This document shows positions 1-64,000 of a stretch of 64,000 nucleotides of DNA, piece by piece. Position 1 is the stretch's first letter, and each line of letters begins with the position of its first letter. The notes under the pieces are model-generated. The model was not told where the DNA came from, made no database searches, and saw only the letters and a list, made by a program, of their open reading frames with translations. The DNA lies in the NCBI GenBank assembly GCA_036874045.1, contig CM072337.1, positions 5,766,001-5,830,000 on the forward strand, in the 5' to 3' direction. The position numbers and the translations under genes are program-made. The stretch is from Cymodocea nodosa. Lineage: Eukaryota > Streptophyta > Magnoliopsida > Alismatales > Cymodoceaceae.

Positions 1-72
1 GATTTCACTTTGCATTTTCTGAAGTTCTAGCTCTCTTTTTTGCACTTTTGTCATTCTACCACGTCTTGACAT
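1..72 (-). pseudogene. Sirevirus 3' ORF, N-terminal start (runs off window)
   Basis: This is the first part of the ORF that lies downstream of pol in the Sirevirus-type family. The reverse strand starts with ATG at 72-70 and reads MSRRGR followed by a basic, Lys/Glu-rich stretch. It aligns with the plus-strand start at 21157, where the same MSRRGR start is seen. The frame is open to the window edge. The function is unknown; by position it matches the extra 3' ORF of Sireviruses, often called env-like, but no signal peptide or membrane segment is visible here. Only the start can be judged. Confidence 0.6.
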
Positions 73-571
73 TGTCGATTAAGCTTCGCTGTGCACTATA
101 GAACTTAGTGGAAGTAAAGATTGTAAAACTAGGGTTTTACTAAGGTAGAAACACAAAAGGTTGTCAGTAAAACATTTATAACTCTTCTAGTTTATAAACG
201 GATAAACGAATTCAATCATTGAAATCATAAATATAAGATCCGTTACTAATAAATAACTCGAGTGCTTACAATAACTGTACGAGTTTTACAATCGACAAAA
301 GTAGAATACTTAGCGTAACTATTCGTGCAAAGAAAATAACTTCTGGCTAAGTGAAAAGTGAGAAAACTCAAAGACTTATGATAAATATTCTAGTTTTGTG
401 AGTAGTAAAGCACATAACTATACGACAAATGAGAATAGTTATTGTCAGAGATTAAGTCTTTCAGAAAAATATAATAATATTAAGTTAACTGTTCGAGTTT
501 CTCGAATGGATAGGTGTGAAAGTCGAAGAGTTAAACATAACTGTTCGAGTTTCAACTAAGACATAATAAAG
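73..571 (-). other. Sirevirus 3' non-coding region, distal part
   Basis: Non-coding DNA that corresponds in reverse complement to about 20600-21150. It holds several copies of a short element around AACTGTTCGAGTTT and ACTCGAATAGTTAT in alternating orientation. No ORF can be supported. Confidence 0.6.
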
Positions 572-945
572 CAATGAAATTCAACACGTGCATAATTCTA
601 ACTTAAGGTGTTTAGATATTTTCGGATACTTATAAACCTAACTATCCGATGCTCAGATGCATTTCGGAGAGTTACCAGATAACTTACCGAACATTCACTT
701 AAGATATGCATTTAGGCTTTGACACATGTACTTTAGGAAATAATAAAATATTCTATTGATCGTTTAAAACATAACTGTCCGATATATATACAATATAGTC
801 TTCCAAAATCATAGAAAATTTGGATGCTTAAGAATTTAAAAATCTTGTATTTTACTGACAGCTCAGAAATATATTGAATTAATGTTAATTTCTTGAAATT
901 ATGTAGATTCTTTCATGAAAACATATAATAGTTCATAAGAGTTGA
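572..945 (-). repeat. Family G (gypsy) LTR fragment inside Sirevirus DNA
   Basis: From CAACACGTGCATAATTC through the run ending near ATTATATGAGAAATTG, this matches the family G LTR (for example 47840-48340 and 38600-38890), including the motif around GGATACTT...AACTATCCGATGC and the stretch AATTATGTAGATTCTTTCAT. The corresponding place in the other Sirevirus copy (about 20470-20530) lacks it, so it is foreign to the Sirevirus here. It is a partial LTR in the antisense orientation; the ends are approximate. Confidence 0.65.
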
Positions 946-2043
946 ATTATTATATGAGAAATTGCTCCCCCTACATAAATGTAGTCTAAAGAATCTATAA
1001 CGTACTTAAATTGGGTTGCCAAGCCCTAAATAGATTTGGCTTTAAAATGTCAAATAGCTTACTTGAAAAGGATACTAAGCCTTAAATAGATTTGAGTCTC
1101 TCTATAATTTCTTTTTTTGTTTTTTTTTTTTAAATATAAATTAAATACAGAAATAAGTAGTAGATTTAACAATTTAGAATTTTTGGCTTTTATCTTATTC
1201 AATTTGCAAAAGATAATTCATAGAGATATACCTTTAGGAACTTAAAAGAATTCAATAATGAGTACATGAACTTAAGATAATAAATATCGTACATTATGTG
1301 TAAAGAGTACAAGAAAAAAATAATAAAGATTATATGCACATATTATGGCAGGATTGTTATAACACCTTGAAAAATAAATTAAGCTTGAGTACATTGCTCC
1401 CTTTTCTTTTTCTTTTTTTTTGTTTATATTCATATATATATATATATTATGTATTACCTCCCACAATATCATCTTTTTACGTGATCACAATCCCTTTCTT
1501 AGGGGATAGATAACTAGTTACTTAATGACAAGTGAGAATAGGTAATTTTTTTTTTTAATTGTAATCTGAATTACTTGCACAATGAGTTTTCAGTCAACAC
1601 ATCCCAAACTAGTTGGTTTAAGTGACTAGGGTTTAAGATCTCCCAACAGACTTAATTACTAAAATAATTGCAGACAAAAAAAAAGAAATAAGACAAGACA
1701 GTAAATTAAATTAAAGGCAACCGCAAGACTTAATTTTTCTAACAGAATGTTAATAACTTTCCTTTAATAAAAAGTACATACTTTCTATGTATTTTCCTAT
1801 TAAAATCTCTGTAATAGCATATACATAAGTAACAAAAATACAGTTGGCACTCACATTGAATCAATTTAACTTTCCTTAAGCAATCTTTTCTGAATTTTTC
1901 TTAAATAAATTGACTTTAATAAAAATCAGAATTTCATAAATTCTTAACTATTAGAAAAATTGTAATTCGAAAATAGATATTTTGTTTTGTTTTTTTTGAT
2001 AATAAAGACATTAAATTCTAAAACTACCTTTATAACAAACCAG
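946..2043 (-). other. Sirevirus 3' non-coding region, proximal part
   Basis: The reverse complement aligns with 19380-20470, including the shared segment around 1480-1625 (equivalent to 19790-19950) with the words TTAGTTTGGGGTGTG-like and GGGATTGTGATCA. In the other copy this DNA follows the pol stop codon; here it follows gag directly, so pol is missing. It contains a short AT dinucleotide run near 1430-1450 and poly-T tracts. No gene is supported. Confidence 0.65.
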
Positions 2044-4021
2044 TCAAAAAGAGATTTTATCTCTTGGAACCCATTTTTGAGTGGGTCCAAGAATTTTAGA
2101 GAGAGTCATATCAAAATAATCCGTATTTTTAGACTTCAACTTATCTATTTTCTGATAATTATTTTTACGTTTGTTTTTCTCAGTGTTATAATTATCAGAA
2201 CATTTATCTCTATGTAAACCAAAGTTGAAATTTTCATTTCTGACGTTATTTGATTTCCAATATCTGATATTCTTTAAATATGAAGAAAATTGATTAAGAA
2301 TATTAAAATTCTCAAATGATTTAGCTTGATTTTTCTGAAAATTTCTTTTGACATTCTTGCATCATGTGCTATCATTTATATGCTACATTTTATCAATTTG
2401 CACATATTTTTCTCACTTTTTAATTACACACGGAATAGTTTTTCTCTTACTATTCTTAGTATTGAAAATAAAGACATTATTTTTAGTAGTACCATCATGC
2501 AATATATAATTTTCAGAAGATGCATCATGTAAACCAATACCATGCTTTTCTACATTTGATATTTTACTACTAAGTTCATTTGTTATAGTTTGACTATTAT
2601 TCCATTTACTTAATATAGCCTTTTGATCGCAGACCTTAATCTTTAACATATCAATTTCTAAATTTAAATTAGTAATAGTCAATTCCAATTTTTCAATTTC
2701 ACAGATCATTTTCTTCTTATCAGCAATTAAATTTTCACAATTAGCATGCAATTTTCTTTCTATTGCAATAAACTTTAAAATTTCCTATCCATACCTTTGA
2801 TTTTCTTCTTTAAATTTATTCAACGTAGAGTTCAGAAAATCAACCTTATTTTCAGATTCATCTAACATTTTTCTAGTGTTCTTTCCTTCTATTTTTACTT
2901 TCTTATATTTTCTGGCTAGTCTATTGTATTCAACAAGTAATCCATCAAAACTATCAAAGTTAGCATTTTGATCAGAGGATACCTCACTGGATTTTGCCAT
3001 GAAGCATACGTTTGCCAGATTTTCTTCTGAATCTGATGTTGATGAGGATTCATTGTCTAATGTTGAATCCTTTGTTTCTTCACTTTGTGAAGTTGAAGAG
3101 TCATCCCATGTCACTTTAAGTGCCCTTCTCTTTCTGAATTTCTTACTCTTAAAATTCCTCCTCAAATTCTTCTTATCTTTGTTGAGCGGACAATCAGTTT
3201 GAAAGTGACCTAGTCTGTTGCACTTGTAGCATATGATTTTGTCTTTCGTGAATGACTTCTCCATATCTCCAGATGTCTTTGCTGACATGAAGTTCCTACA
3301 TTTCTTCAACAGATTTCTAAATTTTCTAGTCAACAACAGTAAATCATCGTTAGAATCACCAGTGACTTCTGAGACTTTATCAGCCTCAAAAGTCAAATCC
3401 CTTTTAGGATTTTTCCCTTTTGGATCTAAGTGTTATACTTCATAGGCTGTCAGATTTCCTATGAGATCATCGAGAGTATATGTATTTAAATCTTTAGACT
3501 CTTCAATAGATGTTGTCTTTTGAACCCAAATTTTAGTTAAAGATCTTTCTTACCAAGTATTTTTCCTCGAATTTCTTGCGTAAAGATTTTAATGAATTTA
3601 CAATCTCAAGAAAATGGGAAAACATGTCAAAGATACATTCATTTTCGTGCATTTTAAAAAGCTCATATTTATGTACTAACATATTAATCTTAGATTCCTT
3701 GACCTGGTTAGTACCTTCGTTGGTAACCTCTAATGCATGCCATATCACATATGCAGTTTGATATATAGAAACTTTATTAAATTGATCATGAGATAAAGCA
3801 CAAAACAAGATATTTAAACATTTAGCATTCAGTGTCATTCACTCCTTTTCATCAAAAGTCCAAGTATCATATGGAGTCGTAACTAACACTATAGGATTGC
3901 TAATTATATGTCATAGTTTCAAATCAATTGACTGAAAGAATACTTTCATCCTATATTTCCAGTAGCCATAATTGCTACCTTCCAACATAGGAGGATGATT
4001 AGTGGTCTGTCCCTTAGTCAT
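2044..4021 (-). pseudogene. gag: Sirevirus-type copia gag, broken
   Basis: Decayed capsid/nucleocapsid gene of a Ty1/copia element of the Sirevirus type. Reading from ATG at 4021-4019: a DUF4219-like start (HPPMLEGSNYGYWKYRM), a UBN2-like gag domain at about 3838-3533, then a CCHC zinc knuckle at 3231-3190 (CYKCNRLGHFQTDC, spacing C-x2-C-x4-H-x4-C). After it comes a basic patch with ALKVTWDDS and an acidic Ser/Glu-rich stretch, as in SIRE1-like gag proteins, then coiled-coil-like sequence and a WVP motif just before the stop at 2044. At least two in-frame stops (Trp or Arg codons turned to TAG/TGA) and frameshifts near 3530 and 2760 break it. The primer site and LTR lie just upstream. Pol, which should follow, is absent. 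Confidence 0.85.
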
Positions 4022-4104
4022 AACTAAGATTTCCTATCTTAAGAAAATGATAGGAAAAACTGATTCCTAAATAGAGAAATAAAAGCTCTTAATTAAGATA
4101 AGAT

Positions 4105-4116
4105 GCTCTGATACCA
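4105..4116 (-). other. Primer binding site, initiator tRNA-Met type
   Basis: The reverse strand reads TGGTATCAGAGC, which is complementary to the 3' end of plant initiator tRNA-Met and is the usual primer site of Ty1/copia elements. It lies two bases inside the LTR end (CTACA then AT), between LTR and gag, fixing the element as minus-strand. Confidence 0.9.
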
Positions 4117-4118
4117 AT

Positions 4119-4834
4119 TGTAGGATCGTCTGTATCACAAGAGGGGGGTGAATTACGTCTTTAGTAATTAAAATACTAGCAGACAAAACAAGAGCACAAA
4201 ACACTCGTAAATGAAATTCTATTCTTTATGTAAAGACAGAATTTACTATATCTTTTCAACTCAATTCCCTTCTTGAAAGTTTTGATACAGTAATGTTCGA
4301 TATACAATTCAAATAGAAAAACAAAGCTCTTATTCAAAATTAATTTTGAATTGTATAAAACCTGATCTTTATGCACATAGCTTCTTTCTTTCTCTTTGCT
4401 CAACTTCTGTATCTCTTCTTCTCTAGTTATCGAATTTCCAGACTTCTTGCGTTTGCAGCTCTTTTTCTAAAATTGCTTAGAATTTCGAACTTCTTCTGAT
4501 GTTGGAGAAACTATAACTCAATAGAGTACTATAGTTAAGTCCACAGATTTAGTCTGTGGAGTTAACTGTAACTCCACGAAGAGGTAGATGAGAGAGCAAG
4601 AGTTTGCTCGGGAAATTGACCCAATTGCCTACCTAAACTTAGGGCTTATTTATACTAAAACTTAGAATTTGGGGGCATTATTTGCAGAATCATTTAGAAC
4701 TTAGAACAGTAGAGTGCAAAATGATTCCATTCCGTTTTGTAACTCCACGATGACAAAGATGACACCAGAATTCTAGGAGGATGTAGTTGACACGTCAAAA
4801 TTTCTTAAAGAATCGGAGGAATGGCACACGAGGT
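4119..4834 (-). repeat. Sirevirus 5' LTR, truncated in U3
   Basis: On the reverse strand this ends ...GATCCTACA immediately before the primer site. The last ~380 bp align with 24790-25190, the end of the plus-strand Sirevirus LTR, including the shared words TTGTGCTCTTGTTTTGTCT and ACCCCCCTCTTGTGATAC. The homologous LTR is 1176 bp; here DNA of family G starts near 4835, so the outer part of U3 is missing. A cluster of short inverted motifs (TAACTC...GAGTTA) lies at 4510-4590. Confidence 0.75.
4643..4658 (-). promoter_or_regulatory. TATA box of Sirevirus LTR
   Basis: The reverse strand carries TTAGTATAAATAAGCC inside the LTR, at a place comparable to CTATAAATAAAGG in the plus-strand LTR (24681-24694). 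Likely the U3/R promoter; the start site is not determined. Confidence 0.55.
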
Positions 4835-6222
4835 AGAAGATTAGAAATACGAGGAAAGAAAAGGTAGAATTTGACCTTTTCTACTAGAGGAAAGTGTTAG
4901 TAGATTTAGGCATAAAAATACCTTAGATTATGGAAACAAGAATCAAAGTAGCAACGGAAGTTACTGTAAATAGGGAAAGACGAATGAGACCAAATAATGA
5001 AATTGCCCTAGAGCTAATCCAACACAAGGCTAGATTATGATTCAAAAGACGCATAGGTAGACGGGCTTAGTAAGTAATCTAGGAGCAACAAAGGAAAGGA
5101 AATGAAAAACAAGCAACTAAAGAACAATAGAAACCGATTGCTGAAAGACCTATCCCTAAGGAACAGTAGCTAGGACCTTCAATTCCACCAACAGAGCCAT
5201 TATCACGAATAGCATTTGTTTGGCCAAGAACTAAAGTAGAACATAAAGAGTTTCCTAACTTGGTCAAAATAGCAAAAGACCAAGGAGATAATGAAGAAAT
5301 GGCTATAGCCAAGGCACATATTCTGTATGATGCCATAAAGAGAAGGCAGGTAGAAGAAAAGTTGAAAGGCCAATACAAAATTAAAATAGAGCAACATCAG
5401 GAAGCAGCTAGATCAAGTGCTGCAAGAGAAGCTGAAACTGGTCCTTCAAGGCCAACAATTATAGAAAAAGTTAAACAGGAAGAGCTAGTACCTGTAGCTC
5501 GAGGGCCTGTAGAGCCTATTTTTGTAGATTTAATCTCAGATGAGAAAGAGGAAGATCAGACACAATTAATTAGAAGAAGGAAAAGAGATAGTGCTTGAAC
5601 ATCAAGAAGAGATTAAACCCGAGCCTACAATATCAGTAGAGCCTGCAGAGCCAATTTTTGTAAACCTACTATCCGATTCTGAAGAGTAGGAGCAACAATA
5701 GCAAAAGCAAAGAGAAGAAAGAAAACAGGCTGAAACTAATATGTAGCCTGTACAACCAGAAGAAACAGAAATTAGGGCAGAAGCTGATTTGCTTGTGACT
5801 CTATCCTAATATGCCACAGAATCAGAAAGAATAGTGACAATGTAGATTGGTAGTCAGGAGAAAGAAGAAAGAGAAGAAACTGAACAAGAGCATATTGAAC
5901 AGGAAGGAAATGACTTGACAGATTCCACTAAAGAGGGAAAGACTCTTCAACAATTAATTGAAAGAATTCAAGATAAAGTGGAGAGTTCTGCTAGCTCACC
6001 ACCATAGATAGAAGCAGAAGCAAAAATATAGGAATCTCTAGAGCATTCCCTGCCAATTCAAGTTCAGCACATGGAAGAGGAAATTCAAGAACAAACCCTC
6101 GAGAATAACAAATTCAAATTCCTGACCTAACTAAAACAATAGTTTTGAATGAAGTACACTTTTGGAGTCAAGAAGCATATAATAAATATCAAGATATTAA
6201 GGGTTATGATATTATTTACAGT
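4835..6222 (+). pseudogene. Family G ORF1 (acidic protein with repeated EPIFVDL motif), broken
   Basis: First ORF of family G, colinear with 40516 onward and with the minus-strand copy ending at 31095. The frame runs through a basic N-terminal part, a Lys/Glu-rich helical stretch (AKAHILYDAIKRRQVEEKLKGQ is split from 5310 on), and then acidic linkers. Two copies of EPIFV[DN]L[IL]SD plus acidic residues occur at 5512-5556 and 5648-5686; these resemble SUMO-interaction motifs. The piece ends with the start of the C-terminal domain (about 6150-6220, ..AYNKYQ..) and then jumps to gag. Several TAG/TAA stops stand where other copies have Gln or Trp codons. Function unknown; extra ORFs before gag are known in the Ogre/Tat lineage. 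The upstream junction with the Sirevirus LTR is blunt, with no family G 5' LTR present. Confidence 0.7.
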
Positions 6223-6645
6223 AGAAAAACCATTAGGGAAAATTTTGTATCCTGAATTAGTTGATGAACCTTTATGTATTCAATTGCCAAACTTTGAGGG
6301 AGATAGGTTTGAATTGAAATCTAATTATATTAGTTAATTGCCACACTTTCATAGATTAGAAAGAGAAAATGCCTATTATTTCCTTAGAGAATTTAATGAA
6401 GTTTGTCAAATGATGAAAATGCCAAATATGAGTATTGATGCTATTAAACTTAGATATATTCCTTTTGTTTTAAAATACACAGCTAAGAGATGGTTATATA
6501 TACTCTGTCACCTGATTCAATTTCTACATGGACTGAATTTTGCTTTGTTTTTCTAAAAAAATATTATCCAACACATCAAATGATTAAAAAGAAAAAGAAA
6601 ATATTAATGTGTAGCCAAAAACAAGAAGAATCATTCTGAAAATAT
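6223..6645 (+). pseudogene. gag: Family G gag, N-terminal fragment
   Basis: Fragment of a Retrotrans_gag-type capsid gene (Ty3/gypsy). Recognisable words are LPNFEGDRFELK, then a one-codon stop, then HFHRLERENAYYFLREFNE, VCQMMKM and AKRWLY, matching the complete family copies at 44441 and 26936-28265. These fit the usual plant gypsy gag pattern in which a 'GLxREDxYxHLxEF' block precedes 'LxPFSLKDxAxxWL'. It is fused upstream to ORF1 (an internal deletion removed the ORF1-gag spacer) and downstream, near 6645, to the F-box ORF (a second deletion). In-frame stops at about 6335 and 6555. Confidence 0.75.
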
Positions 6646-7170
6646 CTAGGAGAGAAAGTATTAGTTAACAATATACATGTCATACTTGATGGATATATAT
6701 ATCTAGTCATAGATATATCAGTTGCATTTAGATCTGATTTATACATAGTAAGCATAGATAGTTATGATGATGACTTTATAGAAATATTACCTCTACCTAG
6801 TGATATAGCTAAACCACCATCTACAGAGCATGGTAAAATTCAATTAGGAGTATGGTATAATGAATATAATGATCCTACTTTATGTTTAGTAAAATGGTGG
6901 GATGAACTGATGAAATTTCAAATATGGATTATGAAAGACCTAAATGAATGGAAGTGGGAAAAGGAATATATTGAAATATATGTAGAAATAGAAACAACTA
7001 CATTATCTTGGAACAGAAAAGGATCTCTTTCTGTATTTCAATTCATTAATGGTAATACACTTATATTTAGTATTGATAACATACTACAAGTTTACAAGTT
7101 AAAAAGGAGAGCAGACTGCATTAAAATGGAATTAATAGCAAGAAAAATTATACCTAAAAAGTTTGCTTAG
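6646..7170 (+). pseudogene. F-box-associated (FBA) ORF of family G, C-terminal half
   Basis: C-terminal part of the F-box/FBA-like ORF (see 45989 and 53873 for the fuller copy). It starts within the block around NNIHVILDGYIYLVID, equivalent to the 'VNGALHW' strand of FBA domains, followed by the 'IVSID..DDFIEILPLP' strand, then WYNEYNDPTLCLVKWWDE and FQIWIMKDL, equivalent to the 'LCL...VEIWVMKEY' core of FBA, and ends with a VYKLKRR strand and a stop at 7168-7170. The last 86 codons are open. It is fused to gag at its 5' side by a deletion. Probably not functional; no F-box half is present. Confidence 0.65.
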
Positions 7171-7700
7171 ATTGACACGTTTATTCCATTTGTCACTACT
7201 TTTAAATCATGTTCTTGAATTATGATTTTGTACTTTTAATGTGGTGTGTATGCTACATTTATTTTTAGAAAAATAAGAAACTTTTTTTTAGTTTCTGTTT
7301 TATTTATCTTTAGAAAAGAAAAAAGAAAAACAAAATATCAATTCAGTTTGTTGGTATTTGTTCTAAGAAATCAACTAGCTTGCTTATGAGCCATCAAATG
7401 CATAGGAGCCTAGGTTCCACATAAGACACTGATTTAATAATTTATGTTTTGTTGTTAAATGTTATTTTGTTATATATTCTATTTTTATTTGTGAATGAAA
7501 AGTTTTTCAAAATCAAAAGTCGAAAGATGTTGAAGGAGATACAATAGAACAAGGTATGTAATTGATTACTTATCCTGAATTTACATTCAAATTCAGTTCA
7601 TGGAGTTATTCATTAACTCAACGAACTTCATGTCTGCTAACATTTAATGTATTTACTATAAAATCTTTTACATTGAGGACAATACAAAATGTAGGTATCG

Positions 7701-7793
7701 GGGGAGGTAATTAGATTAAATCCAAGTAACCTTATTAATTAGTTGAGGGGAGGTAATTAGATTAAATCCAAGTAACCTTGTTAATTAGTTGAA
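7701..7793 (+). repeat. 46-bp tandem duplication in the 3' non-coding region
   Basis: GGGGAGGTAATTAGATTAAA occurs at 7701 and again at 7747 with the following ~26 bases repeated with one mismatch. Other family copies have the unit once, so it is private to this copy. Confidence 0.85.
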
Positions 7794-9040
7794 CTAGGAT
7801 TATGATGCAAATTTTTGTGAAAACTGAAATTTTTTTATGAATTTGCTATAACTAACCAAAATTTCCTATAACTACCTGATAATTGAAACTGTAAAATTTT
7901 TGAGAACTGTAACTACTTGAATCTTATATAAGATGCTACAAATTTTACTATTAATACAAATCTGAATATAGTATCTTATGTTTTTACTAAATTTTATGAG
8001 TTTAACAGTTTCACGATTTTAAAGAAATCAGAATGCTTAACTAAAACTCAAAAAATGATCTGGAATCCTAAAAGAGCTGAAATGTTGACTTTTGGATTAA
8101 ATGAAATGCATATGATCAAGTATACAATTAATTTGATTGATTAAACTTGTAGAATAATTTATGTATAAATCTTATTAAACTACAGAAAATGTATGAGCTT
8201 ATTGATATGGATTCATGTTCTTAGTAAATTATAGAAGCAGGATTATATGAGATTTGTATTTTATTACATCTGTATTAATGAAATACTTATATATATTGTG
8301 TTAAAAAGGAAAAAGAGGGAAAAAAGAGACAAACTTTGAGAGTTTATTGATTTGTTTGATCACGAGTCTTTTGGAATTGAATAGGTATGTAAAGATTGTT
8401 GACCTAAAAAAGGACTCTTTAAATCTGGCAACCTAAGTTCCTAATCAGATTTTGGATTGTTGACTGAAAGCTCGATACATGGGTACACTAGAAAACTCTT
8501 GTATGATTCAAGCTTTTCAAATTAACTTGTAAAATAAAAATATGCATATACTATTCTGATAAGATAAAAGTGTTTGTGTAAATACAGAAATATTTTGAAT
8601 CGAGTATATTTTCTGTTATTTATGATTATTGAAGTATGGATCTAGTTTAGACTTTTGAAGTTGTTTATCTGAAATACAATTCATTATTCTTCTTGTTTTA
8701 TTTAATCATATTGAGTTGGATTGTATTTTGATTCGTATGTAGTTGAAATTTATTCTAGAAATCATATTGGAAAATTTAGGATAACAGATGTTTGAAAAAA
8801 AAAAGAAAAATGATAATATAATTACCACCTATGTGATGCTAGTATATTTTGTATGTAATTTACATATGTTTTAAATATATTTGTAGATTAGAGAGGAGAA
8901 AATAATATGTACTAAATTAATACAGAATATCTTTACATTAATCTAATCTATGTATTCTGAAGATACAAAATGAAAAATTAGTTCTAGCACTTTAGAAAGA
9001 CCAACTAGTTAGATCTTAGTAGTTTGCTAAAGGACTAGCA

Positions 9041-9060
9041 AAAGTTAAGTATAGGGGAAG
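9041..9060 (+). other. Polypurine tract before 3' LTR
   Basis: Purine-rich AAAGTTAAGTATAGGGGAAG ends at the base before the LTR start TGTTTAGAATG. Homologous tract at 56531-56550 reads AAAGTTAAGTATGGGGGAAG. Likely plus-strand primer of family G. Confidence 0.75.
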
Positions 9061-10865
9061 TGTTTAGAATGAAAAAGTGTATAATATTAATGGTTAAATG
9101 ATGGTTAATTGCATAATATTTAGCTTATCGTATAAGAATTAAGTCATTATGTTATAATTGCACTGTTATATGCTTTAATAAAAGAATCTGCATAATTTCA
9201 AGAAAATTAGCATTAATTAAGTTTATTTCTGCACTATTAGTGAGTTATAGGTTTAAAGGTGAAAAGATCATATGAGAACTTGTTGAGTTAGCATGTAAAA
9301 ACTATAAGTTGTATATCTGAACTCGTTAAATTAAAACTATGCACGTGTTGAATTTAAATGTTTTATGATGTCACGTGAGTTGCACATGTATAACTCGTTA
9401 AATTAGCATAACTATATGTGTTGAGTTACTTGAATATACACTAAGGTAACGTGTTGTGTTAGTGTTATAAGCTTATAAGTTATTTCTTATTTGCACGTGT
9501 TTTATAGTTTAAAAAATGAAGTAAGTCCATTGAGTTACACTAACTTCACGGATCATTTATTTTCTAATATGCCACTGTAGCAGTTGCAGAAATAGGAAAT
9601 TCGAAGGAAAACCACAATTGCACGTATCACATAGGAATTCACTCGTGTAATGAAGAAGAAATCACCATTGTTGATATGAATGAAGGAAATCCAACTGATC
9701 ATTTAAGCAGATGCAGTTATTACTGAAAGAAATATAAAAGAAAAGGAGAAAGACCAAGAAAGTGTGGTGGACAGGTGGGTGAAGAACCACACTAACTGTA
9801 GGAAGCATTAGAAGTTCCACACCACCACCAAAATCACCAACCATTAGAGGTCTATGAGGATACTTTCCAAATGTTGTGTCGATTTCGAGCCAAACATGGT
9901 GACTGACAACCACTGTGAGGAGTGATCGCATCGCAGGAAGGGAAGCCATTTTCACAAAGCACTGACTCATATCTCAAGAGATCGTAAAGCTTCTAGCCTT
10001 GGTTTCAGGTTAATGCCAGTATGTTGAAAAGGAAATCAACTTACAATTCTTAGTTTGTGATTCTATAGGGAGAAGAGGCAAAATTGTAAGTGATTAAGTT
10101 TTCAGTGGTGTAATCATGTCGCATGTATTGACAGAAGTTTTTTTACTATCAATAGAAATTTTTACATTTCACCTTTTGCTCATCTTCAAGAACATATCAA
10201 AACAAAAATACCAAAAACAACTAATTATCTGTATTTACATTTAGTATTAAAGTGTTCTATTGTTTGTTTTGTATCGTGATTAATGTTATCATTGTCAGTA
10301 TTGTAAATGTTTTATGTTTATTTGATTTAGAAAATAGTTTTATTATTTACTAAAATTAATTCATACAAAATACTTAAATATTTTAATGGTTACTGTTTGA
10401 AATATCTGAATGTTAGTGTTATTTATTGATAAATCTTAGATTAACTAATATTAAAGAGCTTAATTGATGTTATTTACATTCTGTAGAACCACCTAATGGT
10501 TGGTCGAATTCCTATGTAAATAGTAGTATTTAACTGGAAAGGTAGGCTCGTGGTTAGGTCCACGAGGTTAATTTGTTGAGTTAACCATAACTTCACGAAC
10601 TAAGTCTGTTGAGTTAATTGTAACTCAATGGAGTGCTTAACTGAACACATAAACATTCCAATATAAAAATAAAAATAGTATACAATTCTTACTCAATCTC
10701 TGTGGAATCAACTTATATTTGCACACAAATACAATATACATTGTGCACTTGTAGTTAAAAATACAAATTAGATTTAATATCTAATTTGTGTGAAAAGTTG
10801 TTTGTTTACTTTTAAAAGAATTTATTAATATAAGCATAAAAACAAATCAAACAAGTTTTCTAACA
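9061..10865 (+). repeat. Family G 3' LTR (1.8 kb)
   Basis: Starts TGTTTAGAATGAAAAAGTG after the purine tract and ends CTAACA. It is colinear with the LTRs at 56551-58563 (same strand) and 31129-33185, 36929-38963, 46311-48417 and 48979-51048 (opposite strand). It is shorter than these (1805 versus about 2000-2100 bp). It contains the GC-richer block with an antisense ORF (9662-9970), a CACGTG-rich part, and a short inverted-motif cluster at 10545-10625 (TCCACGAGG / TAACTC...GAGTTA). The following base pairs belong to Sirevirus 3' ORF DNA. Confidence 0.8.
9662..9970 (-). other. Antisense ORF inside family G LTR (102 codons)
   Basis: A GC-richer block of the LTR holds an open frame on the strand opposite to gag, starting MSQCFVKMASLPAMRSLL and containing WLEIDTTFGKYP and MVGDFGGG. 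The same start is found in other LTR copies at 47216 (+), 57651 (-) and, frame-shifted, near 32040, 37873 and 49850. No known domain is recognised. It may be a chance frame in conserved LTR sequence, since downstream frames differ among copies; the recurrence itself is what the sequence shows. Confidence 0.3.
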
Positions 10866-11908
10866 CCGCCTAGTAGACAAGTTTCTAATTTAACTTTTCA
10901 CAATAATATAATAAGAAAATACCAAACCTTGAACAACATTTACAAGATAATATGTTATTATAGCTCAGAAACAATTCCTATTATGAAAAATATCTTAACT
11001 ATAAAACTTTTACAATTTTATATACACGATCAATTAAGTTTGAAGAGATGACAAACATACATAAAATATTTAAATTTCAAGGGTTGTTGGCTTTACTACC
11101 ACAACAATTAGACCATTATCACTTCTAGATATTGTAAGTTACTTTTACTCAAACTTAACAATTGTAGAAGATTCAAATGTGAAAGAATCAAATATTCAAT
11201 TAACTCCTGAATTATTACATAAAGTACTTGAATTGAAAAATGAAGGAGTTAAATTATTAAAAAGAAAATAGGTTTATCAATTGAGATGGGACATCAAATA
11301 ATTAGCAAAATAACTTGATGCCAACATTGAATTACAATTGTTAAATGATTTAAATGGCGAAGCAAAATTTATTGCAAAGATCTTACTTTAATTTTTCAGA
11401 AGTTTGGTCATGGCGTTGAACTTGGTAGGTGCTATCTTTTTGCAACATATGCCTTGATTAATCACATTCAAGTAAACTAGTATGATGTCTTTACTTATCA
11501 TATTTTGAATTTGTAGAGTAAATTATTTTTTGGGAATGTAATATTAAGAATTGTGACAAGTCAAATGACCTTACACTTCAGCCATAGAAAAAGATAAAAT
11601 CATGATCTTTCTCTATAAAAGAACTACACAAAAGGAAACAAATCCACCAGAAATTTGACAAAGACAGGAAGACCATTATTAGGAGTAGCAACAATAATAG
11701 TAGCAAGTACAACAATAGTAAAAAATAGAGCAACAACAATTAGTACAACAAGAACAACACATAGATAGACAAACAGAACACATACAACAACCTTCACAAG
11801 TTCAACTACAGACTTAGATCAAGAAATTGTTGATCAAGTAAACAGAATTAATATAGAACTAGCACAAAAGATTTTAGATGCTTTGTTAGATATTTTTAGA
11901 AGACAAAG
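10866..11908 (+). pseudogene. Sirevirus 3' ORF, C-terminal part (third copy)
   Basis: Aligns with 22700-23725: the shared start of the block reads ..KFE(E/G)MT.., followed by ..FYSNLTIVEDSNVKES.. and NIQLTPELLHKVLELKNEGV, split by stops, then a Gln/His-rich tract turned mostly to stops, and the closing IEIAQKILDALLDIFRRQ. The middle resembles the C-terminal domain of family G ORF1 (see finding). The Tork LTR begins in this ORF at 11909, just after the RRQ codons, so this copy is interrupted; its continuation is not found on the other side. The left junction with the family G LTR at 10865 is abrupt. Confidence 0.65.
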
Positions 11909-12701
11909 TGTGGAACTTCGAACGAACCCTTTTTGTTGATTCACAAGCACAATACTAGAATGTCCACTTCTCTAATCTCACTAAATCTATAAGTAGAAGA
12001 GAAAATGAAGAAAATCTCACACACAAGAACATAAGAATTTACGTGGTTCAGCAATAGCCTATGTCCATGAGGTGTCTGATGTTTTCTATGAGTTTCAACA
12101 CAATCAACTACACGTTTTACAATCTCATTAAGACTTATATATTACCCAAAACTTAGGGTTAATAAACCTTAATTACAATAGAGTCATTTAATCAGTATAG
12201 GAACCCTCCAAAAACAACTTGTCTTTAGAACCTTTCCACGAATCCTTCCAAAAAAATGTAGCATTTTTGGAGCCTTTTGACTTTAACTTTCTGAAGAAAC
12301 ACTTTATGCACTTGTCAAAGCTGGCAAGTACTTTATCTAAGTCTTTTAGTGAAACTCTTCGAAAGAGCAAGTATTTTGGAAGGTTTAAGTTGAAACCTTT
12401 AGAATGCCCTTTAAGTTCTGTGCAAATCGGCACCTTTTACTTTAAACTATCCAAACCACTTTGGGTCTTCAGATACATTCAAGTGTAACCTTCCAAAGAC
12501 ATCTAGACCCACCTAACTTTTTTTTAGAATGTTCCAACTGTAACCTTCTAAAAACTCCTATCGTTTAAAAGGTTTAGACTAAAACCTTCTAAAAGCACTT
12601 GTCTATTGGAACATTTCAACTGAAACCTTTTGACTAGTGTTGGTGCATCTTGTGGCATACTCTACACCTGTACCACTTAACTCAACTACTTGGAGTCTAA
12701 C
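11909..12701 (-). repeat. Tork/TNT1-type copia 3' LTR
   Basis: On the reverse strand it runs from TGTTAGACTCC (12701) to ...TTCCACA (11909), about 793 bp with TG...CA ends. It carries the phrase TACGTGGTTCAGCAATAGCC then TATGTCCATG (plus-strand view at 12037-12070), typical of the R/U5 part of plant Tork-type copia LTRs. It contains several copies of an ~18-bp motif around AACCTTC[CT]AAA and GGAACATT in 12190-12640. It sits 3' of the RNase H region of the element at 12702-16352. Confidence 0.7.
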
Positions 12702-15700
12702 ATAGAGATCAACTAAATTTTGTACTCTTAGCTTATAATTTGTCTCATAATTGTAGCTCAAAAACATCACACTATGTCTACCTTTTATTAGTTATCTAAG
12801 AGACCAACTAAGGACATACACAACCTTAATTTCTATAAATTTAGAACTTTGGTTAACATATCTATAGCATTTTCAGCACCAGCAATCTTTTGTAAATCTA
12901 ACTTGTTTTGTTATCTCTTCTCTTATGAAATAAAAACCTCATTCTCATATGTTTGACCTTAAATGAAATTTAGGGTTTTCAGCTAGGTAGATAGCACTTT
13001 GACTATCACAGAATAAAATACTTCTTTTCTATTTGTGCCCTAATTCAGTTAGAACATTCTCTAACTAGATTTTGCAACTTGGACCTCCTTAGCTGCTTTT
13101 GCAACTACAACATATTCAACTTTTATGGTCTAGAGTGCAACAATACTTTGCAACTTAGACCTCCAACTAGTTGTAGTACTTCCTATGCAAAATACATAAC
13201 CTGAAGTACTTTTTCTTTTGTCCACCTCCCCTCCTAAATCAACATCACAATAGCCAATCAATTCAACTAGTCTTTTCTTAAAGCTTAGATCAATATCTAA
13301 GGAATATCTGAGAGATCTAAGTATCCACATTACAACAGACCAATGCTCAACTCCTAGAATTACCATGTGTCTACTGACAACTCCCATTACATGAGATATA
13401 TCTGGTCTAGTATATATCATGGTGTACATAAGACTTCCTACTACTAAGGTATATGGAATCTGTGACATTTTAGTCCTTTCTTCTTTAGTCTTAGGAAATT
13501 GATCTTTGGACAACTTGAAGTGGGCTCCTAGAGGCAATTCAATCTTCCTCTCCTTTGAGATGCTGAATCTTCTAAGCACATTTTCTAAGTACTTCTGATT
13601 CAATCTCAATGTACTAGCTATTCTATCTCAAATGATTCTCGTGCTCAAGATTTGCTTGGCTTCTCCCAAATCCTTCATGTTAAATTCTTTTAACAGTTGT
13701 CTCTTTAATTACTTAATCTATTCCATATTTAAACAAACAATCAATATATCATCTACATAAATTAGTAAGATGATATAGCAATCATCAAGCATTTTGATAT
13801 AATATCACATCTCTTGAAGCCTAAGGTACAAATAAAGCTATCAAATCTCTTGTATCATTGTCTTGGTACTTACTTCAAACCATATAGACTCTTTAATAAT
13901 TTACATACTATCTTTGCCTTCTTGCCAATTAATGCAAATCCTTCTAGTTGCATGATGTAAAGCTTTTCCTCCAAATCAACATGCAGGAATGCTATCTTTA
14001 CATCTATTTGCTTTAAAAATAAATTTTCTATAACAACAATACTTAAGACTATTCTTATAGTAGTCATTTTTGCAACTAGTGAAAATACTTCAATATAGTC
14101 TATGTCTTAGATCTGTTGGAAGTACTTAACAACAAGTCTGGCTTTATATTTCTTGCTACCATCTGATTGTTCTTTCAACCTGAACACCCATTTATTTCCT
14201 AGGGTTTTCTTCCCTTTTGGTAGTGGGGTTAGTTTCCAAGTTTTATTCTTTTCAAGAGACCTTAGTTCCTCTTTCATTACTAACTCCCACTCTTGTGCAT
14301 CATTTGCACAAACAACCTCCTGATATGTCTTTGGTTCATCATCATCCGTCAATAAAAGATAATTGAATGATGGTACATACCTATTTGGAGACCCTTCCAG
14401 ATCTTCTAAGCTATCTAATGACAACCTCCTCCTCTTCCTAGTTGTCTAGATGTTCCTGCTATTTAACTTTTGGAAACTGATTTTCTTCTTTAAGTTCCTT
14501 TTGAAGTTATTCTACATCACTATCTAGACTGATTTCAACAGTACTTTCAGATTAAAACTCTGACTGCTATTCAACTACACTTTCTCTATGCTCATACATC
14601 TTGGATTCAATGAAGATGACATCTTTTGCACAGATTATTTTCTTGATTTCTTTCATCTAGAATCTATAACCAAAATAATCCCTACTATAGCCAATAAAAA
14701 AACATTTTTATAATTTTGAATTCAACTTGTCCCTTTTGTCACTACTCAAGTGAATAAATGACATAGATCCAAAGACCTTTAAGTGAGCATAGCTGACCTC
14801 TTTGCTAGTCCACAATTCTTTAAGGCTTTTAAGCCCTATTAGGATAGATAGTCCTCTGTTTATCAGATAAGAAACTATATTAACAACTTCATCCCAAAAT
14901 ACTTTGGAAAAACCTACATGTAGTCTCATGCATCTAACCTATTTATTCAAGGTCCTACTCATTCTCTTAGCAATACCATTTTGTTGTAGAGTCTCAACTA
15001 CAGTTTTCTGCCTTCTAATTCCTTGTTCTTTATAGTAGATTTTAAATTCATGGCTATCATATTCCCCTCTATTGTCTAACTTGATAGATTTCAATTTCTA
15101 TTACATTGATTTTCCATTTCTTGAAGACTTAGAAAACTTTAGATTTCTGTTTGAGAAAATAAATTCACACATTTCTGATACTATTATCAATGAAGGTGAC
15201 ATAATAAAGGGCATCTCCTAAAGAACTGATAGGGGCAGGTACCCACACATCCGTATGAACCTACTCCAATTTCTATGACTTTGAGTCATGAGGAAACTTG
15301 GCAAAGCTGACTCTCTTCTGCTTTTCCTTAATACAATCCTCACATACCTTTAAATTAACATTCTTCAACTTAGGGATCTTCCCATTTGCCACTAAATCTT
15401 TTAGCCATTTCTCACTAAGATGTCCTAACCTCTTATATCATAGATTAGTGTCTTCAATGTTACTAACTGTTGCAATGGAATCATCTTAATCTATTGTCAA
15501 TATAAGGTGTTAGTCCTCTGTCCTAAGGCAACAACTCTAGTACCTTTGATTACCTTCCATTTACTTACACTAAAACTAATGTAGTAACCTTCATTATCTA
15601 AGGTACTTATGGAAATCAATTGCTTTGCAAGATCAATTACATATTTGACTTCCTACAATTTCCATAACCTTTGCTTTGTTTTTATGTGTACCTCACCTCT

Positions 15701-16352
15701 TCTCAACACATCTAAACTGGTGTTGTTGGTAAGATACACCTTCTTTATAGGAGTTACATGATAATTGTGCAATAAATCCTTCTTGTAGATAGTGTGGAAT
15801 GAAGCTCCTAAGTCTAGTACCTATGAGTTAATGGAACTATCAACATAGCATATTAGAGTATCAACTGAATCATAGGAGACAATATTTGCACCTACTCCTT
15901 TAGATCCCTTTCCTTTGGTATCTTTTTTGGGAGCCTTTCACTATGACTTGAAGTGCCTTCGTTGATCACAATTCTAACACTTAATGTCTGACCTCACATT
16001 GCTGGTACCTCTGGACTTTGACCTTTCACTGGATTTAAATTGCTTTGATTTACTTCTCCCTCTACTTTCAACACTAAGGGTAGAAGTTGAGGCTAACAAT
16101 TTACTTTTCCTACAAATGTCCTCACTTAAGATTAAATACCGAATGTAACTCATTTTGAGCTTGTCATGACTTAGTGAACTACTTACACCAGTCATGATTA
16201 GAGACCAACTTTCTAGTAATGAAGATAATAAAATCAATACCCTAACTTCATCATCAAATACTATATCTACTAAATGCAATTGATTCAATATAGTATTTAG
16301 CTCATTAATATAGTCTGTAACATTACCACCTTCATGCATTTTCAAAACATGT
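12702..16352 (-). pseudogene. gag-pol: Tork/TNT1-type copia gag-pol, decayed and 5' truncated
   Basis: Polyprotein pseudogene of a TNT1-94-like Ty1/copia element on the minus strand. From its 5' side: UBN2-type gag (16352-15975, with VTDYINELNTILNQL and the 'DDEVRVLILLSSL' block); a ruined zinc knuckle near 15970-15940 in which codons became TAG; protease near 15820, where the catalytic motif reads DLGAS instead of DSGAS; integrase at about 15500-14640 with LDNRGEY and a VVETLQQNG block; RT from 14424 (WELVMKEELRSLEKNKTW, NKWVFRLKEQSDG, then KMTTIR..) with YVDD intact at about 13760; RNase H from about 13290 (ELIGYCDVDLGGEVDKRKST). Many stops and frameshifts. The 5' LTR, primer site and start of gag are missing; at 16352 it joins F-box DNA of family G. 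Confidence 0.85.
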
Positions 16353-16873
16353 ATGCTTACTATGTATAAATCATATCTAAATGCAACTAATATATCTGAC
16401 ACTAAATATATATATCCATCAAGTATGACATGTATGTTATTAATTAATGTTTTTTGTTCTAGATATATCATAGTATTTTTAGTCCAAGATCTATTTAGAA
16501 AATTATACACACTTAAGCATAAATTCTCATCTCAATTTCCAATTCATCTTCAATTTTCAGGAATTGTCGAATTTTTATCAGAAAATGTTAATGCTGACTC
16601 ACAATTTTCAATTAGTACTTCAAATATATTAGGCCTTCCTATATTCTAATCTTCTCTAATGATAGGATTTCTAATCAAAATATCAGGTAACAAAATTGCA
16701 TACCTTAGTTTGGTTCTGAAAATAATTAATCCTTCATCTATCCCCATAATATGATCTATTCCTTCTAATGTATTGGGTGGAATTCTAGCAGGTTCTTTCA
16801 TATTCATATATTCATAGCTGATTGAACTATGATTAAATGACTTCCATAAAAATCTATCTCTAATCTTAGGAAA
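16353..16873 (-). pseudogene. F-box/FBA ORF of family G, middle part
   Basis: Minus-strand piece of the F-box/FBA-like ORF. From 16873: RDRFLWKSFNHSSISYEY, with the Trp codon that is a TAG stop in the copy at 46160, then RIPPNTLEGIDHIMGIDEGLI (split by reading), IRNPI.RED and the CLSVYNFLNRSW strand, and ILDGYIYLV. It ends after ..IVSIH, where the frame continues without a break into Tork gag (VLKMHEGG). Residue for residue it matches the copies at 25565-26625 and 53873-54641. The F-box half upstream is absent. A head-to-head gag fragment of the same family follows at 16979. Confidence 0.65.
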
Positions 16874-16978
16874 AGAAATTTAGAAGTAGGTTTTCTTAGG
16901 AAAAATTGCCTAAGTATTAATTCAACAAACTTAGTTTGTAGAGAAAAATTGCCTAAACTAATTAAATTGAAAAATTGT

Positions 16979-18084
16979 AGAGAAATTTTGTATCCAATTG
17001 CTAAACTTTGAGGGAGATAGGTTTGAACTAAAACCTAATTATATTAGTCAATTACTGCACTTTCATGGATTAGAAAGAGAAGACGCTTATTATTTCCTTA
17101 GAGAATTTAATGAAGTTTGTCAAATGATGAAAATGTCGAACATGATTATTGATGCTATTAAACTTAGATATATCCCTTTCACTTTAAAAGACATAGTTAA
17201 GAAATGGTTATATACTCTCTCGCTTGATTCAATTTTTGCATGGACTAAATTTTGCTTTATTTTTTTGGAAAAATATTATCTAACACATTAAATGATTAAA
17301 AAGAAAAAGAAAATATTAATGTGTAGACAAAAAAGGGAGAATCATTCTGGAAATATTTTGAATGATTTAAAGATTTATTGACTCAATGTCTACATTATGC
17401 AATGAGTAAGACATAATTAATAGGTATAATCTATGAGGGCATATATGTTTCAACTAAATCTTTATTAGAATCTACTTGTTAGAATAGATTTTTGAAGTTG
17501 TGTAGTGAGGAAGCATGGACTTATTTAGAAAACTTTGTAAAAAGAACTACTCAGTGGGAAAACTTAGCTGAAACTATCATAGATAAAAAAAAATTGCTAA
17601 GGAGAATGCATGAAATAGATTCAAACACTATGCTTGAAGTTAAATTAACTAAGTTAATAAGGAAAATAGAAGAGTTATCATTAAATCAAGAACTTGTAGA
17701 AAAGAATGTAACTATGAAGGAATTAGATGTTATATATGCTAGGAACTAGAAATATAACTTTGGTAATTCTTATAACCCTAATTGGAGAAAACACCAAAAT
17801 TTAGCTTAGAGAAATAATAATTTTCAATGAGGAGAAAATATAAATGATGGAAATGTAAATTATGAAACATTAATTGAACAAGAATTTAGAATAGAGAAAT
17901 TAGAAAAAATAATTCAACAATTAAACAATCATCTAAATCATGTGTTTGGGAATGCTACCATTCAAAATTAGAACATGAATAGAAATATACTCCCTAGATA
18001 GAAGGAATCAATAGAAGTTAGACCTACAAGAGGACTACCAAGTCAAGCAGTACCCAATTCTTTGAATAGAATTATTAATCAAAT
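16979..18084 (+). pseudogene. gag: Family G gypsy gag
   Basis: Retrotrans_gag-type capsid gene of Ty3/gypsy type. Blocks in order: LNFEGDRFELKPNYISQL, HGLEREDAYYFLREFNEVCQ (in two parts), AIKLRYIPFTLKDIVKKWLY, the 'CSEEAWTYLENF..TTQWEN' block typical of Tat/Athila gag, a Lys/Glu coiled-coil stretch, and NSYNPNWRKH, the plant gypsy 'YNPGWRNHPN' signature, followed by an acidic helix (EFRIEKLEKIIQQLN). Stops at 17289, 17747 and a few others. The last codons (SLNRIINQIN) run in frame into Sirevirus reverse transcriptase near 18085, so no protease follows. The 105 bp before it resemble the leader before gag at 43800-43860. Confidence 0.8.
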
Positions 18085-19364
18085 TAATTATGATGAAATA
18101 TTTGCTCTTGTTGCTAGACTAGAATCTATACAAATTTTATTGGTATTTGCTTATTATATGAATTTTAAATTATACCAGATGGATGTTAAGACTGTTTTTT
18201 TAAATGGTTATATTAAAGAAGAAGTTTATATAAAACAACCTCCAAGTTTTGTAAATTCAAAGCATCTGAAGTATGTTTACAAGATTAAAAAGGCATTATA
18301 TGGCCTTAAACAAGCACCTAGGTCTTGGTATGAGAGGTTATCTAAATTTCTTGTAGAAAAAGAGTATTCTATGGAAAAGGCAAATCATACCCTCTTTATC
18401 AAGAAAGTTGAAAATGATATATTGGTAGTTCAAGTTTATGTAGATGACATTATATTTGGAGTAACAAATGAAAAATTAGTTGAGTCCTTTTCAAATAACA
18501 TGACTAATCAATTTGAAATAAGTATGATGGGTGAATTATCATTCTTTCCAAGCTTGCAAATTAAGCAGTTAGAAAAAGGAATTTTTATCTCATAAGAAAA
18601 ATATACTTGAGATTTATTAAAAACGTTTGGACTAAACAATACTAAAGTGAAAAATACACCAATGAGTACTATCACTAAGTTAGATAAAGATGACTCTAGA
18701 AAATCTATAGATATAGAACAAAACAATATAGAAGTATGATTGGTTCATTATTTTATTTAACAACTAGTCATCCAGATGTTTATATGTACTTGTGCTAGAT
18801 ATCAATCTAATCCTAAAGAGTCACATCTACTTGTTGTTAAAAGAATTTTTAAATATCTATTAGGAACCATCAATTTTGGATTGTTTTACTTTAAACATAG
18901 TTCTTTAAATTTAATAAGTTAGTGATGTAAGTTTGAAAGAAAAAGCACTAGTGACACTTGTCAGTTATTAGGAAATTCCTTAACATCATGGTTTAACAAA
19001 AAGCAAAATTGTGTAGCATTATCTACAATAGAAGCCAAATATATAGCTACTACACATTGCTGTACTCAAATCCTATGGATTAGACAAACATTAAAAGATT
19101 TTAATTTAACCTATGAACCAACCAAGATTTTCTGTGATAGTAGTTCTACAATAAGTTTATCTAGAAATCTTGTTTTACATTCAAGAGCTAAACACAGAAA
19201 TTTGACATCATTTTCTAAGGGACAAAATTATAAAAGGAAATATAGAATTAAGTTTTATTCCAACAATAGAACAATTAGCTAATTTATTCACTAAACCCTT
19301 AGATGAAAATACTTTTTCAAAATTACGATTAGAACTTAGTATCTATAGGTTATCTGATATTTAA
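18085..19364 (+). pseudogene. pol: Sirevirus reverse transcriptase and RNase H, 5' truncated
   Basis: C-terminal pol of a Sirevirus-type copia element. The first 170 codons are open: YDEIFALVARLESI, MDVKTVFLNGYIKEEVYIKQ, KKALYGLKQAPRSWYERL, then VQVYVDDIIFG with the catalytic YVDD, and SMMGELSFF. A stop follows at 18593; beyond it, in other frames, come ARYQSNPKESHL, the RNase H block ERKSTSDTCQLLGNSLTSW, NCVALSTIEAKYIA and the terminal LFTKPLDENTF. Integrase and everything upstream are missing; gypsy gag stands in their place. One RNase H acidic position is damaged (the SDAD/DADYAG block is partly lost near 18900). Not functional as it stands. Confidence 0.88.
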
Positions 19365-21156
19365 TTATTCTATTTATTACCTAACATTTTGATTTATTAA
19401 GAGGAGTTTAGAATTTTAATTTCTTTATATACTTAAAAAAGAACTCAAAATATCTACTTTGTAATCAATGTTTACAATTATGATATTGGTAGTTAATAAA
19501 TTCTAAAATTTTGATTTTATTGAAATCAATTTACTTAAGAAATATTTAGAAAATGTTACTTAAGAAAAGTTAAATTGATTCAATATGAGTGAGTACCAAC
19601 AATATTTTGTTACTTATATACTTACCTTCATAGAGATTTTAAGTAGAAAACATATAGAAAGTATGTTTAGTTTATTAAATAAATGTTATTAACATTCTGT
19701 TAAAAAAATTGAGTCTTGAGGTTGCCTCTTGTTTATTTATTATCTTAAAATCTGACATTACTTGAGTAATTAAGTCTGTTAGGGAATCTTAAACCATAGT
19801 CACTTGAACCAATTAGTTTGGGGTGTGCTGACTAAAAACTCATTATACAAGTAATTCAGATTATATTAAAAAAAAAAGGTTGCCTGTTCTCACTTATCAT
19901 TGAGTAACCAATTATTTTTTCCCTAAGTAAGGGATTGTGATCATGTAAAAAGGTGATATTGTGAGAGGTAACGAAAAGTAAAAAGTAAAAAAAAGAATAT
20001 AGGAGGGCAATGTACTCAAGCTTAGTTTATTTTACATATGCTATGATAATTCTGCTATAGATTGTATATATAATCTTTGAGATTTTTTTAGTTACTATCT
20101 ATTCTTTAAACATAAAGTAATACATTTATTTTCTTATCTTATATACTCATTGTTGAATTCTTTTAATTTATCTAAAGGTATATCTCTATGAATTTTTTTT
20201 GTAAACTAATTAAAAGTCAGAAAGTCTAATTTTTTAACTACTACTCATTTCTATTTTATTTTAAACAAACATAAAAGAGAAATACATATTTGAGTTTGGA
20301 AACCTAGTTTAAAGTAAGCCATATACCTTAAATGCAAAATTTTATATTGAGGCTTGGCAACCCAATTTAAAGTATGCCATGGTTTATCATTAATACATTA
20401 ATGTAAGGGGAACTAAAATATGTAAAATACTTTATTAATAATACATTAATGTATGGTGAGCATAACTAAATAAATGAAACTATATTGGAACTCACATAGA
20501 TCAAAGGTTAAACTATTTTAGTTAGTTTAACATACATTTACACATTCTCCACATATTTGTCATTTTATTTTAACAATATCTCACAAATAGATAAATAACC
20601 ATCTAAGTTTGTCGAATAGTTATATTTTTATTTTTCTACAAACTTGAATAGTTAGGTTTTTATCTGAGTTTTTGTTTAAGTTTTTAATACTTTATTTATT
20701 AAGAAACTTGAACAATTATGCTTAAGTGTTCAACTGTTTAATATATCTATTCAAGAAACTTGAATAGGTATCATAACATTGATACATTTTATTTGTTAGA
20801 ATTAAATATGATGGTAACTATTCGAGTTTGTTGTATAGTCATGTGCTTCACTATTCATAAAACTCGAATAGTTATTATAAGCCTTCAAGTTTCTCATTTT
20901 ATCTCTTTTACTTAGCCTATTTTTTTTCAAACACATACAATTATGCTAAGTCTTCATCTTTGTTAGGTTGTAAAACATGTACAGTTATTGTAAACTTTCG
21001 AGTTATTTCTCAAAAATAGATTTTATATTTATAACTTCCATGAAATCCAATTATTCATTTATAAACTTGAAGAATTATAAATTTTTATTGACAACTTTTT
21101 GTGTTTCTATCATCGTAACCCTAGATAGAAAATTTCTACTTCTACTAAGTTTTACA
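19365..21156 (+). other. Sirevirus long non-coding region between pol and 3' ORF
   Basis: About 1.8 kb without a supported gene, homologous in reverse complement to 73-2043. It includes the conserved segment 19790-19960 and clusters of a short motif (ACTCGAATAGTTAT / CTATTCGAGTTT forms) at 20590-20900. A purine-rich GGTTGCC...AGGGATTGTGATC stretch is conserved between the two copies. Possibly it carries regulatory or splicing signals for the 3' ORF; none can be proved by eye. Confidence 0.6.
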
Positions 21157-23737
21157 ATGTCAAGACGTGGTAGACTAAGCAAAGATTAGAAAAAAGAGAT
21201 AGAATTAAAAAAAATAGAAAGCGAGATTAAGGAAATATACTCCAAGTATACATTTTCTTCAAAAGTATTGCATGAAATTAGAAAATCTATTTAGGAAGAA
21301 AAGAATTTCTATTGGAAATTTATCAAAAATTATGCTGAAACACAATTTCGATTAAAACAAATAGAACTTTTTGCCTTGTATATATGGAAAAGAACATTAC
21401 AACCTAACCTTGAGGTTGTTTCTAGTTTGGGACAAGTATTAGAAAAATCAATATAGTCCATTATGTATTATAAAAAAAATGGAGACCTATGATAGAAAAT
21501 GCAAATAAGGAATTATCAAGTTTATATTCTCAGCATTATTTTTCCCTTATTGTTTTAGATGAAATACAAAAATTTATAAATGAATAGAACATATCAATAT
21601 GGAAAATAGGCCTTTAAAGTGAAGGTCCAAGGGTCTATCAATTGAAAATGGTAGAGGTTGATGATTTAAAATACTACATTCCATTACTGCAACCTAGCGA
21701 AGGACCATTAAAATCATAGGTGCCTCTTATAGGAGAAATAAAGCAAACTCTAGAACCTCTAGAAAAATCTGAAACATTACAGACATATAGTCGAAAGAAA
21801 AAGATAATTGAATATTTTAGACTAATTGCAGGTGCAAAGGGAATTTTGTAGCAAAGAGTAGAATCATTAAGGAATGGAAAACTTTGTTCCACATGCAAAT
21901 GTTGGAAAAGATTTCGTTACAAGAATATCAATAGATGTGATAAACCTTGGATTGAAAGCATGTACACTAAGGTATTGTGTCACATTAACCTATAATGTTT
22001 CTTTCAACATAATGGACAGTTTTTTATTATTGCAAGACAAAATTTTTTCTTTACTTTTTCTACAAAAACAGGAAATGTAAGAAATTTTGATTATTTTGAT
22101 ACATATACGGATGATATTGACCTGAATGATATTTTTGATGACATAGAAGTCTATGAATTTTAAAGATATATTATTTGAAGAGGTATAGAACTTATTCCTC
22201 TTACTATATCTTAATTACGTATAGATAATTTTTGGTATAGTCGCTTATTTCAATTTATATATATCTAGTTATGTCTTTTACAATATACATGTTATTTGTT
22301 AATAACTATATATAATCAGCAATTTACACAGTTTCAGCTAGAATACAATGTTGTTGAAGTTTCAAATAGATATACACAATACTTCTATACTAGAAATTAA
22401 TATAGAATATTTTCAAAGGAGACAATTTTTTAAAAATACTGTACAGATACCATAGATTAGTAATTTTATAGATATTGTTGCTGAAAATATAAATGATATA
22501 CACATGATTAATGTTGATACATTTGAAGAGATTCAAATAGATGTAGTTCAATACATTATTGAAGATACAATTGCAGATATTTCAAACAATTATACTGAAT
22601 TCAATAGAAATTCCATAAGTTCTGAAAGGTCTGAAAATATAGATATTAATAAAGAAATACAAATAAGTCCTAGGTTAGAAACACATGATAGGAAATTCAA
22701 AATTCTTAACAGAACTTAAAGGATAATACTCTTTTATGGTTTAGAAACGGATCTTGTTATGAGAAATTTCAGAATTATAAAACTTTTAGAATTTTATATT
22801 CCCGGATAGTTAAGTTTGAAGGGATGACACACATACAAGAAATATTTGAATTTCAAGGTTTGTTGACATTTATGCTACAACAACCAGACCATCTAACAAT
22901 ACCAGAAATAGTAAGTTGTTTTTATGCAAACTTAACAATTATAGAAGATATTCCTGTTTCAAATATTAAAGAATCAGATATTTAGTTAACTCCACAATTA
23001 TTATATGAAGTACTTGTTTTGAAAAATGAGAGAGTTAAGATATCAAAAAGAAAACAGATATATCAATTGAGATGGGATATAAAAACATTAGCAAAGTAAC
23101 CTGATGCCAATAGTGAATTAAGGTTATTAAATGATTTAAATGGCCAAGCTTGATTTATTGCAAAGATACTACATGCTTTGATTTTTCAGAAGTTTGGTCA
23201 TGGAGCTAAAGTTAGCAGATGTTGTCTTTATGCGACATATGCTTTAATTAATCACTTTCAAGTAAACTAGTATAATATTTTTATTTATCATATTCTGAAT
23301 TTGCAAAGTAAATTATTTTATAGTGATGCTATTTTAAGACTTGTGGCAAGTCAAATAGATATTACACCTTAGCTATAGAAAAAGATGAAATCACGATCTT
23401 TCTCTACAAAAAAATTACATAAATACTAGGAATTAGATCAACCTGGATTTCAAAATAGACAACAAGAACATTATTAGGATTAGCAATAATAATAATATCA
23501 ATAAGAACAACAACCACAATAGACAAAATAGTCACAACTTGAACAATAACAAAGACAACATACAATACATGAACAACACATAGATAGACATACAAAACAC
23601 ATACAACAGCTTTCACAAGTCTATACCATAGATTTAGATCAAAATACAGTTGATAGAATAAATAGAGTCAATATAGAAATTGCACAAAAGATTTTAAATA
23701 CTCTGTTAGATATATTTAGAAGACAACGAGGCTTGTG
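21157..23737 (+). pseudogene. Sirevirus 3' ORF (extra ORF after pol), broken
   Basis: Extra ORF in the place where Sireviruses carry a so-called env-like ORF. It begins MSRRGRLSKD at 21157 with basic helical sequence, is cut by many stops and frameshifts, and has an acidic middle (YTDDIDLNDIFDDIEVYEF near 22110-22160). From about 22790 it holds a domain with FEFQGLL, SCFYANLTIIED, LTPQLLYEVLVLKNERVK, LLNDLNG and YATYALINHFQVN, which matches the C-terminal domain of family G ORF1. The tail is Gln-rich, with most Gln codons changed to TAA/TAG, and ends RRQRGL-stop at 23735-23737. No membrane segment or cleavage site was seen, so the env label is not supported. Confidence 0.6.
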
Positions 23738-24000
23738 AGAGAAAATAAAAACAAATTATGTATTAAATGATATCATTAACTGTAATTTGTTGCCAAAAAT
23801 ATATAACTGTTGTATTTATTTCATTTATATATTGCAAGTAGTTATTATTTCAACAGTTTATATCCATGTTTTATGCACATTTGAAATTCTTTTTAAATTA
23901 TATACTTGGTATGTTTTCTTCCTTGCATGATATTAGTATTTTTTTTATAATGCCAATAAGGGAGAGAAAGATTATTTAACTATTAGGTTTTGCCATCGTC
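23738..24000 (+). other. Short non-coding stretch between 3' ORF and polypurine tract
   Basis: AT-rich DNA with no ORF or repeat that I could identify, ending in GTTTTGCCATCGTC just before the purine tract, wording also seen at the same place in SIRE1-like elements. Confidence 0.5.
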
Positions 24001-24014
24001 AAAAAGGAGAAGAT
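24001..24014 (+). other. Sirevirus polypurine tract
   Basis: AAAAAGGAGAAGAT directly before the LTR start TGTTAG, preceded by CATCGTC. This is the form known from Sireviruses (CATCATCAAAAAGGGGGAGATTG type). It primes plus-strand synthesis and fixes the LTR boundary. Confidence 0.85.
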
Positions 24015-25190
24015 TGTTAGAAATTTTGTTTGATGATGAATATTTTATTAAGTCTATAAATAAGTCTAAATATAACAGTCACATAGTTAAACGTTAACGA
24101 GGTTTAGAAAAAGTTGTATAGTTATGAGTTAACGTTTCTAGTTTCAACTACCTAACTTTAGGATAATTTTAACGTTTCTAGTTAGTTGAAGAGTTATGTT
24201 AAAAACTCGTATAAATAAAGTTATCTACATGTGTGTTTCTAACGTTTTAAATTTCCATGTGTTTTCCATGTGCATTCTGTAATGAAAAGTTGAAGAGTTA
24301 GATTATTTGAGTTTTTATTCACATGGATGGATAATTGTTTTAGTTATATAAAGTGACTAATGAACAGATAAGTTTTGTTGTTTTTAGTCATGTGTTTTGT
24401 AGGTGGAAGAACCTAAAGAGTTATGGATAAGTGTACAAGTTTTTATAGGTCTTAAATGATAAGTATTCAACTAAAGTGGTAACCTAGAAGATATTCTACA
24501 AATCTCTAGGAAGAAGAATTTTGATTGTTCTACAATAGGAAATCATGGAAATTCAAAATGATAGTGGAAATTCAAAAATACAATGGAGATCGTAGATAAT
24601 TTAAATTTAAAGTAGTACGTGGGATTATAAATTATGGATTAAGTGGATGAACATGTTGAGTATAGAAACATAATTCTACTACTATAAATAAAGGGTACGA
24701 GCTACACTACAACTATCCCAATCCTGATATGCATACTTACATACATACATATCACTCTCTTAAAATACAAAGAAGTCCTAAAATTCTCCAACATTAGATA
24801 AAATTTGAATCCCAAGCAAATTTGGAGGAAGAGCTACAATGAATGAAGTTTAGAAGATTCAAAGACAAGAGAAAAGAGATACAGAAGCTGAGCAAAAGAA
24901 AAGAAAAAACAGAAGAATTAGAAGCTACATGTAAAGGCCCAAGTTTGAAAATACAATTCAAACAAGATTAGAATAAGATTTTATTTCATATTTTAATTGT
25001 ATCTCATATTGTATTGTATCAAAACTAACAAGTAGGGAATTGTGTTGAAAAATGATTGTAAATTAGTTTTTTAGTAAATAAAGATTAGAATTATATTTGT
25101 GAGTGTCTTGTGCTCTTGTTTTATCTATAATAAATTTTTAATTTCTAAAGACATAATTCATCCCCCCTCTTGTGATACTATGATCCTACA
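24015..25190 (+). repeat. Sirevirus 3' LTR (1176 bp)
   Basis: Starts TGTTAGAAATTTTG after the purine tract and ends TGATCCTACA. The last 400 bp match the minus-strand LTR at 4119-4500. The part at about 24140-24430 also matches, in reverse complement, the family G LTR segment at 32430-32745 and 38290-38540 (see finding). Downstream DNA is family G 3' non-coding sequence. The 5-bp word after it is TCTTG; the other end of the insertion is not available for a target-site check because the element is truncated at 18085. Confidence 0.85.
24681..24694 (+). promoter_or_regulatory. TATA box of Sirevirus LTR
   Basis: ACTATAAATAAAGG two thirds into the LTR, followed by GGTACGAGCTACACTAC, a plausible U3/R boundary. 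The minus-strand copy has TATAAATAAGCC at the matching place. Confidence 0.6.
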
Positions 25191-25564
25191 TCTTGTAACT
25201 CTATTAATGTCTTCCAAACTTTGTTCCTGATAAGTCCTTTGTTCACTAAAATTAACAATATAGCAAATAAAAGGAAAACTTATATTTTTATATATGCATT
25301 GTGTGGAACCTAGGCTCTTACATCTTTTGTAACTCACAAGCAAGGTAGTTAGTTTCTCAAAATAGATACCAACAAACTGGATTGATGATAAAAATTTTAT
25401 CTTCAGTTTTTTTTGTAAAACAACTAAAACATAATGTAAACAAAAAATGACAACATATACTAATTTTTTCTTTAATTCATAAATACAAAAATAAATCACC
25501 CATATAGAAACATAGTTTAAGAACAAGACTAAAAGTAGTGATATATGGAATGAATGTGTTAGTC
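25191..25564 (-). other. Family G 3' non-coding region, remnant
   Basis: Matches the start of the 3' non-coding region (34727-34984 and, inverted, 7171-7440): the phrase TGTGTGGAACCTAGGCTC...CTCACAAGCAAG...AGATACCAACAAACT is shared. It is cut at 25190 by the Sirevirus LTR, so the rest of the 3' end and LTR of this minus-strand copy are missing. Confidence 0.7.
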
Positions 25565-26625
25565 AATTCAAAACCTTTAGGCATCATCATTGTAACTTTT
25601 AATTATACTTCTATGGTATTTGCTTGTTTTTTCAACTAATAAAAATGTAAAATGTTATCAACACTAAAAATTAAAGTATTTCCATTGATGAAATTAAATG
25701 TGGATATTGTTCTTTTCCTCGACCATGATGATATAGATGATTCTATTTCCAAAAATAATTCAATGTACGTGTCTCTTTATTTCTATTCATTCAAGTCTTC
25801 CATTATCTAAATTTAAAATTTCATAATGTCATCCCACCGTCTTATTAGACATAAAGTAGGATAATTAGATTCATTATACTATAATCCCAATTGAATTTTT
25901 TCATATTCGGTAGATGGTGGTTCAGCTATAATTTGAGATATAAGTAAAATTTCTACCATTTCATCATAACTATTAATACTCACTATGTATAGATTGGATC
26001 TAAATGCAACTAATATATTTGATACTAGATATATTAACCATCAATGTTACATGAGTTTTGATAATTAATGTTCTATTTCCTCGATATGTTATAGTATTCT
26101 CATGTCAACATCTTTCCTTAAAATTGTAAACATTTAGACATAATCCTTCATCCCAGTTTTTAGTTGGTCTCTAATAAAATAATTTATATGGTATAATTGA
26201 ATTTTAATAAAAAAATGTTAATGTAGCCCCTGAATTGTCAATGGAAACTTCAAAGGTACTAGGTTTTTCAATACTAAATTCCTCTTTAGTGACAAAATTT
26301 CTAATAAAAATATCTAGTAAAAGCATATGACATCTTAATTTAATTCTATGAACGATCAATCCTACATCACTTCCCATAATATAATCTACTTTTAATGAAT
26401 TAGGTGGAATTCTAATAGTTTCTTCTATATTCATAATTTACTATACTATGACTAAATAATTTCCATAAGAATCTGTCACTTATATTAGTCATTTTAGAAG
26501 CTTATTGTCTATGGAAATACCTTTCTATTATACAATCGTTAATCTACTTTAAGACACATCACAATCTACACAAATCTTTGGTTGACAAATAACTTAATAT
26601 TTCTCTCTATGTAGTAGTGGCAAAT
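25565..26625 (-). pseudogene. F-box/FBA ORF of family G, near full-length but broken
   Basis: Minus-strand copy of the F-box/FBA-like ORF, from an F-box remnant (KDLCRL near 26610) through RFLWKLFSHS, then an open stretch of 76 codons (26434-26204) with NIEETIRIPPNSL, VGLIVHRIKLR and DIFIRNFVTKEEF. This last block fits the 'GLxxLR..iLLWNPSTREW' part that starts FBA domains. The C-terminal half reaches the final PKGF codons near 25575. Frameshifts and stops are frequent. It lies in the same orientation as gag (26936-28265) and just downstream of it, as in the plus-strand copy, so the order gag then F-box is a family feature and not an accident of one locus. Confidence 0.65.
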
Positions 26626-26935
26626 TCACAATTTCCAATTAATGTGATTCATTAATTAGTAACATAAAAACAAAAATTAACATTAATACTTAACCTGCTA
26701 CTCGACTAGTTAAGTGGTAACTTAACAGACTAAGTTTTTTGAGTTAAACTAAAACTCCACAAACTTGAGGACAATAATAAAAACTATTTTTGTTATATGC
26801 TTAGAGTTTTCAACGTTTTGTTGTTGTTTTTTTTATTTATATTTTTCTATAGTCTATATATATATTATTAATAATAATCACTAACTTCATTCTACTTCCC
26901 TCCTATAAGAGGTATCAATTTCATTTATATTTCTA
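26626..26935 (-). other. Spacer between gag and F-box ORF (family G)
   Basis: Non-coding, colinear with 45768-45988. It holds a cluster of short inverted motifs at 26695-26770 (TTAAGTGGTAACTTAAC, GAGTTAAACTAAAACTC). No ORF. Confidence 0.55.
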
Positions 26936-28265
26936 TTTAAAGGATTCGATACTGATTGACTTGGTAATCCTCTTATAGGTCTAATTTCAATTAGTTCTTT
27001 CATTTCAAGTGCATTTCTATTCATATTTTGATTTTGAACTGCAATATTCTAAAATACCTAATCTAAACGATTGTTCAAGTGTTGAATTACCTTTTCCAAT
27101 TTATCTATTCTAGTCCCTTATTTAATTAATATTTCATAATTTTGATTCTTATCATTTATATTCTCTCCTTCTTGGAAATTGTTATTTCTCTAAGATAAAT
27201 TTGGGTAATTTCTCCAATTAAAATTGTAAGAATTTCTAAAATTATCACTTTAGTTTCTAGTATATTTAACATCTAAGTCATTCATATTTACATTTTGTTC
27301 TGCTAATTTTTGATTTAATGATAACTCTTCTATTTTCTTTGTTAATACATTTAACTTGACTTCAAGTATAGTGTTTGAATCAATTTCATATATTCCTTTA
27401 GGTAATACTTTTCTATCTAAAATAGCTTCAGCTAAATTTTCCCACTAAACACTTCTTTTGCAAAGTTTTCTAAATACACTCATGCTTTAGAATGATTTAG
27501 AATGCTTTAACTTGACTACCCAGTTTTAGAAATCCATTTTGACATGTAGATTCTAACAAAGATTTTGTTGCTACATCTATTCATTCATAAATTATACCTA
27601 TTAATTGTGCTTTACTTATTGCATGGTATAGACATTGAGTTAGTAAATCTTTAAATCATTCAAAAATTTTCTAGAATGATTCTCCTTGCTTTTGGCTACA
27701 CATTAATATTTCTTTTTTCTTCTTTATGGTTTGGTGAGTAGGGTAATATTTTTCTAAAAAAATTGAACAAAATTCAATAAATTTAGAGATTGAATTAGGA
27801 GATAAAGCATATGGTCATCTCTTAGCTATATCTCTTAAAGTAAAAAGAATGTATCTAAGTTTAATAGCATTTATACTCAGATTAGGCATTCTCATCATTT
27901 GACAAACCTCATTAAATTCTCTAAGAAAATAATAGGCATATTCTCTTTTTAATCCATAAGTGTAGTAATTGATTGATATAATTAGATTTCAGTTCAAACC
28001 TATCTCCTTCAAATGTTAGTAATCATATGCATGAAGGTTTATTTACTAATTCAAGATAAAGAATTTCTCCTAATGGTCTTTCTACTAGAGCAGCCATTTC
28101 AATGTTTTCCTTTAATGAAATGTTAGCTATATCTTGAAGGATTTCGTTAATTTAAATTTTAGAAAATTTGACAATCTATTTTTGTATTAAATAATCTTGC
28201 TTAGGTGTTTTAACTAATCTTTTTATATTGGGAGAATGAATTTAGGTATTCATAAACTTATGACA
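26936..28265 (-). pseudogene. gag: Family G gypsy gag, minus-strand copy
   Basis: Full-length but decayed Retrotrans_gag-type gene, colinear with 44441-45767 and 16979-18084. The reverse strand shows the START-side block with FEGDRFELK (27990-28030), the REFNEVCQMMRM block near 27905, AIKLRYI then LKDIAKR near 27830, the QKQGESF word near 27700, and the YNFNWRNYPNLS-like signature near 27190-27230. Stops are mostly TAG at places where other copies have CAG or TGG. The product would be a capsid protein; no protease domain follows in any copy, instead the F-box ORF comes next. Confidence 0.75.
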
Positions 28266-29229
28266 TATATTAAATTTCAGAAGTTAATACATATGCAATG
28301 CTTAGCTCTGATGATATTTGAAGTCATTGACAGATGAAGTTCAATCAATTGCTCCTCCTTTTAGTTCACCAACGAGTGCTCTTCTCTTCACTTGATATTG
28401 GTATCTAGTTTATAACATTCTGTTTTACTTTTATAATGCTCATCCATGTTGTAGATATATCTCATTGCAAGAACGTGTCTTATAACGTGTAGTATGATTC
28501 CTATATTTATTATGAATGCATGCACCACTTTTAATTTTAAATTCTAGTAACCGCTAAGCACACAAAGTCTTATTCGTGGAAAGAATATTAACCATTCTGC
28601 TAACTCTATAGACTAACTTTGTTGAGTTACAAATAACTCAACGGAGTGACTTTGGTTACTATTTCTAACTTAATGAATTAACCTCGTTTAGTTAATAGTT
28701 AACTCAATGAACTAGCTCAGGCTTCTATTCCTTAACTCTATAGATTAACTTCGTTGAGCTATAGATAACTCAATGAAGTGACCTTATATTCTATTACTGA
28801 CTTTGTAGAGCTAAGCTAACTCAATGAACTAAGTTCATGGAGTTAATACTTAGGCAATTTTTCACTAAGAAACACACGTCTCAAATTAACTTTCTATATA
28901 CTTCTTGCATTTCATTTTGTATATTACAACATGAATATGGTTAAATACATAATCATTCATGTAATTAATTGATGTTCATAAAGAAAAGTTCATATCATTT
29001 CACTACATTTTTAATTATCATATTTCACATGGTAATATAATTTTCAAACAAATATATATATATGTTTAGAATTCCAATACACTTTGAATTAAAATAATTA
29101 TTCACAATCATATTGATTGTCAAAATTAAAATTTCAAAAGCATATTGATTGTCAAATAAGCGTACAAATATAGATATTGTTTGATTTACAAATGTGTAAC
29201 TTCAGTTATTACAAATTCCTACAAATTAA
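28266..29229 (-). other. Spacer between ORF1 and gag (family G)
   Basis: About 960 bp, colinear with 43370-44440 of the plus-strand copy. It contains a conspicuous cluster of short inverted motifs at 28595-28860, with at least six units of the type GTTGAGTTA / TAACTCAACG separated by about 10-25 bp. No ORF is conserved among copies. Confidence 0.6.
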
Positions 29230-31095
29230 TCTTTTCTTTTCAACTCTTCTATCTCTTTTAGAGCTTTGACATTTGCTATTACAGTTCAGCTATACGATCC
29301 CAAGCCAATGTAGAATTTCTAGAAGGTTCAACAGAAAAAGTGGCAATAGTAGTAGCAGCATAATTTCTATATTCTTTCATAGAGATAGCTCTAGATTTGA
29401 TCTTCTTTGATGTTTATCTTGTGAAATAGATGTCTTCCATCATCAATAGTGGTATCAAATCTTCATAAAAAAGTTTTTTCTTTATTGCGTTAAGCTTGGA
29501 GATGAATATCTTACACTAATTTACTTAAATTTTATTAACAACTGCATATGTGGCCCACTTGATAAATTGATTCAATTTTATATCATAGCCTTGTCTTTGA
29601 TAAATAGTCTTTACTAGTATAGTAGCTACCATGTGTGCCTTTCCTTTTAAGTACTTCAATCTATTGAGTAATAACACACAAGGATCAATGACTATGCACT
29701 ATTTAATCTCCCCATTCCATAATAGTTGTTACTTCAAGAATTTCTATTCCTTCATTCTTAAGTCCAAATAACTTGTAGAGAAGCTTGAGTGTGATTTGTA
29801 TATCAACTTCCTCCACATTGGAGATTAAGATTTCATTTTCCTCTTTCAAACTAGCATAAAAGTAGGGCATTAGGTTTTCATATACTGCATGCCTATTTGT
29901 TTTTAGAATCAATTTCAGTAGGCCGTAGAATTCAAATAATTCTCTATATCTTCCATCCAATCTAGTAGACTAGCCTATTGTAAATAATGTCGTGCCCTGT
30001 TATATTTTAGTATTTTTCAAATGCTTTCTAACTCCTAAAATGAATTACATTCAACACTATTGCTACAGAGGGGCCAGGAAATAGCATTGGTTGCTCCATA
30101 AGGGCTTGCTCTTCAATTTCCTTCTCAATTTGCAAATGTTGTTGCTGAAAAGAAGATATCTCTATAGATTCATGTTCTTCAATTTTTATAAGTGGTGGAG
30201 AGTTTGTAGCACTTTCCACACTTTTTGTCTTTAAATTATTTAAATATTCTTGAAGAGTTTCATCCTCTTCATTTGAATCTTCTGAATTTTCAATTTATGT
30301 TTCTTCTTTTTCAGCTTCCTCTTCCTCCTCTTCTCCAATCTCCACAGTTAATGTCCTTTTCTATGTTAGTGGAGGATTTGGATGTAGACTCGAGTACAAT
30401 AGATTCTACCCTTTCAAATTCTTCTTCTTCTTCTTGTGCTACACTTGCTGCTCTAATTCTTCATTTGATAATAAATCAATGTATATGGGCTCTTTTCACC
30501 TTTCTTTAAAAATTGTAGGCTCCTACTTAATAGTTTGAGTCTCAGGAACTTTTTTTTTCTCTTTTTTTCTGATTAATTGTGTTTGTTGTGCCTCTTCTTC
30601 CACTTCTAATAGTAAACCTACAAAAATGGGTTATCTATGCCCTTTTGTAAAAATTGTAGGCTTTGGCTTAACAGTTGGAGTCTTAGGTGCTATTTCTTCC
30701 TTTATAGCAACTAACTTTGAAGGCCCAACTTTAGCTTCTTTTTGTGTAGTGGTTGGTGTTATTCCAACTGCTACACAATATTGTTCTACTTTAACTTCAT
30801 AATAGACTTTTAACTTATCTTCTACTTGTTTCTTCATCATGGCATCATATAAAATAAGTACTTTAGCTATAGCCATGGTTTCTTCATCTCTCTAGTCCTT
30901 ACAAAGTTGAATTAATCTCCCAAATTCTTCATCTTGCTCTTCAAACACAGGTGTATGAAACTAAACAGTTACCCTTGGTGTTTCTTGTTATTGTGAGGGT
31001 CTAACATGTTCTTGCTCTTCTTCTTATTGTTGTTTATTTCTATATTTTTCCATAGTAGGCTATGTTCTTAAGGAACCATAGCTTGGATTTACGCC
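29230..31095 (-). pseudogene. Family G ORF1 with C-terminal 'plant transposon protein'-like domain
   Basis: Minus-strand ORF1. The N-terminal part has a helical Lys-rich block (VLILYDAMMKKQVEDKLK), then acidic linkers with two SUMO-interaction-like motifs: PIFVGLLLEVEEE at about 30628-30590 and EPIYIDLLSNEE at 30492-30457. The C-terminal part (from 29975) reads RELFEFYGLL, YENLMPYFYASL, NVEEVDIQITLKLLYKLFGLKNEGIEI, which resembles the Pfam 'putative plant transposon protein' domain (FY..L near the start, then a '..is...in..lgl' block). The same domain is seen at 35980-36775, 42700-43369 and in the Sirevirus 3' ORF. Several stops and frameshifts. It starts only about 35 bp from the LTR end at 31129; no clear primer site is left here. 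Confidence 0.65.
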
Positions 31096-31128
31096 TAATT
31101 AATTCTAGAGTAACTTTGTTATTAGGTT

Positions 31129-33185
31129 GTATTGGGTTTGTTAACTTTTGTTTTTGTGCTTATATCAACAATTGCTTTTAGAAGTAAACAAACAATCTTT
31201 CACACAAATAAGATATTAAGTCCAATTTGTATTTTAACTGCAAGTGCACAATGTATATTGTATTTGTGTGCAAGTACAGGTCGATCCCACAAAGAGATTG
31301 AGTAAGAATTGTGTACTATTCCGATTTTTATATTGGAGTTTATGTTATGTGTTCAATTAAGCATTCCGTTGAGTTAGAATTAACACAACAAACTTAGTTC
31401 GTCGAGTTATAGTTAACTCAACGGACTAACCTCGTGGACTTAAGTTAACTCCACGAGCCTATTTTTCCAATTAAATACTGTTATTTCAAAGAAATTTGGC
31501 CAACCATTGGGCAGTTCCACAGAATGTAAATAACATCAATTAAGCTCTTTAATGTTAGTTAATATTAAATTTATTATTAAGCAACACTAACATTCAGATA
31601 TTTCAAACAGTAACCATTAAAATTTTTAAGTATCTGGAATGAATCAATTTCAGTAAAAATAAAACTATTTTCTATTTTCTGAATCAAACAAACATAAAAC
31701 ATTCACAATACTAATAATGATAACATTAATCATGATACAAAATAGACAATACAACACTTTAATACTAAATGTCAACACATATAGTTCGTTGTTTTTGGTA
31801 TTTTTGTTTTGATATGTTCCTAAAGATGAGTAAAAGGTGAAATGTAAAAATATCTATCGACAGTAAAAACTTTCGTCACTACATGCGATGCGATTACACC
31901 ATTGAAAACTTAACCACTTACAATCTTGCTACCTCTCCCTATAGAATCACAAATCAAGAATTATAAGATGACCTCCTCTTCAGCATATTGGCATCAACCT
32001 AAAGGCTAGAAACTTTACAACCTCTTGAGATATGAGTCAGTGCTTGGTGAAAATGGCTTCCCTTCCCACGACGCAATCACTCCTCACAGTGGTTGTTAGT
32101 CACTATGTTTGGCTTGGAATCGACCCAACATAAGGAAAGTATCCTTACAGACCTCCGATGGTTGGTGACTTTGGTGGTGGTGTGGAGCTTCAGGGAACTT
32201 CCGACGCTTCTTGCAGTTAGCGTGGTTCTCCACCTCTGCACACACACTTTCTTCATCTTTCTCCTATTCTTTTATATTTCTTTTTGTAGTAACTACTTCT
32301 GCTTAGATGATCAATTGGATTTCCTTCATTCATATCAATGATGGTGATTTCTTATTCATTTCACGAGTGAATTCCTACATGATACGTGCAATCATGGTTT
32401 TCCTTTGTATTGTATCTTCTTGTAACTCTTCTAGTTCTTGTAAGTCTTCATTTTAGTCAAACACTTATCTGTAACTCTTCGAGTTTTTGCATCTACAAAA
32501 CACATGATTGAACATAGAAAACTTATATGTTCATTAGTCATTTTATAAAACTCAAACATTTATCAATCCATACGTATAAAAACTCAAATAGTTATCTAAC
32601 TCTTTGATTTTCATTACTAAATGCACATGGAAAACAGGTGACAACTTAAAACATTAAAAATACACGTGTAGATAACTTAACTATACGAGTTTTTAACTTA
32701 ACTCTTTGACTAAAATGAAACATTAACTATCCAAAAGTTTACTTTTCCTATTTCTGCATAACACTAACATAATGCCTTACTTCAGTATATATTCAAGTAA
32801 CTCAACGTGTATACTTATGCTAACTTAACGAGTTATACATGTACAATTCACGTGATATACTAAAGCATTTAAATTCAACAGATGTACTCTAGGAAATAAT
32901 AAAGTATTCTTTAAGCATTAAAAACATAACTATCCAATACATGCAATATAACTCTCCAAAATAATAGAAAATTTGGATACTTAGGAATTTCAAAGCTTAT
33001 AATTTACCGACAGTTCAGAAATGTACTTAATTGACGCTAATTCCTTGAAATTATGTAGATTCCTTCATTAAAGCATATAACAATGCAATTATAACATAAT
33101 GACTTAATTCTCATATGATAAGCTAAATATTATGCAATTAACCATCATTTAACCATTAATATTATGCACTTTTTCATTCTAAACA
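31129..33185 (-). repeat. Family G LTR shared by two tandem copies (2.06 kb)
   Basis: In the coding (minus) direction it starts TGTTTAGAATGAAAAAG at 33185 and ends CCAATACA at 31129. Upstream in that direction are the 3' non-coding region and F-box ORF of one copy; downstream is ORF1 of another. A single LTR between two internal regions is the expected product of recombination between tandem elements. It contains the Sirevirus-like segment (about 32430-32745), the GC-richer block (32030-32340), and a short inverted-motif cluster at 31370-31460. Confidence 0.8.
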
Positions 33186-34984
33186 CTTCCCCCATACTTA
33201 AATTTTGCTAGTCCCTTAGCAAACTAAGATCTAACTAGTTAGTCTTTCTAAAGTTGCTAGAATTAAGTCTTCATTTTGTATCTTCAGAATACATAAATTA
33301 GATTACTATATAGATATTCTGTATTTTTTAGCAATCTATTTTAACATTGTTTTCTACTCTTCAACCTGCAAATATATTTAAAACATATGTAAATTACATA
33401 CAAAATATATTAGCATCACATAGGTGGTAATTATATTATCCTTTTTTTCTTCTTTTCAACATCTATTATCCTGAATTATCTAATATGATTTCCAGAATAA
33501 ATTTCAACTACATATGAATCAAAACACAATCCAATTCAATATGATTAAAACAAGTAGAATAATGAATTGTATCTCAAATAAACAACTTCAAAAGTCTATT
33601 CTAGATTCATACTTCAATAATCTTAGATAACAGAAAATATACTTGATTCAAAAGATATCTGTATTTCACAAAACACTTTTATCTTTTCAGAATAGTATAT
33701 GCATATTTGTACTTTAAAAGTTAATTTGAAAAGATTGAATCAAACAAGAGCTTTCTAGTGTACCCATGTATCAAGCTTTCAATCAACAATCTCAAATCTG
33801 ATCAAGATCTTAGGTTGCTAGATTTAAAGAGTCCTTTTTGAGGTCAACAATCCTTACATACCTATCTGCTCAAGTATAAAAGGCTCGTGATCAAATAATT
33901 CAATAAACTCTCAAAGTTTTTCTCTTTTTTTCTTTCTTTTCTTTTCAACATAGTATGTATACATATTTCATTAATACAGATGCAATAAAACACAAATCTC
34001 ATATAATCCTGCTTCTATTATTTACTGAAAATATGAATCCATATCAATAAGTTCATACTTTTGTTGTAGTTTAATAAGATTTTAGATAATTTACTGAGTT
34101 TTAGTTAAGCATTCTGATTTTTTTTTAAAATAATCAAACTGTTAAATTCATAAAATTTAGCAAAAACATAAGATACTATATCTAGATTTGTATTAACTGT
34201 AAAATTTTTGTAGCATCTTATATACGCTTCTAAATTTAACATTCAAGTAGTTACAGGTATTAAAAATTTTACAGTCTCAATTATTGGATAGTTCAAGAAA
34301 TTTCGGTTAGTTATAGCAAATTCAAAAAATTTTTCAATTTCCATAGAATTTTGTAGCACCATCCTAGTTCCTCTAATTAACAAAATTACTTGGGTTTTAA
34401 TCTAATTGCCTCCCCCCCATACCTATATTTTGCATTCTCCTCAATGTAAAAGATTTTACAGTAAATACAGTAAATGTAGCAGGCATGAATATTGTTTTGT
34501 TGACTTAGCACCTAACTCAATGAACTAAGTTCGTTGAGTTAATGAATAACTCCGCAAACTAAGTTTAAATGTAAATTCAGGATAAGTAATCAATTACATA
34601 CCTTGTTCTTTTGTATCTCCTTCAATATCTCCTAACTTTTGATTCTGAAAAACTTTTCATTCACAAATAAAAACAGAATATATAACAAAATAACATTTAA
34701 CAACAAAACATAAATTGTTAAATTAGTGTCTTGTGTGGAACCTAGACTCCTATGCCTTTGGTGGCTCACAAGCAAGCCAATTGGTTTCCTAGAATAGATA
34801 CCAACAAACTAGATTGATATTTTGTTTGTTTTCTTTTCTTTTCTTTTTATAGAATAAAACAAAAACTAACAAATTTTTTTCTTTTCTAAAAAAATAAATG
34901 CAGATTACACACAACATTAAAAGTACAAAATCACAATTTAAGAGCATAATTGAAAAGTAGTAACAAGTGAAATAAATGTGTCAC
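33186..34984 (-). other. Family G 3' non-coding region
   Basis: Inverted equivalent of 7171-9060, with the LTR-proximal purine tract (plus-strand view CTTCCCCCATACTTAAATTT at 33186) and the inner one (TGCCTCCCCCCCATACCTAT near 34410, then CATTCTCCTCAATGTAAAAG). Poly-T and poly-pyrimidine runs near 33915-33950 and 34830-34880. No ORF supported. Confidence 0.65.
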
Positions 34985-35360
34985 TCCAAGCAAACCTTTT
35001 AGGCATAATTCTTCTTGCTATTAATTCTATTTTAATGCAGTCTACTTTCCTTTTTAACTTGTAAACTTACAGTATGTTATCAATACTAAATATAAGTATA
35101 TTTCCATTAATGAAATGAAATGCAGAAAGGGATCCTTTTTTGTTCCAAGATAATATTGTTGTTTCTATTTCTACATCTATTTCAATATATTCCTCTTCCC
35201 ACTTCCATTCATTTAAGTCTTTTATAATCCATATTTGAAATTTCATCAATTCATCCCACCATATTATCAGACATAAAGTAGGATCATCATATTCATTATA
35301 CCACATTCCTAATTGAATTTTATCATGTTCTATAGAAGGTGGTTTAGCTATGTCATACAT
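34985..35360 (-). pseudogene. F-box-associated ORF of family G, C-terminal third
   Basis: Open frame of about 97 codons from 35360: IAKPPSIEHDKIQLG, then WYNEYDDPTLCLI, WWDELMKFQIWIIKDL, and LSAFHFINGNTLIFSIDNIL. This is the second half of the FBA-like domain ('LCL....VEIWVMKEY' core plus the last two strands). The normal stop codon position reads TGG. Upstream it is joined to spacer DNA rather than to gag, so gag and the first two thirds of this ORF were lost by deletion. The best preserved stretch across all six copies. Confidence 0.65.
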
Positions 35361-35979
35361 GTTGAATTATTAACATAAATATAGTTAAGTACATAGAATT
35401 ATAGCAATGTTCAGATTCAAATTCATTTAAATTTGAACATATATGTATATTTAACTCACATTTCATTTCGTGTTATGCAGAAAATAGAATTTCTTTAATC
35501 TATAAACATATTCAGGTATTTTTAAATAATTGTGCCTTTAAGCACATCATAAAATTTTTTAAAACAGTCTTGTAATGCTTCAAACACATATATATATTCA
35601 ATTTTTTTTTTTTTCAATACTATAAATTAAATCATTCATTAACAAACATACAAATTCACAAGCATATTGGTTTTCAAATATTCATATATATAAATACATT
35701 GATTAAATTACATTCAATCTAGTATTTTTCGGTACAAGTAGATGAATAATATATATATGTGAGTTTTTTTTTTTTATTCTCCAAGAATATCCATAGAGGT
35801 GATAACAAGTGAGTCTCAATGAACACTCAAACAGCCTACACCAAGAGTATCCAAGGAGGCAAAAGCTTGTAAGAGGCCTTATTAGGCCTCAATATAGTAG
35901 ATTTAAAAAACTCACAAGAGTAGGTGCTTGGTAGTAGGTGTAAATGCACCTAGTAGATGAATAATGCATTTAGTCTCTA
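35361..35979 (-). other. Family G spacer after ORF1 (contains a retroposon insertion)
   Basis: Corresponds to 43370-43750 inverted, including the words TTCATTTAAATTTGAAC and ATATGTATATTTAACTCA. It is interrupted at 35751-35952 by a separate insertion. No gene. Confidence 0.55.
35751..35952 (-). mobile_element. SINE-like retroposon with 13-bp target-site duplication
   Basis: A 202-bp insertion flanked on both sides by GTAGATGAATAAT (35738-35750 and 35953-35965). The uninterrupted family G copy has a single ACAAGTAGATGAATGATATA site (reverse complement of about 43368-43393), which serves as the empty site. A run of 13 T begins at about 35766, so on the minus strand the insertion has a poly(A)-like tract near its 3' end. 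It is richer in GC than its surroundings and has no ORF. I could not recognise clear pol III A and B boxes, so SINE is inferred from size, tail and duplication only. Confidence 0.65.
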
Positions 35980-36775
35980 TTCCTTCGTTCATCTACTTCC
36001 TTTTAGAACTTTTCTAATTGTAACTCTTATTTGTTTATCCATTCTATAGCTCTTGTAGCTTCTCTAAAAGGTCTTACTATAGTAGTTACAGTAGTAGTAG
36101 TAGAAACATAATTTCTATATTTCTTCATTGAAATGGTTCTAGATCTTATTCTTTTTTATGTCCATTTTATGAAGTCAATAGCTTCCACCATCAGTAGTAG
36201 AATCAGATCTCCATAAAATAATTTCTTCTTTACTGCTTTGAGCTTAGAGATTATTACTTTGTACCAATTCACTTGATTTTGCTAACAATTGCATATGTAG
36301 CCCATTTGATAAATTGACTAAGATTAATATCATGGCATTGTCTTTGATAAATAGTCTTCACCAGTATAGTTGCCACCATGTGTGCCTTTCTATTTAAGTA
36401 CTTCATTTTATTTAATAGTGGCACATTAGGATCACTAGCTATGCACTACTTTATTTCTTATTCAGTCCATTTAATTGCAGTTATGCTTTCTAGGATTTCT
36501 ATCCCTTTATTTCTAAGTCTAAAAATGTTGTGGAGAAGCTCAGGTGTTAACTGAATGTCATCATTCTCCACATTAAAAATTAAAGTTCCTTCTACTTTTC
36601 TCAAATTTGCATAAAAATTAGGCACTAAGTTTTCATAAACTACATGCCTATTTGTCTTTGAAATTATATTCAATAATCCCTAGAATTCAAATAACTCTCT
36701 AATGTCCTCCATTCCAATCCAGTTTAATAGCTTATTGTAAATAATGTCATACCCCTTTATTTCCTAATATTTATC
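35980..36775 (-). pseudogene. Family G ORF1, C-terminal domain only
   Basis: C-terminal domain of ORF1, 5' truncated. Reading from 36775: GYDIIYNK.., then GMEDIRELFEF, an open run of 71 codons with RHVVYENLVPNFYANLRK, DDIQLTPELLHNIFRLRN, GIEILESITAIKW, and further on VATILVKTIY and YAIVSKIK, followed by a helical end near 35990. It resembles the 'putative plant transposon protein' domain. The SIM-bearing N-terminal half is absent; it starts about 150 bp after the LTR and primer site, so an internal deletion has joined the leader to this domain. Confidence 0.65.
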
Positions 36776-36928
36776 ATTTCTGAAATATTGAAAACTTGGT
36801 TTATGTGTAGTTTTATAGTATTAAGCATGATATATTTTATTTGCACATATTTATATCATGTACAAGTGCACTGTTTGGGGTTATTAAGTTAACTCTTAAA
36901 CTTGCTTATGCAATGGCACCAGAAGACT
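36776..36928 (-). other. Family G leader between LTR and ORF1
   Basis: Short non-coding leader on the minus strand, from the end of the LTR at 36929 through the primer site at 36921-36910 to the ORF1 fragment. No other feature. Confidence 0.55.
36910..36921 (-). other. Primer binding site, tRNA-Asp-like
   Basis: The reverse strand reads TGGTGCCATTGC, seven bases after the LTR end CCAATACA. It differs by two transitions from TGGCGCCGTTGC, the primer site known for Athila/Tat elements. A similar word stands at 59651-59640 in the second gypsy element. This supports a Tat/Athila placement of family G. Confidence 0.65.
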
Positions 36929-38963
36929 TGTATTGGATTTGAGAACTTATATTTATTAAATGGTGGTAGAAGTGCTTTTTAATTTGCTTTTATGCTTATG
37001 TAAATAATTACTTTTAGAAGTAAACAAACAACCTTTCACACAATTTAGATATTAAATCCAATTTCTGCTTTTAACTACAAGTGCATAGTGTATATTGTAT
37101 TTGTGTGCAAGAATAGGTCGATCTCATAAAGATTGAGTAAGAATTGTGTACTGTTTAGATTTTTATATTGGAGTTTATTTATTCAGTTAAGCACTCCGTT
37201 GAGTTAAAGTTAATATAACGGACTTAGTTTGTTGAGTTATGGCTAACTCAATGGACTGATCTCATGGACTTAAGTTAACTCCACGAGTTTATCTTTCCAG
37301 CTAAATATTGCTATTTACAGAGGAATTCAGCTAACCATTGGGTGGTTCCACAGATTGTAAATAACATCAATTAAGCTCTTTAATGTTAGTTAATATTAAA
37401 TTTATCATTAAGCAATACTAACATTCAAATGTTTCAAACAGTAACCATTAAAATCTTTAAGTATCTGGAACGAATCAATTTCAGTAAACTGTAAAACTAT
37501 TTTCTATTTTCTGAATCAAATAAGCATAAAACATTCACAATATTGACAATGATAACATTAATTACAATACAAAACAAACAATACAACACTTTAATACTAA
37601 ATGTAAACACAGATAATTTGTTGCTTTTGGTATTTTTGTTTTGATATGTTCCTGAAGATGAATGAAAGGTGAAATGTAAAAATCTCTATCGACAGTAAAA
37701 ACTTCCATCACAACATGCGATGCGATTACACCACTGAAAACATAATCACTTACAATCCTGCCTCCTCTCACTATAAAATCATGAGTCTAGAATTGTAAGA
37801 TGATCTCCTCTTCAGCATACTGGCATCAACCCGAAACCAAGGCTAGAAGCTTTACGATCTCATGAGATATGAGTCAGTGCTTGGTGAAAATGGCTTCCCT
37901 TCCCATGATGCGATTACTCCTCACAGTGGTTGTTAGGCAATATGTTTGGCTCAGAATCAACTCGACATTAGGAAAGTATCCTCATAGACCTCCAATGGTT
38001 GGTGATTTTGGTGGTGGTGTGGAGCTTTAGGGAACTTCCGACGCTTCCTACAGTTAGTGCAGTTCTCCACCACTGCACACACTTTTTCTTTATCTTTTAT
38101 ATTTCTTACAGTAGTGACTGCTCTTGCTTAGATGATCGATTGGATTTCCTTCATTCATATCAACAATGGTGATTTCTTCTTTATTCCATGAATGAATTCC
38201 TACGTGATACGTGCAATCGTGGTTTTCCTTCGAATGTCCTATTTCTATAACTACTACAGTGATATATTAGTCTTCATTTTAGTCAAACACTTATCCTTTA
38301 AGTTCTGTAAAAACTCGAACACTTATTTGTAATTCTTTGAGTTTTTGTATCTACAAAATACGTGACTGAACATAGAAAACTTATCTATTTGTTAGTCATT
38401 TTATAAAACTCGAACAATTATCTATCCATGCATATGAAAACTCGAATAGTTATCTAACTCTTCAATTTTCATTACCGAACGCACATAGAAAACATGTGAT
38501 AGCTTAAAACATTAAAAAATACGTGCAAATAACTTAACTATATGAGTTCAGATATTTCAGATACTTACGAACCTAACTATCCGATGTCTAGATGCATTTC
38601 GGATAGTTAGCAGATAACTCACCGAACATTCACTTAAGTCATACATTAAGGTTTCAACACGTGTATTCCAGGAAATAATAAAATATTCTTTAAGCATTAA
38701 AACATAACTGTTCAGTACATTAAACATAACTCTACAAAATAACAGAAAATTCAGATACTTAAGGATTTCATAGCCTGTAATTCACTAACAATTCAGAAAT
38801 GTACTTAATTAATATTAATTCTTCGAAATTATGTAGATTCTTTCATTAACGCATATAACAGTGCAATTATAACATAATGACTTAATTCTCATATGATAAG
38901 CAAAATATTATGCAATTAACGATCATTTACCCCTTAATATTATGTACTTTTTTATTCTAAACA
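36929..38963 (-). repeat. Family G 5' LTR (2.03 kb)
   Basis: In the coding direction it starts TGTTTAGAATAAAAAAG at 38963 and ends CCAATACA at 36929. It precedes the primer site, leader and ORF1 domain. It contains the Sirevirus-like segment at 38290-38540 and has a small extra segment near its end (36940-36975) that the other copies lack. Short inverted-motif cluster at 37190-37290. Confidence 0.8.
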
Positions 38964-40515
38964 TGCATAGTAACAACTCATTGAGTTACAGGTTTAAAAG
39001 TATAAAAAGATCACGTGAGAACTCATTAAGTTAGTATTATACACGTGTTGAATTTAAATATTTTATTATGTCACATGAGTTGCACATATTTAATTCATTA
39101 AATTAGCATAACTATATACGTTGAGTTACTTGATTACACACTAAGGTAATGCGTTGTGTTAGTATTACAAGCTTATAAGTTATTTCTTTATTTCACGTGA
39201 TACATATATTATTATTTATATCAAGTCTGTTGAGTTAAGCTTAACTTAATGAGGTAAGTTCGTTAAGTTACAATTAAGTTAATGAAGTAAGTCTATTGAG
39301 TTACACTAACTCCATAGACCTATTATTTTCTAATATTCAAATGTGAGTAGTTGTAAAAATAAGAAATTCAAAGGAAAACTATGATTGCACGTATCATGTA
39401 GGATTTAAATCATAGAATGAAGATGAAATCACCATCATTAATACGAATGAAGGAGATCCAATTGATCATTTAGGCGGAAGTAGTTATTATTGAAAGAAAT
39501 ATAAAAAGAAAAGAGAAAGAACGAAGAATAAGTGTGGAGAACCACACTAACTACAACAAACATCAATTGTTCCTTGAAGCGCCACCACACCACCACCAAA
39601 AAATGAGTATTTTATTATTATTTTAAGGACACATATCGTGACTTGGAAACTTGACTTAAGTTGTCTTTCAGAAGGTTAGAAGCTAACTATCTAAAATGTG
39701 TTCAAGCATCAGATAGTTATGTTTTCAAAATATCTGAAATACCCTTTTACATATTTAAAAGTGAAAAAATTATTATATGCAAATTCACAAAGTTACTCAT
39801 GTAGGGTTACGAAACCTTTGTAAAGTTTTAGTTAAGTTTATGGATACTCGTAAGTTTACGAAGTTAAGGTTACGAAACCTCATTAAGTAGAATTATGCAC
39901 AGGTGAATTTAAATGTTTTATTATATCACATGATTTGCACATGTTTTATATTAAGTCCATTGAATTAAGTTTTACTCAACGAGGGAAGTCCATTGAGTTA
40001 CACTAACTCCACGGACTAGCTATTTTCTAATATGTCACTATTATTAGTTGCAGAAATAAGAAATTTAAAGAAAAACCATGATTGCAAGTATCATGTCGGA
40101 TTTAAATCGCAGAATGAAGAAGAAATCTCATCGTTGATATGAATAAAGGAAATCCAACCGATCATTTAGGTAGAAGCGGTTACTACTAAAAGAAATATAA
40201 AAAGAGGGGAAATACGAAGAAAGAGGGTAGAAAGGTATGGAGAACCGCACTAACTTTAGGAAGCGTCAGAAGTTTCCTAAAGGTCTACAACACTACCATA
40301 ATCACCAACTATCAGAGGTTTGTGAGGATACTTTCTAGATGTCGGGTTGATTTCGAGCCAAACATGGTGACTAACAACTATTGTAAGGAGTGATCACATC
40401 ACAAGAAGGGAAGCCAATTTCACCAAGCACCAACTCATCTCTCAAGAGATCATAAAGCTTCTAATTTGGTTTTGGGTTGATGCCAATATACTGAAGAGGA
40501 GACCAACTTACAAGT
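38964..40515 (+). repeat. Two family G LTR fragments in tandem, plus orientation
   Basis: 38964-39602 matches the LTR from about 170 bp inside its start (equivalent to 9230-9830), ending in the CCACCACCACC block. 39603-40515 begins again earlier in the LTR (GAGTATTTTATTATTATTTTAAG, equivalent to 56818) and runs to ACCAACTTACAAGTCTTGG (equivalent to 57735). Both are on the strand of the ORF1 that follows at 40516, so they are remnants of the 5' LTR of this plus-strand copy, duplicated or partly converted. The LTR end and primer site are missing. Confidence 0.7.
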
Positions 40516-43369
40516 CTTGGTAAGAAAATTAGAAATACAACTAGGGAAAAATAGCTAGAAAAGGTAGAGTCTGACCTCTTCTTTTTTGTGAAAGTTTTAG
40601 TAGATTTGAATGTCAAAATACTTGCAATATGGAAACAAGAATACGAGTGGCAACAAAAACTACTGTTAATAGGGAGAGAAGAATCAAACTAAACAATGAG
40701 GTTGCCCTAGAATTTATTAGATGCAAGTCCAAACTATGATTCATACAAACTATAGTTACACATGCGAGGATTCGACATGAGCAACAATGAAGAGAACAAG
40801 TTGAAGTGCCTACAGAAGAAGAGTAGCAATCAGAACCTTCATACCAACAACAACAGAGAGAGGAAATAGAAGTGTCTGTAGTAGTAGAGTAACAGTTGGA
40901 ACCTTTATACCAACCACAACTAGGAGATAAAGTTGTAATCACAGGTCTAGGATTTAAGGAGGAAAAAGAATTAGAAAAGTTAGTTAAACTCTAAAAATAT
41001 CAAGGTGTTGATGAAACCCTAACAAGAGTTAAAGCAATTATTCTATTTTACGGAATCCAAAGGAAAAGGATCCAAGAAAGAGTACAAGTAAGAATTAATA
41101 TTAAATTACAATAACACCAAGAAGCAGCTAGAGCACCAGTTGCAAGAGAAGTTGAGGCTAGTCCTTTGAGACCAGCAAATATAAAGGAAGAAGTAAAATA
41201 GGAAGAGCCAAAACCTATGGCTCAAGGGCCTAAAGAGCTCATTTTTGTTGACTTACTATCTGAGGAAGAAAAAGTAAGGGTAGTATTTACAATAGGGCAT
41301 AAAGAGCCCATTTTTGTAGATTTATTATCAGAAGAAGAAGAAGATCAGGAGCAACAAAGAGAAGAAGAAAAACAAGCTGAAATTAGTTTGCAACCTAAAG
41401 AAGTTGAAAAGAAAGTAAGGGTAGAATCTGTTGTGCCCAAGACTCCATCCCAATCTACCACTAAATTAAAAAGAACAATAACAATGGAGATTAGTTGTGA
41501 GGAGGAAGAAGAAAGGGAAAGTTGAATAGAAGAGCACAAAATAGGAAGAAAAAAATTCAATAGATTCCACTAAAGAGAGAAACTCTTTAGCAATTTATGG
41601 AGAAAATATAAGATAAAAGTATAGAAAGTTCTATAGGCTCTCCATCACAATTTAGAGTAGAAGAACAGGAATCTTCAAAACATTTTCAACAACCTCAACA
41701 TCAAGTTTAACATTCTAAAGAAAAATTTATGGAACAAACCCCTAAAGAGCAACAAATTCAACTCCTTGACCTGTCTGAAGCAATAATTCTAAATAAAGTT
41801 CATTTCTAGAGTTAGGAAGCATACAATAAGTATCAAGAAATAGAAGTACAACATTATTTACAGTAGGCCAGTAGATTGGACTAGAATAGAAGATATTAGA
41901 GAATTATTTGAATTTCAGAGTCTATTGGAATTTATTCCAAAGCAAAAAGCGTATGTAGTTTAATTCCACTAAAGAGAGAAACTCTTCAGCAATTTATGGA
42001 GAAAATATAAGATAAAAGTATAGAAAGTTCTACAGGCTCTCCATCACAATTTAGAGTAGAAGAACAGGAATCTTCAAAACATTTTCAACAACCTCAACAT
42101 CAAGTTTAACATTCTAAAGAAAAATTTATGGAACAAACCCCTAAAGAGCAACAAATTCAACTCCTTGACCTGTCTGAAGCAATAATTCTAAATAAAGTTC
42201 GTTTCTAGAGTTAGGAAGCATACAATAAGTATCAAGAAATAGAAGTACAACATTATTTACAGTAGGCCAGTAGATTGGACTAGAATAGAAGATATTAGAG
42301 AATTATTTGAATTTCAGAGCCTACTGGAATTTATTCCAAAGCAAAAAGGGTATGTAGTTTAATTCCACTAAAGAGAGAAACTCTTCAGCAATTTATGGAG
42401 AAAATATAAGATAAAAGTATAGAAAGTTCTACAGGCTCTCCATCACAATTTAGAGTAGAAGAGCAGGAATCTTCGAAACATTTTCAACAACCTCAACATC
42501 AAGTTTAACATTCTAAAGAAAAATTTATGGAACAAACCCCTAAAGAGCAACAAATTCAACTCCTTGACCTGTTTGAAGCAATAATTCTGAATAAAGTTCG
42601 TTTCTAGAGTTAGGAAGCATACAATAAGTATCAAGAAATAGAAGTACAACATTATTTACAGTAGGCTAGTAGATTGGACTAGAATAGAAGATATTAGAGA
42701 ATTATTTGAATTTCAGAGCCTACTGGAATTTATTCCAAAGTAAAAAGGGTATGTAGTTTATGAAAATCTAGTGCCCTATTTTTATGCAAATTTAAGAGAG
42801 GAAGAAGGAAATTTATTTTCAAATGTGGAGGAAGTTAATATACAGATAACATCCGATCTTCTCCAAAACTTATTTGGATTAAAAAAATGAAGGAATTGAA
42901 ATTCTAGAAAAACAACTGCAATAGAATGGATTGAATAGGAAATTAAGCAGTACATAGTCAGTGATCCTCGTGTGCCATTACTTAACAAAATGAAGTATTT
43001 AAATGGAAAGACACAAATGGTGGCAACTATACTGGTACAAGCTATTTATCAAAGATTAGGTCATGAAATTGAACTGAGTTAATTTGTCAAGTGGGTCACC
43101 TATGCAGTTGTTAACAGAATTCAAATAAATTGGTGTAAAGTAATAATTTCCAAACTGAGAGCAGTAAAGAAGAAATTATTTTATGGAGGTTTGATTCTAC
43201 TATTGATGGTGGAAGAAATAGAATCATTTCTATGAAAGAATACAAAAATTATAATGCTATTAGTACTTTTATTGTTGGACCTTCTAGAGACTTTATAGGA
43301 GCTATAGAATAGATAAATCAATTAGAAAAATTCTAGAAGGAAGTAGATGAACTTAGGAAGAAAGATTAA
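40516..43369 (+). pseudogene. Family G ORF1 with a triplicated central segment
   Basis: Plus-strand ORF1. A basic N-terminal part and Gln-rich middle are followed by two SUMO-interaction-like motifs, ELIFVDLLSEEE (41235-41270) and EPIFVDLLSEEEEDQ (41304-41348), in an open frame of 102 codons. Then comes a 399-bp unit present three times (41564-42757) and the C-terminal domain: FYANLREEEG, NVEEVNIQIT, then AIEWIE, KMKYLNGK, MVATILVQAIYQRLGHEIELS, VTYAVVNRIQINWCK, KKKLFYGGLI, with a stop at 43367-43369. That domain resembles the 'putative plant transposon protein' family. Stops shared by the three units show that decay preceded the triplication. Role unknown. Confidence 0.7.
41564..42757 (+). 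repeat. Three tandem copies of a 399-bp unit
   Basis: ATTCCACTAAAGAGAGAAAC starts units at 41564, 41963 and 42362. The units are almost identical (a handful of substitutions, such as CTTTAGC/CTTCAGC and GTTCATTTC/GTTCGTTTC) and 399 is divisible by three, so the frame is kept. Each begins in the acidic part of ORF1 and ends inside the start of the C-terminal domain. Other family copies have the unit once. Confidence 0.92.
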
Positions 43370-44440
43370 ATATATCATTCATCTACTTGTAATATGAAAG
43401 TATTTGATTGTATGTAATGCAAACTATATATGTAAATGAAATTTTGAACATCAATATACTTTTGAATTCGTATGTTTGTGAATGAATGATTTAATTTAGA
43501 ACTATATTGAAGATAAATTTTGTATATGTATTTGTTTAAAGTTTTGCGGGACAAGTTTTCAAAATTTTATGAATGATGTGGTTAAATGCACGATGATTTG
43601 ATAATATCTGAATATATCTACATACTGAAAAGTAAAATTTAATTTCTATATAACAGGAAATGAACTATGAGTTAAATATACATATAAGGTTCATATTGAA
43701 ATGAATTTAAATTGAAACACTACATTAATTCTATGTATTTAACTATATTTAAGTTGATAATATGTAGGAAAAGAAATTTAGAAATTAATATGAGAAGTAA
43801 GTTGCTTAGGAAAATTTACTAAATGTTAACTCAACGATGTTAGTTTGTGGAGTTAACCTTAACTCCATGAAATCAGTAATAAAATATAAGGTCACTCCAT
43901 TGAGTTAACTGTAACTCAACAAAGTTAGTCTGTGGAGTTAGCAAATAGAAACCTGACGCTAGTCTGTTGAGTTAGCAGTAACTCAATGAGGTTAGTTCGT
44001 TAAGTTAGGAATAGTAAGTAACCGAGGTCACTTCATTGAGTTAACTGTAATTTAACAAAGTTAGTTTATGGAGTTAACTGAATGATAATTCTTTTCTCCA
44101 TGTACAAAACTTTATGGGTTTAGTGGTTACTGAAATTTAAAAAAATGAGAAGTGGAACACATCCATAAAAACAGAAACCATACCGCATGCTAATAAGACA
44201 TGTTCTTGCAATGAGATTCATTTGCATTATGGACGTGCATTATAAATACAGAACAGAATATTATTTACTAGTTACCAACAATTGAGGAAATACAATAGAA
44301 CTCACTAGGGGAACTAGAAGGAGAAGTAACTGATTCAACTTCATCCGTCAATAGTTGTTGATTTAGAACAAAGCTTCAGACTATTATGTAATTAATTTTC
44401 TACAATTTACTATATGTTGAGAGTTTATGAGCATATGGAG
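43370..44440 (+). other. Spacer between ORF1 and gag (family G)
   Basis: Non-coding DNA of about 1.07 kb, colinear with 28266-29229 inverted. A dense cluster of short inverted motifs lies at 43825-44085: alternating GTTGAGTTA, GTGGAGTTAAC and TAACTCAAC/TAACTCCAT units. No ORF is conserved. Confidence 0.6.
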
Positions 44441-45767
44441 TCATTCTCCTAGCACTAAACGATTAATAAGAACACCTACATAGGATTATTTAACACAGAA
44501 GTGCACTAAAATATTTTTTAAATTAGACTTTAACGAAATCCTTAAGGGTATAGCTAACCTTTCTTTAAAAGAGGACATCAACATTGATACTCCAGTAGAA
44601 AAACCATTAAGGGAAATTCTATATCCTGAACTAGTTGATAAACCTTCATGTATACGATTACCAAACTTTGAGGGAGATAGGTTTGAACTGAAATCTAATT
44701 ATATTAGTCAATACCATACTTTCATGGATAGAAAGAGAAGATACCTATTACTTCCTTAGAGAATTTAAAGAAGTTTGTCAAATGATGAAAATGTCAAACA
44801 TGAGTATTGATGCTATTAAACTTAGATATATCCCTTTTGCTTTAAAAGACATAGCTAAGAGATGGTTATATATTCTGTCACCTGATTCAATTATTACATG
44901 GATTGAATTTTGCTCTATTTTTTTAGAAAAATATTACCCAATACATCAAATCATTAAAAAGAAAAAGGAAATATTAATGTGTAGCCAAAAATAGGGAGAA
45001 TCATTTTGGAAATATTTTGAACGATTTAAAGATTTATTGACTCAATGTCCACATCATGCAATAGTAAAGCACAATTAATAGGTATAATTTATGAAGATGT
45101 TTCAATTAAATCTTTATTAGAATCTACTTGTCAGAATGAATTGTTGAAACTATGTAGTGAAGAAGCATGGGCATACTTAAAAAACTCTGCAAAAAGAACT
45201 ACTTAGTGGGAAAACTCGGTTGAAGCTATTACAAATAAGAAAATATTGTTAATAGGAATGCATGAAATAGATTCGAATATTATACTTGAAGTTAAATTAA
45301 TTGAGTTAACAAAGAAAATAAAAGAATTATCATTAAATCAAAAACTAGTAGAAAAGAATGTAAATATTAATGACTTAGATATTATTTATGCTAGAAACTA
45401 GAAAGATAACTTTGGTAATTCTTATAACCCTAATTGGAGAAATCACTCGAATTTATCTTGGAGAAATAACAATTTTTAGGGAGGAAAAAATATAAATGAT
45501 AGAAATGCAAGTTATGAAGCATTAATTGAACAAAGATTTAGAATAGAGAAATTAGAAAAGATAATTCAATAATTAAATAGTCATCTAGATCATGTGTTTA
45601 AAAATACTACCATTCAAAATCAAAATATGAATAGAAATATACCCTTTAAATTGAAGAAATCAATAGAGGTTAGACCTACATGAGGACTGCCAATTCAAAC
45701 AGTATCAAACCCTTTGAATAGAACTGTTAATGAAATTGATACCTCCTATGGGAGGGAAGCTAAATGA
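44441..45767 (+). pseudogene. gag: Family G gypsy gag
   Basis: Most complete plus-strand gag of family G. Blocks: PVEKPLREILYPELVDKP, NFEGDRFELKSNYIS, then after a frameshift MMKMSNMSIDAIKLRYIPF, LKDIAKRWLYILSPDSI, FLEKYYPIH, a GESFWKYFERFKDLLTQCPHH block, CSEEAWAYLKN, TTQWEN, a coiled-coil stretch, and NSYNPNWRNHSNLSW. This order (Retrotrans_gag core, 'QEAWEFL..TQQWE', 'NTYNPGWRNHPN') is that of Tat/Athila gag proteins. The frame ends with GREAK and TGA at 45765-45767. No zinc knuckle is visible and no protease or RT follows; the next ORF, 222 bp on, is the F-box ORF. Confidence 0.82.
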
Positions 45768-45988
45768 GGCAACATAATTATAAGCAACTATGTATATTAT
45801 AGTAAGAAAAGAAAACATAAAAAAAAAATGAAAATTTTAGTTATAGTTAGTAGTATCGTAGAGTTATTACTTCACTCAATAAACTTAGTCTGTTGAGTCA
45901 TCACCTAACTCCATAGAGGATTGTAATATGTTAAGTTTTGTCTCTTGTAAAATTTTATTTTATGTGGTTGAATACAAAATCACAATAG
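45768..45988 (+). other. Spacer between gag and F-box ORF
   Basis: Non-coding, 221 bp. It holds one short inverted-motif pair at 45868-45912 (ACTCAATAAAC...GTTGAGTCATCACCTAACTC). No promoter or splice signal can be claimed by eye. Confidence 0.5.
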
Positions 45989-46310
45989 ATGGAATTGATG
46001 AAATTACTACTAGATGCATTGAGAGAAGTACTACATAACTTACTAGCTAAAGATCTGTGTAGATTGTATTGTGTATCAAGACAAATTAGAGAATGGGTCA
46101 GAGAAAAATATTTTCATGGACTACAAGTTGCAAAGATGATTAATATTAGAGATGGATTTTTATAGAAGTCATTTAATCATAGTTCTATTAGTTATGAATA
46201 TTTGAATATAGAAGAAACTACTAGAATTTCACCCAATACATTAGAAGGAATAAAGCATATTATGGGGATAGATGAAAGATTAATTGTTTACAGAACTAAA
46301 CCAAGGTATG
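45989..46310 (+). pseudogene. F-box/FBA gene carried by family G: N-terminal F-box half
   Basis: 5' half of an ORF that reads as a plant F-box protein. From ATG at 45989: LLLDALREVLHNLLAKDLCRL then YCVSRQIREWV, which fits the F-box pattern 'LPxDLLxEILxRLPVKDLLRFRCVSKxWRxLI'. It continues KMINIRDGFL, a TAG stop where another copy has Trp (46162), KSFNHSS, RISPNTLEGIKHIMGIDERLI, and stops at KPRY where a retroelement of the same family is inserted (46311). The second half resumes at 53873 after the same GTATG. F-box proteins recruit substrates to SCF ubiquitin ligases; whether this one ever did is unknown. Together the halves span about 360 codons, the usual size for F-box/FBA proteins. Confidence 0.7.
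46306..46310. other. Target-site duplication, left copy (GTATG)
   Basis: GTATG immediately before the LTR start at 46311 and again at 53873-53877 immediately after the LTR end at 53872. Five base pairs is the normal duplication length for LTR retrotransposon integration. Removing the insertion and one GTATG restores the F-box reading. Confidence 0.85.
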
Positions 46311-48417
46311 TGTTTAGATTGGAAAACTTGTTTAATTTGTTTTTATGTTTATATTAATAAGTTCTTTTAGAAGTAAACAAACAACTTTTCACACAAATTA
46401 GATATTAAGTCTAATTTGTATTTTTAACTATAAGTGTATATTGTATTTGTATGCAAGTACAGGTCGACCCCATAGAGATTGAGTAAGAATTGTGTACTAT
46501 TTCGATCTTTATATTGGAGTTTATATGTGTTCATTTAAGCACTTCGTTGAGTTACAACTAACTCAACGAACTTAGTTTGCGGAGTTATGGTTAACTCAAC
46601 GAACTAACCTTGTGGACTTAAGTTAACTCCACGAGTCTATCTTTCTAGTTAAATATTGCTATTCACAGAGGAATTCGACCATCCATTGGATGGTTCCATA
46701 GAATGTAAATAACATCAATTAAGCTTTTAATGTTAGTTAATTTGAGATTTGTCATTTATCAATGCTAACATTCAGATATTTCAAATAGTAACCATTAAGA
46801 TTTCTTGAGTATTCTAGATGAATCAATTTTATTAAACATTAAAACTATTTTCTATTTTCTGAATCAAACAAATATAAAGCATTCACAATATTGACAACGA
46901 TAACATTAATCATGATACAAAACAAACAACACAACACATTAATACTAAATGTAAACACAGATAATTAATTATTTTTGGTATTTTTGTTTTGATATGTTTT
47001 TAAAGATGAGTGAAAGGTGACAAGTAAAAATCTCTATTGATAGTAAGAACTTCTATCACTATATGCAATGTGATACACCATTGAAAACTTAATCACTTAC
47101 AATCTTGCCTCCTCTTCCTATAGAATCGTGAACCAAGACTTGTAAGTTGATCTTCTCTTTAGTATACCAATATCAACCTGAAACCAAGGCTAGAAGTTTT
47201 ACAATCTCCTGAGATATGAGTCGGTGCTTGGTGAAAATGACTTCCCTTCCTGCGACGCGATCACTCCTCACAATGGTTGTCAATCGCTGTATTTGGTTTG
47301 GAATCGACCCAACATCCAAAAAGTATCTTCACAAATCTTCGATGGTTGGTGATCTTGGTGGTGTTGTGGAGCTTCAGGGAACTTTCGATACTTCCTATAG
47401 TTAGTGCAGTTCTCCACCCACACTTTTTCATCTTTCTCTTCTTCTTTTATATTTCTTTCAATAGTAATTGTTTCTACTTAAATGATCGGTTGGTTTTCCT
47501 TCATTCATATCAATGATGGTGATTTTTTCTTCATTCCATGAGTTAATTCCTACGTGATACGTGCAATCGTGGTTTTCCTTCGTATTTCTTGTTTTTGCAA
47601 CTACTATAGTGACATGTTAGAAAATAACTAGTCCGTAGAGTTAGTGTAACTCAACGGACTTTCTTTGTCGACTTAACTATAAAACACGTGCAGTAAAGAA
47701 ATACTTATAAGCTTATAACATTAATACAACATGTTACCTTAGTGTATATTCAAGTAACTCAACACGTATAGTTGTGCTAACTTAACGAGTTAAACATGTG
47801 CAGCTCACGTGACATAATAAAACATTTAAATTCAACATGTGCATAATTCTAACTTAACAAGTTCAAATGTTTTAGATAGTTATAACTATAAATATCTAGA
47901 ACTTACATACATTTCAGATAGTTAGCACCTAACCTTTCAAAAGATAACTTATGTCAAGTTTCCAGATCGTAACATGTGTCCTCAAAAAGTTTTATGATAA
48001 AAAGATATTTCAGATACTTGCAAACCTAACTATCTGATGCTCAGACACATTTTAGATAGTTAGCACCTAACTTACTAAAAATCCACTTAAGTCATATATT
48101 AATGTTACAACACATGTACTCTAGGAAATAATAAAATATTCATTAAGCATTTAAAACATAACTGTTTGGTACATGAAATGTAACTCTCTGAAATAATAGA
48201 AAATTCAGATACTTAAGAATTTCAAAGCCTGTAACTCACCGATAGTTCAAAAATGTACCTAATTAACACTAATTCCCTGAAATTATGCAGATTCTTTCAT
48301 TAAAGCATATAATAGTGCAATTATAACATAATGGCTTAATTCTCATATGATAAGCTAAATATTATGTAATTAACTATTATTTAACTATTAATATTATGTA
48401 CTTTTTCATTCTAAATA
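46311..48417 (-). repeat. Family G LTR (outer, 3' in element direction)
   Basis: 2107 bp. Plus-strand view: starts TGTTTAGATTGGAAAACTTG, ends CATTCTAAATA before the purine tract (CTTCCCCCATACTTAAC). Colinear with the other LTRs; contains the antisense ORF start at 47216 and short inverted motifs at 46545-46640 and 47635-47680. It lacks the Sirevirus-like segment of the copies at 31129 and 36929. Confidence 0.8.
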
Positions 48418-48978
48418 CTTCCCCCATACTTAACTTTTGCTAGTCCCTTGGCAAAACTACTAAGATCTAACTAGTTGATCTTTTTATAGTGCTAGAACTA
48501 ATTCTTCATTTTGTATCTTCAGAATACATAGATTAGATTAATGTAAAATATCCTGTATTAATTCAGTAACCTAATTTAACATTGTTTTCTTCTCTCTAAC
48601 TTGCAAATATATTTAAAACATATGTAAATTACATATAAAATATACTAACATCACATAAGTGGTAATTATATTATCATTTTTTTTCTTTCAAATATCTGTT
48701 ATCCTAAATTTTCCAATATGATTTTTAGAATAAATTTTAGCTACATACGAATCAAAACACAATTCAACTCAATATCATTAAAATAAGCAGAATAATGAAA
48801 TTATCTCAAATAAATAACTTCAAAAGTTTAATTCTAGATTCATATTTTGGTAATCATAGATAATAGAAAATATACTCAATTCAAAAGGTATCTGTATCTT
48901 CACAAAACACTTTCATCTTTTCAGAACAATATATACATATTTTTACTTTAAAAGTTAATTTGAAAAGCTTGAATCATT
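48418..48978 (-). other. Family G 3' non-coding region, outer piece
   Basis: Equivalent to 51049-51604, with the purine tract next to the LTR. It ends at GCTTGAATCAT where the inner LTR begins; the sequence that should follow (ACAAGAGCTTTC) is found at 51610. No gene. Confidence 0.7.
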
Positions 48979-51048
48979 GTTTGGTGTGAAAATCTTGTTT
49001 GATTTGTTTTTATACTTGTATTAAAAAATTCTTTTAGAAGTAAACAAGCAACTTTTCACACAAATTAGATATTAAGTCTAATTTGTATTTTAACTACAAG
49101 TGCACAATGTATATTATATTTATGTGTAAGTACAGAGATTGAGTAAGAATTATGTACTATTTTGATTTTTTTATAATGGAGTTTATATGTGTTTAGTTAA
49201 GCACTTCATTGAGTTACAGTTAACTTAACGGACTTAGTTCGTGGAGTTATGGTTAACTCAATGAACTAACCTCGTGGACTTAAGTTAACTTTATGAGCCT
49301 ACCTTTCCAGTTAAATATTGTTATTCATAGAGAAATTCGGTCAACTATTGGGTGGGTCCACAAAATGTATATTGTATTTGTCATTAAGCAACACTAACAT
49401 TCAGATATTTCAAATAGTAACCATTAAGATTTTTAGTATTTTGTATAAATCAATTTTAGTAAACATTAAAACTATTTTCTATTTTTTGAATCAAACAAAC
49501 ATAAAACAATCACATTATTGACAATGATAACATTAATCACGATACAAAACAAACAATACAACACTTTAATACTAAATGTAAACATAGATAATTAATTGTT
49601 TTTGGTATTTTTGTTTTGATATGTTCTTGAAGATGAGTGAAAAGTGAAATATAAAAATCTTTATCAACAATAAGAACTTTCGTCACTACATGTGACATGA
49701 TTACACCATTGAAAATTTAATCACTTACAATCTTGCCTTCTCTCCTTGTAGAATCGTGAATCAAAACTTGTAAGTTGATCTCCTCTTTAGTATACTGTCA
49801 CCAACTTGAAACCAAGGCTAGAAGCTTTACAATCTCTTGAGATATGAGTTGATGCTTAGTGAAAATGACTTGCCTTCCTGTGACACGATCACTCCTTATA
49901 GGGGTTGTTAGTCACCATGTTTGGCTTGAAATCGACTCAACATTCGGAAAGTATCCTCACAACCTCCAATGGTTGGTGATTTTGGTGGTGGTGTGGAGGT
50001 TCAGGGAACTTCTGATGCTTCCTACAGTTAGCATGGTTCTCCACCACCCTCTCTTTTCATCTTTCTCCTCTTCTTTTATATTTCTTTCAATAGTAACTAT
50101 TTCTACTTAAATGATTGGTTGGATTTCCTTCATTCATATTAGTGATGGTAATTTCTTCTTCATTCCATAAGTTAATTCTTGCATGATATGTGCAATCATG
50201 TTTTTCCTTTGAATTTTCTATTTCTGCAACTGCTATAATGGTATGTTAGAAAATAAATGGTCTGTAAAGTTAGTGTAACTCAACGGACTTACTTCATTGA
50301 TTTAACTAAAACACATGCACAATAAAGAAATAACTTATAAGCTTATAACACTAACAAAACATGTTAATTTAATGTATATTCAAGTAACTCAACACGTAAA
50401 GTTATGCTAACTTAACGAGTTATACATGTATAGCTCACATGACATAGTAAAACATTTAAATTCAACATGTGCATAATTCTAACTTAACGAGTTCAGATGT
50501 TTCAGATAGTTACAACTATAAGTATCTGAAACTCACATGCATTTTGGATAGTTAGTACTTAACCTTCTAAAAAGATAACTTAAGTCAAGTTTCTAGATCA
50601 CGACATGTGTCCTTAGTTAGTTTTATGATAAAAAGGTATTTTGGATACTTGCAAACCTAACTATTTGATGCTCAGACACATTTCGGATAGTTACCAGATA
50701 ACTTACTGAAAATTCACTTAAGTCATGCATTAAAGTTACAACACATATGCTCTAGGAAATAATAAAATATTCTTTAAGCGTTTAAAACATAACTATCTGG
50801 TGCATGAAATGTAACTCTCCGAAATAACAGAAAATTCGAATACTTAGGAATTAAAAAGCTTGTAACTTATCGACAATTAAGAAATGTACTTAATTAACAC
50901 TAATTCCCTGAAATTATGTAGATTCTTTCATTAAGGCATATAATAGTGCAATTATAACATAATGACTTAATTCTCATATGATAAGCTAAATATTATGTAA
51001 TTAACCATTATTTAATTATTAATATTGTGCACTTTTTCATTCTAAACA
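48979..51048 (-). repeat. Family G LTR (inner)
   Basis: 2070 bp. Plus-strand view: TGTTTGGTGTGAAAATCTTG to CATTCTAAACA, with TG...CA ends. It interrupts the 3' non-coding region of the outer copy. Variants of the antisense ORF block at about 49850-50110 and short inverted motifs at 49205-49290. Confidence 0.8.
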
Positions 51049-52935
51049 CTTTCCCCATACTTAACTTTTGCTAGTCCCATAGCAAACTACTAAAATCTAA
51101 CTAGTTAGTCTTTCTAAAGTGCTAGAACTAATTCTTCATTTTGTATCTTCAAAATACATAGATTAGATTAATGTAAAGATATTCTATATTAATTCAGTAA
51201 TCTAATTTAACATTGTTTTCTCCTTTGCAACCTACAAATATATTTAAAACATATGTAAATTATATGAAAAATATACTAGCATCACATAGGTGGTAGTTAT
51301 ATTATCATTTTTTTCTTTTCAAACATCTGTTATCTTGAATTTCCCAATATGATTTCCAGAATAAATGTCAACTACATACGAATCAAGACACAATCCAACT
51401 CAATATGATTAAAACAAGTAGAATAATGAATTGTATCTTAAATAAACAACTTCAAAAGTCTAATTCTAGATTCATACTTCAGTAATCATAAATAACAGAA
51501 AATATACTCAATTCAAAAGATTTTTGTATTTTCACAATAAACTTTTATCTTTTTAGAACAGTATATGCATATTTTTACTTTAAAAGTTAATTTAAAAAGC
51601 TTGAATCATACAAGAGCTTTCTAATGTACCCATGTATTGAGCTTTCAGTCTACAATCTTAGATTTGATCAGGATCTTAGGTTGTCAGATTTAAAGAGTCC
51701 TTTTTTAGGTCAACAAACCTTATATATCTATTTACTCAAGTATAAAATGCTCGTGATCAAATAAATCAATAAACTCTCAAAGTTTTTCTCTTTTTTTCCT
51801 CTTTTTTTTTCTTTTAAACACAATATATATATGTATTTCATTAATACAGATGCAATAAAACACAAATCTCATATAATCTTTCTTCTATAATTTACTGAAA
51901 ACATGAAGCCATATCAATAAGCTCATACTTTTTCTATAGTTTAATAAGATTTACACATAAATAATTCTACAAGTTTAATTAATCAAATTAAATGTATCAT
52001 TGATCATATGTATTTCATTTAATCCAAAAAGCAACATTTCAGCTCTTTTAGGATTTCAGATAATTTCTTGAGTTACAATTAAGCGTTCTGATTTCTTTTA
52101 AAAATTGTTAAACTCATAAAAGTTAATAAAAACATAAGATATTATATCTAGATTTGTATTAATGGTAAAATTGTGTAACATCTTATATAAGATTCTAAAT
52201 ATAACATTCCAGCAATTACAATTCTTAAAAATTTTACAATTTCAATTATCAGATAGTTATAACAAATTCATAAAAAATTTTCAATTTCCACAAAAATTTG
52301 CAGCACAATCCTAATTCCTCTAATTAATAATATTACTTGGATTTTAATCTAATTACCTCCCCCCATACCTACATCTTGCATTGTCCTCAATATAAAAAAA
52401 TTTATAGTAAATACAGTAAATGTTAGTAGGCATGAATATTGTTTCATTGACTTAACACCTAACTCAACGAACTTAATTCATTGAGTTAATGAATAACTCT
52501 ACAAACTGTGTTTAAATATAAATTCAGGATAAGTAATCAATTATATACCTTGTTCTTTATATCTCCTTCAATATCTTTTAACTTTTGATTCTGAAAAGCT
52601 TTTCATTTACAAATAAAAGAAAAATATATAACAAAATAATAGCTTAACAGCAAAACATAAATTATTAAATCAATGTCTTGTGTAGAACCCAAGCTCCTAT
52701 GCCTTTGGTGGCTCACAAGCAAGTTAGTTGGTTTCCTAGAACAGATACTAACAAACTAGATTGATATTTTGTTTTTCTTTTCTTTTCCTTATAAGATAAA
52801 TAAAACAAAAACTAAAATTTTTTTTTTTTCTTTTCTAAATATAAATGCAAAGTACACACAACATTAAAATTACAAAATCACAATTTAAGAACATGATTGG
52901 AAAGTAGTGACAAATGGAATAAATGTGTCAGTCCA
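51049..52935 (-). other. Family G 3' non-coding region, inner piece
   Basis: Full-length 3' non-coding region, inverted relative to 54642-56550. Both purine tracts are visible (plus-strand ACTTTCCCCATACTTAACTT at 51048 and ACCTCCCCCCATACCTACAT near 52355). Poly-T/C run near 51785-51815. No ORF supported. Confidence 0.65.
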
Positions 52936-53137
52936 AGCAAACTTTTTAAGCATAATTCTTTTTGCTATTAATTCTATTTTAATGTAGTCTACTCTCCTCT
53001 TTAACTTGTAAACTTCCAATATGTTATTGATACTAAATATAAGTGTATTACCATTAATGAATTAAAATGCAAAAAGAGATCCTTTTCTATTCCAAGATAA
53101 TGTAGTTGTTTCTATTTCTACATATATTTTAATATAA
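52936..53137 (-). pseudogene. F-box-associated ORF, C-terminal remnant in the nested copy
   Basis: About 200 bp matching the last 65 codons of the F-box/FBA ORF (reverse strand: the block before NGNTLIFSI and the final LKR..LITR end). It breaks off at 53137, where LTR sequence from the middle of family G begins. Short and decayed; identified only through alignment with 54440-54641. Confidence 0.6.
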
Positions 53138-53872
53138 AACACGTGCAATAAAGAAATACTTATAAGCTTATAACACTAACACTACATGCTACCTTAGTGT
53201 ATATTCAAGTAACTCAACATGTATAGTTATGGTAACTTAACAAGTTAAACATGTGCAACTCACGTGACATAATAAAGCATTTAAATTCAACATGTGCATG
53301 ATTCTAACTTAACGAGTTTAGATGTTTTGGATAGTTATAACTATAAGTATCCGAAACTTACATGCATTTCAGATAGTTAGCACCTAACCTTCTGAAAGAT
53401 AACTTAGGTCAAGTTTTCAGATCGCGACAAGTGTTCTTAGGAAGTTTTATAATAAAAAGATATTTCAGATACTTGCAAACCTAACTATCTGATACTTAGA
53501 CACATTTCAGATAGTTAGCACCTAACTTACCAAAAATCTACTTAAGTCATGTATTAAGGTTACAACATGAGTACTCTAGGAAATAATAAAATATTCATTA
53601 AGCGTTTAAAACATAACTATCCGATACATAAAATGTAACTCTCCAAAATAATAGAAATTTCGGATACTTAAGAATTTCAAAGCCTGTAACTCACCGACAA
53701 TTCAGAAATGTACTTAATTAACACTAATTCCCTGAAATTATGTAGATTCTTTCATTACGGTATATAATAGTGCAATTATAACATAATAGCTTAATTCTTA
53801 TATGATAAGCTAAATATCATGTAATTAACCATTATTTAACTGTTAATATTATGAATTTTTTTATTCTAAATA
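53138..53872 (-). repeat. Family G LTR, truncated 5' LTR of nested copy
   Basis: Matches 47683-48417 (TAAAACACGTGCAATAAAG to TATTCTAAATA). Its right end is the outer boundary of the nested insertion and is followed by GTATG. The rest of this LTR was deleted together with the element's internal region. Confidence 0.8.
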
Positions 53873-54641
53873 GTATGCTATTCTGTTACCAGATATTTTT
53901 ATTAGAAATCCTATTACTAGAGAAGAATGGAATATAGGAAGACCTAATATTTTGAAGTACCAACTGAAAATTGTGGGTTAGCTTTAACTTTTTTTGATAA
54001 GAATTTTGCTATTCCTGAAAAATTATATTATTGGAGACCAACTGGAAATTGGGATGAAAGACTATGTTTAAGTGTTTACAAATTTATGAATAGATCTTGG
54101 AATGAAAATGTTATGGTATATTCAAGAGAGAAAACATTAGTTAACAATATACATGTAAAACTTGATGGATATATATATCTAGTCATAGATATATCAATTG
54201 CATTTAGATCTAATTTACACATAGTGAGCATAGACAGTTATGATGACTATAGAAATATTACCTATACCTAAAGATATAGCTGAACCACCATCTGCAGAAT
54301 ATGATAAAATTCAATTAGGAGTATGGTATAATGAATATGATGATCCTACTTTATGTCTAGTAAGATGGTGGGATGAATTGATGAAATTTCAAATATGGAT
54401 TATGAAAGACCTAAGTGAATGGAAGTGGCAAGAGGAATATATTGAAATATATGGGGAAATAGAAACAACTACATTATCTTGAAATAGAAAGGGATCCCTT
54501 TCTGTATTTCAATTCATTAATGGTAATACACTCATATTTAGTGTTGATAACATACTGCAAGTTTACAAATTAAAAAGGAAAGCAAACAACATTAAAATAG
54601 AATTAATAACAAGAAGAATTATGCCTAAAGGTTTTGCTTAG
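53873..54641 (+). pseudogene. F-box/FBA gene carried by family G: C-terminal FBA half
   Basis: Second half of the ORF interrupted at 46310. After GTATG: AILLPDIFIRNPITREEW, NIGRPNIFEV, the 'CGLALTFFDKN' strand, YYWRPTGNWDERLCLSVYKF, NRSWNE, a VKLDGYIYLVID strand and SNLHIVSIDS. A one- or two-base loss near 54243 shifts frame; then EILPIPKDIAEPP, WYNEYDDPTLCLVRWWDE, KFQIWIMKDLSEW, a TGA at 54481, LSVFQFINGNTLIFSVDNI, and a stop at 54639-54641. These follow the FBA domain plan: '..NPSTREWxxLP', 'VYSLKTxSW', 'VNGALHW', 'IISFDLxxExFxEIPLP', 'LCLV...VEIWVMKEY..W'. Known FBA domains bind glycans or protein substrates; nothing here fixes a target. Confidence 0.7.
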
Positions 54642-56550
54642 ATTAACATGTTTATTCCATTTGTTATTACTTTTCAGTCATGTTCTTAAACTATGATTGT
54701 GTATTTTTAATGTTTTGTGTGTATGCTGCATTTGTTTTACAAAATAAAAAACAAAATATCAATCAATTTGTTGCTATCTATTTTGAGAAGTCAACTAACT
54801 TGCTTGTGAGCCACTAAAGGCATAGGAATCTAGGTTCTACATAAGATACATATTTAACAATTTATGTTTTGTGTTAATTGTTATTTTGTTATATGTTTTA
54901 CTTTTATTTGTGAATGGAAAGTTTTTCAGAATCAAAAGTCGAAAAATATTAATGGAGATATAAAAGAACAAGGTATGTGATTGATTACTTTTTCTGAATT
55001 TATATTTATGCATAGTTCGTGGAGTTATTCATTAACTCAATGAACTTAGTTTGTTGAGTTAGGTGCTAAGTCATCGAAACATTATTCATACCTGCTAATA
55101 TATACTCAATTTACTATAAATCTTTTACATTGAGGATAATGCAAAATGTAGGTATGGAGGAGAGGTAATTAGATTAAAATCCAAGTAATCTTGTTAATTA
55201 TAGGATTTAGGATTGTGTTGCAAATTTCTATGGAAACTGAAAAATATTTTTATGAATTTTACTATAACTTTTCAAAAAAATTATGGTAACTATCTAAAAA
55301 AATTTTCTGAAACATTATGAAAGCTGAAGGACTATAACTGCCTAAATGTTATAATAATGATTTTATACAAGATACTATAATACTTTATTATAAATAGAAA
55401 TATGGTATAGTATCTTATGTTTTTACTAAATTTTATGAGTTTAACAATTTTATGATTTTAAAAGGAATTCAGAATGCTTAACTGAAATTCAAAAAATTAT
55501 CTAAATTCCTAAAAGAGCTGAAATGTTGATTTTTGGATTAAATGAAATACATTTGATCAAGGATACATTTAATTTGATTGATTAAACTTGTAGAATGATT
55601 TATATGTGTACATCATATTAAACTACAAAAAAAGTATGAACTTATGAATATAGATTCATATTTTTCAATAGATTGTAGAAGCAAAATTATATGAGATTTG
55701 TGTTTTATTGCATTTGTATTAATGAAATACATATATATATTATGTTGAAAGGAAAAAAATGAGAAAAGAGAAAAACTTTGAGAGTTTATTGATTTGTTTG
55801 ATCATTAGCCTTTTGTACTTGAGTAGATAGGTATGTAAGGATAATTGACCTAAAAAAGGACTCTTTAAATCTAGCAACCTAAGATCTTGATTAGATCTAG
55901 GATTGTTGACTGAAAACTCGATACATGAGTACACTAGAAAGCTCTTGTATGATTCAAGCTTTTCAAATTAACTTTTAAAGTAAAAATATGCATATATTGT
56001 TCTTAAAAGATGAAAGTATTTTATTAAAAGTACAGATATCTTTTGAACTGAGTATATTTTTTGTTATTTATGACTACTGAAATATGAATCTAGATTAAAC
56101 TTTTGAAGCTATTTATTTGAGATACAATTCATTATTCTTGTTTTAATCATATTAAGTTGAATTGTGTTTTGATTCATATGCAGTTGAAATTTATTTTAGA
56201 AATCATATTGGAAAATTTAGAATAATAGATGTTTGAAAAAAAAAAAGAAATTTTTTTTAGTATAACTACCACCTATTTTATGCTAGTATATGTTGTATGT
56301 AATTTACATATTTTTGAAATATATTTACAGGTAGAGGAGGAAAACCAATGTTAAATTAGATTACTGAATTACAGAGAATATCTTTATATTAATCTAATCT
56401 TAGTATTCTGAAGATACAAAATGAAGAAATATTTTTCATAAGGAATACTGATTTATGAAGAAAAGAAATAGTTCTAGCATGTTAGACAAACCAGTTAACT
56501 AGATCAAATTAGTTTGCTAAGGGACTAGCAAAAGTTAAGTATGGGGGAAG
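54642..56550 (+). other. Family G 3' non-coding region with two purine tracts
   Basis: Colinear with 7171-9060. Inner tract near 55128-55165 (ACATTGAGGATAATGCAAAA, then GTATGGAGGAGAGG), outer tract AAAGTTAAGTATGGGGGAAG ending at 56550. A short inverted-motif pair at 55013-55060 (TTCGTGGAGTTA...TTGTTGAGTTA). No ORF is conserved with the other copies. Confidence 0.7.
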
Positions 56551-58563
56551 TGTTTAGAATGAAAAAGTATATAATATTAATGGTTAATTGCATAATATTT
56601 AGGTTATCACATGAGAATTAAGCCATTATGTTACAATTGCATGATTATATGCTTTAATTGAAAATTGTGCATAATTTCAATGAATTAACATTAATTAAGT
56701 ATATTTATAAATTGTCGGTGAGTTATAGACTTTTTAATTTTTTAAGTATCCGAAATGTCTATTATTTTGGAGAGTTTTATTTTATGTACTAGATAGTTGT
56801 GTTTTAAATGCTTAAAGAGTATTTTATTATTATTTTAAGAACACGTGTTGTGACCTGGAAACTTGACTTAAGTTGTCTTTCGAAAGGTTAGAGGGTAACT
56901 ATCTGAAATGTGTTTAAGCATTGGATAATTATGTTTTCAAAGTATTTGAAATACCCTTTTATAGGTTTAAAAATGAAAAAATTATTACATGCAAATTTGT
57001 AAAGTTACTCATGTAAGGTTATGAAACCTTCGTAAAGTTTTAGTTAACTTTACAGATCCTCATAAACTTACGAAGTTAAGGTTATAGAACCTCATTAAGT
57101 AGAATGACGCACGTGTGAATTTAAATATTTTATTATGTCACATGATTTGCACATGTTTTATATTAAGACTATTGAATTAAGTTTTACTCAATGAGGGAAG
57201 TCCATTGAGTTACACTAACTCCATGGACCAACTATTTTCTAATATGCCACTATTAGTAGTTGTAGAAATAGGAAATTTGAAGAAAAACCACAATTACACG
57301 TATCTTGCAAGATTTAAATCATAGAATGAAAAAATCACCATTGTTGATATAAATGAAGGAAATACAATCGATTATTTAGGTAGAAGTAGTTACTACTAAA
57401 AAAAATATAAAAAGAAGAGGGGAAATACGAAGAAAGAGGGTGGAAAGATGTGGAAAATCGTGCTAACTACAGAAAGCATCAAAAGTTCCCTGAAGCTCCA
57501 CAACACCATCATAATCACCAACTATTAGAGATCTGTAAGGATACTTTCTGAATGTTGGGTCGATTTCGACCCAAACATGGTGACTGACAACCACTGTAAT
57601 GAATGATCGCATCATAGGAAGAGAAGCCATTTTCACCAAGCACCGACTCATCTCTTAAGAGATTGTAAAGATTCTAGCCTTGGTTTTGGATTGATGCTAA
57701 TATATTAAAAATGAGATCAACGTACAAGTATCGATTCACGATTCTATAGGGAGAGGAGCCGTGACTGTAAGTGATTAAGTTTTCAATGGTGTAATCACGT
57801 CGCATGTAGTAATGGAAGTTTTTACTGTTAATAGAGAATATTTACATTTCACCTTTTGTTTATCTTTAGGAACATATCAAAACAAAAAAATACTGAAAAC
57901 TAATTATTAATGTTTATAGTTAGCATTTATGTGTTGTATTGTTTATTTTGTATTGTGATTAATGTTATCATTGTTAGTATTGTAAATGTTTTGTATTTAT
58001 TTGATTTAGAAAATAGAAAATAATTTTATTGATTACTGAAATTGATTCATATAGAATACTCAAAAATCTGAATGGTTACTATTCGAAATATCTGAATGAT
58101 AGTGTTGATTAATGATAAATACCATATTAACTAACATTAAAAGCTTAATTGATGTTATTTACATTCTATGAAATCGCCCAATGGATGGCTAAATTCCTTT
58201 GTGAATAGCAACATTTAATTGGAAGTTACAAGTTAGACTTGTGGAGTTAACTTAAGTCCACAAGGATAGTCTGTTAAATTAATTATAACTCAACAAACTA
58301 AGTCTATTGAGTTAACTGTAACTCAATAGAGCATTTAATTAAACACATAAAACTCTAGTTATAAAAATCAAAATAGTACATTATTCTTATTGAATCTCTG
58401 TAGGATTAACCTGTACTTGCATACATATATAGTAGAGACTATGCACTTGTAGTTAAAAATAAATTAGATTTAATGGCTAATTTATGTGAAAAGTTGTTTG
58501 TTTACTTTTAAAAGAAATTATTAATATAAACATAAAAACAAACCAAATAAGTTTTACCAAACA
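56551..58563 (+). repeat. Family G 3' LTR (2.01 kb)
   Basis: Starts TGTTTAGAATGAAAAAG right after the purine tract and ends ACCAAACA at 58563. It interrupts the second gypsy element exactly inside its pre-protease motif (see 58564-59418). The following 5 bp are AGGTA; the matching left flank is not preserved because the 5' LTR of this copy is truncated. Contains the antisense ORF start at 57651 and short inverted motifs at 58230-58330. Confidence 0.82.
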
Positions 58564-59418
58564 AGGTAATTGCTTAATAATTTCTAATAATAGGATATTT
58601 ACTTTTACTTGCTCAAATATTCTATTGATTTGTTCTAATTCAAGGTCTACATTATTTTGTATCCTATGAGGAAATGAGAGTTGTACTATCGTTTGTGATT
58701 TATCCTTAATTTTAGTTTTCTTAGAATTTGAATTGCTCTCTGTTACTTTATCAACTGTAACGTTATGTTTTTTACATTGTTCCTTAACTTCTTCATGTTT
58801 CTTATCTTTTAATGTATAATTATCAATTATGCCTTCCATCACGTCTTTCAAGTTGTTATTTAAATTGTCATATTCTTGATCATTGCTTTTTTTAGTGGCT
58901 TCATAACTTACACTTGATCTCAGCATGATATTTACTTCTTTTTGTTCTTTTAGGAATCTATTCTCTAAATTGGTGAAATTATATTCCATTGCGTTTTCGA
59001 GTATAGCATCTACGCCTTTTTGAATTTCATCTAGTTTTTTCATATGATTAAATGGAATTGAATTATTCAGTTCATCTTCATTTTGTTTCTAATTGTCTTC
59101 TATTTGTTGTAATGTGTCATTTACTTGATTTGTAAGGTGCTCTAGCTGTAGTGATAATTCCTTGAGATAGTTCTGATTGTTTCCAGCAATTACCATTATA
59201 TTGTAATATCCATTGTGACCCCCTATATTATGATTGTTGTTCTAGTTATAGTTACAATAAGAATCAACATTCAAATCTCCTAGATTATATTGCAAAGTCG
59301 ATCTATAAGGTTCTATGGACTGATACCCTCTTCCAACATAATCAGGACACTTATAACCCCTATAACTACTAGTTGGAATAAACCCAAAATTCCTATAGGA
59401 TGAGCTACCTAGATTCAT
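58564..59418 (-). pseudogene. Second gypsy element: gag-like ORF with pre-protease motif
   Basis: Minus-strand ORF of about 285 codons from ATG at 59418, in frame with a longer open run starting at 59043. The first part is rich in Asn, Tyr and Gly (RGYKCPDYVGRGYQS, YNLGDLNVDSY). The middle is coiled-coil-like (KELSLQLEHLTNQVNDTLQQ, then LDEIQKGVDAILEN). The end carries SFPHRIQNN, LELEQINRIFEQVKVNILLLE and QLPCL, which is the conserved block found just before the protease in Tat/Athila-type gypsy polyproteins ('PFPxRxKKxKxDxxFxKFLxxFKxLxINIPxxDALxQMPxYxKF'). It is cut at that point by the family G LTR. Three or more TAG stops. A Retrotrans_gag core is not seen. Confidence 0.65.
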
Positions 59419-59639
59419 TATGATATTACTAGATTAATTTATCTACCATAACAAGTATCTAGTGTTAGAAAATAAATAACAGAAATTTTTGAAACAATGC
59501 ACTAAATTAACTATACTATCAACATAAGTGAAAACTACTAAACTATGAAATAAAACTAACTTATAAAAGTAGCAAAATTCTTTTAAAGTTCCAATAAAAT
59601 TAAATTAAGCTCCTATACTAAATTAACACTAACTCTTTA
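59419..59639 (-). other. Leader of the second gypsy element
   Basis: About 220 bp between the primer site and the first ATG on the minus strand. AT-rich, with no ORF. The short length leaves no room for an N-terminal gag domain. Confidence 0.5.
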
Positions 59640-59651
59640 GCAATGGTGCCA
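59640..59651 (-). other. Primer binding site, tRNA-Asp-like
   Basis: The reverse strand reads TGGCACCATTGC after AACAAGTTTT, one transition different from the family G site and two from the Athila-type TGGCGCCGTTGC. It defines the LTR end at about 59658. Confidence 0.7.
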
Positions 59652-59657
59652 AAAACT

Positions 59658-61880
59658 TGTTCATCTTTCTATATTGTCATACTAATAGTAATTATTAAAT
59701 AGTAGATGTTTTGTTATACTGCAAGTGCATGGATTCAATTGTAGTTGATGTGCAAGTATGGGTTTATCCTTAGGAAGTGAGAAATTCATTTTATATTACT
59801 AATTATAGCATTACTGAATTAATTTTCCATTAGATGACTAATAGAGTTACTTTTTTGTTTGTTGTTGTTTTCTTAATTCTAAAATGTCTAATTCTAATCA
59901 ATAAATGTAGTCCACTAACAACAAGTTAACCAACAGACTTACTCCATTGGAAAACTAGTTAACCAACGTACTTACTCCATTGGTAAGCTATTTAACTTTC
60001 TTAAGATAGGATTCATTAGTTGATTTTAACATTTTTTATTGTTTTCCTTTTCATTCACGATACAACACTTAACATTGAAATGCATGCATATTCAAATTGA
60101 TATAAACACGAACACAACATTAGAAAAACACAAATATCACATAGTTTGCTTTGATTTCATAGATAGATAAAGGTTTAACATAATGTGATAAAAATAACAG
60201 GGAAATAATGAAAAAAAATAAGAAAAGGAGGGAACACCTAATCTGGCACTATAGCCTTCCCCCTTTGAGACTTGCTCAGGTCAATATCTTCTCTTTGTCT
60301 TTACTTCCAAATCACTAGGTTGTAGGCTGGCAATCCTTCTTTCACAACTTGCATTGAACATCTATGTGTCACTCATATAAATTCAGTGGTATGAAGCTAT
60401 AGAGGGAAGTAGTTGACATTGAGAGACTTTCCTTCAAGAATATGCTCAAGTTAGAGAAGCCTGTAGTAACCACGTTGAGTTGGAGAAGGAAGAAAAAGAG
60501 GTCATCAATCTCCTCTCAAGAAAAATTGAATAGGTGAATTGTGGAAGTTCTGAGTTGGATATGCAATGGAATGACGTTGGACAAAGAGGAAGGGGGTATA
60601 ATGCAATTTCCATGTTCCCTTTTATGGTAGTATTTGGATTAGACCACATTCCTATGAGTAAAGATAGTGTGTTGCATTGAGTAGTTATTGCGAATACAAC
60701 TTGCTGGCTTCAATTCTTTAGATGAATAAAAATTCTCCATGTAAACCATGCTCATTTTCCACATTCACCACGTTCTTCATTTCCTGGAATATAAATTTTT
60801 CTACTTCCTACAACTCTGATGCATGTAAAATTTCCATTGTATTGATAAAAAAGAGATAAATCATTTAGTGTTTCGTGAATAATTAGGATTTCAATACATT
60901 CAATGACACAAAATAATTATGATTGCAAAAATACCTAAAATGTGTCATCGTTAGTAAACTAGTTAACCAATGATTCCATCATTGGTAAACTAGTTAGCCA
61001 ATAATAAACCTTTTTAATAAAAAATTGTGAAATGTCGAAAATATGGTCATTGGTAAACTTGGTTACCAATGAAGTTTGTTCATTGGTATTGTGTTTACCA
61101 ACAAACTTGCTTACTTATATGATATAAATTATGCATGAACATATAATTCATAATTACATAGGTAATAAATGCAATTATCATAACAATTATCTTAAATAAA
61201 TATATAATTGCATTCTATACAAATACTTCTTTGTGACGTGTTTCATACTATATATAAATCATAATATAAAATATAAAGAGTTAACATGTGCAATTCTCAT
61301 GACTAATTCATTAGCAAAGTGATAACCAATGAAGTTAGTTCGTTGATTATTGAGATAACCAACATACTTGGCATATCATAAAATAGCCACACTTTTGGAT
61401 AACTTGTGACCTCTCTTAATTAACATGATAGATATTCCATCCAAACAACTAGTTCTATATTGTTTCAACAAATGATTCTTAATAACCTTAACAATAGAAT
61501 TTATGCATCAATTAATTACATATAAAGTATACATCAACTTAAAATTATACTTACTTACCATTCCACATTAACTATATTAATGGCAACTTGAAGTCAACAA
61601 AATGCATAATTTAACCTATAGAAATTTCATAAATTTAAGTCTGAACAATGATAAAACATTAAAGATTTCATAACATTAAGGAAAGTCTATCTATTTATTG
61701 TAAATAAATCAACGACTGTATCATTGATTATTATTATTATTTTAAAGAGGCTATTTTGTTGGTTATCTAGTTTATCAATGGCTACTCCCCTTATCCGATT
61801 ACCCAATTAAATTTGTTAAAATCCTCAACAATTGCTTTGTTGATAAACATTCTCTCATGATTCTTTGTGTTCATTCCACT
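59658..61880 (-). repeat. LTR-like non-coding region of the second gypsy element
   Basis: On the minus strand this ends at ...GATGAACA just before the primer site. The plus-strand view has ACTGCAAGTGCATGGATTC...TGTGCAAGTATGGGTTTATCC at 59718-59775, a layout also seen at the same place in family G LTRs (CAAGTGCACAATG...GTGCAAGTACAGGTCGATCC), suggesting related LTR ends. Repeated short inverted motifs of the type ATTGGTAAACTAGTTAACCAAT occur at 59915-60000, 60940-61115 and 61310-61375. No gene is supported; the outer LTR end is not defined, so the right boundary is approximate. Confidence 0.45.
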
Positions 61881-61913
61881 TCTTTGCATTAGTTCCCTCT
61901 AACTGTCATCAAA

Positions 61914-62990
61914 TGGCTTCCTCATCTTCCTCCTACAACTAGATAACCACTCTAAATTTTGAAAAATTTAGCATGAATGCTGCTAGCTGGCATTCCAAGT
62001 AGAGGAAGAAAAATGCAATGCGAGAGTGAGAGCTAGAGGAATATGAAGTAGATCTAGTAGAATGCATACGTGTGAGCAAACTTGCACACATAAAGGTACC
62101 AAATCTATGAAACAAAAAATCATTGCATGTATTCTTAATGAAGTGGAAAAAGAAAAAACTCTACATCCCAAGAATGAGTTAGCTCATGCAGTGTTTTTTA
62201 AGAGGTGCCAGTTTTGGTTTCAATGAGAAATATATTGTTTAGCTATTGGAATTCCCTTCCATTTAAGGGGAAGTGCTTATAAGGCTAGTGCCACCGATTT
62301 TCAAATTATTACTAGGCCTCCACTCTCACTTACTAAATGGATACCATAGTTAGATGTCTAGAAATTTTGACTTACTATTGTCGATTGGCACATAACTAGT
62401 AGAATAAGAGATTCTACTAGAAAGAAGGAATTAAAATATCTGAAATACTAGCTTGGCCTATTCACTCAAAAGGATCAAGATGAAGGGGTGCACATACCTC
62501 TAAATATCAAATAGTTAATAGATGAAGTCAATAAAATAGTATTGGATGAACAACAACTAAGACCTTAGAACTTGCTAGCTCAAGAAGTAATTCGTGTAAA
62601 GTCTAAGCTATGGTTTTAGAAACAATTATATTATGCTATTTATTACTCATGTTATGAATAAATCAACAAGGGTTCAGAGCACTCCCCTCTCTAGCATGCT
62701 AGAAACTACTAATGAACAAAGCCAATTTGACTTTATTATTCACAATTATATAGCACTAGGAGAGAGACTGGAAGTTGTTGCCCCAGCTACCTAAGTAGAT
62801 TTTCATGAATGGAGAGAAAATAGGGCATCTACAGGCCCATCATAGTCAATCCTCTTAGCTGGTGAAGATGATATAGAAATAAAATTTGAAGCTAAAGATG
62901 ATGATGAGACTCTTTAGAATTTTTTAGATAGACAAAAACAACCCATTGTAGAATATAGTTTTTCCTTTAGCCTACCCTCCAATGATGAAT
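61914..62990 (+). pseudogene. Unassigned decayed coding-like region
   Basis: From ATG at 61914 (MASSSSSYN, stop, then TLNFEKFSMNAASWHSK) frames with protein-like composition continue in pieces: ELEEYEVDLVECIRVSKLAHI, ILNEVEKEKTLHPKNELAHAVFF, LRGSAYKASATDFQIITRPP, EGVHIPLNI, and at the end ALGERLEVVAPAT, HEWRENRAS, EDDIEIKFEAKDDDETL. Stops are mainly TAG. The acidic tail and its place beside a copia LTR suggest a retroelement ORF, but no domain was recognised. It does not match ORF1, gag or the F-box ORF of family G by eye. Confidence 0.35.
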
Positions 62991-63060
62991 AGAGATTGGT
63001 ATATCATGATATTATTAGGACCAGATAGCTTACTAGAAGGGGGTGAATGGTAATTTTAAA

Positions 63061-63294
63061 AATTTTAGACTATATTATTGCTAAATGATTTTTAACTATT
63101 TGAAGCTTAACTGAATAAATAATAAACCAATGAGTTAAACTATGATAATATAGAGAAACTTCACAATTAGTAATTTAAAGAATTTTAGACTATATTATTG
63201 CTAAATGATTTTTAACTATTTGAAGCTTAATTGAATAAACTAATGAGTTAAACTACGATAATGTAGAGAAACTTCACAATTAAAGTACACAAAG
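63061..63294. repeat. 120-bp tandem duplication
   Basis: AATTTTAGACTATATTATTG begins at 63061 and 63181, and the following ~110 bp are repeated with few differences (one 6-8-bp deletion in the second unit). Confidence 0.9.
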
Positions 63295-63781
63295 AATTTT
63301 AGGTGGTTCACTCCTAACGGCTAGTCCACCCCTAAGGTACACATTGGGCTTTACTATCAACTTTCACTTACACGCTTGCTTTTAGGTTGAAGCATGAACC
63401 AACCACAATTTTGAACTTTTTGGTCATAGCTCTAACTAACCTTTCAAAGAAGCTTTCTAGTCAAAACTTTAGTAAACCAACAATCTTTTCTTCTATAAGA
63501 GATTTAGGCATAGAGAGCTTTTTCACATGTATCAGCTTGAGAGATTCTTGCACTTTGATTGGATGTGTTTGTATGAATTCTGGTTTTCTCTCACTATATG
63601 TATATTTATCTCTATCCATTTATAGAATGATCTAGTTATATTTATATCTGTGATTCCAACAATCATATTATTTGTCAACAGTATTATTCTACCAGTCCTA
63701 TAAATGGAAAGTTACCATTTGATATATTGTCAAATGCTTTTCTCTCGATCTTCTTCTAGGTCCTTAAGTTATTTTTAACTT

Positions 63782-64000
63782 AATGAGTTGTTCTTTCTTA
63801 TCTTCTACAAATACATGTTGAGTTATGCTAACTCTATGAGTTCTATCATGTGAATTTTCTTGCTGTGCACATGATGCCAATCCTTTGTTATTTTCTCCCA
63901 ATTCATTAAGTTGTTGCTAACTTAATGAGTTGCTTTTCTCTTTTACTCATTAACTTAATGAGTTGTTCTTTCTTGTCTTTTACAAATACATGTTGAGTTA
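63782..64000. repeat. Direct repeats of an AACTTAATGAGTTGTTC unit, period about 175 bp
   Basis: TTAATGAGTTGTTCTTTCTT, then ACAAATACATGTTGAGTTA, occurs at 63780-63833 and again at 63955-64000, with a partial unit near 63902-63935 (TTAAGTTGTTGCTAACTTAATGAGTTG). It is the local form of the GAGTTA/TAACTC inverted motif seen across the window. It continues past the edge. Confidence 0.75.

What the first reader, a model, noticed from the sequence alone, without database searches (positions are those of the whole stretch)
45989..54641. F-box/FBA gene carried as a standing part of a gag-only gypsy retroelement family
Seen: an ORF of about 360 codons follows gag in the same orientation in two independent copies (44441-54641 plus strand; 28265-25565 minus strand), and pieces of it occur in four more (6646-7170, 16353-16873, 34985-35360, 52936-53137). 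Its start fits the F-box pattern (LLAKDLCRL then CVSRQ) and the rest fits the FBA plan (NPITREEW; VYKF..RSW; LDGYIYL; EILPIP; LCLVRWW..FQIWIMKDL). Known: plant F-box genes recruit targets to SCF ubiquitin ligases, and retroelements sometimes capture host genes, but usually as single events. Inferred: here the captured gene travels with the family, in the place where pol would be expected. A retroelement-borne F-box protein could act on host silencing factors or on its own Gag. I know of no described family with this layout.
Basis: partly seen in the sequence, partly recalled or inferred. Interest (0 to 1): 0.88.

Follow-up and report, generated by a model that had tools for sequence, protein, structure and literature searches.

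The report
Retrotransposon family carrying an F-box gene
In this plant genome a very large family of jumping elements carries a gene that looks like a plant protein-disposal adaptor (F-box), kept under selection next to a capsid gene that lies, unusually, behind the polymerase genes instead of in front of them.

Summary
The core observation holds; the stated layout does not. F-box (PF00646), FBA_1 (PF07734) and Retrotrans_gag domains are real in the window, but no copy there has an open ~360-codon frame, and the named one is split by a nested relative (46311-53872, 5-bp duplication GTATG). In the 374.6-Mb genome the F-box/FBA gene is a high-copy repeat (5364 first-look candidates; all 150 scored are 82% or more identical); all 30 loci cut out belong to one LTR family. 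Fuller copies are not gag-only. One insertion with both LTRs and a 5-bp duplication, and seven other loci, read all or part of: protease, RT, RNase H, integrase, env-like ORF, gag, F-box, polypurine tract, LTR. In 29 of 30 protease loci no gag lies between 5' LTR and protease. So gag (capsid part) and F-box sit behind pol. Subfamily differences in the F-box are mostly synonymous against expectation (omega-like 0.35-0.41, P 0.0008 or less) while private changes are neutral (1.04): it was selected as a working part. Likely an SCF adaptor used by the element; its target is unknown. No described match appeared in the searches made.

The parts
39602..40519 (+). Copy A: fragment of 5' LTR (matches 56814-57729)
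   Evidence: self-BLAST
40521..43731 (+). Copy A: env-like/ORF1 region, contains a 399-bp unit repeated three times (41564-42760)
   Evidence: same region lies between integrase and gag in L039/L041
43732..45760 (+). Copy A: broken gag region (Retrotrans_gag at 44692-44991)
45989..46310 (+). Copy A: 5' part of F-box gene, ATG at 45989; F-box domain about 46010-46114; stop at codon 59
46311..53872 (-). Nested insertion of the same family (N1 with N2 inside it) splitting copy A's F-box gene; duplication GTATG at 46306-46310 and 53873-53877; LTRs 48417-46311, 51048-48978, partial 53872-53129; FBA tail 53136-52854
   Evidence: unsplit homologue in copy D at about 16703-16699
53873..54722 (+). Copy A: rest of F-box/FBA gene, frameshifted
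54723..56534 (+). Copy A: 3' region; longest stop-to-stop frame on either strand 75 aa
56535..56550 (+). Polypurine tract TTAAGTATGGGGGAAG directly before 3' LTR
   Evidence: the same tract, with one base changed in the first, adjoins LTRs at 51049, 48418 and 33186 on the other strand
56551..58563 (+). Copy A: 3' LTR, begins TGTTTAGAATG, ends about CCAAACA
25253..31140 (-). Copy B (diverged subfamily): env-like region, gag 28951-26914, F-box/FBA about 26650-25565, heavily broken
4510..10863 (+). Copy C: env-like region, gag piece 6219-6645, FBA 6639-7167 (open 176 aa), 3' region, 3' LTR from about 9062
16352..16869 (-). Copy D: F-box/FBA piece without the nested insertion; gag piece 16989-18088 on + strand next to it (rearranged)
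31140..35355 (-). Copy E: FBA tail 35355-34821, 3' region, LTR about 33185-31140

Best explanation
The window holds decayed copies of a high-copy Ty3/gypsy LTR-retrotransposon family, probably of the Athila kind, that long ago took up a host-type F-box/FBA gene. Gene order in fuller copies: 5' LTR, tRNA-Asp-like primer site, short leader with a CCHC knuckle, protease, RT, RNase H, integrase, env-like ORF, gag (capsid part without knuckle), F-box/FBA, about 1.8 kb, polypurine tract, 3' LTR. Shown: this order in the copies read, a copy number in the hundreds at least (thousands of candidates), neutral decay of copies after insertion, and purifying selection on F-box and gag while subfamilies diverged. 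Inferred: gag and F-box are made from spliced or internal messages (T-rich tract and ACAG about 11 nt before the F-box ATG); the F-box binds SKP1 so that the protein acts as an SCF substrate adaptor, with the FBA part choosing the target. Guessed: the target is a host silencing or restriction factor, as with polerovirus P0, or else the element's own Gag. About 0.9 for standing selected part, 0.75 for gag and F-box behind pol on the same strand as the family's usual order (lowered from 0.8 on recounting), 0.6 for SCF adaptor, 0.25 for an anti-silencing target.
For: Domains; F-box E 1.6e-10, gag E 1.9e-16, RNase H E 7.4e-34 in natural frames of L039; RT E 1.8e-11, integrase core E 2.6e-12 in L041; gag E 1.2e-20 in L075. 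Copies: 5364 candidates, 150 scored, 82-100%; 23 of 30 FBA loci include at least part of the F-box 5' piece; 16 of 30 run unbroken into gag inside the 1.5-kb flank, some by only tens of bases, one more with a gap; 7 of the 8 PF00646 loci cut out are this element; 7 of 7 gag/F-box pairs within 3 kb same strand, gag first, 1.09-1.28 kb; 17 of 17 scored loci run gag to F-box on one strand, 5 of 17 reach back into pol. Whole insertion C5:3176210-3192941: LTRs 90.0% identical, ATATG on both sides. Protease upstream flank: LTR then leader in 29 of 30. Relatives with gag before protease in one frame: P0007, P0013, P0019; this gag aligns to P0007 with a gap where P0007 has its knuckle. Selection.
Against: FBA_1 is near its cut-off (21.6 vs 21.1 bits in the window piece; 16.8, below it, in L039). 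Protease scores below Pfam cut-offs (best E 0.0015; none in L075) and rests on 43% identity to P0013. Env-like ORF has no Pfam match above cut-off. One search, protease against gag/F-box/FBA within 15 kb: 5 same-strand pairs downstream (4 loci), 4 same-strand upstream (3 loci, two of them probably duplicates), 7 opposite-strand (6 loci, four of them at a steady 5.6-7.2 kb downstream); so these lists alone do not favour the same-strand order, and a turned-round module may exist; letters could not be fetched. One of the subfamily contrasts was not significant (main vs L001=L002, P 0.217). No host donor and no relative of the F-box protein was found. Only one insertion with both LTRs was read. 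The AlphaFold model failed (mean pLDDT 34.7). No expression or binding data.
Confidence: 0.75

Rival explanations
1. The F-box is a neutral passenger: one master copy captured it by chance and amplified it, with no use for the element.
For: Single changes within the main cluster are neutral (omega-like 1.04); window copies are broken; many of the 150 scored FBA matches hold stops. Whole-gene tests on shared sites inside the main cluster were not significant.
Against: Differences shared by two independent copies of diverged subfamilies are enriched for synonymous changes (omega-like 0.35 and 0.41; P 0.0002 and 0.0008), not far from gag (0.23), and third-position-rich; the one non-coding comparison (3' region, L001) shows no periodicity (P 0.73).
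Confidence: 0.1
2. env-like/gag/F-box is a separate non-autonomous element (TR-GAG type) that happens to be nested or fused next to pol elements.
For: No pol of this family was found in the window; 12 of 17 loci match only from the env-like region or gag onward; opposite-strand protease/gag pairs.
Against: L039 and L041 align to each other from pol to F-box (84.65% over 9264 columns) and no LTR match lies between pol and env-like region there; five more loci run from pol to F-box; L075 too; the C5 insertion has one LTR pair and one duplication around everything; 29 of 30 protease loci lack a gag of their own in front.
Confidence: 0.17
3. Selection seen on the F-box happened in host genes, and subfamilies captured different host F-box genes.
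For: No host donor could be compared; F-box matches are numerous (4219 first-look candidates).
Against: Copy B aligns to copy A continuously through gag, spacer and F-box; L002 likewise; gag shows the same kind of constraint.
Confidence: 0.07

Closest known systems
Athila / Calypso / Diaspora lineage of plant Ty3/gypsy elements (PMC1142308, passages seen)
   Same: LTRs TG..CA, tRNA-Asp-like primer site a few bases after the LTR, polypurine tract touching the 3' LTR, protease-RT-integrase order, extra ORF after pol in most members
   Different: There gag with a CX2CX4HX4C knuckle, protease, RT and integrase form one ORF with gag first; here the capsid gag is behind pol and env-like ORF, the knuckle stays before protease, and an F-box gene follows gag
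Plant LTR elements with additional ORFs (review PMC7264820, parts 1-2 of 3 read)
   Same: Extra ORF in the 3' part present in most copies of a family
   Different: No F-box example in the parts read; the ORFs listed there are env-like, antisense or of unknown origin
TR-GAG elements (search listing; passages of PMC11728184)
   Same: Window copies look like LTR plus gag without pol
   Different: Fuller copies have pol; extra F-box gene
Polerovirus P0, an F-box-like silencing suppressor (PMC6593998, abstract)
   Same: Parasitic nucleic acid carrying an F-box-type SKP1-binding motif
   Different: P0 is an RNA-virus protein without an FBA domain (recalled); function here untested

Membership tests
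LTR retrotransposon | LTR pair TG..CA with target-site duplication | tested here: met
   C5 insertion: LTRs 1843 and 1846 bp, 90.0% identical, ATATG both sides; nested window copy GTATG
Ty3/gypsy | integrase downstream of RT/RNase H | tested here: met
   L039 and L041: RVT_1, RNase H, then Integrase_H2C2 and rve
Athila lineage | RT phylogeny | not tested
   lineage assigned from gag relatives, primer site and protease-leader motifs; partly recalled
Athila lineage | gag before protease in one gag-pol ORF | tested here: not met
   29 of 30 protease loci: 5' LTR, 1.1-kb leader, protease, no gag; gag lies behind pol
TR-GAG | gag but no pol between LTRs | tested here: not met
   pol present in the fuller copies; met only by the decayed window copies
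Plant F-box/FBA protein | N-terminal F-box | tested here: met
   E 1.6e-10, 40.9 bits vs 20.5
Plant F-box/FBA protein | C-terminal FBA domain | tested here: inconclusive
   21.6 bits vs 21.1 in window piece; 16.8, below cut-off, in L039
SCF adaptor | binding to SKP1 | not testable with these tools
   needs a binding assay

The most novel reading that the evidence does not exclude
A successful plant retrotransposon lineage re-ordered its genome: it split gag, left the nucleocapsid-type knuckle before protease, and placed the capsid gene behind pol beside a captured host F-box gene, which it then kept under selection as an accessory protein that turns the host SCF ubiquitin ligase against a silencing or restriction factor.
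Probability: 0.3. Interest if true: 0.93.

Novelty: new variant of a known kind. Interest (0 to 1): 0.82.

Why it matters
Gene capture by retroelements is mostly reported in one or a few copies (PMC7264820). Here a host-type regulatory gene has been inherited by a whole high-copy family and shows the marks of selection inside it, so the question whether transposons carry their own tools against the host becomes testable. The displaced gag questions the rule that gag comes first and raises how the right Gag-to-Pol ratio is made. It also warns annotators: 7 of the 8 F-box loci cut out as best matches in this genome are transposon-borne.

Tried and rejected
Rejected: 'gag-only family' (pol found); 'F-box in place of pol' (it follows gag, both behind pol); 'neutral passenger'; 'open 360-codon ORF in the window'.

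Led nowhere: protein searches for F-box relatives (11 candidates, none; 798 candidates, none); PDB sequence search (none); viral contigs (none confirmed); AlphaFold on a natural 333-aa frame with 16 other pieces (mean pLDDT 34.7, so no fold search was made); codon-position tests between window copies alone (seven pairs, none below P 0.05, C vs B 0.052) and on shared sites inside the main cluster (whole gene P 0.106, FBA part 0.81, F-box part 0.02). Env-like and ORF1 pieces gave no Pfam match above cut-off. In one search the second non-coding stretch had no diverged copy to compare. A primer-site motif (three mismatches allowed) was found in 10 of 30 protease loci. Rows dropped: L024 (same place as L039) and loci with 400 or fewer matched columns; L008, L033, L041, L053 (near-duplicates or short); L001, L002, L004 kept out of the 'main' set; L024 and L033 left out. 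L045 is the protease query itself, and L049/L052 and L069/L070 look like duplicated places, so 29 of 30 is not 29 independent loci.
Full report
What is in the window. The window is 28.8% G+C, plant-like, and full of nested retroelements. Profile search of natural open pieces gives F-box (PF00646) at 45989-46162, FBA_1 (PF07734) at 6640-7167 and Retrotrans_gag (PF03732) at 44692-44991, each above its curated cut-off, FBA_1 only just. Element ends read TGTTTAGA...AAACA; a polypurine tract TATGGGGGAAG touches the 3' LTR; a nested copy at 46311-53872 is flanked by GTATG on both sides, while copy D shows the unsplit site. No window copy has the open frame of about 360 codons that was claimed.

The gene is a genome-wide repeat. 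The window lies in an unnamed 374.6-Mb genome. The FBA piece finds 5364 first-look candidates; all 150 scored match at E < 1e-93, the 149 outside the query at 82-90% identity over nearly the whole piece, on 20 of the 28 contigs. Gag gives 5177 candidates (150 scored) and protease 6664 (143 scored). Only the scored ones are proven. Of 30 FBA loci cut out (one is window copy C), all match the family's FBA/3' region, 23 include at least part of the F-box 5' piece, and 16 run unbroken into gag within the 1.5-kb flank (some by only tens of bases; L022 and L033 are near-duplicates), one more (L010) with a gap; 7 of the 8 PF00646 loci cut out are this element, the eighth (L005) is not. In the lists of top hits, 7 of 7 gag/F-box pairs within 3 kb are on the same strand with gag first, 1.09-1.28 kb apart.

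The family is not gag-only. Two longer copies (L039/L040, L041/L042) align to each other from pol to F-box, 84.65% over 9264 columns plus 92.5% over 520. L041 holds RT (E 1.8e-11) and integrase core (E 2.6e-12), both above cut-off; L039 holds RNase H (E 7.4e-34) and the integrase zinc domain (E 2e-9), then the env-like region, gag (E 1.9e-16) and F-box (E 1.6e-10). Upstream of L041, L044 holds protease (below Pfam cut-off, best E 0.0015; 43% identical to P0013 over 80 residues), a 1.1-kb leader, a tRNA-Asp-like primer site TGCCGTTGACGGGG (likeness to tRNA-Asp recalled) and a 5' LTR. That LTR (1843 bp) and the 3' LTR in L042 (1846 bp) are 90.0% identical over 1842 aligned bases (167 transitions, 17 transversions, K2P 0.110), with ATATG on both sides. 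At rates I recall (7e-9 or 1.3e-8 per site and year) that is about 8 or 4 million years, probably too old because transitions dominate. A third copy, L075, reads protease, RT, RNase H, env-like, gag (350-aa open frame, E 1.2e-20) and into the F-box; the integrase stretch of L041 has no match in it. A DNA search with the 9.9-kb L041 stretch scored 17 loci of 12303 candidates; 17 of 17 run from gag into the F-box on one strand and 5 of 17 reach back into pol, one of them only into the end of integrase (the best-scored are the longest, so 5 of 17 is no population estimate).

Gag is behind pol. [quoted passage not shown] the set includes the query and what look like two duplicate pairs). An exact CCHC knuckle (CEFCNLEGHDISDC type) is in the leader of 12 of 30 and in 0 of 6 of the downstream gags examined. 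Related gags from other plants and unnamed sources (19 found) carry knuckle, NPxWRN, LRSG and protease motifs in that order in one frame where long enough: P0007 and P0019 have all four, P0013 all but the knuckle. The element's gag has NPxWRN but neither knuckle nor LRSG, and aligns to P0007 with a gap at its knuckle; the LRSG motif stands before protease in the leader. Athila, Calypso and Diaspora have gag first in one gag-pol ORF (PMC1142308, passages). Gags that match P0007 through its knuckle as far as its LRSG motif also exist in this genome (72 scored of 10627 candidates, 38 of 72 reach query position 440 or beyond), so the search can see them; whether protease follows them was not tested.

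Selection. In the main cluster, 306 private changes in the F-box gene fall as expected without selection (58 synonymous, 224 non-synonymous, 24 stop; expected 60.2, 223.7, 22.1; omega-like 1.04). Differences fixed between the main cluster and two independent diverged copies are enriched for synonymous changes: B and L001, 22/38/2 against 10.9/45.8/5.3 (0.41, P 0.0008); B and L002, 24/36/3 against 11.1/47.2/4.7 (0.35, P 0.0002). Gag gives 30/21/0 against 11.8/35.8/3.5 (0.23, P 0.0002); private gag changes gave 0.71 (P 0.025), a slight departure from neutrality. Codon-position counts agree for B=L002 (P 0.004) and B=L001 (P 0.0006) but not for L001=L002 (28 differences, P 0.217); gag B=L002 P 0.001, and the one non-coding comparison P 0.73. 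Tests between window copies alone were not significant, nor was the whole-gene test on shared sites in the main cluster.

How it may work. The F-box ATG is preceded by AG in 17 of 22 sites found (L018/L041 and L024/L039 are the same places), mostly after a T-rich stretch ending ACAG or ATAG about 11 bases upstream: a splice-acceptor-like site, untested. The simplest working model is that pol comes from the genomic RNA and gag and F-box from spliced or internal messages, and that the F-box protein is an SCF adaptor. Viral precedents exist: polerovirus P0 binds SKP1 by an F-box-like motif and can target AGO1, though SKP1 binding was found to serve P0's stability rather than suppression itself (PMC6593998, abstract).

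What speaks against or stays open. In one search, protease hits against gag, F-box and FBA hits within 15 kb gave 5 same-strand pairs downstream (C5:3179158, C5:7459355, C5:11247596 twice, C15:13798779), 4 same-strand upstream (C10:2703887 twice, C1:9142812 and C1:9665660, the last two with the same spacing), and 7 on the opposite strand (6 loci). By my rough reckoning random closeness predicts about 2-3 opposite-strand pairs, but not so even a spacing. These lists sample about 2-3% of the candidates and do not by themselves favour the same-strand order, which rests on the eight loci read or aligned. The donor gene and the spread in other species are unknown.

Literature. Ten searches, seven of them combining F-box with retrotransposon terms, showed in their listings no described family with a resident F-box gene or with gag behind pol; subscription journals are mostly absent. 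PMC3726574 (passages) surveys captured genes of rice and sorghum LTR elements and its main text does not hold the word F-box; PMC8764390 (passages) mentions one F-box LTR-gene; PMC3852528 (passages) lists 10 F-box-type sequences among sunflower repeats.

Noticed in passing
G000 C15:7479817, C13:3203642, C15:9041352, C6:9115154: Protease hits with gag or F-box of the same family on the opposite strand 5.6-7.2 kb downstream: perhaps a subtype with the env-like/gag/F-box module inverted.
   Followed up: partly
41564-42760: 399-bp unit repeated three times, 97-99% identical, inside the env-like region of copy A.
   Followed up: no
15974-16510, 13130-13609, 14110-14445, 18002-18592: Copia-type pieces in or near copy D: gag PF14223 in 15974-16510, an open frame fusing the FBA piece to copia gag; RVT_2 in 14110-14445 and 18002-18592; 13130-13609 looks copia-like (not run).
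   Followed up: no
2788-3432: 215-aa frame with a CCHC zinc knuckle (E 7.7e-6), probably another retroelement gag.
   Followed up: no
58480-59088: 203-aa open frame overlapping the end of copy A's LTR, no Pfam match above cut-off.
   Followed up: no
G000 genome: 4219 first-look F-box candidates; 7 of the 8 cut out are transposon-borne, so F-box gene counts here may be inflated.
   Followed up: partly
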